Of a stretch of DNA of 42,747 nt, positions 1 through 42,747 are shown one piece after another. Source of the stretch: an uncultured Schlesneria sp. (GTDB lineage: Bacteria > Planctomycetota > Planctomycetia > Planctomycetales > Planctomycetaceae). A program made the position numbers and the translations under genes. The stretch's first letter is position 1. Each line of letters starts with the position of its first letter. The stretch lies in the NCBI GenBank assembly GCA_903834925.1, contig CAILLA010000184.1:1-42747 (forward strand), in the 5' to 3' direction. The notes under the pieces were generated by a model. It made no database searches and was not told the origin of the DNA. It worked only from the letters and a program-made list of their open reading frames with translations.

Positions 1-3000
1 AGAGAGCCAGGGTTTCTAAAACATCATTTCCGAGTCGCGCGTTCCCCTAAAGTGCAGTTACGTCGAAACAACAGTAAATGTGATATTCCGCCGAAGCTCA
101 AGACGACCCTGAATTGGTTGCAAGAACTTCAGAAGGCAGCAGCGAAGTTCGTCAACGGCTCGTCAGATGTGGATCAAAACATTGTCTTCGTGGCGATGCG
201 CGACCTTGAAAAACAATGTCAGGATCAGCTTGCCAATCTCTCGTCAAACGCGTTGTGGTTGACTCATTTGGCAACTCCGCCGAGCTTGAGCCAGTTCGGA
301 CCTGCTGACCAGTTTAAACAAGCCAGCGAATGGCAAGCCGTACTTCAGCAGTTGGACGAAATCCCCTCATTACGCGACATCGTGGGCTTTGAAAACCTGT
401 TGCTCCCAAAAATCGATGCGATGATTTCCAACCCGTTCATTGTTGACCAGAACGTCTCCCTAAGCCCTAAGCCGTCCCCGATTCCAGCGGTGGAACTGAC
501 GGCGGTAACGCTTGAACCGGCCGACGTCTCGTGGCTTGTTCAGTTGCGCGAACTGCTTCAAGCATCGATCCAGCAGGCGAGTCGGGTCCTGCTGGACATC
601 GAAGAGCGTGCGGACCAGTGCCGTGAGTTGGCCGATATTGAATACGACTTCTTATACGACCCACGGCGGCGTCTGCTTGCGATCGGCTTTAATGTCAGTG
701 AGATGCGACGTGACAGCAGCTTCTATGATCTGCTTGCATCCGAAGCCAGGCTGGCCAGTTTTGTCGGAATCGCTCAGGGACGACTTGAGCAGGAACATTG
801 GTTCGCGTTGGGGCGATCACTGACGACACTAAACGGTCAACAGACATTGCTATCGTGGAGCGGTTCCATGTTCGAATATTTGATGCCGCTACTTGTCATG
901 CCAACCTACGACAACACTTTGCTCGATCAAACCTATCACGCCGTGATTGATCGGCAGATCCAATACGGGAAGCAGCGTGGAATCCCCTGGGGGGTATCAG
1001 AGTCAGGCTATCAGGCAACTGATGCACAACTGAATTACCAGTATCGAGCGTTTGGAGTTCCGGGCCTGGGGTTCAAGCGGGGTCTGGCAGATGATCTTGT
1101 GATTGCACCTTACGCCGCCGCGATGGCCTTGATGATTGCCCCAAAAAAGGCGTGTGCCAACCTGCAGTTCATGGCTGTCAAGGGCTTTGAGGGGACGTAC
1201 GGATTTCACGAGGCTGTCGACTATACGCCGTCGCGACTGTCGAGGGGGCAGTCATACGCAATCGTGCAGTCTTATATGGCACATCATCAGGGAATGACTT
1301 TTCTATCACTGGCGTATGTCTTGCTGAATCAGCCAATGCAAAAACGGTTCGAATCTGACCCGGAATTTCAGGCAACGGACTTGTTGCTGCAAGAGCGAAT
1401 TCCGCAAGTCCTTCCGTGCTTTCCGCACGCCAGCGAGGTCTCTTCTGATCGACCGCCTGCTGGCGATCGTGAGTCACTCATTCGTGTCTTCACGACACCT
1501 AACACGCCTGGCCCCGAAGTCCATCTGTTGTCGAACGGTCGCTACCACGTCATGGTGACAAACAGTGGAGGTGGATACAGCCTCTGGAAAGATCTCGCTG
1601 TCACCCGCTGGCGTGAAGACAGCACGCGCGACAGCACGGGAATCTTCTGTTATCTTCGGGATGTCAACAGCGGCGACGTCTGGTCGACGTCGCATCAGCC
1701 GACGCTTCAGCCGACCAAACGTTACGAAGCCATTTTCTCGCAAGCACGTGCCGAGTTCCGGCGTCGGGACAGTTTGATCAAGCTCCATACTGAGATTGCG
1801 GTTTCACCCGAGGATGATATTGAGATTCGTCGTACGACAATCGTGAATCGTTCGAAGGTCATACGGACGATCGAATTGACGAGCTATGCCGAAGTGGTTC
1901 TCGCGGCCCCAAATGCCGAAGCGACACATCCAGCATTTTCGAATCTGTTCGTTCAGACCGAAATCCTCGAGCAGCAACAGGCGATTTTGTGTACGCGCCG
2001 ACCCCGATCGCATAACGAACATCCCCCGTGGATGATGCATTTGCTGGACGTACGCGGGGCATCGGTCGGTGATGCATCGTATGAAACCGATCGGTCGAAA
2101 TTCATCGGCCGAAACCACACAACGGTGGCTCCCCTGGCCATGGGCCGTTCCGGAAATCTGTCAAACAGTGGTGGCTCGGTCCTCGATCCAATCGTCGCCA
2201 TTCGCCGACGTATCACACTAACACCGGACGAATCTGTGATCGTCGATCTTGTCGTCGGCATGTCTGAGACACGTGAGGGAGCACTGGCTCTGATTGACAA
2301 ATACCATGACCGGCATCTTGCCGATCGGGTATTCGATATGGCATGGACCCACGGGCAGGTTTTGCTGCGGCAGCTCAATGCCAGCGAATCGGATGCTCAG
2401 ATCTTTGGTCGACTTGCCAGTTCGGTCGTCTACGCCACTGCGGCACGTCGAGCAAATTCAACGATACTGGCAAAGAACGTGCGAGGACAATCGGGCCTTT
2501 GGGGGTATGGAATCTCGGGTGATTTACCGATCGTACTCTTGCGGATCTCGAGCCCTGAGAAGATCGAATTAGTCCGACAGATTGTTCAGGCTCAAGCCTA
2601 CTGGAAACTAAAAGGCCTCGTCGTGGATCTCGTCATCTGGAACGAGGACTCATCAGGATATCGGCAGGTCTTGCAAGATCTGATTATTGGGGTGATTTCA
2701 GCAGGAAGCGGCGCTCAAACACTCGACCGACCCGGTGGGATTTTCGTTCGTCGTGCGGAACAGATGTCGGATGAAGATCGCATCCTGTTACAAACAGTCG
2801 CGCGAGCCATCATCGTTTGCACCGACGGAACACTCGCCGAGCAGATTGAACGACGAGCGCGTATTGACGTGCGAGTTGCCGAACTTCTCCCCACTCGGTT
2901 GCGTCGAATGGAAGTCATTCCCAATGCCACGATGACATCCCGAGATTTGAAGTTCTTTAATGGAGTCGGCGGATTCACGACAGACGGGCACGAGTATGTC

Positions 3001-5343
3001 ATCCGTCTCGAACCCGGCCAGGTGACACCCGCACCGTGGGCCAATGTGCTGGCGAATCCGAATTTCGGCACCGTGATTTCCGAAAGTGGCGGAGCCTATA
3101 CCTGGTGTCAGAACGCACACGAATTTCGTCTGACTCCCTGGAACAACGATCCCGTGACGGATGCCAGTGGGGAAGCGCTTTACCTCCGCGACGAAGAGAG
3201 TGGATACTATTGGTCTCCGACGCCGCAACCTGCCCGAGGAACCCAGCCGTACGTCTGCCGCCACGGATTCGGATACAGCGTTTTCGAGTATACGGAAAAC
3301 GGTATTACATCAGAACTTTGGATCTATGTGGCAACCGATGCACCGATCAAGTTTGCCGTCCTTAAAGTCAAGAACACCTCGGGAAGATCGCGGCGATTAT
3401 CAGCAACGGCCTATTGCGAATGGGTGCTGGCGGAAATGCGGTCCAAGTCGCTGATGCACATCGTTACCGAAATCGATCCGAAGTGCGGAGCATTGCTCGC
3501 TCGCAATACTTATAGCATTGACTTTGCAGAGCGGATTGCGTTTATCGACGCGAGCGATCCTGTGCGAAGTATGACGGGCGATCGAACGGAATTCCTCGGT
3601 CGAAACGGAAATTCTACCAGGCCAGCCGCGATGTCCCGCATGCGACTTTCGGGAAAAGTTGGCGCGGGTCTTGATCCGTGTGCGGCAATGCAAGTTTCGT
3701 TCGATCTGGCCGACAACCGTGAAAGGGAAATCGTGTTCACGATGGGAGTGGGACGCGATATCGACGATGTCCGGACCCTGGTCCAGCGGTTTCGCGGCCA
3801 TGAACCAGCGAAACAGGCTTTGGAAGCGGTCTGGGGGTTTTGGAACCGTACTCTTGGCGCGGTTCACGTCGAAACTCCCGACCCGGCGCTCAACTTGATG
3901 GCGAATGGCTGGTTATTGTATCAGACGTTGTCGGCCCGATTCTGGGCGCGGAGTGGATTCTATCAGTCAGGTGGAGCAATTGGTTTTCGCGATCAATTGC
4001 AAGATGTGGCGGCGCTGCTACACACCGAACCGCGATTGATTCGCGAGCATTTGCTGTTGTGCGCTGGACACCAGTTTCCGAAAGGGGATGTCCAGCACTG
4101 GTGGCACCCGCCACAAGATCGGGGAGTCCGGACCCACTTTTCCGATGACTTTCTCTGGCTACCGCTCGTTGCCTGTCGGTATGTGATGGCAACGGGAGAC
4201 ACCGGCGTCTGGAACGAAGTCGTTCCGTTTATCGAAGGCCGCTCCGTCAAGCCCGACGAAGATGCCTATTACGATCTTCCTACCCGATCAAACGAATCGG
4301 CGACTCTGTACGAGCACTGCGTTCGCGCAATCGTCAATAGCCTGTCGTTTGGAATCCACGGACTTCCATTAATCGGCTGTGGCGATTGGAACGACGGCAT
4401 GAACCTGGTCGGGGAAAAGGGGAAAGGGGAAAGCGTCTGGCTGGCATTCTTCCTGTACGACATTTTACAGAAGTTTTCGAAGATTGCGCGGACACGTGGT
4501 GATTTCAATTTCGCAGAACGCTGCGAGGTCGAGGCGACAAAGCTGGTGCAAAACATTGAAGCGAACGCCTGGGATGGCGAATGGTATCGCCGAGCGTACT
4601 TTGATAATGGCGAGCCACTCGGTTCTGCCACGAATCTCGAATGCCAGATCGACTCACTGCCCCAATGCTGGTCAATTCTGTCAAAAGCGGGCGACCCCGC
4701 TCGATCTCGAATGGCGATGGACGCTGTTGATCGTCGACTCGTGCGTCGCGATAGCGGCCTGATCCAATTGTTTGATCCTCCGTTCGATCATTCGGCGGCC
4801 GATCCAGGGTACATTAAGGGATACGTTCCTGGGGTCCGTGAGAACGGGGGCCAATATACCCATGCGGCGATTTGGACCGTGATGGCCTTCGCCGAACTCG
4901 GCGACCACAAACGAGCGTGGGAGTTATTCTCGTTAATTAATCCGGTCAATCACGGTTCGACACTTGAACAGATCGCAATCTACAAGGTCGAGCCGTATGT
5001 GGTTGCCGCCGATGTCTACGCAGTCGCCCCGCACATTGGACGAGGTGGCTGGACGTGGTATACCGGTTCGGCTGGATGGATGTACCGTCTGATCACCGAA
5101 TCGCTACTGGGACTGCATCTGGAAGTTGACAAACTTCGAATGGCCCCCTGCCTTCACGCCGACTGGAAGTCATACACAATCCAATACCGTTTCCGAGAGA
5201 CCTACTACCGCATCACCGTTCTGCAACCTGAGCCGAGTCGAACTGTGAAACGGGTGACTCTTGATGGTGTCGATCAGCCTGATTGTCTGATCGCACTCAA
5301 TGACGACCGGCGCAGTCATCAGGTCGAAGTCGAATTGGGGTAG
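1..5343 (+). CDS. Cyclic beta-1,2-glucan synthase-like protein (NdvB type), C-terminal part; 5' end outside window
   Basis: The frame is open from the first base to the TAG at 5341-5343, so the gene very probably starts upstream; the GTG at 52 is only the first possible start inside the window. About 1780 residues are visible, against roughly 2800 in the family, so the missing part should be the membrane-bound GT84 synthase. Domains in order (residues counted from base 1): a linker to about 190; a glycoamylase-like transglycosylation domain (PF10091, now GH189) at about 190-480, with WGVSESGY and YMAHHQGMTF; two beta-sandwich regions, the first with NGRYHVMVTNSGGGYS; and a GH94 (alpha/alpha)6 domain from about 1310. 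GDWNDGMN at about 1461 is the GH94 catalytic-acid motif, and VRENGGQYTHAAIW is another hallmark. Known family role: synthesis, cyclisation and chain-length control of beta-1,2-glucan. Activity here is inferred. Confidence 0.9.
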   Translation, partial: REPGFLKHHFRVARSPKVQLRRNNSKCDIPPKLKTTLNWLQELQKAAAKFVNGSSDVDQNIVFVAMRDLEKQCQDQLANLSSNALWLTHLATPPSLSQFGPADQFKQASEWQAVLQQLDEIPSLRDIVGFENLLLPKIDAMISNPFIVDQNVSLSPKPSPIPAVELTAVTLEPADVSWLVQLRELLQASIQQASRVLLDIEERADQCRELADIEYDFLYDPRRRLLAIGFNVSEMRRDSSFYDLLASEARLASFVGIAQGRLEQEHWFALGRSLTTLNGQQTLLSWSGSMFEYLMPLLVMPTYDNTLLDQTYHAVIDRQIQYGKQRGIPWGVSESGYQATDAQLNYQYRAFGVPGLGFKRGLADDLVIAPYAAAMALMIAPKKACANLQFMAVKGFEGTYGFHEAVDYTPSRLSRGQSYAIVQSYMAHHQGMTFLSLAYVLLNQPMQKRFESDPEFQATDLLLQERIPQVLPCFPHASEVSSDRPPAGDRESLIRVFTTPNTPGPEVHLLSNGRYHVMVTNSGGGYSLWKDLAVTRWREDSTRDSTGIFCYLRDVNSGDVWSTSHQPTLQPTKRYEAIFSQARAEFRRRDSLIKLHTEIAVSPEDDIEIRRTTIVNRSKVIRTIELTSYAEVVLAAPNAEATHPAFSNLFVQTEILEQQQAILCTRRPRSHNEHPPWMMHLLDVRGASVGDASYETDRSKFIGRNHTTVAPLAMGRSGNLSNSGGSVLDPIVAIRRRITLTPDESVIVDLVVGMSETREGALALIDKYHDRHLADRVFDMAWTHGQVLLRQLNASESDAQIFGRLASSVVYATAARRANSTILAKNVRGQSGLWGYGISGDLPIVLLRISSPEKIELVRQIVQAQAYWKLKGLVVDLVIWNEDSSGYRQVLQDLIIGVISAGSGAQTLDRPGGIFVRRAEQMSDEDRILLQTVARAIIVCTDGTLAEQIERRARIDVRVAELLPTRLRRMEVIPNATMTSRDLKFFNGVGGFTTDGHEYVIRLEPGQVTPAPWANVLANPNFGTVISESGGAYTWCQNAHEFRLTPWNNDPVTDASGEALYLRDEESGYYWSPTPQPARGTQPYVCRHGFGYSVFEYTENGITSELWIYVATDAPIKFAVLKVKNTSGRSRRLSATAYCEWVLAEMRSKSLMHIVTEIDPKCGALLARNTYSIDFAERIAFIDASDPVRSMTGDRTEFLGRNGNSTRPAAMSRMRLSGKVGAGLDPCAAMQVSFDLADNREREIVFTMGVGRDIDDVRTLVQRFRGHEPAKQALEAVWGFWNRTLGAVHVETPDPALNLMANGWLLYQTLSARFWARSGFYQSGGAIGFRDQLQDVAALLHTEPRLIREHLLLCAGHQFPKGDVQHWWHPPQDRGVRTHFSDDFLWLPLVACRYVMATGDTGVWNEVVPFIEGRSVKPDEDAYYDLPTRSNESATLYEHCVRAIVNSLSFGIHGLPLIGCGDWNDGMNLVGEKGKGESVWLAFFLYDILQKFSKIARTRGDFNFAERCEVEATKLVQNIEANAWDGEWYRRAYFDNGEPLGSATNLECQIDSLPQCWSILSKAGDPARSRMAMDAVDRRLVRRDSGLIQLFDPPFDHSAADPGYIKGYVPGVRENGGQYTHAAIWTVMAFAELGDHKRAWELFSLINPVNHGSTLEQIAIYKVEPYVVAADVYAVAPHIGRGGWTWYTGSAGWMYRLITESLLGLHLEVDKLRMAPCLHADWKSYTIQYRFRETYYRITVLQPEPSRTVKRVTLDGVDQPDCLIALNDDRRSHQVEVELG

Positions 5344-5400
5344 TTTACATTCGTTACGCCGATCCTCAGCCGGTATAACCTTCAAGATAAATTTTTCACA

Positions 5401-7338
5401 ATGCTACTGACGCGGTTGGAAAAACGTTGCATGACATCCACTCCTGGTCCGGTTGCCGAACACGATGAACATTACTTCGACAAGTGGATCGCGCTTTTGG
5501 CAACGATTGCCATCGCTGTTTATCTTTCCCTGAGATTCACAGCGAACGGCTCGACGATGTTCGGCCCGCTACGGTTGATGGATTGGCCTTTGATCGTCGC
5601 ACTGGTTGGCGGTGGATTACCGCTAGTCGCTGAACTGATATGGAAACTGGTCCATTTTCAGTTTGGTTCGGACCTGCTTGCAGGGCTTTCAATCATCACG
5701 TCGATCTTGCTCGGTGAATACCTGGCCGGGACACTGGTGGTGCTGATGCTTTCTGGTGGCGAAGCCCTGGAGGCATTCGCTGTCAAAAGTGCTTCGTCTG
5801 TATTGGATGCGCTGGCGCGGCGAATGCCGACGAAGGCGCATCGTAAAGCCGGAGAAGTGATTCAGGACATCACCGTCGATCAAATCATAATCGGTGACAC
5901 CCTGGTGGTGTTTCCGCACGAAATTTGTCCGGTCGATGGAACGGTCTTGGCCGGTAATGGTTCGATGGATGAAGCGTTTCTCACGGGTGAACCCTACCTG
6001 ATGCCAAAGTCGGCGGGTTCGACGGTCCTGTCAGGCGCAATGAACGGCGAAGCCGCCCTGACGATTCGATCAGACAAGCTGGCCGTTGATTCCCGTTATG
6101 CTCAAGTCATGAAGGTGATGCAGACCGCCGATGAAAATCGACCTCGAATGCGACGACTCGGTGATACGCTAGGAGCCTACTACACACCACTCGCAATCAC
6201 GTTGGCAGCGTTGGCATGGTGGATCAGTGGAAATGTCACCAGGTTTCTGGCTGTACTGGTTGTTGCGACGCCATGCCCACTGTTGATTGCGATTCCCGTG
6301 GCGATCATCGGATCAATTTCCCTGGCCGCAAGGCGGGGAATTATTATCCGCGACCCAAGCGTCCTGGAGCGAATTCCAACATGTCGAGTTGCCATCTTCG
6401 ATAAAACTGGCACATTGACATACGGTCGGCCAGCGCTAACCGAGATCATCCCCGGCCCAGGCCTCAGTAAAGACGAAGCATTGTCTCTACTTGGTAGCCT
6501 TGAAAGGTACTCAAAACATCCACTTGCATCGGCCATTACAGGTCTCGCACGCGAACGCCATGTACCGTTGCACGATGTCAGCGAAGTCCACGAGTTGCCA
6601 GGCGAAGGTTTGACCGGTGTCGTCGCCGGTCGCCGTGTTCGCGTGACCAGTCGAACCAAGCTGGCCAAACAGTCATCCAATGAAGCCATCGCCCATATCC
6701 TGCAGAGCTTGCCTGCGCAGGTGGCTGGAATGGAATGCATCGCCATTATTGATGATAAGATTCCTGTCACCTGCCGATTTCGCGACCAGCCCCGGACCGA
6801 TGGAGCCCCCTTTGTCCAGCATTTGTCTCCCAAACATCATTTTCAAAAAGTCATGATCGTCTCGGGCGACCGCGAGTCCGAAGTAAGATATCTGGCCGAA
6901 TTGATTGGAATCCATGAAGTCCATTTCAGTCAGACCCCAGAACAAAAACTCGAGCTGATCAGAAACGAGACCAAACTGGCGAATACGGTTTTTGTAGGCG
7001 ATGGCATCAATGATGCCCCTGCTTTAACTGCAGCAACAGTAGGAATCGCGCTCGGAGGGAGCACGGATATCACCTCGGAAGCGGCTCACGCGGTGATCCT
7101 GGACAGTTCGTTAAGCAAAGTCGACGAACTACTGCATATCGGTCAACAGCTGCGCCAGATTGTGTTGGAGAGTGCGGTGGGTGGGATGGTGCTGAGCGTG
7201 GGAGGTATGATTCTCGCCGCGTGTGGACTATTACCGCCGATTACTGGGGCCATTGCCCAGGAAGTGATCGATCTGCTCGCGGTTCTGAATGCATTGCGAG
7301 CGGCTCGAGCGCCAAAACATCTGACGGACTTCGACTAA
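5401..7338 (+). CDS. P1B-type heavy-metal translocating P-type ATPase, no N-terminal metal-binding domain
   Basis: ATP-driven export of a transition metal across the inner membrane. Visible motifs: TGEP in the actuator domain near residue 196, the phosphorylation loop DKTGTLT starting at D334, the P1B-specific SKHPLA with H373, and the hinge GDGINDAP at 533. The membrane metal-site motif is TPCP (T290-P291-C292-P293), not the CPC of copper and zinc pumps; TPC is the signature reported for the P1B-5 group (nickel/iron-linked), so the metal should not be assumed to be copper. There is no N-terminal CxxC metal-binding domain. Eight membrane segments are plausible: four before the actuator domain, two around TPCP and two at the C-terminus. 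The ATG at 5401 and the in-frame ATG at 5431 both lack a clear ribosome binding site. A terminator-like hairpin follows the stop. Confidence 0.93.
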   Translation: MLLTRLEKRCMTSTPGPVAEHDEHYFDKWIALLATIAIAVYLSLRFTANGSTMFGPLRLMDWPLIVALVGGGLPLVAELIWKLVHFQFGSDLLAGLSIITSILLGEYLAGTLVVLMLSGGEALEAFAVKSASSVLDALARRMPTKAHRKAGEVIQDITVDQIIIGDTLVVFPHEICPVDGTVLAGNGSMDEAFLTGEPYLMPKSAGSTVLSGAMNGEAALTIRSDKLAVDSRYAQVMKVMQTADENRPRMRRLGDTLGAYYTPLAITLAALAWWISGNVTRFLAVLVVATPCPLLIAIPVAIIGSISLAARRGIIIRDPSVLERIPTCRVAIFDKTGTLTYGRPALTEIIPGPGLSKDEALSLLGSLERYSKHPLASAITGLARERHVPLHDVSEVHELPGEGLTGVVAGRRVRVTSRTKLAKQSSNEAIAHILQSLPAQVAGMECIAIIDDKIPVTCRFRDQPRTDGAPFVQHLSPKHHFQKVMIVSGDRESEVRYLAELIGIHEVHFSQTPEQKLELIRNETKLANTVFVGDGINDAPALTAATVGIALGGSTDITSEAAHAVILDSSLSKVDELLHIGQQLRQIVLESAVGGMVLSVGGMILAACGLLPPITGAIAQEVIDLLAVLNALRAARAPKHLTDFD

Positions 7339-7358
7339 TGCTTTGTCAATCTTCTGAA

Positions 7359-7402
7359 TTCGTGTGCCACTGCTTGACCATCTTCGGTCAAGCAGTGCTC
7401 TT
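7359..7402 (+). terminator. Terminator-like hairpin after the metal ATPase gene (hairpin family C, copy 1)
   Basis: CACTGCTTGACC at 7368-7379 pairs perfectly with GGTCAAGCAGTG at 7386-7397 across a 6-nt loop, followed by CTCTTTA. The flank TTCGTGTGCCACTG at 7359-7372 recurs exactly at 34540-34553, so this is a member of a repeat family. It lies 21 nt after the ATPase stop and before the phosphorylase gene. Confidence 0.75.
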
Positions 7403-7442
7403 TATTCAATGAGTATCACACACGTCAAATGATAAACGCCCC

Positions 7443-9989
7443 ATGAGCAATCAGACGCATCCCAATCACCAGTTTTACGGACTACTCCCTCGGGAAATCG
7501 AAGGGTTCGATCGCCTGGCTGAACTGGCGTTAAACTTGAGATGTTCCTGGAACCATGCCACTGACGAAGTCTGGCGACATCTCGATCCCAACTTGTGGGA
7601 AATCACCCATAACCCCTGGATTGTATTGCAGACGGCACCGCGAGATCGGATCGAACAATTATTGGCCGATCCAGGCTTCCGAAGTCGGGTCGAGGATCTG
7701 GTGCAGACCAGACATCAAGTCATGGAAAAGCCAGCTTGGTTTCAGCAGAATTATGCAGAGAGCGACCTGAACTGCGTCGCCTACTTCAGCATGGAATTCA
7801 TGTTGAGCGAAGCATTGCCCATCTATTCCGGTGGACTCGGCAACGTGGCCGGCGACCAACTAAAGACCACCAGCGACCTGGGGGTCCCCGTCGTCGGTGT
7901 CGGGCTGCTTTATCAGCGAGGTTATTTTCGTCAGGTGATCGATCAGGACGGCGCGCAAGAGGCTCTGTACCCCTTCAATGATCCTGGTCAGTTGCCGATC
8001 GCTCCGTTGCGTCAACCGAATGGCGAGTGGTTACGGTTGGAGATTGCACTGCCGGGTTACTCGGTCTGGCTGCGAGCCTGGCAAGTCCAGGTCGGTCGAG
8101 TGAAGCTCTATCTTCTGGACAGCAACGACGCCGCGAATTATCCGGCTCATCGAGGGATTACCAGTGAACTCTACGGTGGCGGGTCGGAACTTCGGCTCAA
8201 ACAAGAACTGTTGCTGGGTGTCGGCGGATGGCGATTACTCCGTGCAATCGGAATCCAGCCGGACGTCTGTCATCTCAATGAAGGGCATGCCGCATTTGCG
8301 ATTCTCGAGCGTGCCTGGACCTACATGAACGAGACCGGACAGCCGTTCGACGTTGCACTGGCAGTGACCAGAGCCGGAAATGTTTTCACGACTCATACCG
8401 CAGTGGCAGCTGGCTTTGATCGATTTGCTCCGCATCTCATCGAGCAATATTGCGCTCGGTACGCTGAACAACGGCTGGGAATTTCGATTCAGAAATTCCT
8501 GGCGCTTGGTCGCCAGAACCCGAATGACATGTCGGAACCGTTTAACATGGCCTATCTAGCCATCCGCGGAAGCGGGGCGGTCAATGGAGTCAGCCGCTTG
8601 CACGGAAAAGTCAGCCAGAACATCTTCGCACCGGCATTCCCGCATTGGCCCGTAGACGAAGTGCCGATCGGATATGTGACAAACGGCGTCCATATGCCGA
8701 CTTGGGACTCAGCCTCTGCAGACGATCTTTGGACGGAGGCCTGTGGAAAAGACCGTTGGCTGGGGATTGCCAAAAATCTCGAACACGAAATTCGAAAATT
8801 ATCGGACGCCAAGATTTGGCAATTGCGTTCGACCGCCAGAGAATCTCTTGTGGAATTTGCTCGCAAACGACTGTCCCAAGATCTGGCTGCCTCGGGTGCG
8901 CCACCCGAGGACGTTGATCGAGCAAAACACCTGTTCGATCCAAATGCTTTGACGTTGGGTTTTGCACGCCGCTTCGCCACCTATAAACGGCCAAACCTGT
9001 TGCTGCATGATAAGGAGCGTTTACTTCGTCTACTCGCAAACCCCGCACGCCCGGTTCAATTGATTATCTCCGGAAAAGCCCATCCTAACGACCGGGCTGG
9101 ACAGGACATGATCCGCGAATGGATCACATTTATTCGCCAGCCTCAGGTACGGTCACACATCATTTTTCTCAGCGACTATGACATGCTACTGACAGAGAAT
9201 CTGGTCGCTGGCGTCGACGTCTGGATCAACACGCCAAGGCGACCTTGGGAGGCGAGTGGAACGAGTGGCATGAAGGTCCTTGTGAATGGAGGACTCAATC
9301 TCTCGGAATTGGACGGGTGGTGGGCGGAGGCCTACTCACGCGAAGTCGGATGGGCGTTGGGTGACGGGCAGGAACATGGTGACGATCCGTCGTGGGATGC
9401 TGCCGAAGCCGATTCGCTTTACGAACTGCTTGAGAAAGAAGTGATTCCTGAATTCTATAGCCGCGACGATCGCGGAATTCCCAAAGCTTGGGTCAATCGG
9501 ATCAGGGAAAGTATGGCCCGGTTGACACCCCGGTTTTCTGCCGACCGCACGGTACGCGAATATACCGAACAACGCTATCTGCCCGCCGCCAGCGAATATC
9601 GCAGGAGAGCCGATAACAACAGTGAAATCGGCAAGCAAATTGTCGAATGGAGTCGGAGCCTGAATCAAAAATGGTCCGGCATCCGCGTCGGCGAGGTCAA
9701 GGTCGTGACGCATGGCGACGAGCACCGATTCGAAGTTGAGGTCCTTTTAGGTGGCCTCAACGACGACACTGTGCGGGTGGAGCTTTACGCAAACGGGTTG
9801 GATGGCGGTCCGCCCGTCCGGCAGGCATTAGAACTGGTTCACCCAATCGACATTGAATCGGGTCGCTGCCTGTATCGCGGGGCCGTCTCTGCAAGCCGTC
9901 CACAGTCGGACTACACCGCCCGCGTCATCCCAAGGTTCGGCGGTGCTTCAGTCCCACTGGAAGCCACCCATATTTTATGGCAACGATGA
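7443..9989 (+). CDS. glgP: Alpha-glucan phosphorylase (GT35, GlgP-like, DUF3417-containing type)
   Basis: Phosphorolysis of alpha-1,4-glucan, releasing glucose 1-phosphate; cytoplasmic and pyridoxal-phosphate dependent. At 848 residues it matches the bacterial/archaeal TIGR02094 branch. Residues 1-110 form the extra N-terminal DUF3417 region (LRCSWNHATDEVW). The catalytic core has YFSMEFMLSEALPIYSGGLG near 115, HLNEGHAAF near 277, and EASGTSGMK, in which K611 aligns with the pyridoxal-phosphate Schiff-base lysine. A beta-sandwich-like tail follows from about residue 755. No strong ribosome binding site precedes the ATG, but the next start lies well inside the conserved region. With the GH94 enzyme upstream, this stretch has two enzymes linked to glucose 1-phosphate from different glucans. 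A hairpin separates it from the ATPase gene, so it may have its own promoter. Confidence 0.95.
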   Translation: MSNQTHPNHQFYGLLPREIEGFDRLAELALNLRCSWNHATDEVWRHLDPNLWEITHNPWIVLQTAPRDRIEQLLADPGFRSRVEDLVQTRHQVMEKPAWFQQNYAESDLNCVAYFSMEFMLSEALPIYSGGLGNVAGDQLKTTSDLGVPVVGVGLLYQRGYFRQVIDQDGAQEALYPFNDPGQLPIAPLRQPNGEWLRLEIALPGYSVWLRAWQVQVGRVKLYLLDSNDAANYPAHRGITSELYGGGSELRLKQELLLGVGGWRLLRAIGIQPDVCHLNEGHAAFAILERAWTYMNETGQPFDVALAVTRAGNVFTTHTAVAAGFDRFAPHLIEQYCARYAEQRLGISIQKFLALGRQNPNDMSEPFNMAYLAIRGSGAVNGVSRLHGKVSQNIFAPAFPHWPVDEVPIGYVTNGVHMPTWDSASADDLWTEACGKDRWLGIAKNLEHEIRKLSDAKIWQLRSTARESLVEFARKRLSQDLAASGAPPEDVDRAKHLFDPNALTLGFARRFATYKRPNLLLHDKERLLRLLANPARPVQLIISGKAHPNDRAGQDMIREWITFIRQPQVRSHIIFLSDYDMLLTENLVAGVDVWINTPRRPWEASGTSGMKVLVNGGLNLSELDGWWAEAYSREVGWALGDGQEHGDDPSWDAAEADSLYELLEKEVIPEFYSRDDRGIPKAWVNRIRESMARLTPRFSADRTVREYTEQRYLPAASEYRRRADNNSEIGKQIVEWSRSLNQKWSGIRVGEVKVVTHGDEHRFEVEVLLGGLNDDTVRVELYANGLDGGPPVRQALELVHPIDIESGRCLYRGAVSASRPQSDYTARVIPRFGGASVPLEATHILWQR

Positions 9990-10085
9990 AAACAAATCAC
10001 ATCATGCACGGAATGGTACCCAAGAACGTTCGAACTGATCTCGAATCGACCGAACTTCCCGAACGACAACCTGGACCAGGGGAAA

Positions 10086-10169
10086 ATGGGCATCGTTACC
10101 AAAACAACCAGTTATCCTCTCCCGCAGGCCAACCAAGCATTGGCCGGTCTGAGAGCTGGCCTGTTTTAA
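10086..10169 (+). pseudogene. Possible remnant of the C-terminus of a zinc-dependent alcohol dehydrogenase
   Basis: This frame reads a 27-residue peptide containing TTSYPLPQANQALAGLRAG and then TAA. The pattern YPL-x-x-AN-x-AL-x-x-L-x-x-G is typical of the last 30-40 residues of zinc-dependent alcohol dehydrogenases, but the usual final GAAVL segment is missing. The frame stays open upstream but nothing there looks like the family. It is probably a decayed 3' fragment; chance similarity is possible because the match is short. Confidence 0.3.
10125..10167 (+). terminator. Possible rho-independent terminator downstream of glgP
   Basis: CAGGCCA at 10125-10131 can pair with TGGCCTG at 10157-10163, followed by TTTT. 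The 25-nt loop contains another TGGCC that could pair with the left arm instead. It is the first such structure I see after glgP, about 135 nt from its stop. It overlaps the alcohol dehydrogenase-like remnant. Confidence 0.4.
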
Positions 10170-10310
10170 GGTGCAGCAGTTCTCGTCCCGTGATACTCAC
10201 CAAGAAGGTTTGCGTACGTTGCGGAGATTCCTAACACCGAAAACGTCAAAGGCAATCAAGTCTTTGGGTGATGCTCTGAGCAATTTGGAAGAATTCAAAA
10301 GATTTTTGAC

Positions 10311-10391
10311 CACGAATTTCACGAATAAGAATCAGCAGAAGTTAAAAGAATTTTGAATCTTCTGATTAGCGAAAATTAGTGCTGATTAGTG
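10311..10391. repeat. Imperfect inverted repeat of degenerate CACGAAT / ATTAGTG units
   Basis: The left side has two CACGAAT units (10311-10326) followed by AATCAGCAGAAG (10330-10341). The right side has CTTCTGATT (10359-10367), then ATTAGCGAAAATTAGTG (10365-10381) and GATTAGTG. The arms are imperfect complements, so the whole can fold into a long bulged hairpin. The rest of the 9990-10498 gap shows no convincing intact gene. Confidence 0.55.
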
Positions 10392-10498
10392 TTCTAATCC
10401 TTCTTCTCTTCATTTTTGGTTCTTTGCAAGCGGTTTGACCAATGAGTGTAAGTGCTTCTTCTTCCAATTGTGTTGCGGAAAGTGCTTGCGCAAAGAGA

Positions 10499-10810
10499 TT
10501 AGACCGCGTCAAGTCCAGTTAACAGATCGGAAATCCGTTTCGTCAGCTCATCCAATTGAATGCCTCGAATGAGAAATTTCTTGTGCGTCGAAGTTTGGCC
10601 GCTGAGCAGTTCGATCTGGTTTTTCTTAACCCCCAGAGATTCTGCCAGAACAACAATAATCGCGGCAGTCGCTTTTCCTTTTTCAGGTGCCTGACAGACC
10701 GCCACTTTCAGTGCGCCGTCGTGAACTCCCGTCACACCGTTGCGTCGAGCACCTGGCTGAGCTTTGACGCTCAGAACAAGGCCGTTCGCGGTTTGTTCCA
10801 GGGAAACCAT
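10499..10810 (-). CDS. DUF167 / YggU family protein
   Basis: A 103-residue protein of the YggU/UPF0235 family (DUF167). The hallmark string is VKAQPGARRNGVTGVHDGALKVAV, followed by APEKGKATAAIIVVLAESLGV and the family pattern L-x-S-G-x-T-S-x-x-K (LLSGQTSTHKK) near residue 70. The length is normal, and no signal or membrane segment is visible. The family's biochemical role is unknown. The ATG is supported by TGAGGA 6 nt upstream on the minus strand. It lies about 150 nt downstream of the small basic protein gene on the same strand, with two hairpins between them, so co-transcription is possible but not certain. Confidence 0.9.
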   Translation of the reverse strand: MVSLEQTANGLVLSVKAQPGARRNGVTGVHDGALKVAVCQAPEKGKATAAIIVVLAESLGVKKNQIELLSGQTSTHKKFLIRGIQLDELTKRISDLLTGLDAV

Positions 10811-10839
10811 CGAGATTCCTCACTGTCTACAAACGAAGA

Positions 10840-10873
10840 CAGACGGATCGACTTGCGTAAAGTCGACCGTCTG
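10840..10873 (-). other. Hairpin between the small basic protein gene and the yggU-like gene
   Basis: CAGACGG-AT-CGACTT and AAGTCG-A-CCGTCTG form a 13-bp stem with a small internal bulge and a short loop. It lies in the untranslated stretch just upstream of the YggU-type start codon. It could be an mRNA-processing or attenuation structure; there is no T-run on the minus-strand side. Confidence 0.45.
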
Positions 10874-10897
10874 CCTTTTGACTGATCAGAAAGAGAC

Positions 10898-10913
10898 TGC
10901 GAAAAACTTCGCA
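10898..10913 (-). terminator. Short hairpin after the small basic protein gene, possible weak terminator
   Basis: On the minus strand TGCGAA and TTCGCA form a perfect 6-bp stem with a 4-nt loop, followed by the pyrimidine-rich GTCTCTTTC. It lies about 50 nt after the stop codon. The T-tract is broken, so termination would be partial. Confidence 0.35.
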
Positions 10914-10961
10914 ATCCGCCGGTTCGCACGGGAAGAACCCAACTCGAAGCAAGCCAGAGGC

Positions 10962-11201
10962 TTACTTCTTCTTGGCGGCCTTTTTCTTGTCGTCTTTCTT
11001 GGCATCCCCTTCGGCGGCCTTCTTTTTCTTCTTCTTGCCGACGACCAGGCGAACGACGCGCAGCTTTGGCAGACCAAACGGGCTGGTCCCGTCAGCCCAA
11101 CGCTCGTCGGTTTGCATTTGCGTGATACGTTCATCTCGCGTCATAACGCTGCGAAGGCGAGCCAGACGCCCCTTCCGCTTCAAACTCTTGTCGATGGTCA
11201 C
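10962..11201 (-). CDS. PVC-superphylum small basic protein (TIGR04137-like)
   Basis: A 79-residue, strongly basic protein. Residues 1-54 carry the conserved core: MTIDKSLKRKGRLARLRSV, then RDERI, then SPFGLPKLRVV. This matches the small basic protein described as a signature of Planctomycetes, Verrucomicrobia and Chlamydiae and proposed to bind nucleic acid or act with the ribosome. The last 25 residues are a Lys/Ala/Asp tail (KKKKKKAAEGDAKKDD and onwards), longer than the core needs. The start is GTG at 11201-11199, supported by GGGAG about 9-10 nt upstream. No membrane or export signal is visible. It is the best taxonomic marker in the window. Confidence 0.88.
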   Translation of the reverse strand: MTIDKSLKRKGRLARLRSVMTRDERITQMQTDERWADGTSPFGLPKLRVVRLVVGKKKKKKAAEGDAKKDDKKKAAKKK

Positions 11202-11425
11202 AACAAATCACTCCCGCCAGTCTGGCGATCTAAATTAAGCATGAGCCTACAATAAATTGGACGCCCCAAAGATGGCTCAACCGAAGCAGGGAGCCGTCTC
11301 ACGGGGGGACACATCGTAGTGGGAGAACCATCGAGATTCAAGCCGGCATCAGCCCAAACCAACGGAACGGCAAACTTTGATGCGTTCACATGAGAAATTC
11401 AGGAATCTAATCGTGAGACCTCCCC

Positions 11426-11455
11426 TTGCCACTCCATGCGTTCATTCGATAGATT
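11426..11455 (+). promoter_or_regulatory. Probable sigma-70-type promoter of tRNA-Gln
   Basis: TTGCCA at 11426-11431 and TAGATT at 11450-11455 are separated by 18 bp and lie 11 bp upstream of the mature tRNA 5' end. The spacing suits a housekeeping promoter starting just before the tRNA. Confidence 0.45.
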
Positions 11456-11466
11456 ACCGACCGGCT

Positions 11467-11537
11467 TACCCGATAGTGTAACGGTAGCACAACAGATTTT
11501 GGTTCTGTTTGTCCAGGTTCGAATCCTGGTCGGGTAA
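11467..11537 (+). tRNA. tRNA-Gln (anticodon UUG)
   Basis: A full cloverleaf can be drawn. The acceptor stem is TACCCGA/TCGGGTA with discriminator A. The D-stem is GTG/CAC. The anticodon stem is ACAGA/TCTGT with loop TTTTGGT, giving anticodon TTG at 11499-11501. The T-stem is CCAGG/CCTGG with loop TTCGAAT. The CCA end is not encoded. A promoter-like sequence lies before it and a terminator directly after it. Confidence 0.97.
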
Positions 11538-11543
11538 TTAGAC

Positions 11544-11592
11544 TTACGGCGAACATGGGCTTTCCTTTGACCATGATTCGCCGTAATTTTTT
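11544..11592 (+). terminator. Rho-independent terminator of tRNA-Gln
   Basis: TTACGGCGAA-C-ATGG at 11544-11558 pairs with CCAT-GA-TTCGCCGTAA at 11571-11586 and is followed by six T. It begins 7 nt after the tRNA discriminator base, so it should end a monocistronic tRNA transcript. Confidence 0.9.
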
Positions 11593-11826
11593 GTAGCTGT
11601 CGAATGATAGAACGAGACTACACAAATTCGTTTCAGAATCGAAATCAACGATTCTTGATGTTTTTCCGTGACGACATAAACTTGTCGCATTCGGACGACA
11701 AAATCATCCACTTCACTTGGAATACTGAATTCGAGAACATCGTTTTCGGGTTCGATGCGAAGTGAGCCGCTAACAAGAACTCGACGATTTTCTTTCGTTT
11801 CGTAAAAAAAAGACTGGTCGCTGCAT
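11544..11826 (-). pseudogene. Small hypothetical gene interrupted at a T8 tract (frameshift)
   Basis: On the minus strand an ATG at 11826-11824 reads MQRPVFF and then meets a run of eight T (A8 at 11804-11811 on the plus strand). Read as is, translation stops after 17 codons. With one T fewer, the frame continues for about 93 residues: YETKENRRVLVSGSLRIEP, then ENDVLEFSIPSEVDDFVVR, and so on to TAA at 11546-11544. The composition is protein-like (charged/hydrophobic alternation, no stops), but I do not recognise the family. The last dozen codons lie on the tRNA terminator stem. It may be a decayed gene, an assembly error at a homopolymer, or a slippage-dependent gene. Confidence 0.4.
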
Positions 11827-11910
11827 CAGCTCGTGCCTAAAACCTTCTGCTGAAAAATCGGCGTGAGGCTGGTTTCTTAGCGGGCCATTTCCTTTTAGGC
11901 GTTAAATTCA

Positions 11911-12267
11911 ATGATTTCCCCTCTGCATCAACCATTGAACTCAAGTCAGCGGAACGACGCTTCTGGACTTGCTCGTTCAATGTTCTTCGGGTCGGTCTGC
12001 GGTGCCTTTCTACTGCCAGCACTTTTTGCCATTTGGCTTGCCATCACATTCGATGATGATTTCGTGAAGTTTGGTGATGATTTTGGCCGTCGGAAAAGTA
12101 GTTTCGACGACTTTCTGGTCATAACACTTTTTACAGCCTGGATGATTGGCATCATGTTCGGATACACCTCGTTTGGTATTCAAGGTGTGATCGCTTCGAG
12201 CCTTTGCGTTGGTTCTTTATCAGGCGCATTCCTTGGCTATTGGCTCAACAAGCGAAAGTTTTCCTGA
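11911..12267 (+). CDS. Small hypothetical membrane protein
   Basis: A 118-residue protein with three likely membrane segments, at about residues 25-48, 68-88 and 92-112. An acidic, polar loop lies between the first two (DDDFVKFGDDFGRRKSSFDD). The N-terminal 22 residues are polar. I do not recognise a family. No clear ribosome binding site precedes the ATG; an inner ATG at 11980 would remove the polar tail and is an alternative start. A strong terminator 110 nt downstream, with no other gene between, supports this as a real transcription unit. The function is unknown. Confidence 0.6.
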   Translation: MISPLHQPLNSSQRNDASGLARSMFFGSVCGAFLLPALFAIWLAITFDDDFVKFGDDFGRRKSSFDDFLVITLFTAWMIGIMFGYTSFGIQGVIASSLCVGSLSGAFLGYWLNKRKFS

Positions 12268-12377
12268 GAAAACTCCGTTGAATCTGCTGAGCAGAGGACG
12301 TCATCGCCGCTCAGCAACATGCTTCTGATTGTTTCGACCAGGAGCTTGTCGACCAGCCGTTTTCGAATCAGTAATCA

Positions 12378-12418
12378 AAGCCTTCGTGATGACTCCATCA
12401 CGAAGGCTTATTCTCTTC
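12378..12418 (+). terminator. Strong terminator hairpin after the small membrane protein gene
   Basis: AAGCCTTCGTGATG at 12378-12391 pairs perfectly with CATCACGAAGGCTT at 12396-12409 around a 4-nt loop, followed by the T-rich ATTCTCTTC. From its end to the DUF1559 start at 13172, about 750 nt, I see no convincing gene. Confidence 0.75.
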
Positions 12419-12956
12419 TTACAACAATCGGTGAGACCTGCGGAGCTTGGGTGCCGCATTTCAGAGCAGTTCCGGAAAAAGCGTCTACTGCTCCTGTCAC
12501 GATGATCGTTGTCTGGGACGCCAATCCCCTTCTCGAATTACTCTGCTGCGCGCGAAATCATCGTCCTTGCATGCCGAATGTTCGTGAATCCAGGACACCT
12601 CATTCCATCAGTCTCGATGGACGCTTCCTAAATCCGAAGCCGGAAGCTATTCTTTTTGCTCTCGTTCTTTCGGAAACTGCGGATGCTCACGCCTGCAGAT
12701 TGTATTTCAACACAAAACATGTTCATTGATTTTGTGGCACCAAATCACGCCCAACTCGCATCGACTCCCTGAATTCTACTTAAAAAAACAAATTCATAGC
12801 CTCTTAATGTTAAGACAGAAACGCTGACTTCAGTCAAAATATTCATAAATCATTCACAATACCAATCCAGGATCAGCGATCGGACATTCGAGAACCTGCG
12901 CTTTTGGTAGCCAGTGAAGTGGCACATTGATTGCTTCGTTTCAACCTCAGACGATC

Positions 12957-13000
12957 TCGGTCTCTTCGCTAATTGGGCCGAAGAAACGACCGAAAATTTT
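12957..13000 (+). terminator. Terminator-like hairpin in the long gap before the DUF1559 gene
   Basis: TCGGTC-TCTTCG at 12957-12968 pairs with CGAAGA-AAC-GACCGA at 12979-12993 (two 6-bp helices, 3-nt bulge), followed by AAAATTTTT. No gene ends just upstream, so it could close a small RNA or act as a leader attenuator of the DUF1559 gene 170 nt downstream. Confidence 0.5.
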
Positions 13001-13171
13001 TCGAGTTTGAGGGGATTTTGATTGCTTTCGTTAATAAATATTCATATTTGTAAACAATCCTTCTGCCTCATGTTCACTTGAAATCTTTCGGCTGATCAGT
13101 CCGCATTTTTGAATTTCGTGGTTTTCCTGGGTCAATTGACCGTTCTCTGTCACTTTTTTCAAGGGGTTACT

Positions 13172-14284
13172 ATGGAACTGAAACGAAAACATCGACTTCG
13201 CTCAAGAGGCTTTACGCTGATTGAGCTGCTGGTGGTCATCGCGATCATCGCAGTGCTGATTGCACTTCTTTTGCCTGCGGTGCAGCAAGCTCGCGAGGCC
13301 GCTCGCAGGACTTCTTGCAGAAACAGCCTGAAACAAATCGGGTTGGCGCTGCACAACTATCATGAAATCAATAACACTTTTCCCAACATGCTGACCTTTG
13401 GAAACCCGACAAGTACGGGGGTCATGCAAACCTGGGGATACTCGTGGTCTGCCATGATTCTGCCACAGCTCGACCAGGCCCCGTTGTTTAATGTGATCTC
13501 GACAGTTGACAACAGCGCGGCGGCAACCGGCTGGTACGGACTTGCATCAGGCCCATCCAATTCGAATTTTCCACCGATCAATAATACGACCAACATTACT
13601 TCGGCGACCTATGGTTGGACGGCAAAACTTCCTGCGTTCGTATGCCCGTCTGATACCCTTGGAATCTCCGTTTCGTTCGCAGGATCTCCAAAAGGTAATC
13701 CGACTTGGCCGATGGGGCACTGCAGTTATGCCTGTTCCTACGGAAACAACAATTTCGGAGGTTGCTACGTCAATGGAATCTGCAACGAAGGGGGACCAGA
13801 TTCTGCCGGAGTTCAAACTCGCGGTGTGTTCTCGCAGCAACACTGTACGAGAACCGCAGATGTGACCGATGGGCTGAGCAACACCATAATGATCGGTGAA
13901 ATCTCAGGCCACACATCAAACGAAACCTCGACCAACGGCGACGGTGCCTATGCTTGGGGTGTCTGGGCTTTCCCTCCATTGCACTTAGGAAGTTGTGTTC
14001 GAACAGGTCGTGCGCCACCAAATACGAAGGAATACGACGAAGTGAATACCACTGTACTTCGCCTTGACCGCCAAGCGTTCAACAGTGCTCACGTTGGTGG
14101 AGCGACCTTTTTGCTAGGCGATGGCTCGGTTCGATTTATCAGCAACAACATTTCTGCTGATAGCGACTGGAATCCCGCAGTGCTCGGCACGAATCAGCAA
14201 TCCACAACAGCGAGTCCTCCGACTCACGGCTTGTATGGTTTGCTACACAGTCGTGACGATGGCTTAGTCACCGGTGACTTCTAA
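13172..14284 (+). CDS. DUF1559 protein with prepilin-type N-terminus and H-X9-DG motif
   Basis: A planctomycete-typical secreted protein resembling type II secretion/type IV pilus pseudopilins. The N-terminus is KRKHRLRSRG followed by FTLIELLVVIAIIAVLIALL: cleavage after G13, with E18 as the conserved +5 glutamate. DUF1559 follows from AREAARRTSCRNSLKQIGLA. The C-terminus has H-VGGATFLLG-DG, the H-X9-DG motif (TIGR04294), followed by SVRFIS. I chose the ATG at 13172 because AAGGGG lies 5 nt upstream; starting at 13109 would add 21 residues that do not fit a prepilin leader. The product has 370 residues. A strong hairpin follows, and then a lipoprotein gene, a pairing often seen with this family. 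The specific role is unknown. Confidence 0.93.
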   Translation: MELKRKHRLRSRGFTLIELLVVIAIIAVLIALLLPAVQQAREAARRTSCRNSLKQIGLALHNYHEINNTFPNMLTFGNPTSTGVMQTWGYSWSAMILPQLDQAPLFNVISTVDNSAAATGWYGLASGPSNSNFPPINNTTNITSATYGWTAKLPAFVCPSDTLGISVSFAGSPKGNPTWPMGHCSYACSYGNNNFGGCYVNGICNEGGPDSAGVQTRGVFSQQHCTRTADVTDGLSNTIMIGEISGHTSNETSTNGDGAYAWGVWAFPPLHLGSCVRTGRAPPNTKEYDEVNTTVLRLDRQAFNSAHVGGATFLLGDGSVRFISNNISADSDWNPAVLGTNQQSTTASPPTHGLYGLLHSRDDGLVTGDF

Positions 14285-14345
14285 TTGCCTTTCTGCTCCT
14301 GCGTGAGCGTTATTGGCAAAGAATTACTCTGCCCGCAGTTGATTA

Positions 14346-14380
14346 ATGGTCTTCACAGAAACTTCTGTGAAGACCATTTT
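14346..14380 (+). terminator. Terminator after the DUF1559 gene
   Basis: Arms 14346-14360 and 14363-14377 are perfectly complementary over 15 bp (core GGTCTTCACAG/CTGTGAAGACC), and the right arm ends in TTTT. The formal loop is only 2 nt, so the innermost pairs must open. It lies 62 nt after the stop codon. Confidence 0.75.
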
Positions 14381-14515
14381 CGCGGGCATTTATCTGTTTA
14401 TGAATATTTTGAGTTCGCTCTCTGCTGGACTTTCAAATTACGCATTCGAGAGTTAACTTTCGAGGCACGTTGCATTCATTTTTCGCGATTCGTGGTTGAA
14501 TCAAACGAGGTAGAT

Positions 14516-14731
14516 ATGATGTTTTCGAAGTTCGCAAAAATTGCAAAATTATCACTTTTCACTCTCACATTAGGGGCAAGCCTGATTGGTTGCGGATCGA
14601 GTTCGAGCAACTTGGAACTTGCCGTAGACACTTCGGCGGATGAGACGGTGCCAGAGAAAAAAACCAAGCCAAACGGCCCGGTTGTTACGGACACAGTGAA
14701 GCTTGCCCGTGGCCGAACGATTGGGAAATAA
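14516..14731 (+). CDS. Small lipoprotein
   Basis: A 71-residue product with a clear lipoprotein signal: a basic N-terminus (MMFSKFAKIAK), the hydrophobic stretch LSLFTLTLGASLIG and lipobox LIGC with the cysteine near residue 23. The mature part is short, Ser/Thr-rich and charged, with no recognisable fold. The start at 14516 is supported by ACGAGG 5 nt upstream; the frame is open further upstream to 14285, but that part overlaps the preceding terminator. The gene sits between a DUF1559 gene and the alkylation-repeat gene, whose start is only 7 nt after this stop, so the two are probably co-transcribed. Small lipoproteins beside DUF1559 genes are common in planctomycetes; the role is unknown. 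Confidence 0.75.
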   Translation: MMFSKFAKIAKLSLFTLTLGASLIGCGSSSSNLELAVDTSADETVPEKKTKPNGPVVTDTVKLARGRTIGK

Positions 14732-14738
14732 AGCTCAA

Positions 14739-15446
14739 ATGACGGCGAAAGCGATTGTCGAAGAACTCAAGGGCTTGGGTGACGAAAAGTATAAGTCGAC
14801 CCTGCTGAAGCATGGGGTCAAAGAGCCTTGTTTCGGCGTCAAAATTGAGGATATGAAAAAGATCGGCAAGCGGATCAAAGCGGATTACCAGCTTGCGCTC
14901 GAACTTTATGACACCGGCATTTCGGATGCGATGTACTTCGCTGGCCTTATCGCCGACGATGCGGCGATGACTGCGGCTGATCTGAAACGTTGGGTCAAGA
15001 AAGCATCGTCGCCTTTAATCAGCGAGTACACGGTTCCCTGGGTTGCTGCGGGGAGCCCGGCGGGTTGGAATTTGGCCAACGAGTGGATTGACTCAAAGCA
15101 GGAAAGCATCGCTTCTGCCGGTTGGTCAACCTTCAGCAGCATCGTTGCGATCAAAGACGATAAGCAGCTCGATCTTGCAGAACTTAAAACGCTTTTGCAA
15201 CGAGTCCAAAAATCGATTCAGACGCAACCGAATCGCGTTTGTTATTGCATGAATGGATTTGTGATTGCCGTCGGTACTTACGTCAAGTCGCTAAGTAACC
15301 TGGCACTCGAGACGGCAGAAAGAATTGGACCTGTTGTCGTCGATGCAAATGGCACCGCCTGCAAAATTCCCTTTGCTCCTGATCGAATCAAGAAGGTTCA
15401 GGCCAGCGAATCCGTCGGGAAAAAACGGAAATCCGCAAAATGCTGA
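14739..15446 (+). CDS. DNA alkylation repeat (AlkD-like, HEAT-like) protein
   Basis: A 235-residue protein of the DNA alkylation repeat family (PF08713). Characterised AlkD members remove bulky or positively charged alkylated bases using tandem helical repeats. The family pattern near the N-terminus is clear: LKGLGDEKYKSTLLKHGVKE, then FGVKIEDMKKIGK. Alternating amphipathic helices follow, and the C-terminus is Lys-rich (KKRKSAK). Many relatives of this shorter type have not been tested for glycosylase activity, and the AlkD catalytic residues cannot be placed securely here. I chose the ATG at 14739 over 14703 because the latter overlaps the lipoprotein gene and adds unrelated residues. Its stop abuts the stop of the convergent VOC gene with no spacer. 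Confidence 0.82.
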   Translation: MTAKAIVEELKGLGDEKYKSTLLKHGVKEPCFGVKIEDMKKIGKRIKADYQLALELYDTGISDAMYFAGLIADDAAMTAADLKRWVKKASSPLISEYTVPWVAAGSPAGWNLANEWIDSKQESIASAGWSTFSSIVAIKDDKQLDLAELKTLLQRVQKSIQTQPNRVCYCMNGFVIAVGTYVKSLSNLALETAERIGPVVVDANGTACKIPFAPDRIKKVQASESVGKKRKSAKC

Positions 15447-15902
15447 TTAGTTCGTCGCCCGAGTTCGCTCTTGAATTTCTTCGGGTGTCAGATCTTCTTT
15501 GTGCGTTGAGATCGTCCAGACGTGGCCAAAGGGATCAACCAGAATCCCATTTCGGTCGCCATAGAATTGATCTGTCACCGGGCGTCGAATGGTCGCTCCA
15601 GACTTGATCGCTCGGTCAAACTGCGAATCCACGTCTTCAACATAGATCATCAAACTGACGGGGGTCCCCTTTAACGTCGTCGGGCTATGTGCATCGATTT
15701 CCGGGAACTCATCGGCCAGCATGATCACTGAATTTCCGATTCGAATTTCCGCGTGCATGACTTTTCCGGCAGGGTCGCTTAAGCGAAGTAGCTCAACGGC
15801 GCCGAACGCTTGCTTGTAATACTCAAGCCCTTGTGCCGCGTTGGAAAGAATCAGATACGGCGTGATCGAATGATAACCGTCAGGAATATAGTTCACGGTC
15901 AT
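15447..15902 (-). CDS. VOC-family (PhnB/glyoxalase-like) protein
   Basis: A 151-residue vicinal-oxygen-chelate fold protein of the PhnB-like type. It has two beta-alpha-beta-beta-beta units: ITPYLILSNAAQGLEYYKQAFGA at the N-terminus, then HAEIRIGNSVIMLADE, then SLMIYVEDVDSQFDRAIKSGA, and finally YGDRNGILVDPFGHVWTISTH. The family covers metal-dependent lyases, dioxygenases and resistance proteins, so the substrate cannot be inferred. The C-terminal string DLTPEEIQERTRA is typical of planctomycete and proteobacterial relatives annotated as glyoxalase-like. It is the last gene of a minus-strand run that begins with the ABC transporter, but a repeat hairpin lies between, so separate transcription is likely. 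Confidence 0.9.
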   Translation of the reverse strand: MTVNYIPDGYHSITPYLILSNAAQGLEYYKQAFGAVELLRLSDPAGKVMHAEIRIGNSVIMLADEFPEIDAHSPTTLKGTPVSLMIYVEDVDSQFDRAIKSGATIRRPVTDQFYGDRNGILVDPFGHVWTISTHKEDLTPEEIQERTRATN

Positions 15903-15961
15903 GGGTTCGGTCTCTCTAATTCAGTCTTCTGATCCGATCTTGTTGATTGAAAATCGATACC

Positions 15962-16025
15962 CCGTAGCATGGGCTTTAAGCCCGTGCGTTACAAGAGATT
16001 GCACGGGCAAAAGCCCATGCTACGG
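15962..16025 (-). repeat. Hairpin repeat family A, copy 1, overlapping the stop codon of the ABC-M1 gene
   Basis: CCGTAGCATGGGCTTTAAG begins the left arm, which continues to CCCGTGC at 15987. The right arm starts at 16001 (GCACGGGC) and ends with AAGCCCATGCTACGG at 16025. The 25-nt arms are nearly perfect complements around a 13-nt loop. The TAG stop of the ABC-M1 gene (16022-16020) lies inside the right arm. A second copy is at 35571-35629. Confidence 0.8.
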
Positions 16026-19000
16026 CTTTTGCGTAACTGTCTTCATATTGTCGCTCGGTACCCGGTCAATCAGCATGTTTCTCGGATCAATCCCGGCTTG
16101 ATACGGTAATTCGTCCACCACGAATTCCAGCTCATGCCGTCCCGATGTCAGTTGCTTTCGCTCACGGTGTAGCAGCTTTCCGTAGCGCTTGCCAGATTCC
16201 GGCTTTGCGAAAGCCCCGATTTCGATCCAGTCATTCATCTCGACAGCCGACTCATGTCCATTTTCATCCGCCTTGAATTTTTCGCATTCCACAACGAGGT
16301 TGACTCGGAACTTTCCATCATCCAATTTCGCGACGGTCGCCTCGACAGTTCGATTTCCAAATAACGTAATGTCTTCGAAAAGATCTTTGATCAGGTACTG
16401 AAGATCTGGAGGAGTTTGCTCTTTCAAACGATCAACCAGGACGTAAGCATTCGGATACGGCGGTCCTTGATAAGAAAATGTCGCAATCACATCTTTCAGG
16501 GCCGCATTAATCCGATCTTCGCCGATCATGTCAGCCAGATAAAAGAAAACGACACTTCCTTTTTGATAATGAATGTATCCCTGTTCGAGTTCGACACGGA
16601 TCAGCGGGCGTTCTTTCAGCTCTTCTTTACCTCTTGACCGCAGATAGCGATCCATCTCGTATCGAAGAAACTTATGCATCATGTCATCACCAAACTTGCG
16701 ACGCATGACCATCAGTGCCGTGTATTGTGCCATCGTCTCCGATAGCAGTGTCGCACCTTGCATCCTTGCTCCAATCACTTGGTGCGCCCACCACTGATGA
16801 GCCATCTCGTGAGCGACAATGTAGGTGACCATATCGATGTCGTCTGGCTTTTCGAGATTCGCAATAAACCCAATGCTCTCGGAGTAAGGCATGGTTCCTG
16901 GAAATGCCTGGGCAAAACTGGCGACACGAGGGAATTCGATGATTCTTGCCTGACGATGCCGGTAGGGACCAAAGTTTGTCGTGCAGTACTCGAGTGTATC
17001 TGCAATCGCACTCGACATCTTTTCGACGTTCCAATGATGTTCCGGATCGTAATAGACTTCGGTATCGACGTCCCCCACTTTCGCTCGCGTCACTTCGTAC
17101 TTGGCCGAAATGAAGGAATAGAAATTCAACGACGGATGATCGAGTCGATATCGAAAATAATTTCGCCCCTCTTTCGTCCATTTTTCCAGAAGCGAGCCAG
17201 GCGCTACAGCCGTCTGGTCTGCCGAGGTACTGATCACCGTTTCGACGGTAACCCAATCGGAATCGTTGGCAATGTAATGCACGCTGCAAGCGTGACCACA
17301 TTCTCTGTTTAATTCGGGAATCGGTTCAATCGGATTCAAGCCGAAACTTCGGCGTCGACGCGGAAGAACGACGCGGCGTTCCGCATCAAATCCAAAAGAC
17401 GGCGCGATGCCGTTATTGAAGAACGTGCCGTTCTGGACGAGGACACTTTGTGAGACCGTATTTTCGATACCACGCGTTTCACTCTGGACCGTATAGTTCA
17501 TCGTCAACGACGCGCCTGGTTCCAAGGGTGGTTCCAGCTGGAATATTCTGACGCACAAACGTTCGTCGTCTTTCTCTAATTTCGCGCCCTGGATTTCCAG
17601 CGTTGTTTTGAAATCTGGACTGACGTTGACGTACAGCGTCTGGATAGGACCGGTTGATTTGTTTTCGATTCGCTGCTCGGCCTTAACCACCATGTTCCGG
17701 GTTTCAGGGAAGATATCGATCGTGTAATTCACCGATTGGATCTTGGGCTGATCGATGGAAGCGATTTTTTCGTAGATTCGCTCGTACTCGATTTGCCGAC
17801 GCTCGCGTTCCGGTGCTCCGACCAATCGATTAAGAATCAATGTGTTGTAATACAGCCAGCCGCCCATGCCCGCCGAAGCAACAAGGGCGAGTGCGACAAA
17901 TCCACGAGCACGAAGCGACGTCGCGGGGATCCCCTCCGCTAATCGAGATCGCAATTTTGCGGCGACTCCGCGATGCATGGCAACCGTACAGAGCCAGAGC
18001 AGTAAACAGGAAACACAGCTCCAATAAGCGGCGAACGCGACCAAGCCTGGCCGATAAGGGGCAATGCCAAACATGTCGGAATAGATGTGTCGCGGCAACG
18101 AACCAAAGCGTAATAACAGTGATTCCCAACGTAGACCTTGCCACACAAATGCATTCACGATGATAAACAGAACAAAAATTGCGTAGCCAACATACTTATT
18201 CGAAGCGAGCGTGTGGGCCAGCAACCCCAGTACAATCAGAAATGCGAATCGCATCCCCTGAATTGCGATCAGTTCCTGGATGTAGACACCTGGCTGAAAC
18301 CGCGTGTAACCTTGCGTCCACTGGTAGAAACACCCCAGTGCGATTCCAATCAACACAATGATCAGCACCGTGATGATCATGGAGATCAATCGGGAAACGA
18401 CGAAGACACTGTTTGCTGACGGTGTCGCTCCCACAATTTCATGAAATAAACAATCACGATCTCGCCAGATCAAAACGCCGGTGAAATAGGTGATGATTGC
18501 GATTGGAAAAACGAGCAGCGAACCGGTAATCGCGTCGACCATCTTGTACGTTACGGGAAACGAAGAACCTCCAAACATAGCGTCGCCGCTGTTGCCTAGA
18601 AACAAGCCTGCCGCTGTGTTGAGAATTGCAAAGGCCACAATCACGATAAATGTTGAACTGCCGAACATACTCGACAAGTCGGATCGAAGCATCGAAGCAA
18701 GTTGAGATGTCCAAGACGGAGACGGGGTACGCTTGGGAATCGCAATCGACTGATCGAACAATTGAGCTTCCGGCCGCTTTGTCGATTCCGGTTCCGATAC
18801 CGTACGTTTCTTTCGGACAGCACGTGTTCGACTTTCAAAACTGAACAATCGTCCGGCGATGGCAAAGATCAGTGCGGTAACCGCCAGCCACAAAACGCGA
18901 TTCCCTAAAAGCAATGTCGTAATCGGGATTGATTTGGTGTTGCGTTCGTCCACCGTCCAATACTTTGTCGCCACTTCGAATGGCGCGGCCCCAAACGGAT

Positions 19001-19625
19001 CGATCCAGCAAGTGAGCGTTTCGTAATCGAGTTTTCCCGCAATCGTTTGCGAGGCGGCGTAGGCCACGAGTAGCAAAAGAACGCCTAGAAACGAATACAG
19101 CGTATTTCGAGTCACGGTGGCGATCGCAAAGACAATCGCGCCTAAAAGAAGTGTATTGGGAATTGTAAAAACCAGGTTGGGCAAGACATGATCCATCAGA
19201 TGAAACGGACCCCAACGGGTCACATCCGACCAATGAACGAGTCTTGCGAAGATGACTCCCAGTGAAATTCCCACGGCGGGCAACATTGCAATGACAGTCG
19301 CGGCAAGGAACCGTCCTGTCAGAAATCCCCATTTATTAAGCGGTTTGCTGAACAGGATGTCGGACATCTTGCAACTGAAATCGCGCGAAGCTGACGAGTC
19401 ATAGACGGCTGCGGCCATAAAGCAGGTCAAGATGCTGGCTGACGCATACCACATCGCGATGACAAACGGAGCGTTCTTGTAGGTATTGCCGATCGGACCA
19501 CCGACCTGGACAAAATCAGATCCGGCTGCGAACCCAAATAAGACCGCCATGATCACAACAAAGATGTAAATCATCCAGCCGCGCAGCCAGTAGAACAGCT
19601 CAAATCGAAAGAATTCACGCAGCAT
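16020..19625 (-). CDS. ABC-2 type permease fused to an M1-family zinc metallopeptidase
   Basis: A 1201-residue membrane protein. Residues 1 to about 590 hold ABC-2 permease regions with about twelve hydrophobic segments in two blocks, separated by a charged linker (RAVRKKRTVSEPESTKRPEA). From about 600 a peptidase M1-like region follows. It has PGTMPYSESIGF in the position of the M1 GAMEN exopeptidase motif, and the zinc site HEMAHQWW (H939, E940, H943). The third ligand is probably E963 in LSETMAQY, one residue further away than in the classical HExxH-X18-E. The peptidase part should face the periplasm, but topology is not proven. The partner ATPase gene lies 82 nt upstream. No clear ribosome binding site is visible. 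The substrate is unknown. The stop codon is supplied by a repeat hairpin. Confidence 0.9.
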   Translation of the reverse strand: MLREFFRFELFYWLRGWMIYIFVVIMAVLFGFAAGSDFVQVGGPIGNTYKNAPFVIAMWYASASILTCFMAAAVYDSSASRDFSCKMSDILFSKPLNKWGFLTGRFLAATVIAMLPAVGISLGVIFARLVHWSDVTRWGPFHLMDHVLPNLVFTIPNTLLLGAIVFAIATVTRNTLYSFLGVLLLLVAYAASQTIAGKLDYETLTCWIDPFGAAPFEVATKYWTVDERNTKSIPITTLLLGNRVLWLAVTALIFAIAGRLFSFESRTRAVRKKRTVSEPESTKRPEAQLFDQSIAIPKRTPSPSWTSQLASMLRSDLSSMFGSSTFIVIVAFAILNTAAGLFLGNSGDAMFGGSSFPVTYKMVDAITGSLLVFPIAIITYFTGVLIWRDRDCLFHEIVGATPSANSVFVVSRLISMIITVLIIVLIGIALGCFYQWTQGYTRFQPGVYIQELIAIQGMRFAFLIVLGLLAHTLASNKYVGYAIFVLFIIVNAFVWQGLRWESLLLRFGSLPRHIYSDMFGIAPYRPGLVAFAAYWSCVSCLLLWLCTVAMHRGVAAKLRSRLAEGIPATSLRARGFVALALVASAGMGGWLYYNTLILNRLVGAPERERRQIEYERIYEKIASIDQPKIQSVNYTIDIFPETRNMVVKAEQRIENKSTGPIQTLYVNVSPDFKTTLEIQGAKLEKDDERLCVRIFQLEPPLEPGASLTMNYTVQSETRGIENTVSQSVLVQNGTFFNNGIAPSFGFDAERRVVLPRRRRSFGLNPIEPIPELNRECGHACSVHYIANDSDWVTVETVISTSADQTAVAPGSLLEKWTKEGRNYFRYRLDHPSLNFYSFISAKYEVTRAKVGDVDTEVYYDPEHHWNVEKMSSAIADTLEYCTTNFGPYRHRQARIIEFPRVASFAQAFPGTMPYSESIGFIANLEKPDDIDMVTYIVAHEMAHQWWAHQVIGARMQGATLLSETMAQYTALMVMRRKFGDDMMHKFLRYEMDRYLRSRGKEELKERPLIRVELEQGYIHYQKGSVVFFYLADMIGEDRINAALKDVIATFSYQGPPYPNAYVLVDRLKEQTPPDLQYLIKDLFEDITLFGNRTVEATVAKLDDGKFRVNLVVECEKFKADENGHESAVEMNDWIEIGAFAKPESGKRYGKLLHRERKQLTSGRHELEFVVDELPYQAGIDPRNMLIDRVPSDNMKTVTQKP

Positions 19626-19707
19626 AGATAAGGCTTTTTTCTAAAGACCCGGCGAGTGACCACGTAGGATTGAATTGGGACGCTGGCAGGATGATGCATC
19701 AGTTCGA

Positions 19708-20580
19708 TCAGGCCTGCGACAAGTAATTGAAAAAAACGTCCTCAAGATCAGGGGTTGCCTTTTGAAACCCGTTTCCGGGGTCCGTCTCGCTATAGATTCG
19801 CACTGACGGACTTCCCGCCACCAATTTGGTTGAAAGAATCGGCTGCGTCCAATCGCGATGTGCGAGTTGCTGCTTACTCATCGATTGAAACCAGACTTTG
19901 CCTGCCAGCGTGTTTTCTGCATCTGTGGGCGAGCCACTGAAAAGCAAACGACCTTTATCGATGATCGCCATTTGCGTGCACAGCTCTTTTACATCTTGAA
20001 CGATATGCGTCGACAAAATGACAATAATATTTTCACCGACTTCGGCGAGAAGATTGTAAAAGCGATTCCGTTCTCCAGGATCCAAGCCCGCTGTTGGTTC
20101 ATCCACAATCAGTAACTGAGGGTCGCCGAGCAGTGCCTGGGCAATTCCAAATCGCTGTCGCATTCCGCCGGAGAATGTGCTGACAGCCTTGTTTCGTACA
20201 TCTGCCAGATTCACCCGCTCCAGCAGTGTTTCCACAACCTCTTTTCGATCCTTGTTGCCGGTGCCTACACCTTTCAAGGTTGCCAGATGCATCAGCAAGG
20301 TCACGGCACTGGTACGTGGATAAACACCAAATTCCTGCGGTAGATATCCGAGGATCTGTCGGATTCGGTTCTTTTCCTTCAGAACATCGATTTCACCCAA
20401 TCGAACGGTGCCCGAGTCTGCGGTCTGCAACGTGGCAATCGTCCGCATTAAGGTTGACTTCCCTGCCCCGTTCGGGCCAAGCAACCCAAACATCCCTTTG
20501 GGAATCACCAGTGAGATCTGGTTGAGAGCACGCACACCTCCCGGATACGTTTTGCTCAGGTCTTCAATGATCAATTGCAT
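19708..20580 (-). CDS. ABC transporter ATP-binding protein
   Basis: A 290-residue ATPase subunit. The Walker A motif is GPNGAGKS at residues 35-42. The Q-loop lies in LPQEFGVYP, the signature SGGMRQ is at 137-142, Walker B and the catalytic Glu are in LLIVDEP at 156-162, and the H-loop is in LSTHIVQDV. It belongs to the broad CcmA/NatA-like class that pairs with ABC-2 permeases, and the ABC-M1 fusion directly downstream is the obvious partner. The ATG at 20580 overlaps by 10 nt the end of a truncated VOC reading frame that has a better ribosome binding site, so the ATPase may be translated by coupling. Its own upstream sequence has no clear Shine-Dalgarno. Confidence 0.95.
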   Translation of the reverse strand: MQLIIEDLSKTYPGGVRALNQISLVIPKGMFGLLGPNGAGKSTLMRTIATLQTADSGTVRLGEIDVLKEKNRIRQILGYLPQEFGVYPRTSAVTLLMHLATLKGVGTGNKDRKEVVETLLERVNLADVRNKAVSTFSGGMRQRFGIAQALLGDPQLLIVDEPTAGLDPGERNRFYNLLAEVGENIIVILSTHIVQDVKELCTQMAIIDKGRLLFSGSPTDAENTLAGKVWFQSMSKQQLAHRDWTQPILSTKLVAGSPSVRIYSETDPGNGFQKATPDLEDVFFNYLSQA

Positions 20581-20708
20581 ATGTGACTCGTGAATGTTGA
20601 TAAAAGGGGAAAATTGAGCCCCAAAACGTCCCGGTAAAATGCGGTGGCGGCAGAAACGTCACGAACGGTGATGGCGATTTGTCCAATCTCAGAAAGTTTT
20701 ACTTCCAT
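20571..20708 (-). pseudogene. Truncated VOC/glyoxalase gene start, overlapping the ABC ATPase start
   Basis: On the minus strand an ATG at 20708-20706 with GGAGAG 7 nt upstream opens a 45-codon frame. It starts MEVKLSEIGQIAITVRDVS and continues AATAFYRDVLGLNF. This is the first beta-alpha-beta unit of a VOC-family protein; the usual next strand (F-x-APP-x-LAFFDCGG-x-RLML) is absent. After about 34 family-like residues it runs into PLLSTFTSHICN and TGA, 10 nt inside the ATPase gene. A true VOC protein needs about 120 residues. It is either a relic left by a deletion or a leader frame now serving the ABC operon. It differs in sequence from the intact VOC gene at 15447-15902. Confidence 0.6.
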
Positions 20709-20734
20709 CGCATCTCTCCGCACAGTCGGTGAAC

Positions 20735-21526
20735 CTATTTCCGCTTGTAAGTCACAAGAAAGAGGGGCGTCCCTGCTTTGGTGCTGAACTCGGTCGGACG
20801 GTTTTTTCCACTAAGGTCGTAACAGACTTTCAATTCGTCTTTTGATAATTCATAAATTGCCAGAATCGTTTTTCCTTTGTTAGGTCCTTCGGTCCCGGTG
20901 ATGTCGATCGCGTTCGGGGTCTTGGAGGTATCCAGCTTCCAGTTCCCTTGATCTGCTTCTTTACCGTTCTCAAAGAGGTATTGCTCTGGTTTCAGAGTCA
21001 ATTTCCAGTTTTTGAGGCTCTCTACGGGCAACTTCGCTCCGGCAAGTTCTGCACCCGTCGGCAACCAAATTCCTTCGATCGATTGCTTCCCTTCATCACA
21101 ACGTTTAAACACCCGCAACGTATAACCAGAACCTGGCTTGGATAAGAATTCCTTCGGATGATCCTGACCAGCGTCTGCCACACAACTCGTCAGAGTCTCG
21201 CCTTCAAGTTTATAGATCCCTTTAATCGTTTTTCCGTCCGGAAGCGTGTCAACCATTGTCTTAGGACCTCGCGACACGTCGATCGTGAACGGGATCTCTT
21301 TGGCCACGACCGTCTGACCGATAAAAACCGTGTGCTTGCCGTCTTTAATCACGACGCGGACGCTTTTGAGGTTCTCAGGCGGAGTTTCTTTTCCATCCGT
21401 GATAACGGATAACAGTTCCCACGTCCCATTGAATTTTGCGAGTTCGACTTTCGAGTCTTCACCATTGACCATCGACATCGACAATACCGTAACGAAAACG
21501 ATCGCGGATTGGAGTTTGTTTTTCAT
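20735..21526 (-). CDS. Two-domain TIGR03067 family secreted protein
   Basis: A 263-residue protein with two tandem copies of the roughly 110-residue domain TIGR03067, a family abundant in planctomycetes. Copy one starts NGTWELLSVITDGKETPP and includes the family strings DGKTIKGIYKLEGETLTSC and RPFEF-like HPKEFLSKPGSGYTLRVFKR. Copy two starts SIEGIWLPTGAELAG and ends RPTEFSTKAGTPLFLVTYKRK. The N-terminus MKNKLQSAIVFVTVLSMSMVNG is a probable signal peptide, which is why I start at 21526; the frame is open to 21757, but the extra 77 residues do not look like part of the family. No clear Shine-Dalgarno is visible. The function of the domain is unknown. The gene is divergent from the DUF1801 gene across about 290 bp in which I see no other gene. 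Confidence 0.85.
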   Translation of the reverse strand: MKNKLQSAIVFVTVLSMSMVNGEDSKVELAKFNGTWELLSVITDGKETPPENLKSVRVVIKDGKHTVFIGQTVVAKEIPFTIDVSRGPKTMVDTLPDGKTIKGIYKLEGETLTSCVADAGQDHPKEFLSKPGSGYTLRVFKRCDEGKQSIEGIWLPTGAELAGAKLPVESLKNWKLTLKPEQYLFENGKEADQGNWKLDTSKTPNAIDITGTEGPNKGKTILAIYELSKDELKVCYDLSGKNRPTEFSTKAGTPLFLVTYKRK

Positions 21527-21815
21527 GAGCACAGTGGCTTTTGAAATGCATGGAGGAATTGAATGCAAATGGTAACATATTCTGAACCGATCGCGACTCA
21601 AAAAAACAGATACGACTGATTGCAATCGTTGTTCTTGTGGATTTCCGCAGGCCACTGAGTTGTTGATACGGCAACTGACTCGCAACATCTCGGACAACGG
21701 ACTGATAATGTACTCCACGTAAGCCAGAGCGAAAAACTTGTCTGCTCGTTTGACCATCGCAGTGCATTGTTCGCTAAAAAGTTAAACCAAACAGTCGAAC
21801 TGGAAGAAGGCGCTC

Positions 21816-22229
21816 ATGGCTGACGAGGATCTACACGGCACCTTCGACGACATCCTTGCGTTATGCCCTATGGAGCTCCGAGGAATCGCCACATCATTAC
21901 GGGCGCTGATCGTTTCATTGGATAAGACTTTTGTTGAGGTCGTCTGGTCGCGACAAAAGATTGCCAGTTATGGAGTAGGTCAAAAAAAGATGACCCAGCA
22001 CTACGCTTACATCGCGATTCACGCATCTCATATTAATCTAGGTTTCTACCAGGGAGTGTCACTGCCCGACACTGACGCCCTTTTGCAAGGTTCGGGCAAG
22101 AATCTTCGTCACATTCAGATTCGCGACGAACAAGTCGTTCGAAGCGAGGGAATCAAGAAACTCCTCAATGCAGCGATCGCAGAACGTCGTCCGTATCAGA
22201 ATAAATCCGTCGATGAGAACACGAAATGA
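21816..22229 (+). CDS. DUF1801 domain protein
   Basis: A 137-residue cytoplasmic protein of the DUF1801/YdhG-like fold (PF08818). The recognisable pattern is an N-terminal helix pair (ILALCPMELRGIATSLRALI), then VVWSRQKIASYGVG, the YIAIHASHINLGFYQG strand pair, and a GSGKNLRHIQIRD stretch before the last helix. Family members are small single-domain proteins of unclear role, some related to iron chaperone frataxin-like folds. No operon partner is visible: 447 nt follow before the next gene. AAGAAGG 10 nt upstream of the ATG could be the ribosome binding site. Confidence 0.82.
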   Translation: MADEDLHGTFDDILALCPMELRGIATSLRALIVSLDKTFVEVVWSRQKIASYGVGQKKMTQHYAYIAIHASHINLGFYQGVSLPDTDALLQGSGKNLRHIQIRDEQVVRSEGIKKLLNAAIAERRPYQNKSVDENTK

Positions 22230-22676
22230 AAATTCGGCGGAAATGTTGTGCGGTGACCGGCAGCCCCGAAGTTTTTGGGAAAGTCGTGAGTGGAAAGGTC
22301 GATCAATCGCGGGGTTTACACCGCGCGGCTCACCACGTTCGAATGATCGGATTCGAACTGCGTCGAACCGAGTCGAGCTCGATCGCGGCGGAAAAACGGA
22401 AAAACATTTCAAAAACCCTATGAATTACGAAAAATGGTCGGAGTCGGTCGAACTTGATCGATCTTTGACACTAAATTTTGCTTGCGTGATGAAAGCAGAG
22501 CAGTAAAGAAGATTTTTGAACAGAAGAACGGGTGAAGTTGGCGAACTTTGAACCTGCAAATTGCCTATCAAAATGGGAAGTTGGCCAATAATGAAATCCA
22601 GCTCGTCAGGTCATCCGATGGTGATTAATTAAACTGTTTAAGGCGATGGACTGTTTCCACAAGTTGGGGGTTTCGA
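22230..22676. other. 447-nt intergenic stretch, no gene seen
   Basis: Short open frames here lack family features and overlap each other in both directions. The last 60 nt are A+T-rich (TTAATTAAACTG near 22626) and probably hold the promoter of the sialidase-like gene. I see no hairpin with a T-run after the DUF1801 gene. Confidence 0.5.
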
Positions 22677-23894
22677 ATGACGATGTCTCTTCCACCTGTT
22701 CGGACTAGAGGTAACTTAGTTCGGTTCGCTCCGCTGCTGATGCCGTTGCTTTTTGTCGCTTCTTTCAACGAGCAAGTCATTTTTGCGCAGCCGAATTTCG
22801 CGGACGAGATCGCAGTTGCTAATCGGAAGATTTTGACGACGGATTCGTTCTCCTGCGAGCGGATTTCGCTGGGTCAACCTGATGACTACAAGCCGTGCAT
22901 CGCCAGATTGCCATCTGGGGAATTGTTGCTGACCGCGTTCCATCAGTCCAAACGAGATGGCGGAAAAGTTATGGAGCAGACGCTCTTGTTCCGATCGACC
23001 GATGGTGGCCGAACTTGGACCGATCCACAGCCACTTGAGTTGCTCGGTCGCGAGCCATATTTGACCGTGCTCAAGAATGGCACGATTTTTATCACGGGAC
23101 ATCTGCTCGCTCAGGATGACCGAAACACATGGGACTATACGACGGGGTTCCTGCATCGTTCGACTGACGGAGGTCGGACATGGGAATCGGTTCGAGTCGA
23201 ATCGGAGCAGATCAAGCCGAAAGCGAGTAATCATACGTCCCGCAATGTCCTGGAACTTGCCGACGGATCACTCCTGTTGGGTGTTGACTACGACGGCGGT
23301 GGTGGTCCGTACTTCGTGTGGCGGTCAGCGGATGGTGGTAAGACCTGGGACAAAACTCAATCGTGTCAGCCGAAGGATTTTCAGAGTCAGTACGGCTTCT
23401 TCGGCGGCGAGACTTGGTGGTGGCAGGCTAAGACTGGAAAGATCTGGGCTTTAGTTCGGGTGGACAGTAATGAACTGCCAATCAAGGGGCGCCCGATCAA
23501 AGCGGGGAACGATCAGGCTGACCACTTTATTCGGTTTTCATCCGGCGACGGCGGCAAGACTTTTGACCGGATCGATGATTTTGGCGATTATGGCGAGATG
23601 TATCTGTCGCTGCTGCGGCTACGGGACAGCCGGTTGTTATTGACGTTGACGGTCCGCGATCTCAAGCCGCCATTGGGAGTACGAGCAATCATCGGTCAGG
23701 AAACGGATGACGGTTTTGAATTTGATTTCGCGCATGATCGCATCATGCTGGATACCAAGACGGGTGATCGTGCGCAAGGGGGAGGCTTCGGTCCAACAGT
23801 ACAGCTGAGCGATGGCACGCTTGTAACGAGTTGTTCTTTTCGCGGAGATGATGGGAAAACGCATTTGGAAATCGTACGCTGGAAGTCGCCATAA
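22677..23894 (+). CDS. Secreted BNR-repeat, sialidase-like protein
   Basis: A 405-residue protein with an N-terminal export signal (RFAPLLMPLLFVASFNEQVIFA, cut near residue 38) and a six-bladed beta-propeller pattern. Four Asp-box repeats are visible: STDGGRTW twice (near 108 and 162), SADGGKTW near 217 and SGDGGKTF near 289. The family (exo-alpha-sialidase/neuraminidase fold) includes many planctomycete members whose substrate is unknown. An arginine triad cannot be assigned with certainty, so true sialidase activity is not shown. The start has a strong GGGGG 6 nt upstream. The next gene, a membrane haem protein, begins 41 nt after the stop, so co-transcription is likely. Confidence 0.87.
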   Translation: MTMSLPPVRTRGNLVRFAPLLMPLLFVASFNEQVIFAQPNFADEIAVANRKILTTDSFSCERISLGQPDDYKPCIARLPSGELLLTAFHQSKRDGGKVMEQTLLFRSTDGGRTWTDPQPLELLGREPYLTVLKNGTIFITGHLLAQDDRNTWDYTTGFLHRSTDGGRTWESVRVESEQIKPKASNHTSRNVLELADGSLLLGVDYDGGGGPYFVWRSADGGKTWDKTQSCQPKDFQSQYGFFGGETWWWQAKTGKIWALVRVDSNELPIKGRPIKAGNDQADHFIRFSSGDGGKTFDRIDDFGDYGEMYLSLLRLRDSRLLLTLTVRDLKPPLGVRAIIGQETDDGFEFDFAHDRIMLDTKTGDRAQGGGFGPTVQLSDGTLVTSCSFRGDDGKTHLEIVRWKSP

Positions 23895-23935
23895 GGACTT
23901 CCAAGACGAAACGCAGATGTGAAAAGGGCAATTCG

Positions 23936-25078
23936 ATGCTGATTCTCGTCGTTCTTTTCAGCCTGGTTTGGATTCTTCTCTGTACGTTTCTCTACAAAAA
24001 TCTTCGCACAAAACTAAGCATCCTGCTGGGTATTGTTGTAATTCTGGGTTTGATTGGAGTATCCTTCGGGGTCGGATTGCAGTCACTCCCCATGCTCATT
24101 TTGACATTGGGGACCGTCCTGGTGGTGGCAATTTTTATGGCACTGCAAACACCGCCGAGTGCATGGCGTTTCGGGTTCATGCTGACTGCTTTGGCTGGCA
24201 TTGGTCTTGGGATTGGCGGGTATTCTTTCCAATCGCATTTCGACAAGATTGCCGCGATGCAGACTGAGATACCGCTCGAGAAATTGTCCGAGCGGCTGCC
24301 TGCGGTGTCGCAGTTCGTGCTCACTTCGATTCCCGTCTTGAGTCATGAAGATCCGCCGCGTGTGGACAAAAACGCCGAACGTCGTATCGTCGGCCTGAAA
24401 GCTTTGCATGCTGATCGAGTGAGTCAATTCATCGATAGCCCAGGATTTGGGCTCAATCGAATGGCTCACATTCGCACGTTTTATTTTTCCAAGCAATTAC
24501 CACCGGAAAGGCCGGTCGTTCCGATCAAGCTCGATTCGGGACAGTACCAGATTTTCGAAGGAATTACGGATGCTCGATTGAAGGACTATCATGAACAGGG
24601 TGTAAGAGACTTCGTAAATCCTGAGGGGTATGGTTGGGTTAAAGAAAAGGAGTTGGTCGCCGGGTTTCACGAACACCAGTTTTCACAGCGGCCGAAAATC
24701 CTCTGGGATGGCGTGTCTGAGCGGCGTGATCGATGGAACATCGTTCAGCTTCAATTGGTAAGTCTACTGAAGCACGACCCTCCCATGGCCTATCAGTCCG
24801 TGAATTTGCCAAGAATGGACGAATTGAAAAATAGCGCCGTGCGATCACTGACACCATTTGAATCCAAAGGGCTGGCGTCGCTTCACTCGGGCGAATCGCC
24901 GACGATTTACACTCGTCGCATCGACAAAACTGTAAACATGCTTGGTGCTATCCGAACACGAAGCGATTGCAGGGACTGCCATCATGTTCCGGAAGGGACT
25001 TTGTTGGGAGCCTTCTCGTACGAACTGCAAGAGATTGATTCCGTCGATTATGTGCCGCAAGAGACGATCGCCAATTGA
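23936..25078 (+). CDS. Membrane-anchored monohaem c-type protein of unknown function
   Basis: A 380-residue protein. Residues 1-100 hold four probable membrane segments (LILVVLFSLVWILLCTFLY, LSILLGIVVILGLIGVSFGV, MLILTLGTVLVVAIFMAL, FGFMLTALAGIGLGIGGYSF). A soluble region of about 270 residues follows, ending with a single CRDCH haem c attachment motif (C345, C348, H349) in SDCRDCHHVPEGTLLGAFSYEL. Haem c attachment requires that this part face the periplasm. A histidine-, proline- and charge-rich middle part has no recognised domain. The pattern of a CxxCH followed by LLGAFSYEL also occurs in sensor-like periplasmic haem domains, but I cannot assign it to a named family. It follows the sialidase-like gene by 41 nt. 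Confidence 0.8.
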   Translation: MLILVVLFSLVWILLCTFLYKNLRTKLSILLGIVVILGLIGVSFGVGLQSLPMLILTLGTVLVVAIFMALQTPPSAWRFGFMLTALAGIGLGIGGYSFQSHFDKIAAMQTEIPLEKLSERLPAVSQFVLTSIPVLSHEDPPRVDKNAERRIVGLKALHADRVSQFIDSPGFGLNRMAHIRTFYFSKQLPPERPVVPIKLDSGQYQIFEGITDARLKDYHEQGVRDFVNPEGYGWVKEKELVAGFHEHQFSQRPKILWDGVSERRDRWNIVQLQLVSLLKHDPPMAYQSVNLPRMDELKNSAVRSLTPFESKGLASLHSGESPTIYTRRIDKTVNMLGAIRTRSDCRDCHHVPEGTLLGAFSYELQEIDSVDYVPQETIAN

Positions 25079-25143
25079 ATCATGGAAACTCGGGGTACTG
25101 CGGTTTTGGAGTCTTAGAGAAGGTCGTGTCTTGTTTGTTGTGT

Positions 25144-25164
25144 GAGGTCAGGAGACCTGCGCAG
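25144..25164 (+). promoter_or_regulatory. Hairpin box 1, shared by the leaders of the DUF1501 and PPC genes
   Basis: GGTCAGGAGACCTGCGCAG (25146-25164), preceded by GA, forms a small hairpin AGGTC-AGGA-GACCT. A near-identical box lies at 27020-27041. The string CAGGAGACCTGC resembles the end of the cobalamin riboswitch core, but the other conserved parts are absent. It lies 350 nt upstream of the DUF1501 start, in a 435-nt gap with no gene. Confidence 0.45.
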
Positions 25165-25439
25165 AACAAAAGTCCACTGTCTCGTCGTATCTCGGATTTC
25201 CGAACTATTCTGCCTGATTTCCCTCACATTCCAGGAACACACTTGACGATTTCGATGCGTGATGGTTAGTCTAAATGTTACATTTAAGTAAGAAGTAGAA
25301 CCGACGCCGTCACCTGCCCGCGACCTGCCATGAAACTGAAGAATTCACGCTGATTGTGAATTCGCCCGCCAAAGTTTATGTAACCCGACGATGTTCACTG
25401 TCAATGATGTGATACAGGACTTTGTTGTTACGTCTTGCC

Positions 25440-25458
25440 TGACAGTCCAGGACTGTCA
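25440..25458. promoter_or_regulatory. Perfect 9+1+9 palindrome, possible operator upstream of the DUF1501 gene
   Basis: TGACAGTCC-A-GGACTGTCA is a perfect inverted repeat 55 nt upstream of the start codon. Half-site ACTGTCA also occurs at 25397-25403 and CAGGACT at 25415-25421. No T-run follows, so an operator or leader hairpin is more likely than a terminator. Confidence 0.5.
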
Positions 25459-25513
25459 TTACTCATAGAGTTAAATTGTCAAACACGTTTTCGAAAAACG
25501 CGGAGAAACTGGA

Positions 25514-26836
25514 ATGCCTGCCAACTGTAATCCTCAACACTTCAACAGTCTGAATCGTCGCGGCTTTCTGTCGCTTGGTCTTTTGGCTGGTACGAGTTTG
25601 ACTTTGCCGGAACTCCTTCGCAGCAATGCTGCTTACGGCGATTTGAAGGATTACAAGAACTTCGAAGGAACCGCCAAGTCGATTATTCACATTTTCATGC
25701 CAGGGGGCATGGCTCATCAAGAGTCATTCGACCCAAAGCCTTACGCACCAATCGAATACCGCGGTGAAATGGGGCAAGTCGCGACCAAGATCAGCGGCGA
25801 AGTTTTCGGTGATACGCTGGCGAAGACGGCTCAGGTTGCCGACAAGTTGACCGTGATTCGGTCGATGACCCACGGCGAAGCGGCTCACGAACGCGGCACA
25901 CACAACATGTTTACGGGGTATCGCCCTAGCCCGGCTCTGATTTACCCCTGTATCGGTTCGGTCGTCAGTCACGAATACGGTCCCCGCAATAACCTGCCGC
26001 CATACGTTTGCATTCCCAATATGCCAACGGAATTCGCCGGAAGTGGTTATCTGAGTTCAGCTTTCGCTCCGTTCAGTCTGGGAAGTGATCCCGCTGCTGG
26101 CGGTTTCAAGGTTCGCGACCTGGATCTACCTAAAGGTGTTGACGACAGCCGCTTTGCGACTCGTCGGTCGGCTCTGGAAGCGGTGAACGCTCACTTTCAG
26201 AAGAAGGAAAAGTCAGACGATCTGACCGCGATGGACACGTTCTACGATCGAGCCTACAGCCTGATCAGCTCGCCAGCTGCACGTGAAGCGTTTGATATTG
26301 AGAAAGAGCCTGCCGCAATCCGCGATGAATACGGTCGCAACACGGCAGGTGCTCGCATGTTGTTGGCTCGACGGCTGGTTCAGGCGGGTGTGCGACTGGT
26401 GAATCTGACCTACGGTGGCTGGGACATGCATAACAGCATCGTCGCTGGATTCCGCGGTCAAATGCCTGCGTTCGATCAGGCGTTTTCAACGTTGATCAAT
26501 GACCTTGATCGAAACGGATTGTTGAAAGAAACACTGGTCATGGTTTCTTCGGAATTCGGACGAACTCCAAAGATCAATGCTCAGGCGGGTCGCGATCACT
26601 ATCCTAAGGTCTTTAGCGTGGTACTGGCCGGGGGTGGAATCAAGGGTGGATATATCCACGGATCGTCGAACGCGACCGCATCGGAACCGGAAGAACTGGC
26701 AATGGGACCAGAAGACCTGTTTACGACTGTCTACCATTGCATGGGGATTGTCGCGGACAAGGAACTGATGGCTCCTGGCGATCGACCGATTGAAATTGTT
26801 GATGGCGGAAAGGTCATCAAAGAACTGTTGGCATAA
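25514..26836 (+). CDS. DUF1501 family protein with twin-arginine type signal
   Basis: A 440-residue protein of the DUF1501 family (PF07394), a branch of the alkaline phosphatase/sulfatase superfamily much expanded in planctomycetes. The N-terminus has NRRGFLSLGLLAGTSLTLPE, a twin-arginine export signal. Conserved parts are HIFMPGGMAHQESFDPKP near 58, SMTHGEAAHERGTHNMFTGYRPSP near 116, YGGWDMHNS near 301, and SSEFGRTPKIN near 348, followed by GRDHYPKVFSVVLAGGGI. These are the likely metal-site regions. GGAGA lies 8 nt upstream of the ATG. Genes of this family usually stand beside DUF1549/DUF1553 cytochrome genes, as here. The enzymatic function is not established. A hairpin element follows the stop. 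Confidence 0.94.
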   Translation: MPANCNPQHFNSLNRRGFLSLGLLAGTSLTLPELLRSNAAYGDLKDYKNFEGTAKSIIHIFMPGGMAHQESFDPKPYAPIEYRGEMGQVATKISGEVFGDTLAKTAQVADKLTVIRSMTHGEAAHERGTHNMFTGYRPSPALIYPCIGSVVSHEYGPRNNLPPYVCIPNMPTEFAGSGYLSSAFAPFSLGSDPAAGGFKVRDLDLPKGVDDSRFATRRSALEAVNAHFQKKEKSDDLTAMDTFYDRAYSLISSPAAREAFDIEKEPAAIRDEYGRNTAGARMLLARRLVQAGVRLVNLTYGGWDMHNSIVAGFRGQMPAFDQAFSTLINDLDRNGLLKETLVMVSSEFGRTPKINAQAGRDHYPKVFSVVLAGGGIKGGYIHGSSNATASEPEELAMGPEDLFTTVYHCMGIVADKELMAPGDRPIEIVDGGKVIKELLA

Positions 26837-26891
26837 CTTAACACGGGTTTTAAGCGTTCAGAGCGAACACCCAGCGAATGACGGAACATTC

Positions 26892-26970
26892 CAGGCGAGC
26901 CGGGTGCCGTCAGGTCCCGGATTATCGATTTAAAGAATCCAGGTCCTGCCAGCCGCCTGCTCGCCTTTTT
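26892..26970 (+). terminator. Hairpin family B, copy 1, with T-run after the DUF1501 gene
   Basis: CAGGCGAGCCGGGTGCCGTC starts the element at 26892. AGGCGAGC (26893-26900) pairs with GCTCGCCT (26959-26966), followed by TTTT. The left part is about 20/22 identical to the second copy at 32096. It lies 56 nt after the DUF1501 stop. Confidence 0.55.
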
Positions 26971-27019
26971 CGTATTATGTTGTCATAGAGCGCTTCACGG
27001 ATGAAGCCCTTTGGTTGAT

Positions 27020-27041
27020 GAGGTCAGGAAGACCCGCGCAG
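27020..27041 (+). promoter_or_regulatory. Hairpin box 2, upstream of the PPC-domain gene
   Basis: GGTCAGGAAGACCCGCGCAG (27022-27041), preceded by GA, matches the box at 25144-25164 except for one inserted A in the loop and one C/T change. The preceding nucleotides (TTTGGTTGAT against TTTGTTGTGT) are also similar. It lies 112 nt upstream of the PPC start. Confidence 0.45.
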
Positions 27042-27094
27042 TTCAGGGAGAAGCCTTTTTCCCTGTCGGGTTAACAGCCCCGTGCAACAAAGGG

Positions 27095-27122
27095 ACAGGA
27101 GTCCTGTTTCGAACCTGGTTCG
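27095..27122. promoter_or_regulatory. Two adjacent palindromes upstream of the PPC-domain gene
   Basis: ACAGGA-G-TCCTGT (27095-27107) and CGAACC-T-GGTTCG (27110-27122) are perfect inverted repeats separated by 2 nt, 30 nt upstream of the start codon. They could be operators or a leader structure. Confidence 0.4.
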
Positions 27123-27152
27123 ACAGACTCGTTTTTATCTGAGGCGACTACG

Positions 27153-29615
27153 ATGTTTCGTTTTGTGATGGTGATTTTCTTTTGCGGAGCGGTTCCAGCT
27201 TTCGCATCAAGCCCCGTTCTTTCGAACATTCTGCCCCGTGGTGCTCAGCGCGGCGTCGAGACCGAAGTTCTCTTCAATGGACAGCGGTTGGAAGATGCCC
27301 AGGAACTGATGATTTACGAACCGGGGATCGAGGTTGCCGAATTCGCGGTTGTGAACGGAAACCAGGTCAAAGCCAAGCTCAAGATCGCCGCCGATTGCAC
27401 TCTTGGAACAAAACATATCCGCATCCGGACAGCGAGTGGACTATCGGACCTCAGAACATTTCGCGTTGGTGCTCTTCCTAACGTGTTGGAAGTCGAACCG
27501 AATAGCGATTTCAAACAGCCTCAAGCGGTGGCAAACAACGTCACGGTCGAAGGGATTATTCAAAACGAAGACGTCGACTATTTTGTGGTCGATGCGAAAA
27601 AAGGAGACCGGATCACAGCAGAAATCGAAGGGATTCGGCTGGGTGATACGATGTTCGACCCGTATGTCGCGATTTTGAATGAAACCCGATTTGAGTTGGC
27701 CACAAGCGACGATGCGGCACTCATCTGGCAAGACGGCGTCGCTTCGATTATTGCTCCTGCGGATGGCAAATACATCGTCCAGATCCGTGAAAGCAGTTAC
27801 GGCGGAAACGGAGCGTGTTATTACCGATGTCATATCGGAAACTACCCGCGTCCTTTGGCAATTGTCCCTGCCGGAGGTAAACCCGGTCAGAAAGTCGCGG
27901 TCAAATTTCTTGGCGACATTTCGGGTGAATTCACTCGCGAGTTTGATTTACCTGCCAAAGCGGGATCAGATTTCGCCGTGTTTGCCACCGATGATAAAGG
28001 GATTTCGCCATCGGGTAACCGCTTCCGTGTTGTTGATCTAGAGAACTCGCTGGAACAGGAACCGAACGAAAACATCGCGCAAGCCACGAAGGCTGCGGCA
28101 CCGATCGCATTTAATGGCGTGCTTTCTTCGAAGACCGATGTCGATTTCTTCGGTTTTACTGCGACAAAAGGTCAGACATTGGAAATTCACGTGTGGGCCA
28201 GACGTTTGCGATCAGAACTTGACTCGGTGCTGATTCTTTACAATGCGCAGGGTGGTGCGATTGCCAGCAACGACGATAACGGAGGGCCAGACAGCTTCAT
28301 CCGATTCGCGGTTCCCGCCGACGGAGAATATTTTCTTGAGGTTCGCGATCACCTTCGACGCGGTGGCAATGCATTCCATTACCGGATCGAGGTCAGCCCG
28401 CTCGTTCCAGAAGCACTGCTTGGTGTGAATGAGTTCGTACAGTATGTCGAACCAAAGGTCGCGATACCTCAAGGGAACCGATTTCCGTTGCTGGTCAACG
28501 CCAATCGTGTTGCATTCGGCGGTCATCTGGATTTCAAGGGCCTGGATCTACCGGCTGGTGTGACGGTCGAATCGTTCGGAATGTCAGCGGATCAGGGGGT
28601 GGCACAGGTCATTCTCGCTGCGGCACCAGAGGCACCCGTCGCTGGTCGGTTTGCTCAACTGGTCGGGGCGTTAGCCGATCCGAATAATCCGACCCCTCCA
28701 TCAGGAGAAGTTCGGCTTCCGACAGTTCTCGTCAGAGGTCAAAACAACATTCCATTCTGGACCGAACCGACTTATTCGCTGGCAATGACAGTCACGCAAA
28801 AGGTTCCCTTCACGCTACAGATTGTCGAGCCAAAGGTCCCGCTTGTCCAAGGCGGTCAGATGACTTTGAAGGTTGTCGCCACTCGCGAAGGTGACTTCAA
28901 AGCACCAATCAAAATCGAATTGATATTGAACCCGAATGGAGTCAATTCCAGCCGTGAAATCTCGATTGCTGAAGGGCAGACCGAGGCCCTGATTTCTTTG
29001 AATGCCGCCGGGAACGCCCAGGTAAAAGAGCACAAGATCTGCGTTCGAGGCGAAGCGACTGTCGGCAACGGTCCGGTCATGGTCTGCTCGCCGTTTGTGA
29101 ATCTGCGAGTCTCCGAACCGTATTTAAAGTTTACGTATGAAGCGGCTGCCGTCGAATTGGGGGCCGAAACTGACCTTGTGGTGAAACTGGAAGCACCCAA
29201 GCCGTTTGAAGGGGATGCAACAGTTCAATTACTTGGTCTTCCCAACAAAGTGACAACGACTCCTTCGAAATTTAACAAAGATGCGAAAGAACTTGTCTTC
29301 AAAGTGAAGGCCGAAGCGGATGCGGCCCAGGGAGTTAACAAAAGTCTGTTTTGTCAGGTTGTCGTCACGGAAAACGGTGAACCCATCATTCACAATATTG
29401 GAACCGGTCAGATCCGGGTGGATAAGCCATTGCCACCGAAGGTCGCAGCGGCACCGGTTGCTCAGGTCGCCACACCAATGCCTGAACCGACAACTGCGCC
29501 GGCAAAGAGGTTGACGCGACTTGAGCAATTGCGATTAGAACAAGAACAACGGGTAAAAGCCTTAAATGGGGCTGCACCAGCGGGCGAAGCGAAGCCGGCC
29601 AGTGGACAACAATAA
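27153..29615 (+). CDS. Secreted protein with two PPC (pre-peptidase C-terminal) domains
   Basis: An 820-residue exported protein with signal peptide MFRFVMVIFFCGAVPAFAS. An N-terminal IPT/TIG-like beta domain (VLSNILPRGAQRGVETEVLFNGQRL) is followed by two PPC domains. The first is at about 112-227, beginning VEPNSDFKQPQAV with DVDYFVVDAKKGDRI. The second is at about 300-417, beginning QEPNENIAQATKA with DVDFFGFTATKGQTLEIHV and GEYFLEVRD. Further beta-sandwich regions follow, then a Pro/Ala-rich charged tail (LTRLEQLRLEQEQRVKALN). No catalytic domain is visible, so it is probably a binding or structural partner. GAGGCGA lies about 8 nt upstream of the ATG. The next gene starts 33 nt after its stop and is probably co-transcribed. 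Confidence 0.92.
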   Translation: MFRFVMVIFFCGAVPAFASSPVLSNILPRGAQRGVETEVLFNGQRLEDAQELMIYEPGIEVAEFAVVNGNQVKAKLKIAADCTLGTKHIRIRTASGLSDLRTFRVGALPNVLEVEPNSDFKQPQAVANNVTVEGIIQNEDVDYFVVDAKKGDRITAEIEGIRLGDTMFDPYVAILNETRFELATSDDAALIWQDGVASIIAPADGKYIVQIRESSYGGNGACYYRCHIGNYPRPLAIVPAGGKPGQKVAVKFLGDISGEFTREFDLPAKAGSDFAVFATDDKGISPSGNRFRVVDLENSLEQEPNENIAQATKAAAPIAFNGVLSSKTDVDFFGFTATKGQTLEIHVWARRLRSELDSVLILYNAQGGAIASNDDNGGPDSFIRFAVPADGEYFLEVRDHLRRGGNAFHYRIEVSPLVPEALLGVNEFVQYVEPKVAIPQGNRFPLLVNANRVAFGGHLDFKGLDLPAGVTVESFGMSADQGVAQVILAAAPEAPVAGRFAQLVGALADPNNPTPPSGEVRLPTVLVRGQNNIPFWTEPTYSLAMTVTQKVPFTLQIVEPKVPLVQGGQMTLKVVATREGDFKAPIKIELILNPNGVNSSREISIAEGQTEALISLNAAGNAQVKEHKICVRGEATVGNGPVMVCSPFVNLRVSEPYLKFTYEAAAVELGAETDLVVKLEAPKPFEGDATVQLLGLPNKVTTTPSKFNKDAKELVFKVKAEADAAQGVNKSLFCQVVVTENGEPIIHNIGTGQIRVDKPLPPKVAAAPVAQVATPMPEPTTAPAKRLTRLEQLRLEQEQRVKALNGAAPAGEAKPASGQQ

Positions 29616-29648
29616 TCAGTGAAGTCGAAGCAACTTAGGGACTGTGAA

Positions 29649-32084
29649 ATGCGTCGGATTTCTTTATACATGCTGGCACTTGCGTTCGTGACCACCGGCT
29701 CGTTCGGTGCGGTTGCGAGTGCCGATTCGTCACTGGTGCAACTCAATGTCTATCCTCCAGACGTCAACCTGACGACGTCGAGGGATCGTCAGCGAGTTGT
29801 GGTTCAGGCAGTTCAAGCCGACGGGATTACTCGTGATGTCGGGAAAGAAGCGACCTTTACGCTCGCGAATCCCGATCTTTGCCGTCGGGACGGGACCACG
29901 TTTTATCCGATCGCTGATGGTCAGACCGAATTAAAGGTCGAATATGGCGGCAAAATGCTGTCAATTCCTGTAAAAGTCGAACGAGCTGCCGAATCCAGAC
30001 CAATCAGCTTTAAGCTGGACGTGATGCCAGTCTGGATGAAAACCGGTTGTAATACGGGGAGCTGTCACGGTGCCGCGCGTGGTAAAGACGGATTTCGGTT
30101 GTCGCTGTTCGGATTCGATCCCGATGGTGATTACATGCGAATTACTCGAGAGCTGCCAGGTCGCCGAATTGACCTCGCTGTTCCCGAAGCCAGCTTATTA
30201 ATCGAAAAGTCAATCGGTGTTGTGCCACACACGGGCGGCAAGCGGTTCGAACGCGACTCGGAACTTTGTAACACTCTCGTCGAATGGATCAACGCCGGTT
30301 GTCCTAAAGATCCTGCCGAAATCGCGACTTGCGTGGGGCTTGAGATCTATCCACGCGACGGAGTGCTCGACGGTGAAGGAATTCAGCAAGCCGTTACGGC
30401 ACGAGCCAAATATTCCGACGGTACAGACCGCGATGTCACGTCGCTGGCGCTCTTCCTTTCCAACAACGATACTTCGGCATCGATTTCACCTGACGGAATT
30501 ATCACGGCGGGTGCTCGGGGTGAAGCCTATGTCATGGCACGGTTCTCGACGTTTACCGTCGGGTCACATTATGTGGTTCTGCCAAAAGGTCTCGTCTATG
30601 AAGACACACCAAAGCCGCAGGTCAATTACATCGACGAACTTGTCAATCTAAAGTTGAAAAAGCTTCGTATCGACCCGTCAGGTCGAGCCTCCGATGAAGC
30701 GTTCTTGCGACGTGCGTTTGTCGATCTCGTCGGTCAGGTTCCGACTGAAGAGGAATACAATCGCTATATGTCGAGCACGGAACCGGGCAAGCGAGACAAG
30801 CTGATTGACGAACTGTTGTCTCGCAAAGAGTTCACCGAAGTTTGGGTGAGCAAGTGGGCCGAATGGTTGATGATGCGTTCATCGAATCAGACGAGCCCCA
30901 AATCGATCACGCTGTATTACACATGGCTGAGTGAGCAGATCGCCGATAATGTTCCGCTCGACAAAATGGTACGCGGTATCCTTGGAGCCAGCGGCGGAAC
31001 ATTCAAAAACCCATCGACCAACTTCTATCAAATTGAGCCTGACGTCCTGAAGGTCAGCGAGAACGTCGCCCAGATTTTCATGGGAATGCGAGTCCAATGT
31101 GCCCAGTGTCACAATCATCCGTTCGACCGCTGGACGATGGACGACTATTACTCGTTCGCAGCCTTCTTCAAGCAGGTTGGACGCAAGCAGGGTGAAGATT
31201 ATCGCGAAACGATCGTCTTCAATGCTGGCGGTGGTGAGGTGAACCATCCGGTCGGTGGTCGAGTGATGCCGCCTGTGTTTCTGGGTGGCGGACCCGCAGA
31301 CGTGGCGGGAAAAGATCGCCGTGAAGTGCTGGCCGACTGGCTCGCATCGCCCCGGAATCCATACTTCGCTCAAAACTTCGTAAACCGCATCTGGCACCAC
31401 TTCTTTGGGATTGGAATTGTTGAGCCGGTTGATGATGTTCGTATCAGTAATCCCGCCTCGAATGATCCGTTGTTAATTGAGCTGGCCAAGCGATTCACCG
31501 AGTCGAATTATGACTTCAAGGCGTTGGTCCGTGATATCTGCCGTTCGGAAGCTTACCAGCGATCAACCGAGAAAAATGCAAGTAACGCAACGGACGAACG
31601 AAACTTCGCCTCGCAAACTTTGCGTCGGATCAAGGCCGAGTCGATGCTTGACATCATCAGCCAGGTGACAAGCACCCAGGACAAGTTCCCCAAGCTGCCA
31701 TTGGGATCTCGCGCCGTTCAAATCGCGGACGGAGCCACCAGCACCTACTTCCTGACAACATTTGGTCGAGCGACTCGTGAGACCGCATGTTCGTGTGAAG
31801 TGAAAATGGAGCCGACACTTTCGCAGGCTTTGCATCTGCTGAACGGCGATACGTCCAATCAGAAGATTCAGCAGGGAGGTGTGATTGCCGCTTTGCAAAA
31901 AGAACAACTGCCCCCCGATCAGATCATCGAGAAAATGTATGTCCGTTGTCTCAGCCGAAAACCGCAGCCAGAAGAATTGGCAGCATTAAAGCCGCTGTTT
32001 GCGGAAGGAAGTGATGTCAATCGATCATTGGATGATATCTTCTGGGCACTGCTGAACAGTCGCGAGTTTTTGTTCAACCATTGA
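29649..32084 (+). CDS. Exported DUF1549/DUF1553 protein with two c-type haem motifs
   Basis: An 811-residue protein with a signal peptide (MRRISLYMLALAFVTTGSFGAVASA). A first Ig-like (Big_2) domain is at about 30-115, then a cytochrome-like segment whose attachment motif has four spacer residues: C134-NTGS-C139-H140 in CNTGSCHGAARGKDGFRLSL. A second Ig-like region follows (YPRDGVLDGEGIQQAVTARA). DUF1549 (PF07583, PSCyt2) starts near 332 and contains C484-AQ-C487-H488 in CAQCHNHPFDRW. DUF1553 (PF07587, PSD1) runs from about 555 to the end, with NRIWHHFFG and CEVKMEPTLSQALHLLNGD. I start at 29649 because AGGG lies 8 nt upstream and the signal peptide begins there; the GTG at 29619 adds ten polar residues. 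The molecular function of these planctomycete families is unknown. Confidence 0.93.
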   Translation: MRRISLYMLALAFVTTGSFGAVASADSSLVQLNVYPPDVNLTTSRDRQRVVVQAVQADGITRDVGKEATFTLANPDLCRRDGTTFYPIADGQTELKVEYGGKMLSIPVKVERAAESRPISFKLDVMPVWMKTGCNTGSCHGAARGKDGFRLSLFGFDPDGDYMRITRELPGRRIDLAVPEASLLIEKSIGVVPHTGGKRFERDSELCNTLVEWINAGCPKDPAEIATCVGLEIYPRDGVLDGEGIQQAVTARAKYSDGTDRDVTSLALFLSNNDTSASISPDGIITAGARGEAYVMARFSTFTVGSHYVVLPKGLVYEDTPKPQVNYIDELVNLKLKKLRIDPSGRASDEAFLRRAFVDLVGQVPTEEEYNRYMSSTEPGKRDKLIDELLSRKEFTEVWVSKWAEWLMMRSSNQTSPKSITLYYTWLSEQIADNVPLDKMVRGILGASGGTFKNPSTNFYQIEPDVLKVSENVAQIFMGMRVQCAQCHNHPFDRWTMDDYYSFAAFFKQVGRKQGEDYRETIVFNAGGGEVNHPVGGRVMPPVFLGGGPADVAGKDRREVLADWLASPRNPYFAQNFVNRIWHHFFGIGIVEPVDDVRISNPASNDPLLIELAKRFTESNYDFKALVRDICRSEAYQRSTEKNASNATDERNFASQTLRRIKAESMLDIISQVTSTQDKFPKLPLGSRAVQIADGATSTYFLTTFGRATRETACSCEVKMEPTLSQALHLLNGDTSNQKIQQGGVIAALQKEQLPPDQIIEKMYVRCLSRKPQPEELAALKPLFAEGSDVNRSLDDIFWALLNSREFLFNH

Positions 32085-32094
32085 TGTTAGGCAT

Positions 32095-32133
32095 TCAGGC
32101 GAGCCGGGCGGCGTCAGCCCTCGGCTCACCTGA
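32095..32133 (+). repeat. Hairpin family B, copy 2, after the DUF1549/DUF1553 gene
   Basis: TCAGG-C-GAGCCG at 32095-32106 pairs with CGGCTC-A-CCTGA at 32122-32133 (one C/A mismatch). It starts 11 nt after the stop codon. The left part, CAGGCGAGCCGGGCGGCGTC, matches the copy at 26892. No T-run follows directly. Confidence 0.6.
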
Positions 32134-32254
32134 ACTATAGTTGTCGATATGATCATTATTTACGAATCCGATGATTCCTGAATTCAGGCGAAACGGATCC
32201 CAAAAGAGATTTTTGATAACCGTCGAATTGATTGCGGTCGCGGAGTTGTTTGTT

Positions 32255-34510
32255 ATGCGTTCCTTCTGTGTTTGCCTGATTGTCATGAGTCTGCTCGGGA
32301 ATATCGTTGCTGCAGAAGAGAAGGCAGCTCCGAAGGACGAAAAGATCACGTTCGACCAGCACATACTTCCAATCTTCCGCGAGAAGTGTGGATCGTGCCA
32401 TAATGCAAATGACAAGAAGGGCGATCTCGTTCTGGACAATTATGGCCTTGCAATGCAAGGCGGTGCTTCGGGCGAGGTTGTTCGGACTGATGGTGATGCG
32501 TCACAGAGTCAGCTGTACCTGGTCGTTGCCCATCTCGCCGAACCAAAGATGCCCCCTCAGCAACCGAAGCTGCCTGATGAACAGCTGGCATTGATTCGCA
32601 AATGGATTGAAGGAGGATCACTCGAAAACAGTGGCAGCAAGGCCAAACCGAAGAAGAACATGGCCGTGTCGAAGGTAACCGTTTCCAACCAAAGGCCTGC
32701 TGGTCCACCGCCGATGCCGGAAAGTCTGCCACTTGAGCCGCTGGTGCTGTCCAGCCGGGGTAATGGGACGACGGCACTCGCCGCAAACCCCTGGTCACCG
32801 TTGATCGCGGTTTCTGGACACAAACAGGTGATCCTGTACGACACTCGAACCCGAGAAGTCGCCGGCGTGCTGCCATTTCCAGAAGGGGTGGCTCACGTGC
32901 TGAAGTTCAGCCGGAATGGCCAATGGCTGTTGGCTGGCGGGGGACGTGGTGCCCATTCGGGTAAAGTCGTTCTGTGGGACGTTAAGACCGGGAAACGAGT
33001 CGCCGAAGTGGGATCCGAATACGACGTCGTTCTGGCCGCAGATATCAGCCCTGATCATACTCAAGTGGCGTTAGGCGGACCTAAGAAGATCGTTCGTGTC
33101 TACGACACGTCGACGGGCGAATTGCTTTACGAAAAGAACAAACACACCGATTGGATCACAGCATTGGAGTTCAGTCCCGACGGTGTTCTGTTGGCGACAT
33201 CCGATCGCAGTAACGGTCTGATTGTGTGGGAAGCATTCACAGGGCGTGAATTCTACGTATTGACCGGGCATACCGCCGCAGTCACCGATGTGAGCTGGGC
33301 ACCGGACAGCAATGTTCTCGCCTCATGCAGCGAAGATACAACGATTCGCCTGTGGGAAATGCAGAACGGTGGACAGATCAAGAACTGGGGTGCTCATGGT
33401 GGTGGAGTCACCGCGGTCGAGTTCACACGAGACAACCGCATTGCTTCGACGGGTCGAGATAACACGGCGAAGTTGTGGGATATCAACGGCGGTGCGATAC
33501 GAGGTTTTCCTGGGTTGGGCGATATTGGGATGGAAGTCACTTTCGATTCCGAAAATGATTTTATGGTGGCAGGTGATTTGACGGGAACAATCCATATTTG
33601 GAACGCCAAAGACGGAGCCGTGATTGGTCAACTGAACACCAACCCTCCTCCTCTGGCCAAACAAATTGAAGTTGCCACACAAGCTCTGGCGGCAATTGAA
33701 CCGACGGCGAATCAGGCAGCAGGGAATCTTGCCGCGTTGAGCAAGGTGATTGCTGATCGAAAAATGGCGGCAGATGCTGCGACCAAAGTGGTGGCCGAAG
33801 CAACCGCCGTTGTGGAAGCGATGACCAAGTCCAAGGCCGAAGCCGATGCGGACGTGGTCGCGAAAACACAGGCGTTGCAAACGGCAGAAGCAAACATGAC
33901 GGCTGCTCAAGCTGCGTTGTCCAAGGCGGCAGGCGAGCGTGAAGCGACTAACAAAGCTGTCGCCGATTTGCGACTGAAAACCAAGGCATTCGCAGACGCC
34001 GTCACTGCTGCAGAGGCCGAGGCGACACAGGCTCTGGCTGCGTTTGAGGCAAAGCCTGATGACGCGAATGTGAAAGCGGCCAATCTCGCGGCGAACAAAA
34101 AGCTGGCTGACGCGTTTGCCGCGTTGTCCGATGTGACGAAGCAATCGGCCACTGCCGTTGTGGAAGTGCCGACGAAAAGCGAAGCTCTGGCTTCGACCAC
34201 AGCGACGTTGAATGCCGCGAAAGCGGCTCGTGAAAAAGGTGCAACCGACAAGGCTGCTTCCGAAAAGGCGGTCGTCGACATTGCCGCGAAACTGAAAGCC
34301 TGGACCGATGTGGCCGCTGTTGCGAAAGCCAATGCAGATAAGGCAGCGGCAGAGGCAAACGTTACACCGGAACAGCAAAAGCAATTGGCCGACGCAGAAT
34401 TGGCCGCAAAGGCTTCGATGGACAAAGTGGTCGCATTGAAGGGTCAGATCGAACGGTTGAATGCGGCCAAAGGTCGCTCGTTTCAAACAGCAAATGTGAC
34501 TTCCAACTGA
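32255..34510 (+). CDS. Exported cytochrome c (PSCyt1) - WD40 protein with Ala-rich coiled-coil tail
   Basis: A 751-residue protein. It has a signal peptide (MRSFCVCLIVMSLLGNIVAA), then a planctomycete cytochrome C-type domain (PSCyt1, PF07635) at about 25-130 with C45-GS-C48-H49 and a possible axial Met in EPKMPPQQPKL. A WD40 beta-propeller of six to seven blades lies at about 170-470 (VVLWDVKTG, IVRVYDTSTG, LIVWEAFTG, TIRLWEMQNG, TAKLWDINGG, TIHIWNAKDG). The last 270 residues are almost entirely Ala/Lys/Glu/Thr heptad-like sequence, a probable long coiled coil. I start at 32255, with GGAG 9 nt upstream, so that the signal peptide is N-terminal; the frame is open to 32171. It follows the DUF1549/DUF1553 gene and likely interacts with the same exported complex. 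Confidence 0.92.
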   Translation: MRSFCVCLIVMSLLGNIVAAEEKAAPKDEKITFDQHILPIFREKCGSCHNANDKKGDLVLDNYGLAMQGGASGEVVRTDGDASQSQLYLVVAHLAEPKMPPQQPKLPDEQLALIRKWIEGGSLENSGSKAKPKKNMAVSKVTVSNQRPAGPPPMPESLPLEPLVLSSRGNGTTALAANPWSPLIAVSGHKQVILYDTRTREVAGVLPFPEGVAHVLKFSRNGQWLLAGGGRGAHSGKVVLWDVKTGKRVAEVGSEYDVVLAADISPDHTQVALGGPKKIVRVYDTSTGELLYEKNKHTDWITALEFSPDGVLLATSDRSNGLIVWEAFTGREFYVLTGHTAAVTDVSWAPDSNVLASCSEDTTIRLWEMQNGGQIKNWGAHGGGVTAVEFTRDNRIASTGRDNTAKLWDINGGAIRGFPGLGDIGMEVTFDSENDFMVAGDLTGTIHIWNAKDGAVIGQLNTNPPPLAKQIEVATQALAAIEPTANQAAGNLAALSKVIADRKMAADAATKVVAEATAVVEAMTKSKAEADADVVAKTQALQTAEANMTAAQAALSKAAGEREATNKAVADLRLKTKAFADAVTAAEAEATQALAAFEAKPDDANVKAANLAANKKLADAFAALSDVTKQSATAVVEVPTKSEALASTTATLNAAKAAREKGATDKAASEKAVVDIAAKLKAWTDVAAVAKANADKAAAEANVTPEQQKQLADAELAAKASMDKVVALKGQIERLNAAKGRSFQTANVTSN

Positions 34511-34538
34511 TCCCTGCCAATCCAAAACTTCGTTAGAC

Positions 34539-34586
34539 TTTCGTGTGCCACTGGCGGCAGCTTTGGGCTGCCAGTGGCACACGAAA
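34539..34586. terminator. Bidirectional terminator-like hairpin, family C copy 2
   Basis: TTTCGTGTGCCACTGGC (from 34539, continuing GGCAGC) pairs with GCTGCCAGTGGCACACGAAA (34567-34586), with a 3-nt bulge. It lies between the convergent ends of the WD40 gene (34510) and the scpA gene (34602). It shares TTCGTGTGCCACTG with the hairpin at 7359. Confidence 0.7.
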
Positions 34587-34601
34587 CCAAGACAACGGTG
34601 C

Positions 34602-35420
34602 CTACGCAACTTCGCTGACGACTGTGGCTTCTGGCACGGGTGTTTCAGTTTCCGTGGCGGGTGCTGACTCAACTGTTCCTTGTGAGGAATCCGTCAGCGG
34701 TGGCAGGACATAGATTTCGCCGTATTCAATTGGCTGTTCGGCTCGATACGAGTGGTGTCTTAGCAGTTCGAGCACTGCCAGGAAAATACCTACGATCTTG
34801 CTACGCAGGTTACTTCCCTCGAAGAACTCGCTGAACGCCACCTTCCCTGTCTCACGCACCCGCGCACCGATCCGTTCAATGTAAACCGAAATGGGCGTTT
34901 CGTCATAACGGATGCTCGAAGTAGACTCGACCACCTTCTTTTGGATGACTCGAGATAGAGCACTGACCAGGTCCCAGAGTTCCACTTCCTTGATCGAATC
35001 GGCACTCGGATCTTTACCGATGGTGGGCCGGTCGTCTGTCAGTCGTGGATACCGTTCCTGCCATTCCTCGGCAAGATGTTCCAGAGATGTTGCGGCGTCT
35101 TTATATCGTTTGTATTCCAGCAGCTGTTCGATCAATTCGCCGCAGGGATCGTCTGCCAGCGGCAATTCTTCAGCGGTCTCTTCCTCGGCCCTCGGCAAAA
35201 CCTGCCGACTCTTGATTTCGATCAACGAACTGGCCAGGACGACAAAGTCGCCGATCAGATCGAGATCCAGAAGCTGAAGCACTTCGAGAAACTCAAGAAA
35301 CTGATTCGTAATTTTGGCGATTGGAAGGCGAACGATATCGACTTCGTTCCTGCGAACGAGGTACAGCAGCAGATCCATCGGCCCGCTGAACGAATCAAGT
35401 TGTACGCGGTAATCCGCCAT
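34602..35420 (-). CDS. scpA: Segregation and condensation protein A
   Basis: A 272-residue kleisin subunit that joins SMC heads and ScpB in the bacterial condensin, acting on the nucleoid. The N-terminal signature is complete: YRVQLDSFSGPMDLLLYLVRRNEVDIVRLPIAKITNQF (residues 4-41). It is followed by LIGDFVVLASSLIEIKSRQVLP, the family's ASSLIEIKS helix, and a central acidic linker. The C-terminal winged-helix part (FSEFFEGSNLRSKIVGIFLAVLELLRHH) is present near 195. An extra 40-residue Thr/Glu/Pro/Ala-rich tail extends past the usual end. No scpB or smc is visible in the window. The start ATG at 35420 begins at the conserved domain; a better ribosome binding site was not found upstream. Confidence 0.93.
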   Translation of the reverse strand: MADYRVQLDSFSGPMDLLLYLVRRNEVDIVRLPIAKITNQFLEFLEVLQLLDLDLIGDFVVLASSLIEIKSRQVLPRAEEETAEELPLADDPCGELIEQLLEYKRYKDAATSLEHLAEEWQERYPRLTDDRPTIGKDPSADSIKEVELWDLVSALSRVIQKKVVESTSSIRYDETPISVYIERIGARVRETGKVAFSEFFEGSNLRSKIVGIFLAVLELLRHHSYRAEQPIEYGEIYVLPPLTDSSQGTVESAPATETETPVPEATVVSEVA

Positions 35421-35570
35421 GTCCCGCCTGGAATTGAGAGTTTTCAGGTCTACCGCATCAGGTTTTGATGAGTCTATCCGTCGTTATCGACTGACTTGGT
35501 GACGTAAGGCCATTTGTATGGAATAGCCCGCAGAGTCTTCCCAAACCCCCAGGTCGCGATAGTGATTCAT

Positions 35571-35629
35571 GTGGTGTGGGCTTTAGCCCGCACAAGATGC
35601 AGGGGCGGACGGGCTGAAGCCCATGCTAC
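35571..35629 (-). repeat. Hairpin repeat family A, copy 2, at the 3' end of the GT41-type gene
   Basis: GTGGTGTGGGCTTTAGCCCG (35571-35590) followed by CAC pairs with GGGCTGAAGCCCATGCTAC ending at 35629, several pairs being G-U. It is 1 nt beyond the TAA stop (35633-35631) of the minus-strand gene. The conserved core is shared with 15962-16025. Confidence 0.75.
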
Positions 35630-35630
35630 G

Positions 35631-37868
35631 TTATGGCGTCGGCAGGCTATCACTAACGACAAACGCCGCTGGGGGGTTGCCTGCAACATGGCTTTCCCAC
35701 ATTGAGCGATAGGCACGTTCGAGATTCCGAACAAAGCTTGGTGTGTCAAAGAGGGGCGAGGTCAGTCGGTTCTCGGCGAGCCGGTCACGGTAACTTTTTA
35801 GCTCGTCGGGGTTATTGGCAAGGTGGACTGCCAGATGTTGGTAGTGGTCCAGATCGGTTGCGATCAATTCTGGTAAACCGACTGTTTTCAGCAGGCTCGC
35901 CCCAATGCGTGAACCGAACGTGTCACCCAGACACGAGATGACAGGCAACCCCATGAGTAACGACAAACTAGCGGTAGCGGCTGCATTGTAGAGCAATGTA
36001 TCCAGAAAAAGGTCTGCTGCGCAATGACGGATCTTGTGATCAGGACGAGGCATCCATTCGGCAAACACCAGTCGTTCGGATGCGACTCCGCATGCCTTTG
36101 CTTCGCGGCGCAGATTCTCTTCGAAAATTGATCCCGTTGAATGTAGCCACAAGACGCTGCCAGGAACTCGATTCAGAATGTTCATCCAGACATGGAACAT
36201 CTGCGGTTCAATCTTGTAGGCACCGTTAAAACTGCAAAAGACGAATCCGGTTTCGGGAAGTCCGTAACGTCTGCGATCGACCTTTTGATTGACAACAACA
36301 AGGTCTGGTTCCGCAATTAGATAGGAATGAGGCATCGTCGCAAATTTTTCGACGAAGTACGGTTCAAACTCGGGCGGCGTTACCGTCGGGTCGGTGATCA
36401 GGTAATCGATGAAATCGGCACCAATCGTGCCAAGCATCCCAAGAAAATTGACCTGGATCGGTGCGGGTCGTAAGGCGAATGCGGCCATTCGATTGATGCC
36501 TGTATGCCCCATCAGGTCAACGAGAATATGAATGCCGTCTGCGGCGATTCGATCCGCAAGAGCCGGGATCGACAGCCTGCTGACGTCAACAAAATGTTCG
36601 CATTCGGCAACGATCCGTTGCCGGTAAACGCTATCGTCGACCTTTCCGAATCCATAGGCGAATATTTCGAAGCAGGAACGATCATGACAACCAAACAGCC
36701 CCTGGATCAGATGGCTGATGGGGTGATCATAGAAATCTCCAGAGAGATATCCGATACGAATCCGATCGGTGTGAATGCGTGGCGGATGTGAACGTTGTCG
36801 CTCAATTCCCCGTTCGCGGTTTCTTTTGACAATCGCATCACAATGACTTCGGGCGATGACCAATTGCCGCTCAAGCGACCAGGGAAGCGTTAGCGCCTGA
36901 AAAGGCGTCACACAAGGAGTGTGACCTGCGGCCAACGCTTTGGTGGCGTCTGCCCAAAGCCGTTCTCCTTCAGCGTCATAATTTCGCCAGTCGCAGATCA
37001 TCTGGCGAGCACAGCAAAGGCGAGCGAATGCTTCCGCACGTTCGGGCTGAATTGCCAGAGAACGCTCCAGTGCAGACAGTGCAGGTGCCCAGTCACCTTT
37101 CAGAATCAGAAGATTTCCCAACTGCTGCTGAATCTCGGCATCGTCAGGCTGAAGTCGTGCCGCTTCCTGATAGGAAGCGAGGGCGGCATAGTCCTGTCGC
37201 AGTAGTTCCTGAACTTGAGCCAGTTGGACAAACGCCCTTGCATAAGTCGGACGTAACTCAATGGCTCGCTGAAATTGTCCGGCAGCACCAGTTGGATCAC
37301 CCTGCAATTGCAGGATGGTACCTAAGTTGAAATGAGCTTCGGGGTAATCTGGTTTGATTGAAAGAGCCTGACTGAAACAAGCTGCTGCGGATTCGAATTG
37401 AGCCTGAGCTTGAAGGACAGCGCCGAGATTATTGTGTGCGATCGCATAGCGAGGGTTAAGGCGTACGGCTTCAGCGAAACTGTTGTGTGCTTCGGCAAGA
37501 TTTCCCAAAGAGTGTTGCAACCGACCAAGGTTATTGTGACCCCGTTCGTAGGTCGGGCGTAATGCCAGAGCCTGATGAAAACAGGCGAGAGCTTCGTTTC
37601 TTTTATTAAGCGTGATGTAGACTTCGCCCAACGCGTTGATGAACACCGCATTGTCCGGTGCCAATTGAACGGTCTTCTGAAACAGCTCCATCGCTGGTTG
37701 TGTTTGGCCAACATCCAAAGCGATCACGCCCAACAGGTAAACCGCTTCTGGAACAGCGGGGACTTGCTGTAGAATCTGGCGACACAATCGTTCTGCAGTA
37801 GTCAAATCCCCCGCCTGATAACGGCGATAGGCCTCGTCTCGCAGCATCTCGACCTGGGCTTGTTGCAT
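35631..37868 (-). CDS. TPR protein with SPINDLY/O-GlcNAc-transferase-like (GT41) domain
   Basis: A 745-residue protein. Residues 1 to about 290 are at least seven tetratricopeptide repeats (for example YERGHNNLGRLQHSLGNLAE, YPEAHFNLGTILQLQGDPTG). After a linker, the GT41 domain begins near 350 with RIRIGYLSGDFYDHPISHLI, where the HP pair matches the catalytic-region histidine of the family. It continues through ILVDLMGHT, PAPIQVNFLGMLGTIGADFIDY, VFCSFNGAYKIEP and LGDTFGSRIGASLLKTVGLPELI. Family enzymes transfer a sugar from a nucleotide donor to protein Ser/Thr; here donor and target are unknown. The nucleotide-binding segment LYNAAATASLSLLMGLPVIS differs somewhat from the common NGHTTTSDALWAG form. 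It is divergent from the next glycosyltransferase gene across 142 bp. Confidence 0.92.
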   Translation of the reverse strand: MQQAQVEMLRDEAYRRYQAGDLTTAERLCRQILQQVPAVPEAVYLLGVIALDVGQTQPAMELFQKTVQLAPDNAVFINALGEVYITLNKRNEALACFHQALALRPTYERGHNNLGRLQHSLGNLAEAHNSFAEAVRLNPRYAIAHNNLGAVLQAQAQFESAAACFSQALSIKPDYPEAHFNLGTILQLQGDPTGAAGQFQRAIELRPTYARAFVQLAQVQELLRQDYAALASYQEAARLQPDDAEIQQQLGNLLILKGDWAPALSALERSLAIQPERAEAFARLCCARQMICDWRNYDAEGERLWADATKALAAGHTPCVTPFQALTLPWSLERQLVIARSHCDAIVKRNRERGIERQRSHPPRIHTDRIRIGYLSGDFYDHPISHLIQGLFGCHDRSCFEIFAYGFGKVDDSVYRQRIVAECEHFVDVSRLSIPALADRIAADGIHILVDLMGHTGINRMAAFALRPAPIQVNFLGMLGTIGADFIDYLITDPTVTPPEFEPYFVEKFATMPHSYLIAEPDLVVVNQKVDRRRYGLPETGFVFCSFNGAYKIEPQMFHVWMNILNRVPGSVLWLHSTGSIFEENLRREAKACGVASERLVFAEWMPRPDHKIRHCAADLFLDTLLYNAAATASLSLLMGLPVISCLGDTFGSRIGASLLKTVGLPELIATDLDHYQHLAVHLANNPDELKSYRDRLAENRLTSPLFDTPSFVRNLERAYRSMWESHVAGNPPAAFVVSDSLPTP

Positions 37869-38010
37869 GATAACGTCTCAAGGGGATTCGTAACCCGGCG
37901 TCCAAAAACAATTAGAGTGAAGATTCGACCTGAATGGCTTGGGTACGAAAGTTCTTTCTTGACGATTGTCTCGTTACAGTGATCCGAAAAACAATCGAGG
38001 GCTGGCGTTA

Positions 38011-39915
38011 ATGTTGATCGTTCAAGTCTGTGATTTCGGCAACGACGGTGATGCAGAGTATCGAATGCACGCGCCACTTCGCCAGTTGGGGAAAATCCCC
38101 GGCGTAATCACGATCGATTGCCATTTTTCGCATCGCCATTTACCCGCATTGGCGGAATTGGCCGATGTTCTGGTGGTTCAGTTTATCAATGACTGGGAAC
38201 TGCTTTCACTCTGTCAGCATCGTCGTGAAGCAGGTCTCATCACCGTCTTCGAAGCGAACGACTACTTTTTTGATCTGCAACCTTGGAGTCCGATTGGTGA
38301 AGCCTGGCTGGATCGAACAGTGCAGGAACTGTATCTCAAGTGGCTGATCACGGCGGACGGCGTCCAGACTAGCACCGGTGAACTTGCACGGAAATGGCGG
38401 GAACGAGGAGCGACGGACGTCGCTGTTTTTCCTAATCAATTAGTCGCGATCGATCCCTTGCCAGACATGCCGAATCGACCGCTGACGGTCGGTTGGGGAG
38501 GTTCTCCCGGGCATTTTGCCGACTGGTATCAATTATCACCTTTGTTGACGAAGTGGCTGGCGGCTCATCCTGATGTCCACCTTTCGGTGATGACTCACGA
38601 GTTGGCCCATTCTTTCGTTCAACTTGAACCGCATCGTTATCATTTCACAAAATTTGGATCGCTAAGCGATTACGTCCGATTTTTGAGATCTCTCGATATC
38701 GGCCTTGCGCCTTTGATACCGACGGACTACAACCGCGGCCGATCCGACGTGAAGTTTCTGGAGTACGCGAGTCAGGGCGTTGTGGGGATTTACGCCGACC
38801 TGGAGCCGTATCAATCGAGTGTTACACAAGGCGTGACCGGACTGTTGAGCCAAAGTCCGGAACAAATGATCGAACAGCTGGAGTCATTGTGGTCGGACCC
38901 GGACTTTCGCGCTAGGCTTCGTAATCAGGCTTACGAATATGTTGCGAAACATCGTCAGCTGTCTGACAACGCCAGTCAACGTATCGATTGGTATCGGAGT
39001 TTGCTCAGGCGACCGGTGAATTCGAGTCTGTCCTTGCCAGAGTCTATTCAAGATGCTGCGACCACCCGCGAGGAGAATTATTGGCAGTTGCGACCGGGGG
39101 AACCCGAGCGATTATTTCTCGCGAATACTCAATTGGCGGATAAGCACATCGCAATTCAACGCCTGACTCAACAAATGAATGCCGAACCAAATTATGTGGC
39201 TGCTCTTGCGCGTCTGGGTCAGCTTCTGAATGACGTACGTGAACATCAACAGGCATTTGCGGTTCTCGAACGTGCCCGTCATTTGGCACCGAAAAGCCCT
39301 CGTGTTCTCAGTGAAATCGGTCGAACATGGTTTTGTTCAAACGATGTGATCCAGGCGAGACTTGCACTTGAACAGGCGCTTGAGGCCGATTCGAACCATC
39401 TTCCCGCCTGGCAATACTTGTTGCGTTTGCTGGCGTTAATCAAAGCCGCCGACGGTCCACAATGGGGGCGGCGCGCTGAAGAACGTTTTCCGATCTGTTA
39501 TCCGATCACGCTGCTGGCGGCTCAATTGTACCCTCCGAGCGAATCCCTTAAGGCGATTCACCGAGTGATCGACCGGTTTGATTCGACACTGGTTCCGCGA
39601 GAACGGGAAACAGCACTTCGTGCGATTCGCCAAGTCCTGACGACATCGTTTCTGTCCACGGCGAACCAGCCTGAATTGATTCCATTACTGCGCCGTGCCT
39701 GCGAAATCTTTCCCGAATCGGCATGGCTGGCAAATGAATTGGGTTCCGCCCTCTCTCGATCAGGTGAGTTTCGCGAGTCGTACTTCTACCATTCATTGGC
39801 CATGCAAATGCGTCAAAAGGCAACAACTTATCGCGAAGAATTTCCCACACAGGAAGCGAATCCCTGGCCGTGGCAATTCGCTGATCACATTCAACAACAC
39901 GCTCCACGAGCTTAG
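38011..39915 (+). CDS. Glycosyltransferase (GT4-like) with C-terminal TPR region
   Basis: A 634-residue protein. Residues 1-335 resemble a GT-B glycosyltransferase: MLIVQVCDFGNDGDAEYRMH at the N-terminus, VFEANDYFFD near 83, DGVQTSTGELARKWRERGA near 120, LTVGWGGSPGHFADW near 168 and a C-terminal lobe with LDIGLAPLIPTDYNRGRSDVKFLEYASQGVVGIY, the usual donor-binding E-x-x-x-x-G region. From about 360 the protein is built of TPR-like helices (YVAALARLGQLLNDVREHQQ, SPRVLSEIGRTWFCSNDVIQ). I start at 38011 (GAGGG about 10 nt upstream), not at the TTG at 37966. It is divergent from the GT41-type gene and followed by a TIGR03032 gene, an arrangement suggesting a shared glycosylation pathway. Sugar and acceptor are unknown. 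Confidence 0.88.
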   Translation: MLIVQVCDFGNDGDAEYRMHAPLRQLGKIPGVITIDCHFSHRHLPALAELADVLVVQFINDWELLSLCQHRREAGLITVFEANDYFFDLQPWSPIGEAWLDRTVQELYLKWLITADGVQTSTGELARKWRERGATDVAVFPNQLVAIDPLPDMPNRPLTVGWGGSPGHFADWYQLSPLLTKWLAAHPDVHLSVMTHELAHSFVQLEPHRYHFTKFGSLSDYVRFLRSLDIGLAPLIPTDYNRGRSDVKFLEYASQGVVGIYADLEPYQSSVTQGVTGLLSQSPEQMIEQLESLWSDPDFRARLRNQAYEYVAKHRQLSDNASQRIDWYRSLLRRPVNSSLSLPESIQDAATTREENYWQLRPGEPERLFLANTQLADKHIAIQRLTQQMNAEPNYVAALARLGQLLNDVREHQQAFAVLERARHLAPKSPRVLSEIGRTWFCSNDVIQARLALEQALEADSNHLPAWQYLLRLLALIKAADGPQWGRRAEERFPICYPITLLAAQLYPPSESLKAIHRVIDRFDSTLVPRERETALRAIRQVLTTSFLSTANQPELIPLLRRACEIFPESAWLANELGSALSRSGEFRESYFYHSLAMQMRQKATTYREEFPTQEANPWPWQFADHIQQHAPRA

Positions 39916-40010
39916 GTTTCGAGTCAACGGAATCCGGCCATGCCATGAAAATCACGATCAGCAGTTGTTTCTTATCGTGCCTTACCACGTTAAATTGAGT
40001 GAAACATTAC

Positions 40011-41177
40011 ATGGCCGATGCCAACGAGCGGGCCTCGTTAAAATCCCCTTCAGGTTCTTCGATGATGTCACAACCCAATGAAGCGATGGTTTCGAGTCAA
40101 TCGACTAATGACACGGCCCAATCAAATTCTTCCGACCAACCTTGGGTGGAAATTTACGGATCTCGAGGGCTCGCTCCGTGGCTGGTCAGCAAGCGTACAA
40201 GCCTGGCATTCAGCACGTATCAAACTGGAAAGCTCTTTCTCGTTGGAACCAGTCCTGACGGGGGGCTTTCGATTTTTGATCGGACATTTAATCGCGCGAT
40301 GGGAATGTGCGGTGACGGACAATCGTTGTGGCTGAGTACCAAGTATCAGTTGTGGCGATTCGAAAACGCGCTCGCTGCCGGCGAAATCCATCAGGGTCGA
40401 GACCGGCTGTATGTGCCGAGAATTGCCTATACAACTGGGGATATTGACCTGCATGACGTTGTTGTCGAGGATTCGGGTCGGGTTGTCTTTGCGGCGACGT
40501 CGCTCAGTTGTTTGGGGACTGTCAGTCAACGATTCAGTTTCCAGCCGCTGTGGCGTCCACCATTTATCAGTAAACTTGTTCCGGAAGATCGCTGTCATTT
40601 GAACGGCTTGGCCTTGCGCGATGGACGAGCTCGTTATGTGACAGCGGTTTCGCGAAGCGATGTGGCTGACGGTTGGCGGGCTCGTCGCAATGACGGCGGG
40701 GTCGTTATTGACATCACCACAAACGAGATTGTCTGCGATCGGCTATCGATGCCGCATTCTCCGCGGTGGTATCGTGATCAGTTGTGGGTCTTAAATTCGG
40801 GGCGAGGCGAATTCGGGCGAGTCAATCTGGCAACTCGCACTTTCGAACCGCTTGCGTTCTGTCCCGGTTATTTGCGAGGACTGACATTTGTTGATGACTA
40901 TGCAATTGTCAGTCTTTCCCAGCCTCGGCACGATAAGACGTTCAACGGCTTGGCCTTGGATGACGAACTGGCCAAACGAGATGCCGTCGCCCAATGCGGT
41001 TTACAGGTTATTGATCTCAAAACGGGAGATATCGCCCACTGGCTGAAAGTGGAAAACTCAGTTACGGAGATCTATGACGTCGTGGCACTCCCTGGGTCTT
41101 TACGTCCGATGTCGCTTGGGTTAAAGAACGACGAGATTGAGCGGCTATTGGTTCTTGATCAGCCAGGCCAGCTCTGA
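40011..41177 (+). CDS. TIGR03032 family protein
   Basis: A protein of about 388 residues of the TIGR03032 family, often found near TPR proteins and glycosyltransferases. The conserved part starts near residue 45: PWVEIYGSRGLAPWLVSKRTS, then LAFSTYQTGKLFLVG, CGDGQSLWLSTKYQLWRFEN, DLHDVVVEDSGRVVFAATSLSCL, HLNGLALRDGRARYVTAVS, LSMPHSPRWYRDQLWVLNSGRGE and FCPGYLRGLTF. These read as beta-propeller blades. The function is unknown. The start is uncertain: GTG 39999, ATG 40011 and ATG 40062 are in frame before the domain, none with a clear Shine-Dalgarno. The first 45 residues are Ser/Asn-rich and probably disordered. The gene ends 23 nt before the convergent endonuclease/exonuclease/phosphatase gene. 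Confidence 0.88.
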   Translation: MADANERASLKSPSGSSMMSQPNEAMVSSQSTNDTAQSNSSDQPWVEIYGSRGLAPWLVSKRTSLAFSTYQTGKLFLVGTSPDGGLSIFDRTFNRAMGMCGDGQSLWLSTKYQLWRFENALAAGEIHQGRDRLYVPRIAYTTGDIDLHDVVVEDSGRVVFAATSLSCLGTVSQRFSFQPLWRPPFISKLVPEDRCHLNGLALRDGRARYVTAVSRSDVADGWRARRNDGGVVIDITTNEIVCDRLSMPHSPRWYRDQLWVLNSGRGEFGRVNLATRTFEPLAFCPGYLRGLTFVDDYAIVSLSQPRHDKTFNGLALDDELAKRDAVAQCGLQVIDLKTGDIAHWLKVENSVTEIYDVVALPGSLRPMSLGLKNDEIERLLVLDQPGQL

Positions 41178-41200
41178 CGCGTAAACGACGGCGCTCGATG

Positions 41201-41938
41201 TTATAGTTCGAAATCAACAATCAGCGGCAGATGATCAGAGGCATCACGGGCGAGGCGGCGTTTGGCAACGTGAGCAGTCAGCTGGGAAAAAGAACCACGC
41301 CAGAATGCCTTGTCCAGCGATCCGAGCGGCAGGTAGGCGGGAAACGAACGAAATCGCGAAATTGGTGCCGTTAACTGCTGGAAACCATGCACGTTGAAGG
41401 GTCCGCCGGCCAACGTGTTCCGCCAGTCATTGAAATCCCCGACGATCATTTGAGGCAAATCACGACCGTCACGAAACAAGTGATGTTCAAGCAGTCGACG
41501 CGTTTGCCAGTGACGTTCTCGTTCCGCCAGTCCCAGGTGCCAGTTCACCAGATGGATCGCGCCGTTTGGCGTGTCGATCATGGCCATCTGGGCACCGCGA
41601 GATTTTTTCGTCTGCCGAGTCAACGAGACCTGGTGATGACTAAGAAAGGGCCAGCGAGACAACAGCAAGTTGCCATATCCACCGGCTTGGACATGGACAT
41701 TTAACTGATACATTCGATGCGTCAGCTTCAATTTTTCGGCTAGGATTTCCGGCTGATTATCGAACCGACTTCGGCGAACGTTGCGATCAACTTCCTGAAG
41801 ACAGACAATATCCGGAGATTCGGCCGCAATTACGTCGACAATCCTCTGAAGCCGGTAGCGCCGGTCACGTCCACCAATCCCTTTATGGATATTGTAGCTC
41901 AGCAATCTCACAGAACGTGCCTCATGCCGCAGTAGCAA
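41201..41938 (-). CDS. Endonuclease/exonuclease/phosphatase (EEP) family protein
   Basis: A 245-residue single-domain metal-dependent phosphodiesterase. Family motifs are in order: LLSYNIHKG near 12 (metal/Asn), IVCLQEVDRN near 44 (catalytic Glu), GNLLLSRWPF near 89, HLVNWHLGL near 128, MIVGDFNDW near 163 (Asp/Asn pair) and ASDHLPLIVDFEL at the C-terminus (catalytic His). All key residues appear present. Substrates in the superfamily range from DNA to phospholipids and inositol phosphates, and cannot be chosen here. No signal peptide is obvious. The gene is divergent from the small membrane protein gene across 78 bp. Confidence 0.92.
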   Translation of the reverse strand: MLLRHEARSVRLLSYNIHKGIGGRDRRYRLQRIVDVIAAESPDIVCLQEVDRNVRRSRFDNQPEILAEKLKLTHRMYQLNVHVQAGGYGNLLLSRWPFLSHHQVSLTRQTKKSRGAQMAMIDTPNGAIHLVNWHLGLAERERHWQTRRLLEHHLFRDGRDLPQMIVGDFNDWRNTLAGGPFNVHGFQQLTAPISRFRSFPAYLPLGSLDKAFWRGSFSQLTAHVAKRRLARDASDHLPLIVDFEL

Positions 41939-42016
41939 CGGATTCAGTCTTCAGTGGCTTGTGATACGCGTCTGCTTTTACAGAATTCATCCCGTAATCG
42001 ATAGCGAGACTCAAAA

Positions 42017-42484
42017 GTGATTTCCCTGATCCGTCAAATGGTCTTGCTTGTGTCGCTGATGTTCTGGCAGGGAGGATTCATGTTTTACGGAGGTGTGGTT
42101 GTCCCTGTGGGAACAAAGATTCTTGGATCAGAGACGCAACAGGGCTTCATTACTCAATCTGTGACGAATTATCTGAATCTTGCCGGAGCGGTTTGTCTCA
42201 TTGTTTGGCTCGAACACTTGTGGCACAGTCGCCGAGAGGGCGTTTCAGCGACGGAATGGGGGGGTTGGTGCTTTCTGGCGATCTCGTTGATCGGACTGGC
42301 AGGGATTCATTTTCAAATGGATCGAATTCTGGTGGCAGAAACGACGAGTGTAATCGACCCGAAAAAATTTGGTCTGCTCCATAAAATGTATATTGGAACC
42401 AGCTCGCTCCAGTGGTTTGCCAGCTTGATTCTTCTGTTTCTGACATTACGGCGATGGGGCCGGCAAGGATCTAACATAGCGTGA
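42017..42484 (+). CDS. Small four-helix membrane protein (DUF4149-like)
   Basis: A 155-residue integral membrane protein with four likely segments: residues 5-28 (IRQMVLLVSLMFWQGGFMFYGGVV), 50-66 (YLNLAGAVCLIVWLEHLW), 80-98 (WGGWCFLAISLIGLAGIHF) and 128-146 (SLQWFASLILLFLTLRRW). The GGFMFYGGVVVPVGTKIL stretch and the overall layout resemble DUF4149/TMEM205-like proteins, but the match is by general look only. The function is unknown. AGACTC precedes the ATG and no good ribosome binding site is seen. From the stop to the tRNA-Ser promoter lies an A/T-rich stretch without a gene. Confidence 0.7.
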   Translation: MISLIRQMVLLVSLMFWQGGFMFYGGVVVPVGTKILGSETQQGFITQSVTNYLNLAGAVCLIVWLEHLWHSRREGVSATEWGGWCFLAISLIGLAGIHFQMDRILVAETTSVIDPKKFGLLHKMYIGTSSLQWFASLILLFLTLRRWGRQGSNIA

Positions 42485-42616
42485 AACACGGGATTGCGTC
42501 ATAAAATCTGTCAGACAAACAAAAAAAAGCGGGGTGTAAGGACTGACCTCGAAAAAAAATCAGAAAATCCTCATTCACAGTTTTTTGGCTCGTTTTACTC
42601 TGTTGCCCGACACGAC

Positions 42617-42644
42617 TTGTTTTTCAGGCATCATGAGATATAGT
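42617..42644 (+). promoter_or_regulatory. Probable sigma-70-type promoter of tRNA-Ser
   Basis: TTGTTT at 42617-42622 and TATAGT at 42639-42644 are separated by 16 bp, 21 bp upstream of the tRNA 5' end. Confidence 0.5.
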
Positions 42645-42665
42645 TTCGTCTCGGTTTTGCCGCCG

Positions 42666-42747
42666 GAGAGGTGGCTGAGTGGCCGAAAGCACCGCTTTGC
42701 TAAAGCGGCGTCTGGGTATTCCCCGGACCCAGGGTTCGAATCCCTGC
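42666..42747 (+). tRNA. tRNA-Ser (anticodon GCU), 3' end cut by the window
   Basis: The sequence starts with GGAGAGG, the normal tRNA-Ser acceptor strand. The anticodon arm is CCGCTTTGCTAAAGCGG with anticodon GCT. A long variable arm (CTGGGTATTCCCCGG region) is typical of class II serine tRNAs. The T-arm starts CAGGGTTCGAATCCCTG, and the window ends before the 3' acceptor strand. Confidence 0.95.

Follow-up and report, generated by a model that had tools for sequence, protein, structure and literature searches.

A four-gene unit combining a DUF1501 protein, a PPC protein and two predicted cytochromes in an uncultured Schlesneria sp. and its relatives

Within the window, i.e. the whole stretch of 42,747 nucleotides of an uncultured Schlesneria sp. 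analysed here (contig CAILLA010000184.1), four neighbouring genes encoding a DUF1501 protein, a PPC protein, a DUF1549/DUF1553 protein and a cytochrome-WD40 protein represent a single inherited unit, with a boundary at four genes. The genes and their relevant sites are located as follows.

25514..26836, + strand: gene 1, DUF1501 protein with a twin-arginine-type N-terminus and an alkaline-phosphatase/sulfatase superfamily fold (440 aa; Pfam PF07394, E 1.4e-111)
25886..25888, + strand: codon of H125, the histidine in the sulfatase nucleophile register (invariant in 199/199 DUF1501 sequences)
26423..26599, + strand: candidate metal ligands D304, H306, E347, D361 and H362 (conservation across 199 DUF1501 sequences)
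27153..29615, + strand: gene 2, exported PPC (pre-peptidase C-terminal domain) protein (820 aa; Pfam PF04151, E 4.1e-15)
29619..32084, + strand: gene 3, DUF1549/DUF1553 protein with two haem motifs (821 aa; Pfam, AF2 model)
30048..30068, + strand: CX4CH haem motif C144-H150 in a hidden PSCyt1-like domain of gene 3 (148/150 proteins)
31098..31112, + strand: CxxCH haem motif C494-H498 of PSCyt2 in gene 3 (invariant in 64/64 and 68/68)
32171..34510, + strand: gene 4, PSCyt1 cytochrome c with WD40 repeats and an Ala-rich tail (779 aa; Pfam)
32387..32401, + strand: CxxCH haem motif C73-H77 of PSCyt1 in gene 4 (C73, C76 and H77 invariant in 64/64)
32549-32551, + strand: candidate axial methionine M127 of gene 4 (M127-P128-P129 invariant in 64/64)

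An earlier sequence-only reading had placed four genes of these families in this region, and open reading frames indeed lie exactly at these positions, with Pfam families that agree. A 15-residue hydropathy scan, combined with inspection, located an N-terminal hydrophobic segment near the start of each of the four proteins, preceded in the DUF1501 protein by R15-R16. ATG 29649 for gene 3 and ATG 32255 for gene 4 are the likely true starts, since the hydrophobic segment would then fall at the N-terminus. Promoter-like sites were not enriched (3 found, 5.4 on average after shuffling) and terminator-like sites numbered 15 against a shuffle mean of 11.3 (sd 3.6); with counts this close to shuffled sequence, no such architecture is claimed.

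Among the 53 orthologous loci of the window set (set 1), 48 are complete, with the order and strand of the four genes unchanged, four are cut by contig ends and one (L080) shows the PPC gene alone. In 43 of the 48 full loci the flanking DNA on each side measured 2 kb or more, and the best-kept flanking gene family was present in only 10 of them. The four-gene boundary follows from this constancy of order and strand in 48/48 loci while flanking families reach 10/48 at most, and the same figures rule out chance clustering. As a separate observation on the flanks, another gene family occurs in 9 of the 48 full loci.

Gene phylogenies (FastTree, 64 rows, including the DUF1501 of L079, truncated at a contig end; alignments of 71, 68, 42 and 45 rows for A1, A2, A3 and A5 after omissions) shared from 26/37 to 33/42 splits with support of at least 0.9, against at most one common split over 20 label permutations, an agreement also expected from plain co-inheritance; the trees cover linked genes of the set only. 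Set 1 was monophyletic in three gene trees and, except for one locus, in the fourth; in L102, the WD40 cytochrome falls with set 1 and the other genes do not. Mismatching subfamily phylogenies had been named beforehand as the result that would speak against joint inheritance; the gene trees largely agree, and joint inheritance is upheld by them as well as by the kept order, strand and boundary.

The same gene order was also found in contigs titled Verrucomicrobiota. Of the 59 genomes in the sample of relatives, 55 gave a PPC protein match at E<=1e-60. When 195 genomes were drawn from the phylum, counting PPC matches alone, without orthology check or the other three genes, 44 of them matched (27 in the same class or closer, 17 in other classes). 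Departures from the standard order include G051, where about 3.5 kb with other ORFs separates gene 3 from gene 4, the paralogous loci L094, L108 and L109, ordered WDC > DUF1501 > PPC > PSD1, and the Verrucomicrobia loci L215-L217, with WDC upstream and inverted. In L207 and L210, gene 3 has no adjoining set-type DUF1501 or PPC gene, the best PPC match of the L210 genome being located away from the gene 3 locus.

An extra N-terminal PSCyt1 with CxxCH is fused to gene 3 in 8 of 150 proteins, all from Verrucomicrobia-type loci (Pfam E 4.8e-13 in L199 and 3.4e-15 in L213). Four of the eight (L213, L215-L217) retain the cytochrome-WD40 gene, which was not found in the DNA examined for L199, L206, L207 and L210, a contig end cutting L206 and L207 on one side. 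The eight fusions, four of them with no cytochrome-WD40 gene in the DNA examined, speak for a link between gene 3 and gene 4, as does the PSCyt1 that precedes many PSD1 genes in the own genome (53 of 87, see below). Fused forms are 56-94% identical to each other (90-94% for L206, L207 and L210); being few and mutually related, they perhaps derive from one event.

The DUF1501 protein belongs to its family without ambiguity (373.9 bits against a Pfam cut-off of 27, profile positions 1-390 covered), and its single-chain AF2 model has a mean pLDDT of 87.5. The best 50 Foldseek matches listed for this model are all alkaline-phosphatase-superfamily proteins by title (best E 6.6e-7), with low query TM scores of 0.27-0.43 among these 50. 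Compared with 15 sulfatases of the same genome (30 loci sampled, 21 with an ORF bearing the searched motif, 15 used), the DUF1501 profile aligned over the C-terminal motif region with an hhalign pairwise E of 9.9e-8, hhalign E-values being single comparisons throughout. A PDB sequence search gave a best match of only E 0.12.

The phosphatase-like fold proposed earlier is thus retained, but not the reading as a working phosphatase, because an invariant histidine occupies the nucleophile register. In place of Cys, Ser or Thr, this register, taken from alignments and not from a solved structure, holds His in 199/199 distinct sequences (215 matches minus short and duplicate ones); four forced-long hhalign runs place H125 over the Cys of CSPTR, at a position beyond the local core that aligns with confidence. 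Among the candidate ligands, D304, H306 and H362 are kept in 199/199 sequences, E347 in 198/199 and D361 in 196/199. A further difference from sulfatases is that E347-F348-G349 aligns with, and replaces, their D-N-G (F348 in 196/199). At the level of aligned sequences, our computations characterize DUF1501 as a sulfatase relative, alike in fold and C-terminal motif region, with an invariant D/H/E set and a histidine in the putative nucleophile register.

Gene 3 is organised as Ig-like / PSCyt1-like / Ig-like / PSCyt2 (DUF1549) / PSD1 (DUF1553) domains. The window protein exceeds both Pfam cut-offs (E 4.4e-45 for PSCyt2/DUF1549 and 2.4e-43 for PSD1/DUF1553), both domains match in 42/42 set-1 proteins scanned, and the single-chain AF2 model has a mean pLDDT of 89.2. 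The c-type haem motifs announced by the sequence-only reading in two of the proteins were confirmed as CxxCH in genes 3 and 4, and a second gene 3 motif, CX4CH, was absent from its list. The two of 150 proteins lacking CX4CH are both cut by contig ends; the 150 comprise sets 1-3 and named loci and leave out 24 PSD1 proteins of the own genome (L114-L138), 10 of which have no CX4CH. Excerpts of PMC10734462 count CX4CH among haem-binding motifs. The hidden domain carrying it resembles the gene 4 PSCyt1 (hhalign prob 96, E 2.3e-9), and PSCyt2 aligned with PSCyt1 at prob 52 over 18 columns only. Gene 4 itself matches PSCyt1 (E 2.1e-10, residues 73-130) and WD40 (E 1e-33), and its Ala-rich tail, judged by eye, is probably helical. 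Genes 3 and 4 therefore both carry a conserved CxxCH or CX4CH within a cytochrome domain, and three conserved cytochrome-type haem sites are predicted, gene 3 having two and gene 4 a single one.

The C-terminal part of gene 3 concentrates a similarity to DUF1800. Pfam DUF1800 matched 21 of 42 set-1 gene 3 proteins at E<=0.05 (best 2.9e-5), and hhalign returned prob 42 in one run and prob 86, E 5.3e-6, in another, whereas the control comparisons of DUF1800 reached prob 0.1 with DUF1501 and 0.2 with PPC. Since the window protein scores 15.3 bits (E 0.012) against a cut-off of 26.1 bits, its tail would be at most a distant relative of DUF1800, not a member. A PDB sequence search with gene 3 retrieved a Teneurin-like protein (E 3.6e-15, best stretch 236-314, in the Ig-like part); no helical PSCyt2-PSD1 core was recognised among the 50 PDB matches listed, which came without aligned ranges and were Ig-like, S-layer and other low-TM entries. 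For gene 2, the PPC family match stands, but the adhesion-like PPC domains described earlier in the plural do not, as a single PPC stretch passes Pfam alone; the best PDB sequence match reached only E 0.78.

The set had also been considered the best candidate for an undescribed system, a claim weakened by the conserved DUF1501 module or machinery of PVC bacteria already described, according to citing descriptions in PMC4452313 and PMC4960237, which attribute it to Kamneva et al. 2012, and in PMC5122149, which cites it by number. By these descriptions alone, the likeness lies in a DUF1501 gene with signal-peptide neighbours in PVC bacteria. Four results come from this analysis, no earlier mention being found in the searched literature: the CX4CH domain hidden in gene 3, the relation of gene 3 to DUF1800, its fusion with a cytochrome domain and the histidine in place of the DUF1501 nucleophile. 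The own genome encodes pairs with the same domains as the window set, DUF1501 likewise lying beside PSD1: PSCyt1 is found just upstream of PSD1 (within 3.2 kb on the same strand for 53/87 PSD1 matches) and DUF1501 after it (within 1.5 kb downstream of 60/87). The window set differs in carrying PSCyt1 on the WD40 protein, adding a PPC gene and placing DUF1501 first. Excerpts of PMC5122149 report DUF1800-DUF1501 operons in Proteobacteria, some pairs lying with chitin synthase genes. By our comparisons, the C-terminal part of the DUF1501 partner in these operons is distantly related to PSD1. These operons differ from the window set, where gene 3 has two haem motifs, as neither CxxCH nor CX4CH was found in 12/12 DUF1800 proteins examined; haem is thus not required in every DUF1501 pair. 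PSD1/PSC2 domains, 41 of each in R. baltica, suggest a redox function in the part of PMC2754498 seen. No tested function for DUF1501 or PSD1 was found in the open-access excerpts searched (PMC2754498, PMC4452313, PMC4960237, PMC4982196, PMC5122149, PMC5587647, PMC5615132, PMC5945725, PMC7563939, PMC8567305, PMC10734462, PMC11495043).

The constant order and adjacency of the four genes across many Planctomycetes and some Verrucomicrobia make it probable that they constitute a single redox unit. We propose, with about an even chance of being right, that their products make up one periplasmic metalloenzyme complex, coupled to haem, in PVC bacteria. Exported in folded form through Tat, DUF1501 would be the catalytic metal subunit, on which the DUF1800-like half of gene 3 would dock; electrons could pass between the DUF1501 site, the two gene 3 haems and the gene 4 haem, the WD40 cytochrome connecting to the respiratory chain and the PPC protein serving as scaffold or ligand-binding subunit. 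An envelope or external glycan is our guess for the substrate. More tentatively, the set may exemplify a new redox-coupled periplasmic enzyme class with a sulfatase fold whose nucleophile gave way to a histidine metal ligand, a haem-bearing DUF1800 offshoot as partner and a WD40 cytochrome leading to respiration.

A conventional sulfatase or phosphatase module for sulfated or phosphorylated polysaccharides, with DUF1501 hydrolysing esters and accessory cytochromes, would accommodate the structural matches to sulfatases and alkaline phosphatases, the alignment with own-genome sulfatases and the frequent proximity of sulfatase and PSCyt genes in freshwater Verrucomicrobia MAGs (excerpts of PMC5615132). 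It appears unlikely in view of the invariant histidine, the E-F-G replacing D-N-G and flanking families that never exceed 10/48 set-1 loci. We hold it quite improbable that the set serves the unusual membranes of compartmentalised PVC cells, as a cell-plan or endomembrane module, and not catabolism. In its favour are the preferential occurrence of the DUF1501 module in compartmentalised PVC species (Kamneva et al. 2012, as cited in PMC4960237 and PMC4452313) and the PPC counts in relatives and across the phylum. Against it, that published association is a correlation, the hydropathy scan detected membrane-spanning segments nowhere but near the N-terminus, and no domain known for membrane remodelling was matched by Pfam in the four proteins.

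Co-transcription of four exported proteins for regulation only, with no complex, would by itself explain linkage and tree agreement, and it fits the altered orders, the inverted WDC and the two loci whose gene 3 stands apart from DUF1501 and PPC. Against it, PSCyt1 can be carried by gene 4 or joined to gene 3, and the PSD1-DUF1501 pairing recurs in the own genome, so that we consider this explanation a poor candidate compared with the proposed haem-coupled complex.

With 127 DUF1501 and 89 PSD1 matches in its own genome, the window set is a good starting point, because nearly all sampled relatives keep the four-gene unit. The altered active site of DUF1501, the cytochrome domain hidden in gene 3 and the resemblance of that gene's tail to DUF1800 make the function of the set specifically testable, and the same tests are transferable to DUF1501-DUF1800 operons in other phyla. 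If the redox-coupled enzyme class is true, its simpler relatives would be the DUF1800-DUF1501 operons that other bacteria have without haem.

The genome containing the window spans 9.02 Mb on 307 contigs. The closest named match to the gene 3 product is an uncultured Schlesneria sp. (MAG) contig, 93% identical, although very near records may be missing. The relevant features are:

16020-20580, minus strand: one large protein with ABC-2 membrane and M1 peptidase matches, adjoining an ABC ATPase gene
25514-34510, plus strand: four-gene block, with Pfam matches in order to DUF1501 (gene 1), PPC (gene 2), PSCyt2 (DUF1549) + PSD1 (DUF1553) (gene 3), and PSCyt1 + WD40 repeats (gene 4, cytochrome-WD40)
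3' of the block, convergent: ScpA gene
35631-41177: a TPR-glycosyltransferase family 41 protein, a second TPR-glycosyltransferase-like protein and a DUF4915 protein (E 5.8e-136)
42665-42747: partial tRNA match at the window end, detected by Rfam, not by ARAGORN

The four genes lie head to tail, separated by 316, 3 and 86 bases, and all four products carry a hydrophobic segment close to the N-terminus, with an additional twin-arginine pair in DUF1501.

Searching 59 genomes (the own genome and 58 relatives) at E<=1e-60, the PPC and cytochrome-WD40 queries each matched in 55. All four genes stood on a single contig in 48 of the 53 loci of the window type (set 1), one per genome, with identical order and strand throughout; one of these 48 has its DUF1501 truncated by a contig end, and contig ends interrupt four further loci (L043, L053, L085, L087). 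Genome by genome, 48 hold the set, eight hold pieces at contig ends (G004, G019, G022, G024, G025, G028, G030 and G051, with G019, G028 and G030 judged from match coordinates alone), and three (G009, G041, G043) matched neither query at this threshold. Locus L080 is a solitary set-1-like PPC gene, the second of its type in G017; in G051 (locus L091), genes 3 and 4 are separated by about 3.5 kb with other ORFs, at about 3509-6974. Within up to 8 kb of retrieved flanking DNA, covering at least 2 kb on each side in 43 of the 48 loci, no flanking gene family recurred in more than 10/48; the conserved block therefore stops at four genes. Sixteen more complete sets are paralogous, three of which (L094, L108, L109) have the order cytochrome-WD40, DUF1501, PPC, PSD1.

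To the sequence-only reading the four products looked like parts of one machine, a view that mismatched subfamily phylogenies would have refuted; trees built for each gene from 64 complete sets were largely concordant, and inheritance of the four genes together withstood this comparison. Set 1 split from its paralogues with supports of 0.96 (DUF1501), 1.0 (PPC) and 0.998 (PSD1), and likewise in the cytochrome-WD40 tree, except for L102, placed inside set 1 (0.90). The remaining three genes of this locus fall outside set 1, possibly reflecting an exchange between sets. Of the splits supported at 0.9 or more, tree pairs had between 26/37 and 33/42 in common, against at most one with permuted labels, and distances correlated at 0.82-0.93 within set 1 and 0.90-0.98 among other sets. 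Such concordance points to joint inheritance and is not evidence of contact.

Across the whole 9 Mb own genome, profiles matched 127 DUF1501, 89 PSD1, 75 PSCyt1 and 37 sulfatase sequences. A same-strand PSCyt1 lies within 3.2 kb upstream of 53/87 PSD1 matches, and a DUF1501 within 1.5 kb downstream of 60/87, whereas the window set and the C209 set have DUF1501 upstream and PPC in between. Genes 3 and 4 are also linked by fusion, as gene 3 bears an additional N-terminal PSCyt1 in eight Verrucomicrobia-type loci. Four of these (L213, L215, L216, L217) have a separate cytochrome-WD40 gene as well; L199, L206, L207 and L210 have none within the retrieved DNA (L206 and L207 being cut on one side). 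Since the fused proteins are 56-94% identical (90-94% among L206, L207 and L210), independent fusions would number fewer than eight, and may amount to one. Neither a set-type DUF1501 nor PPC adjoins gene 3 in L207 and L210, and this argues against the four genes forming a fixed unit in those loci.

The PPC protein matched in 44 genomes of a 195-genome draw from the phylum (E<=1e-60, a count of PPC matches alone and not of orthology); 17 of these come from other classes, and the remaining 27, among them the own genome, from the same class or closer. All 20 unmatched genomes listed belong to other classes, with 131 further unmatched. Among the best 80 of 578 named loci, 54 have all four genes in canonical order, three have the cytochrome gene upstream and inverted, 21 are cut by contig ends, and two are incomplete despite room (L199, without cytochrome-WD40; L210, without PPC and set-type DUF1501). 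As several of these 80 are titled Verrucomicrobia or Verrucomicrobiota, the unit extends outside Planctomycetes if the record titles are right. Whole or partial sets also occur on contigs titled Candidatus Kuenenia, Bacteroidales or Akkermansia muciniphila (L171, L193, L206, L208, L218); these titles may be wrong, because a passage of PMC4960237 denies A. muciniphila a DUF1501 module.

The set has three haem motifs. Gene 4 carries C73xxC76H77 and an invariant M127-P-P in its PSCyt1 domain, and gene 3 a CxxCH at C494xxC497H498. The third, also in gene 3, is C144-x4-C149-H150; it occurs in 148/150 proteins when sets 1-3 and the named loci are pooled, both exceptions being contig-end cuts; its absence from 10/24 PSD1 proteins of other own-genome loci (L114-L138) indicates that it is not universal in PSD1. 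The surrounding domain received no Pfam call and aligned with the gene 4 PSCyt1 (hhalign probability 96, E 2.3e-9; PPC-segment controls 0.1 and 0.5). It lacks the PSCyt1 methionine and has an invariant H204, a candidate ligand.

The DUF1501 model (mean pLDDT 87.5) gave matches of low TM-score to sulfatases, alkaline phosphatases and lipoteichoic acid synthases. Against 15 own-genome sulfatases, E347-F348-G349 aligned on D-N-G, locally and in the C-terminal region only; four forced-long alignments placed the sulfatase-motif cysteine on H125, in a part outside the confident core. A nucleophile helix is expected to start at the nucleophile position, and a predicted helix begins at residue 125. 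H125, D304, H306 and H362 are present in 199/199 DUF1501 sequences, five of them adjoining DUF1800. The active site thus appears altered relative to sulfatases, and sulfatase chemistry of the ordinary type is unlikely; H125 may belong to a metal site.

The Pfam DUF1800 profile recovered true DUF1800 genes from the genome and also PSD1 proteins (E 1.9e-4 to 7e-4). It matched 21/42 set-1 gene 3 proteins at E<=0.05 (best 2.9e-5); the gene 3 product of the window scored E 0.012, short of the cut-off. Comparison of the PSD1 and DUF1800 profiles gave a probability of 42, and 86 in a broader alignment over about 210 C-terminal residues (controls: DUF1800 vs DUF1501 0.1, vs PPC 0.2), suggesting that DUF1800 is a distant relative of PSD1. 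Neither CxxCH nor CX4CH occurs in any of 12 DUF1800 proteins examined. As passages of PMC5122149 place DUF1800 and DUF1501 in a shared operon, some adjoining chitin synthase genes, DUF1501 seems to have recurrent, related partners, haem-bearing (by motif) or haem-free.

Genes of this kind have been described before: passages of PMC4452313 and PMC4960237, citing Kamneva et al. 2012, describe a DUF1501 module of those PVC species that have intracellular membranes, termed conserved machinery in PMC5122149; PMC5615132 reports PSCyt/PSD genes in freshwater Verrucomicrobia, stating their functions to be wholly obscure and proposing a carbohydrate link; and PMC5587647 mentions DUF1501 among the neighbours of planctomycete WD40 genes. 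The four-gene set is therefore of a known kind, uncharacterised, and the present details are a refinement.

Membrane targeting and electron transport were reportedly suggested in the abstract of Kamneva et al. 2012. The analysis shows the unit, its motifs and its family relations, while contact between the products, electron flow and the substrate are inferred: DUF1501 would be the catalytic, metal-bearing subunit, the gene 3 product its dihaem partner and the gene 4 product a cytochrome connecting to respiration, while the PPC protein may serve as scaffold or ligand binder.
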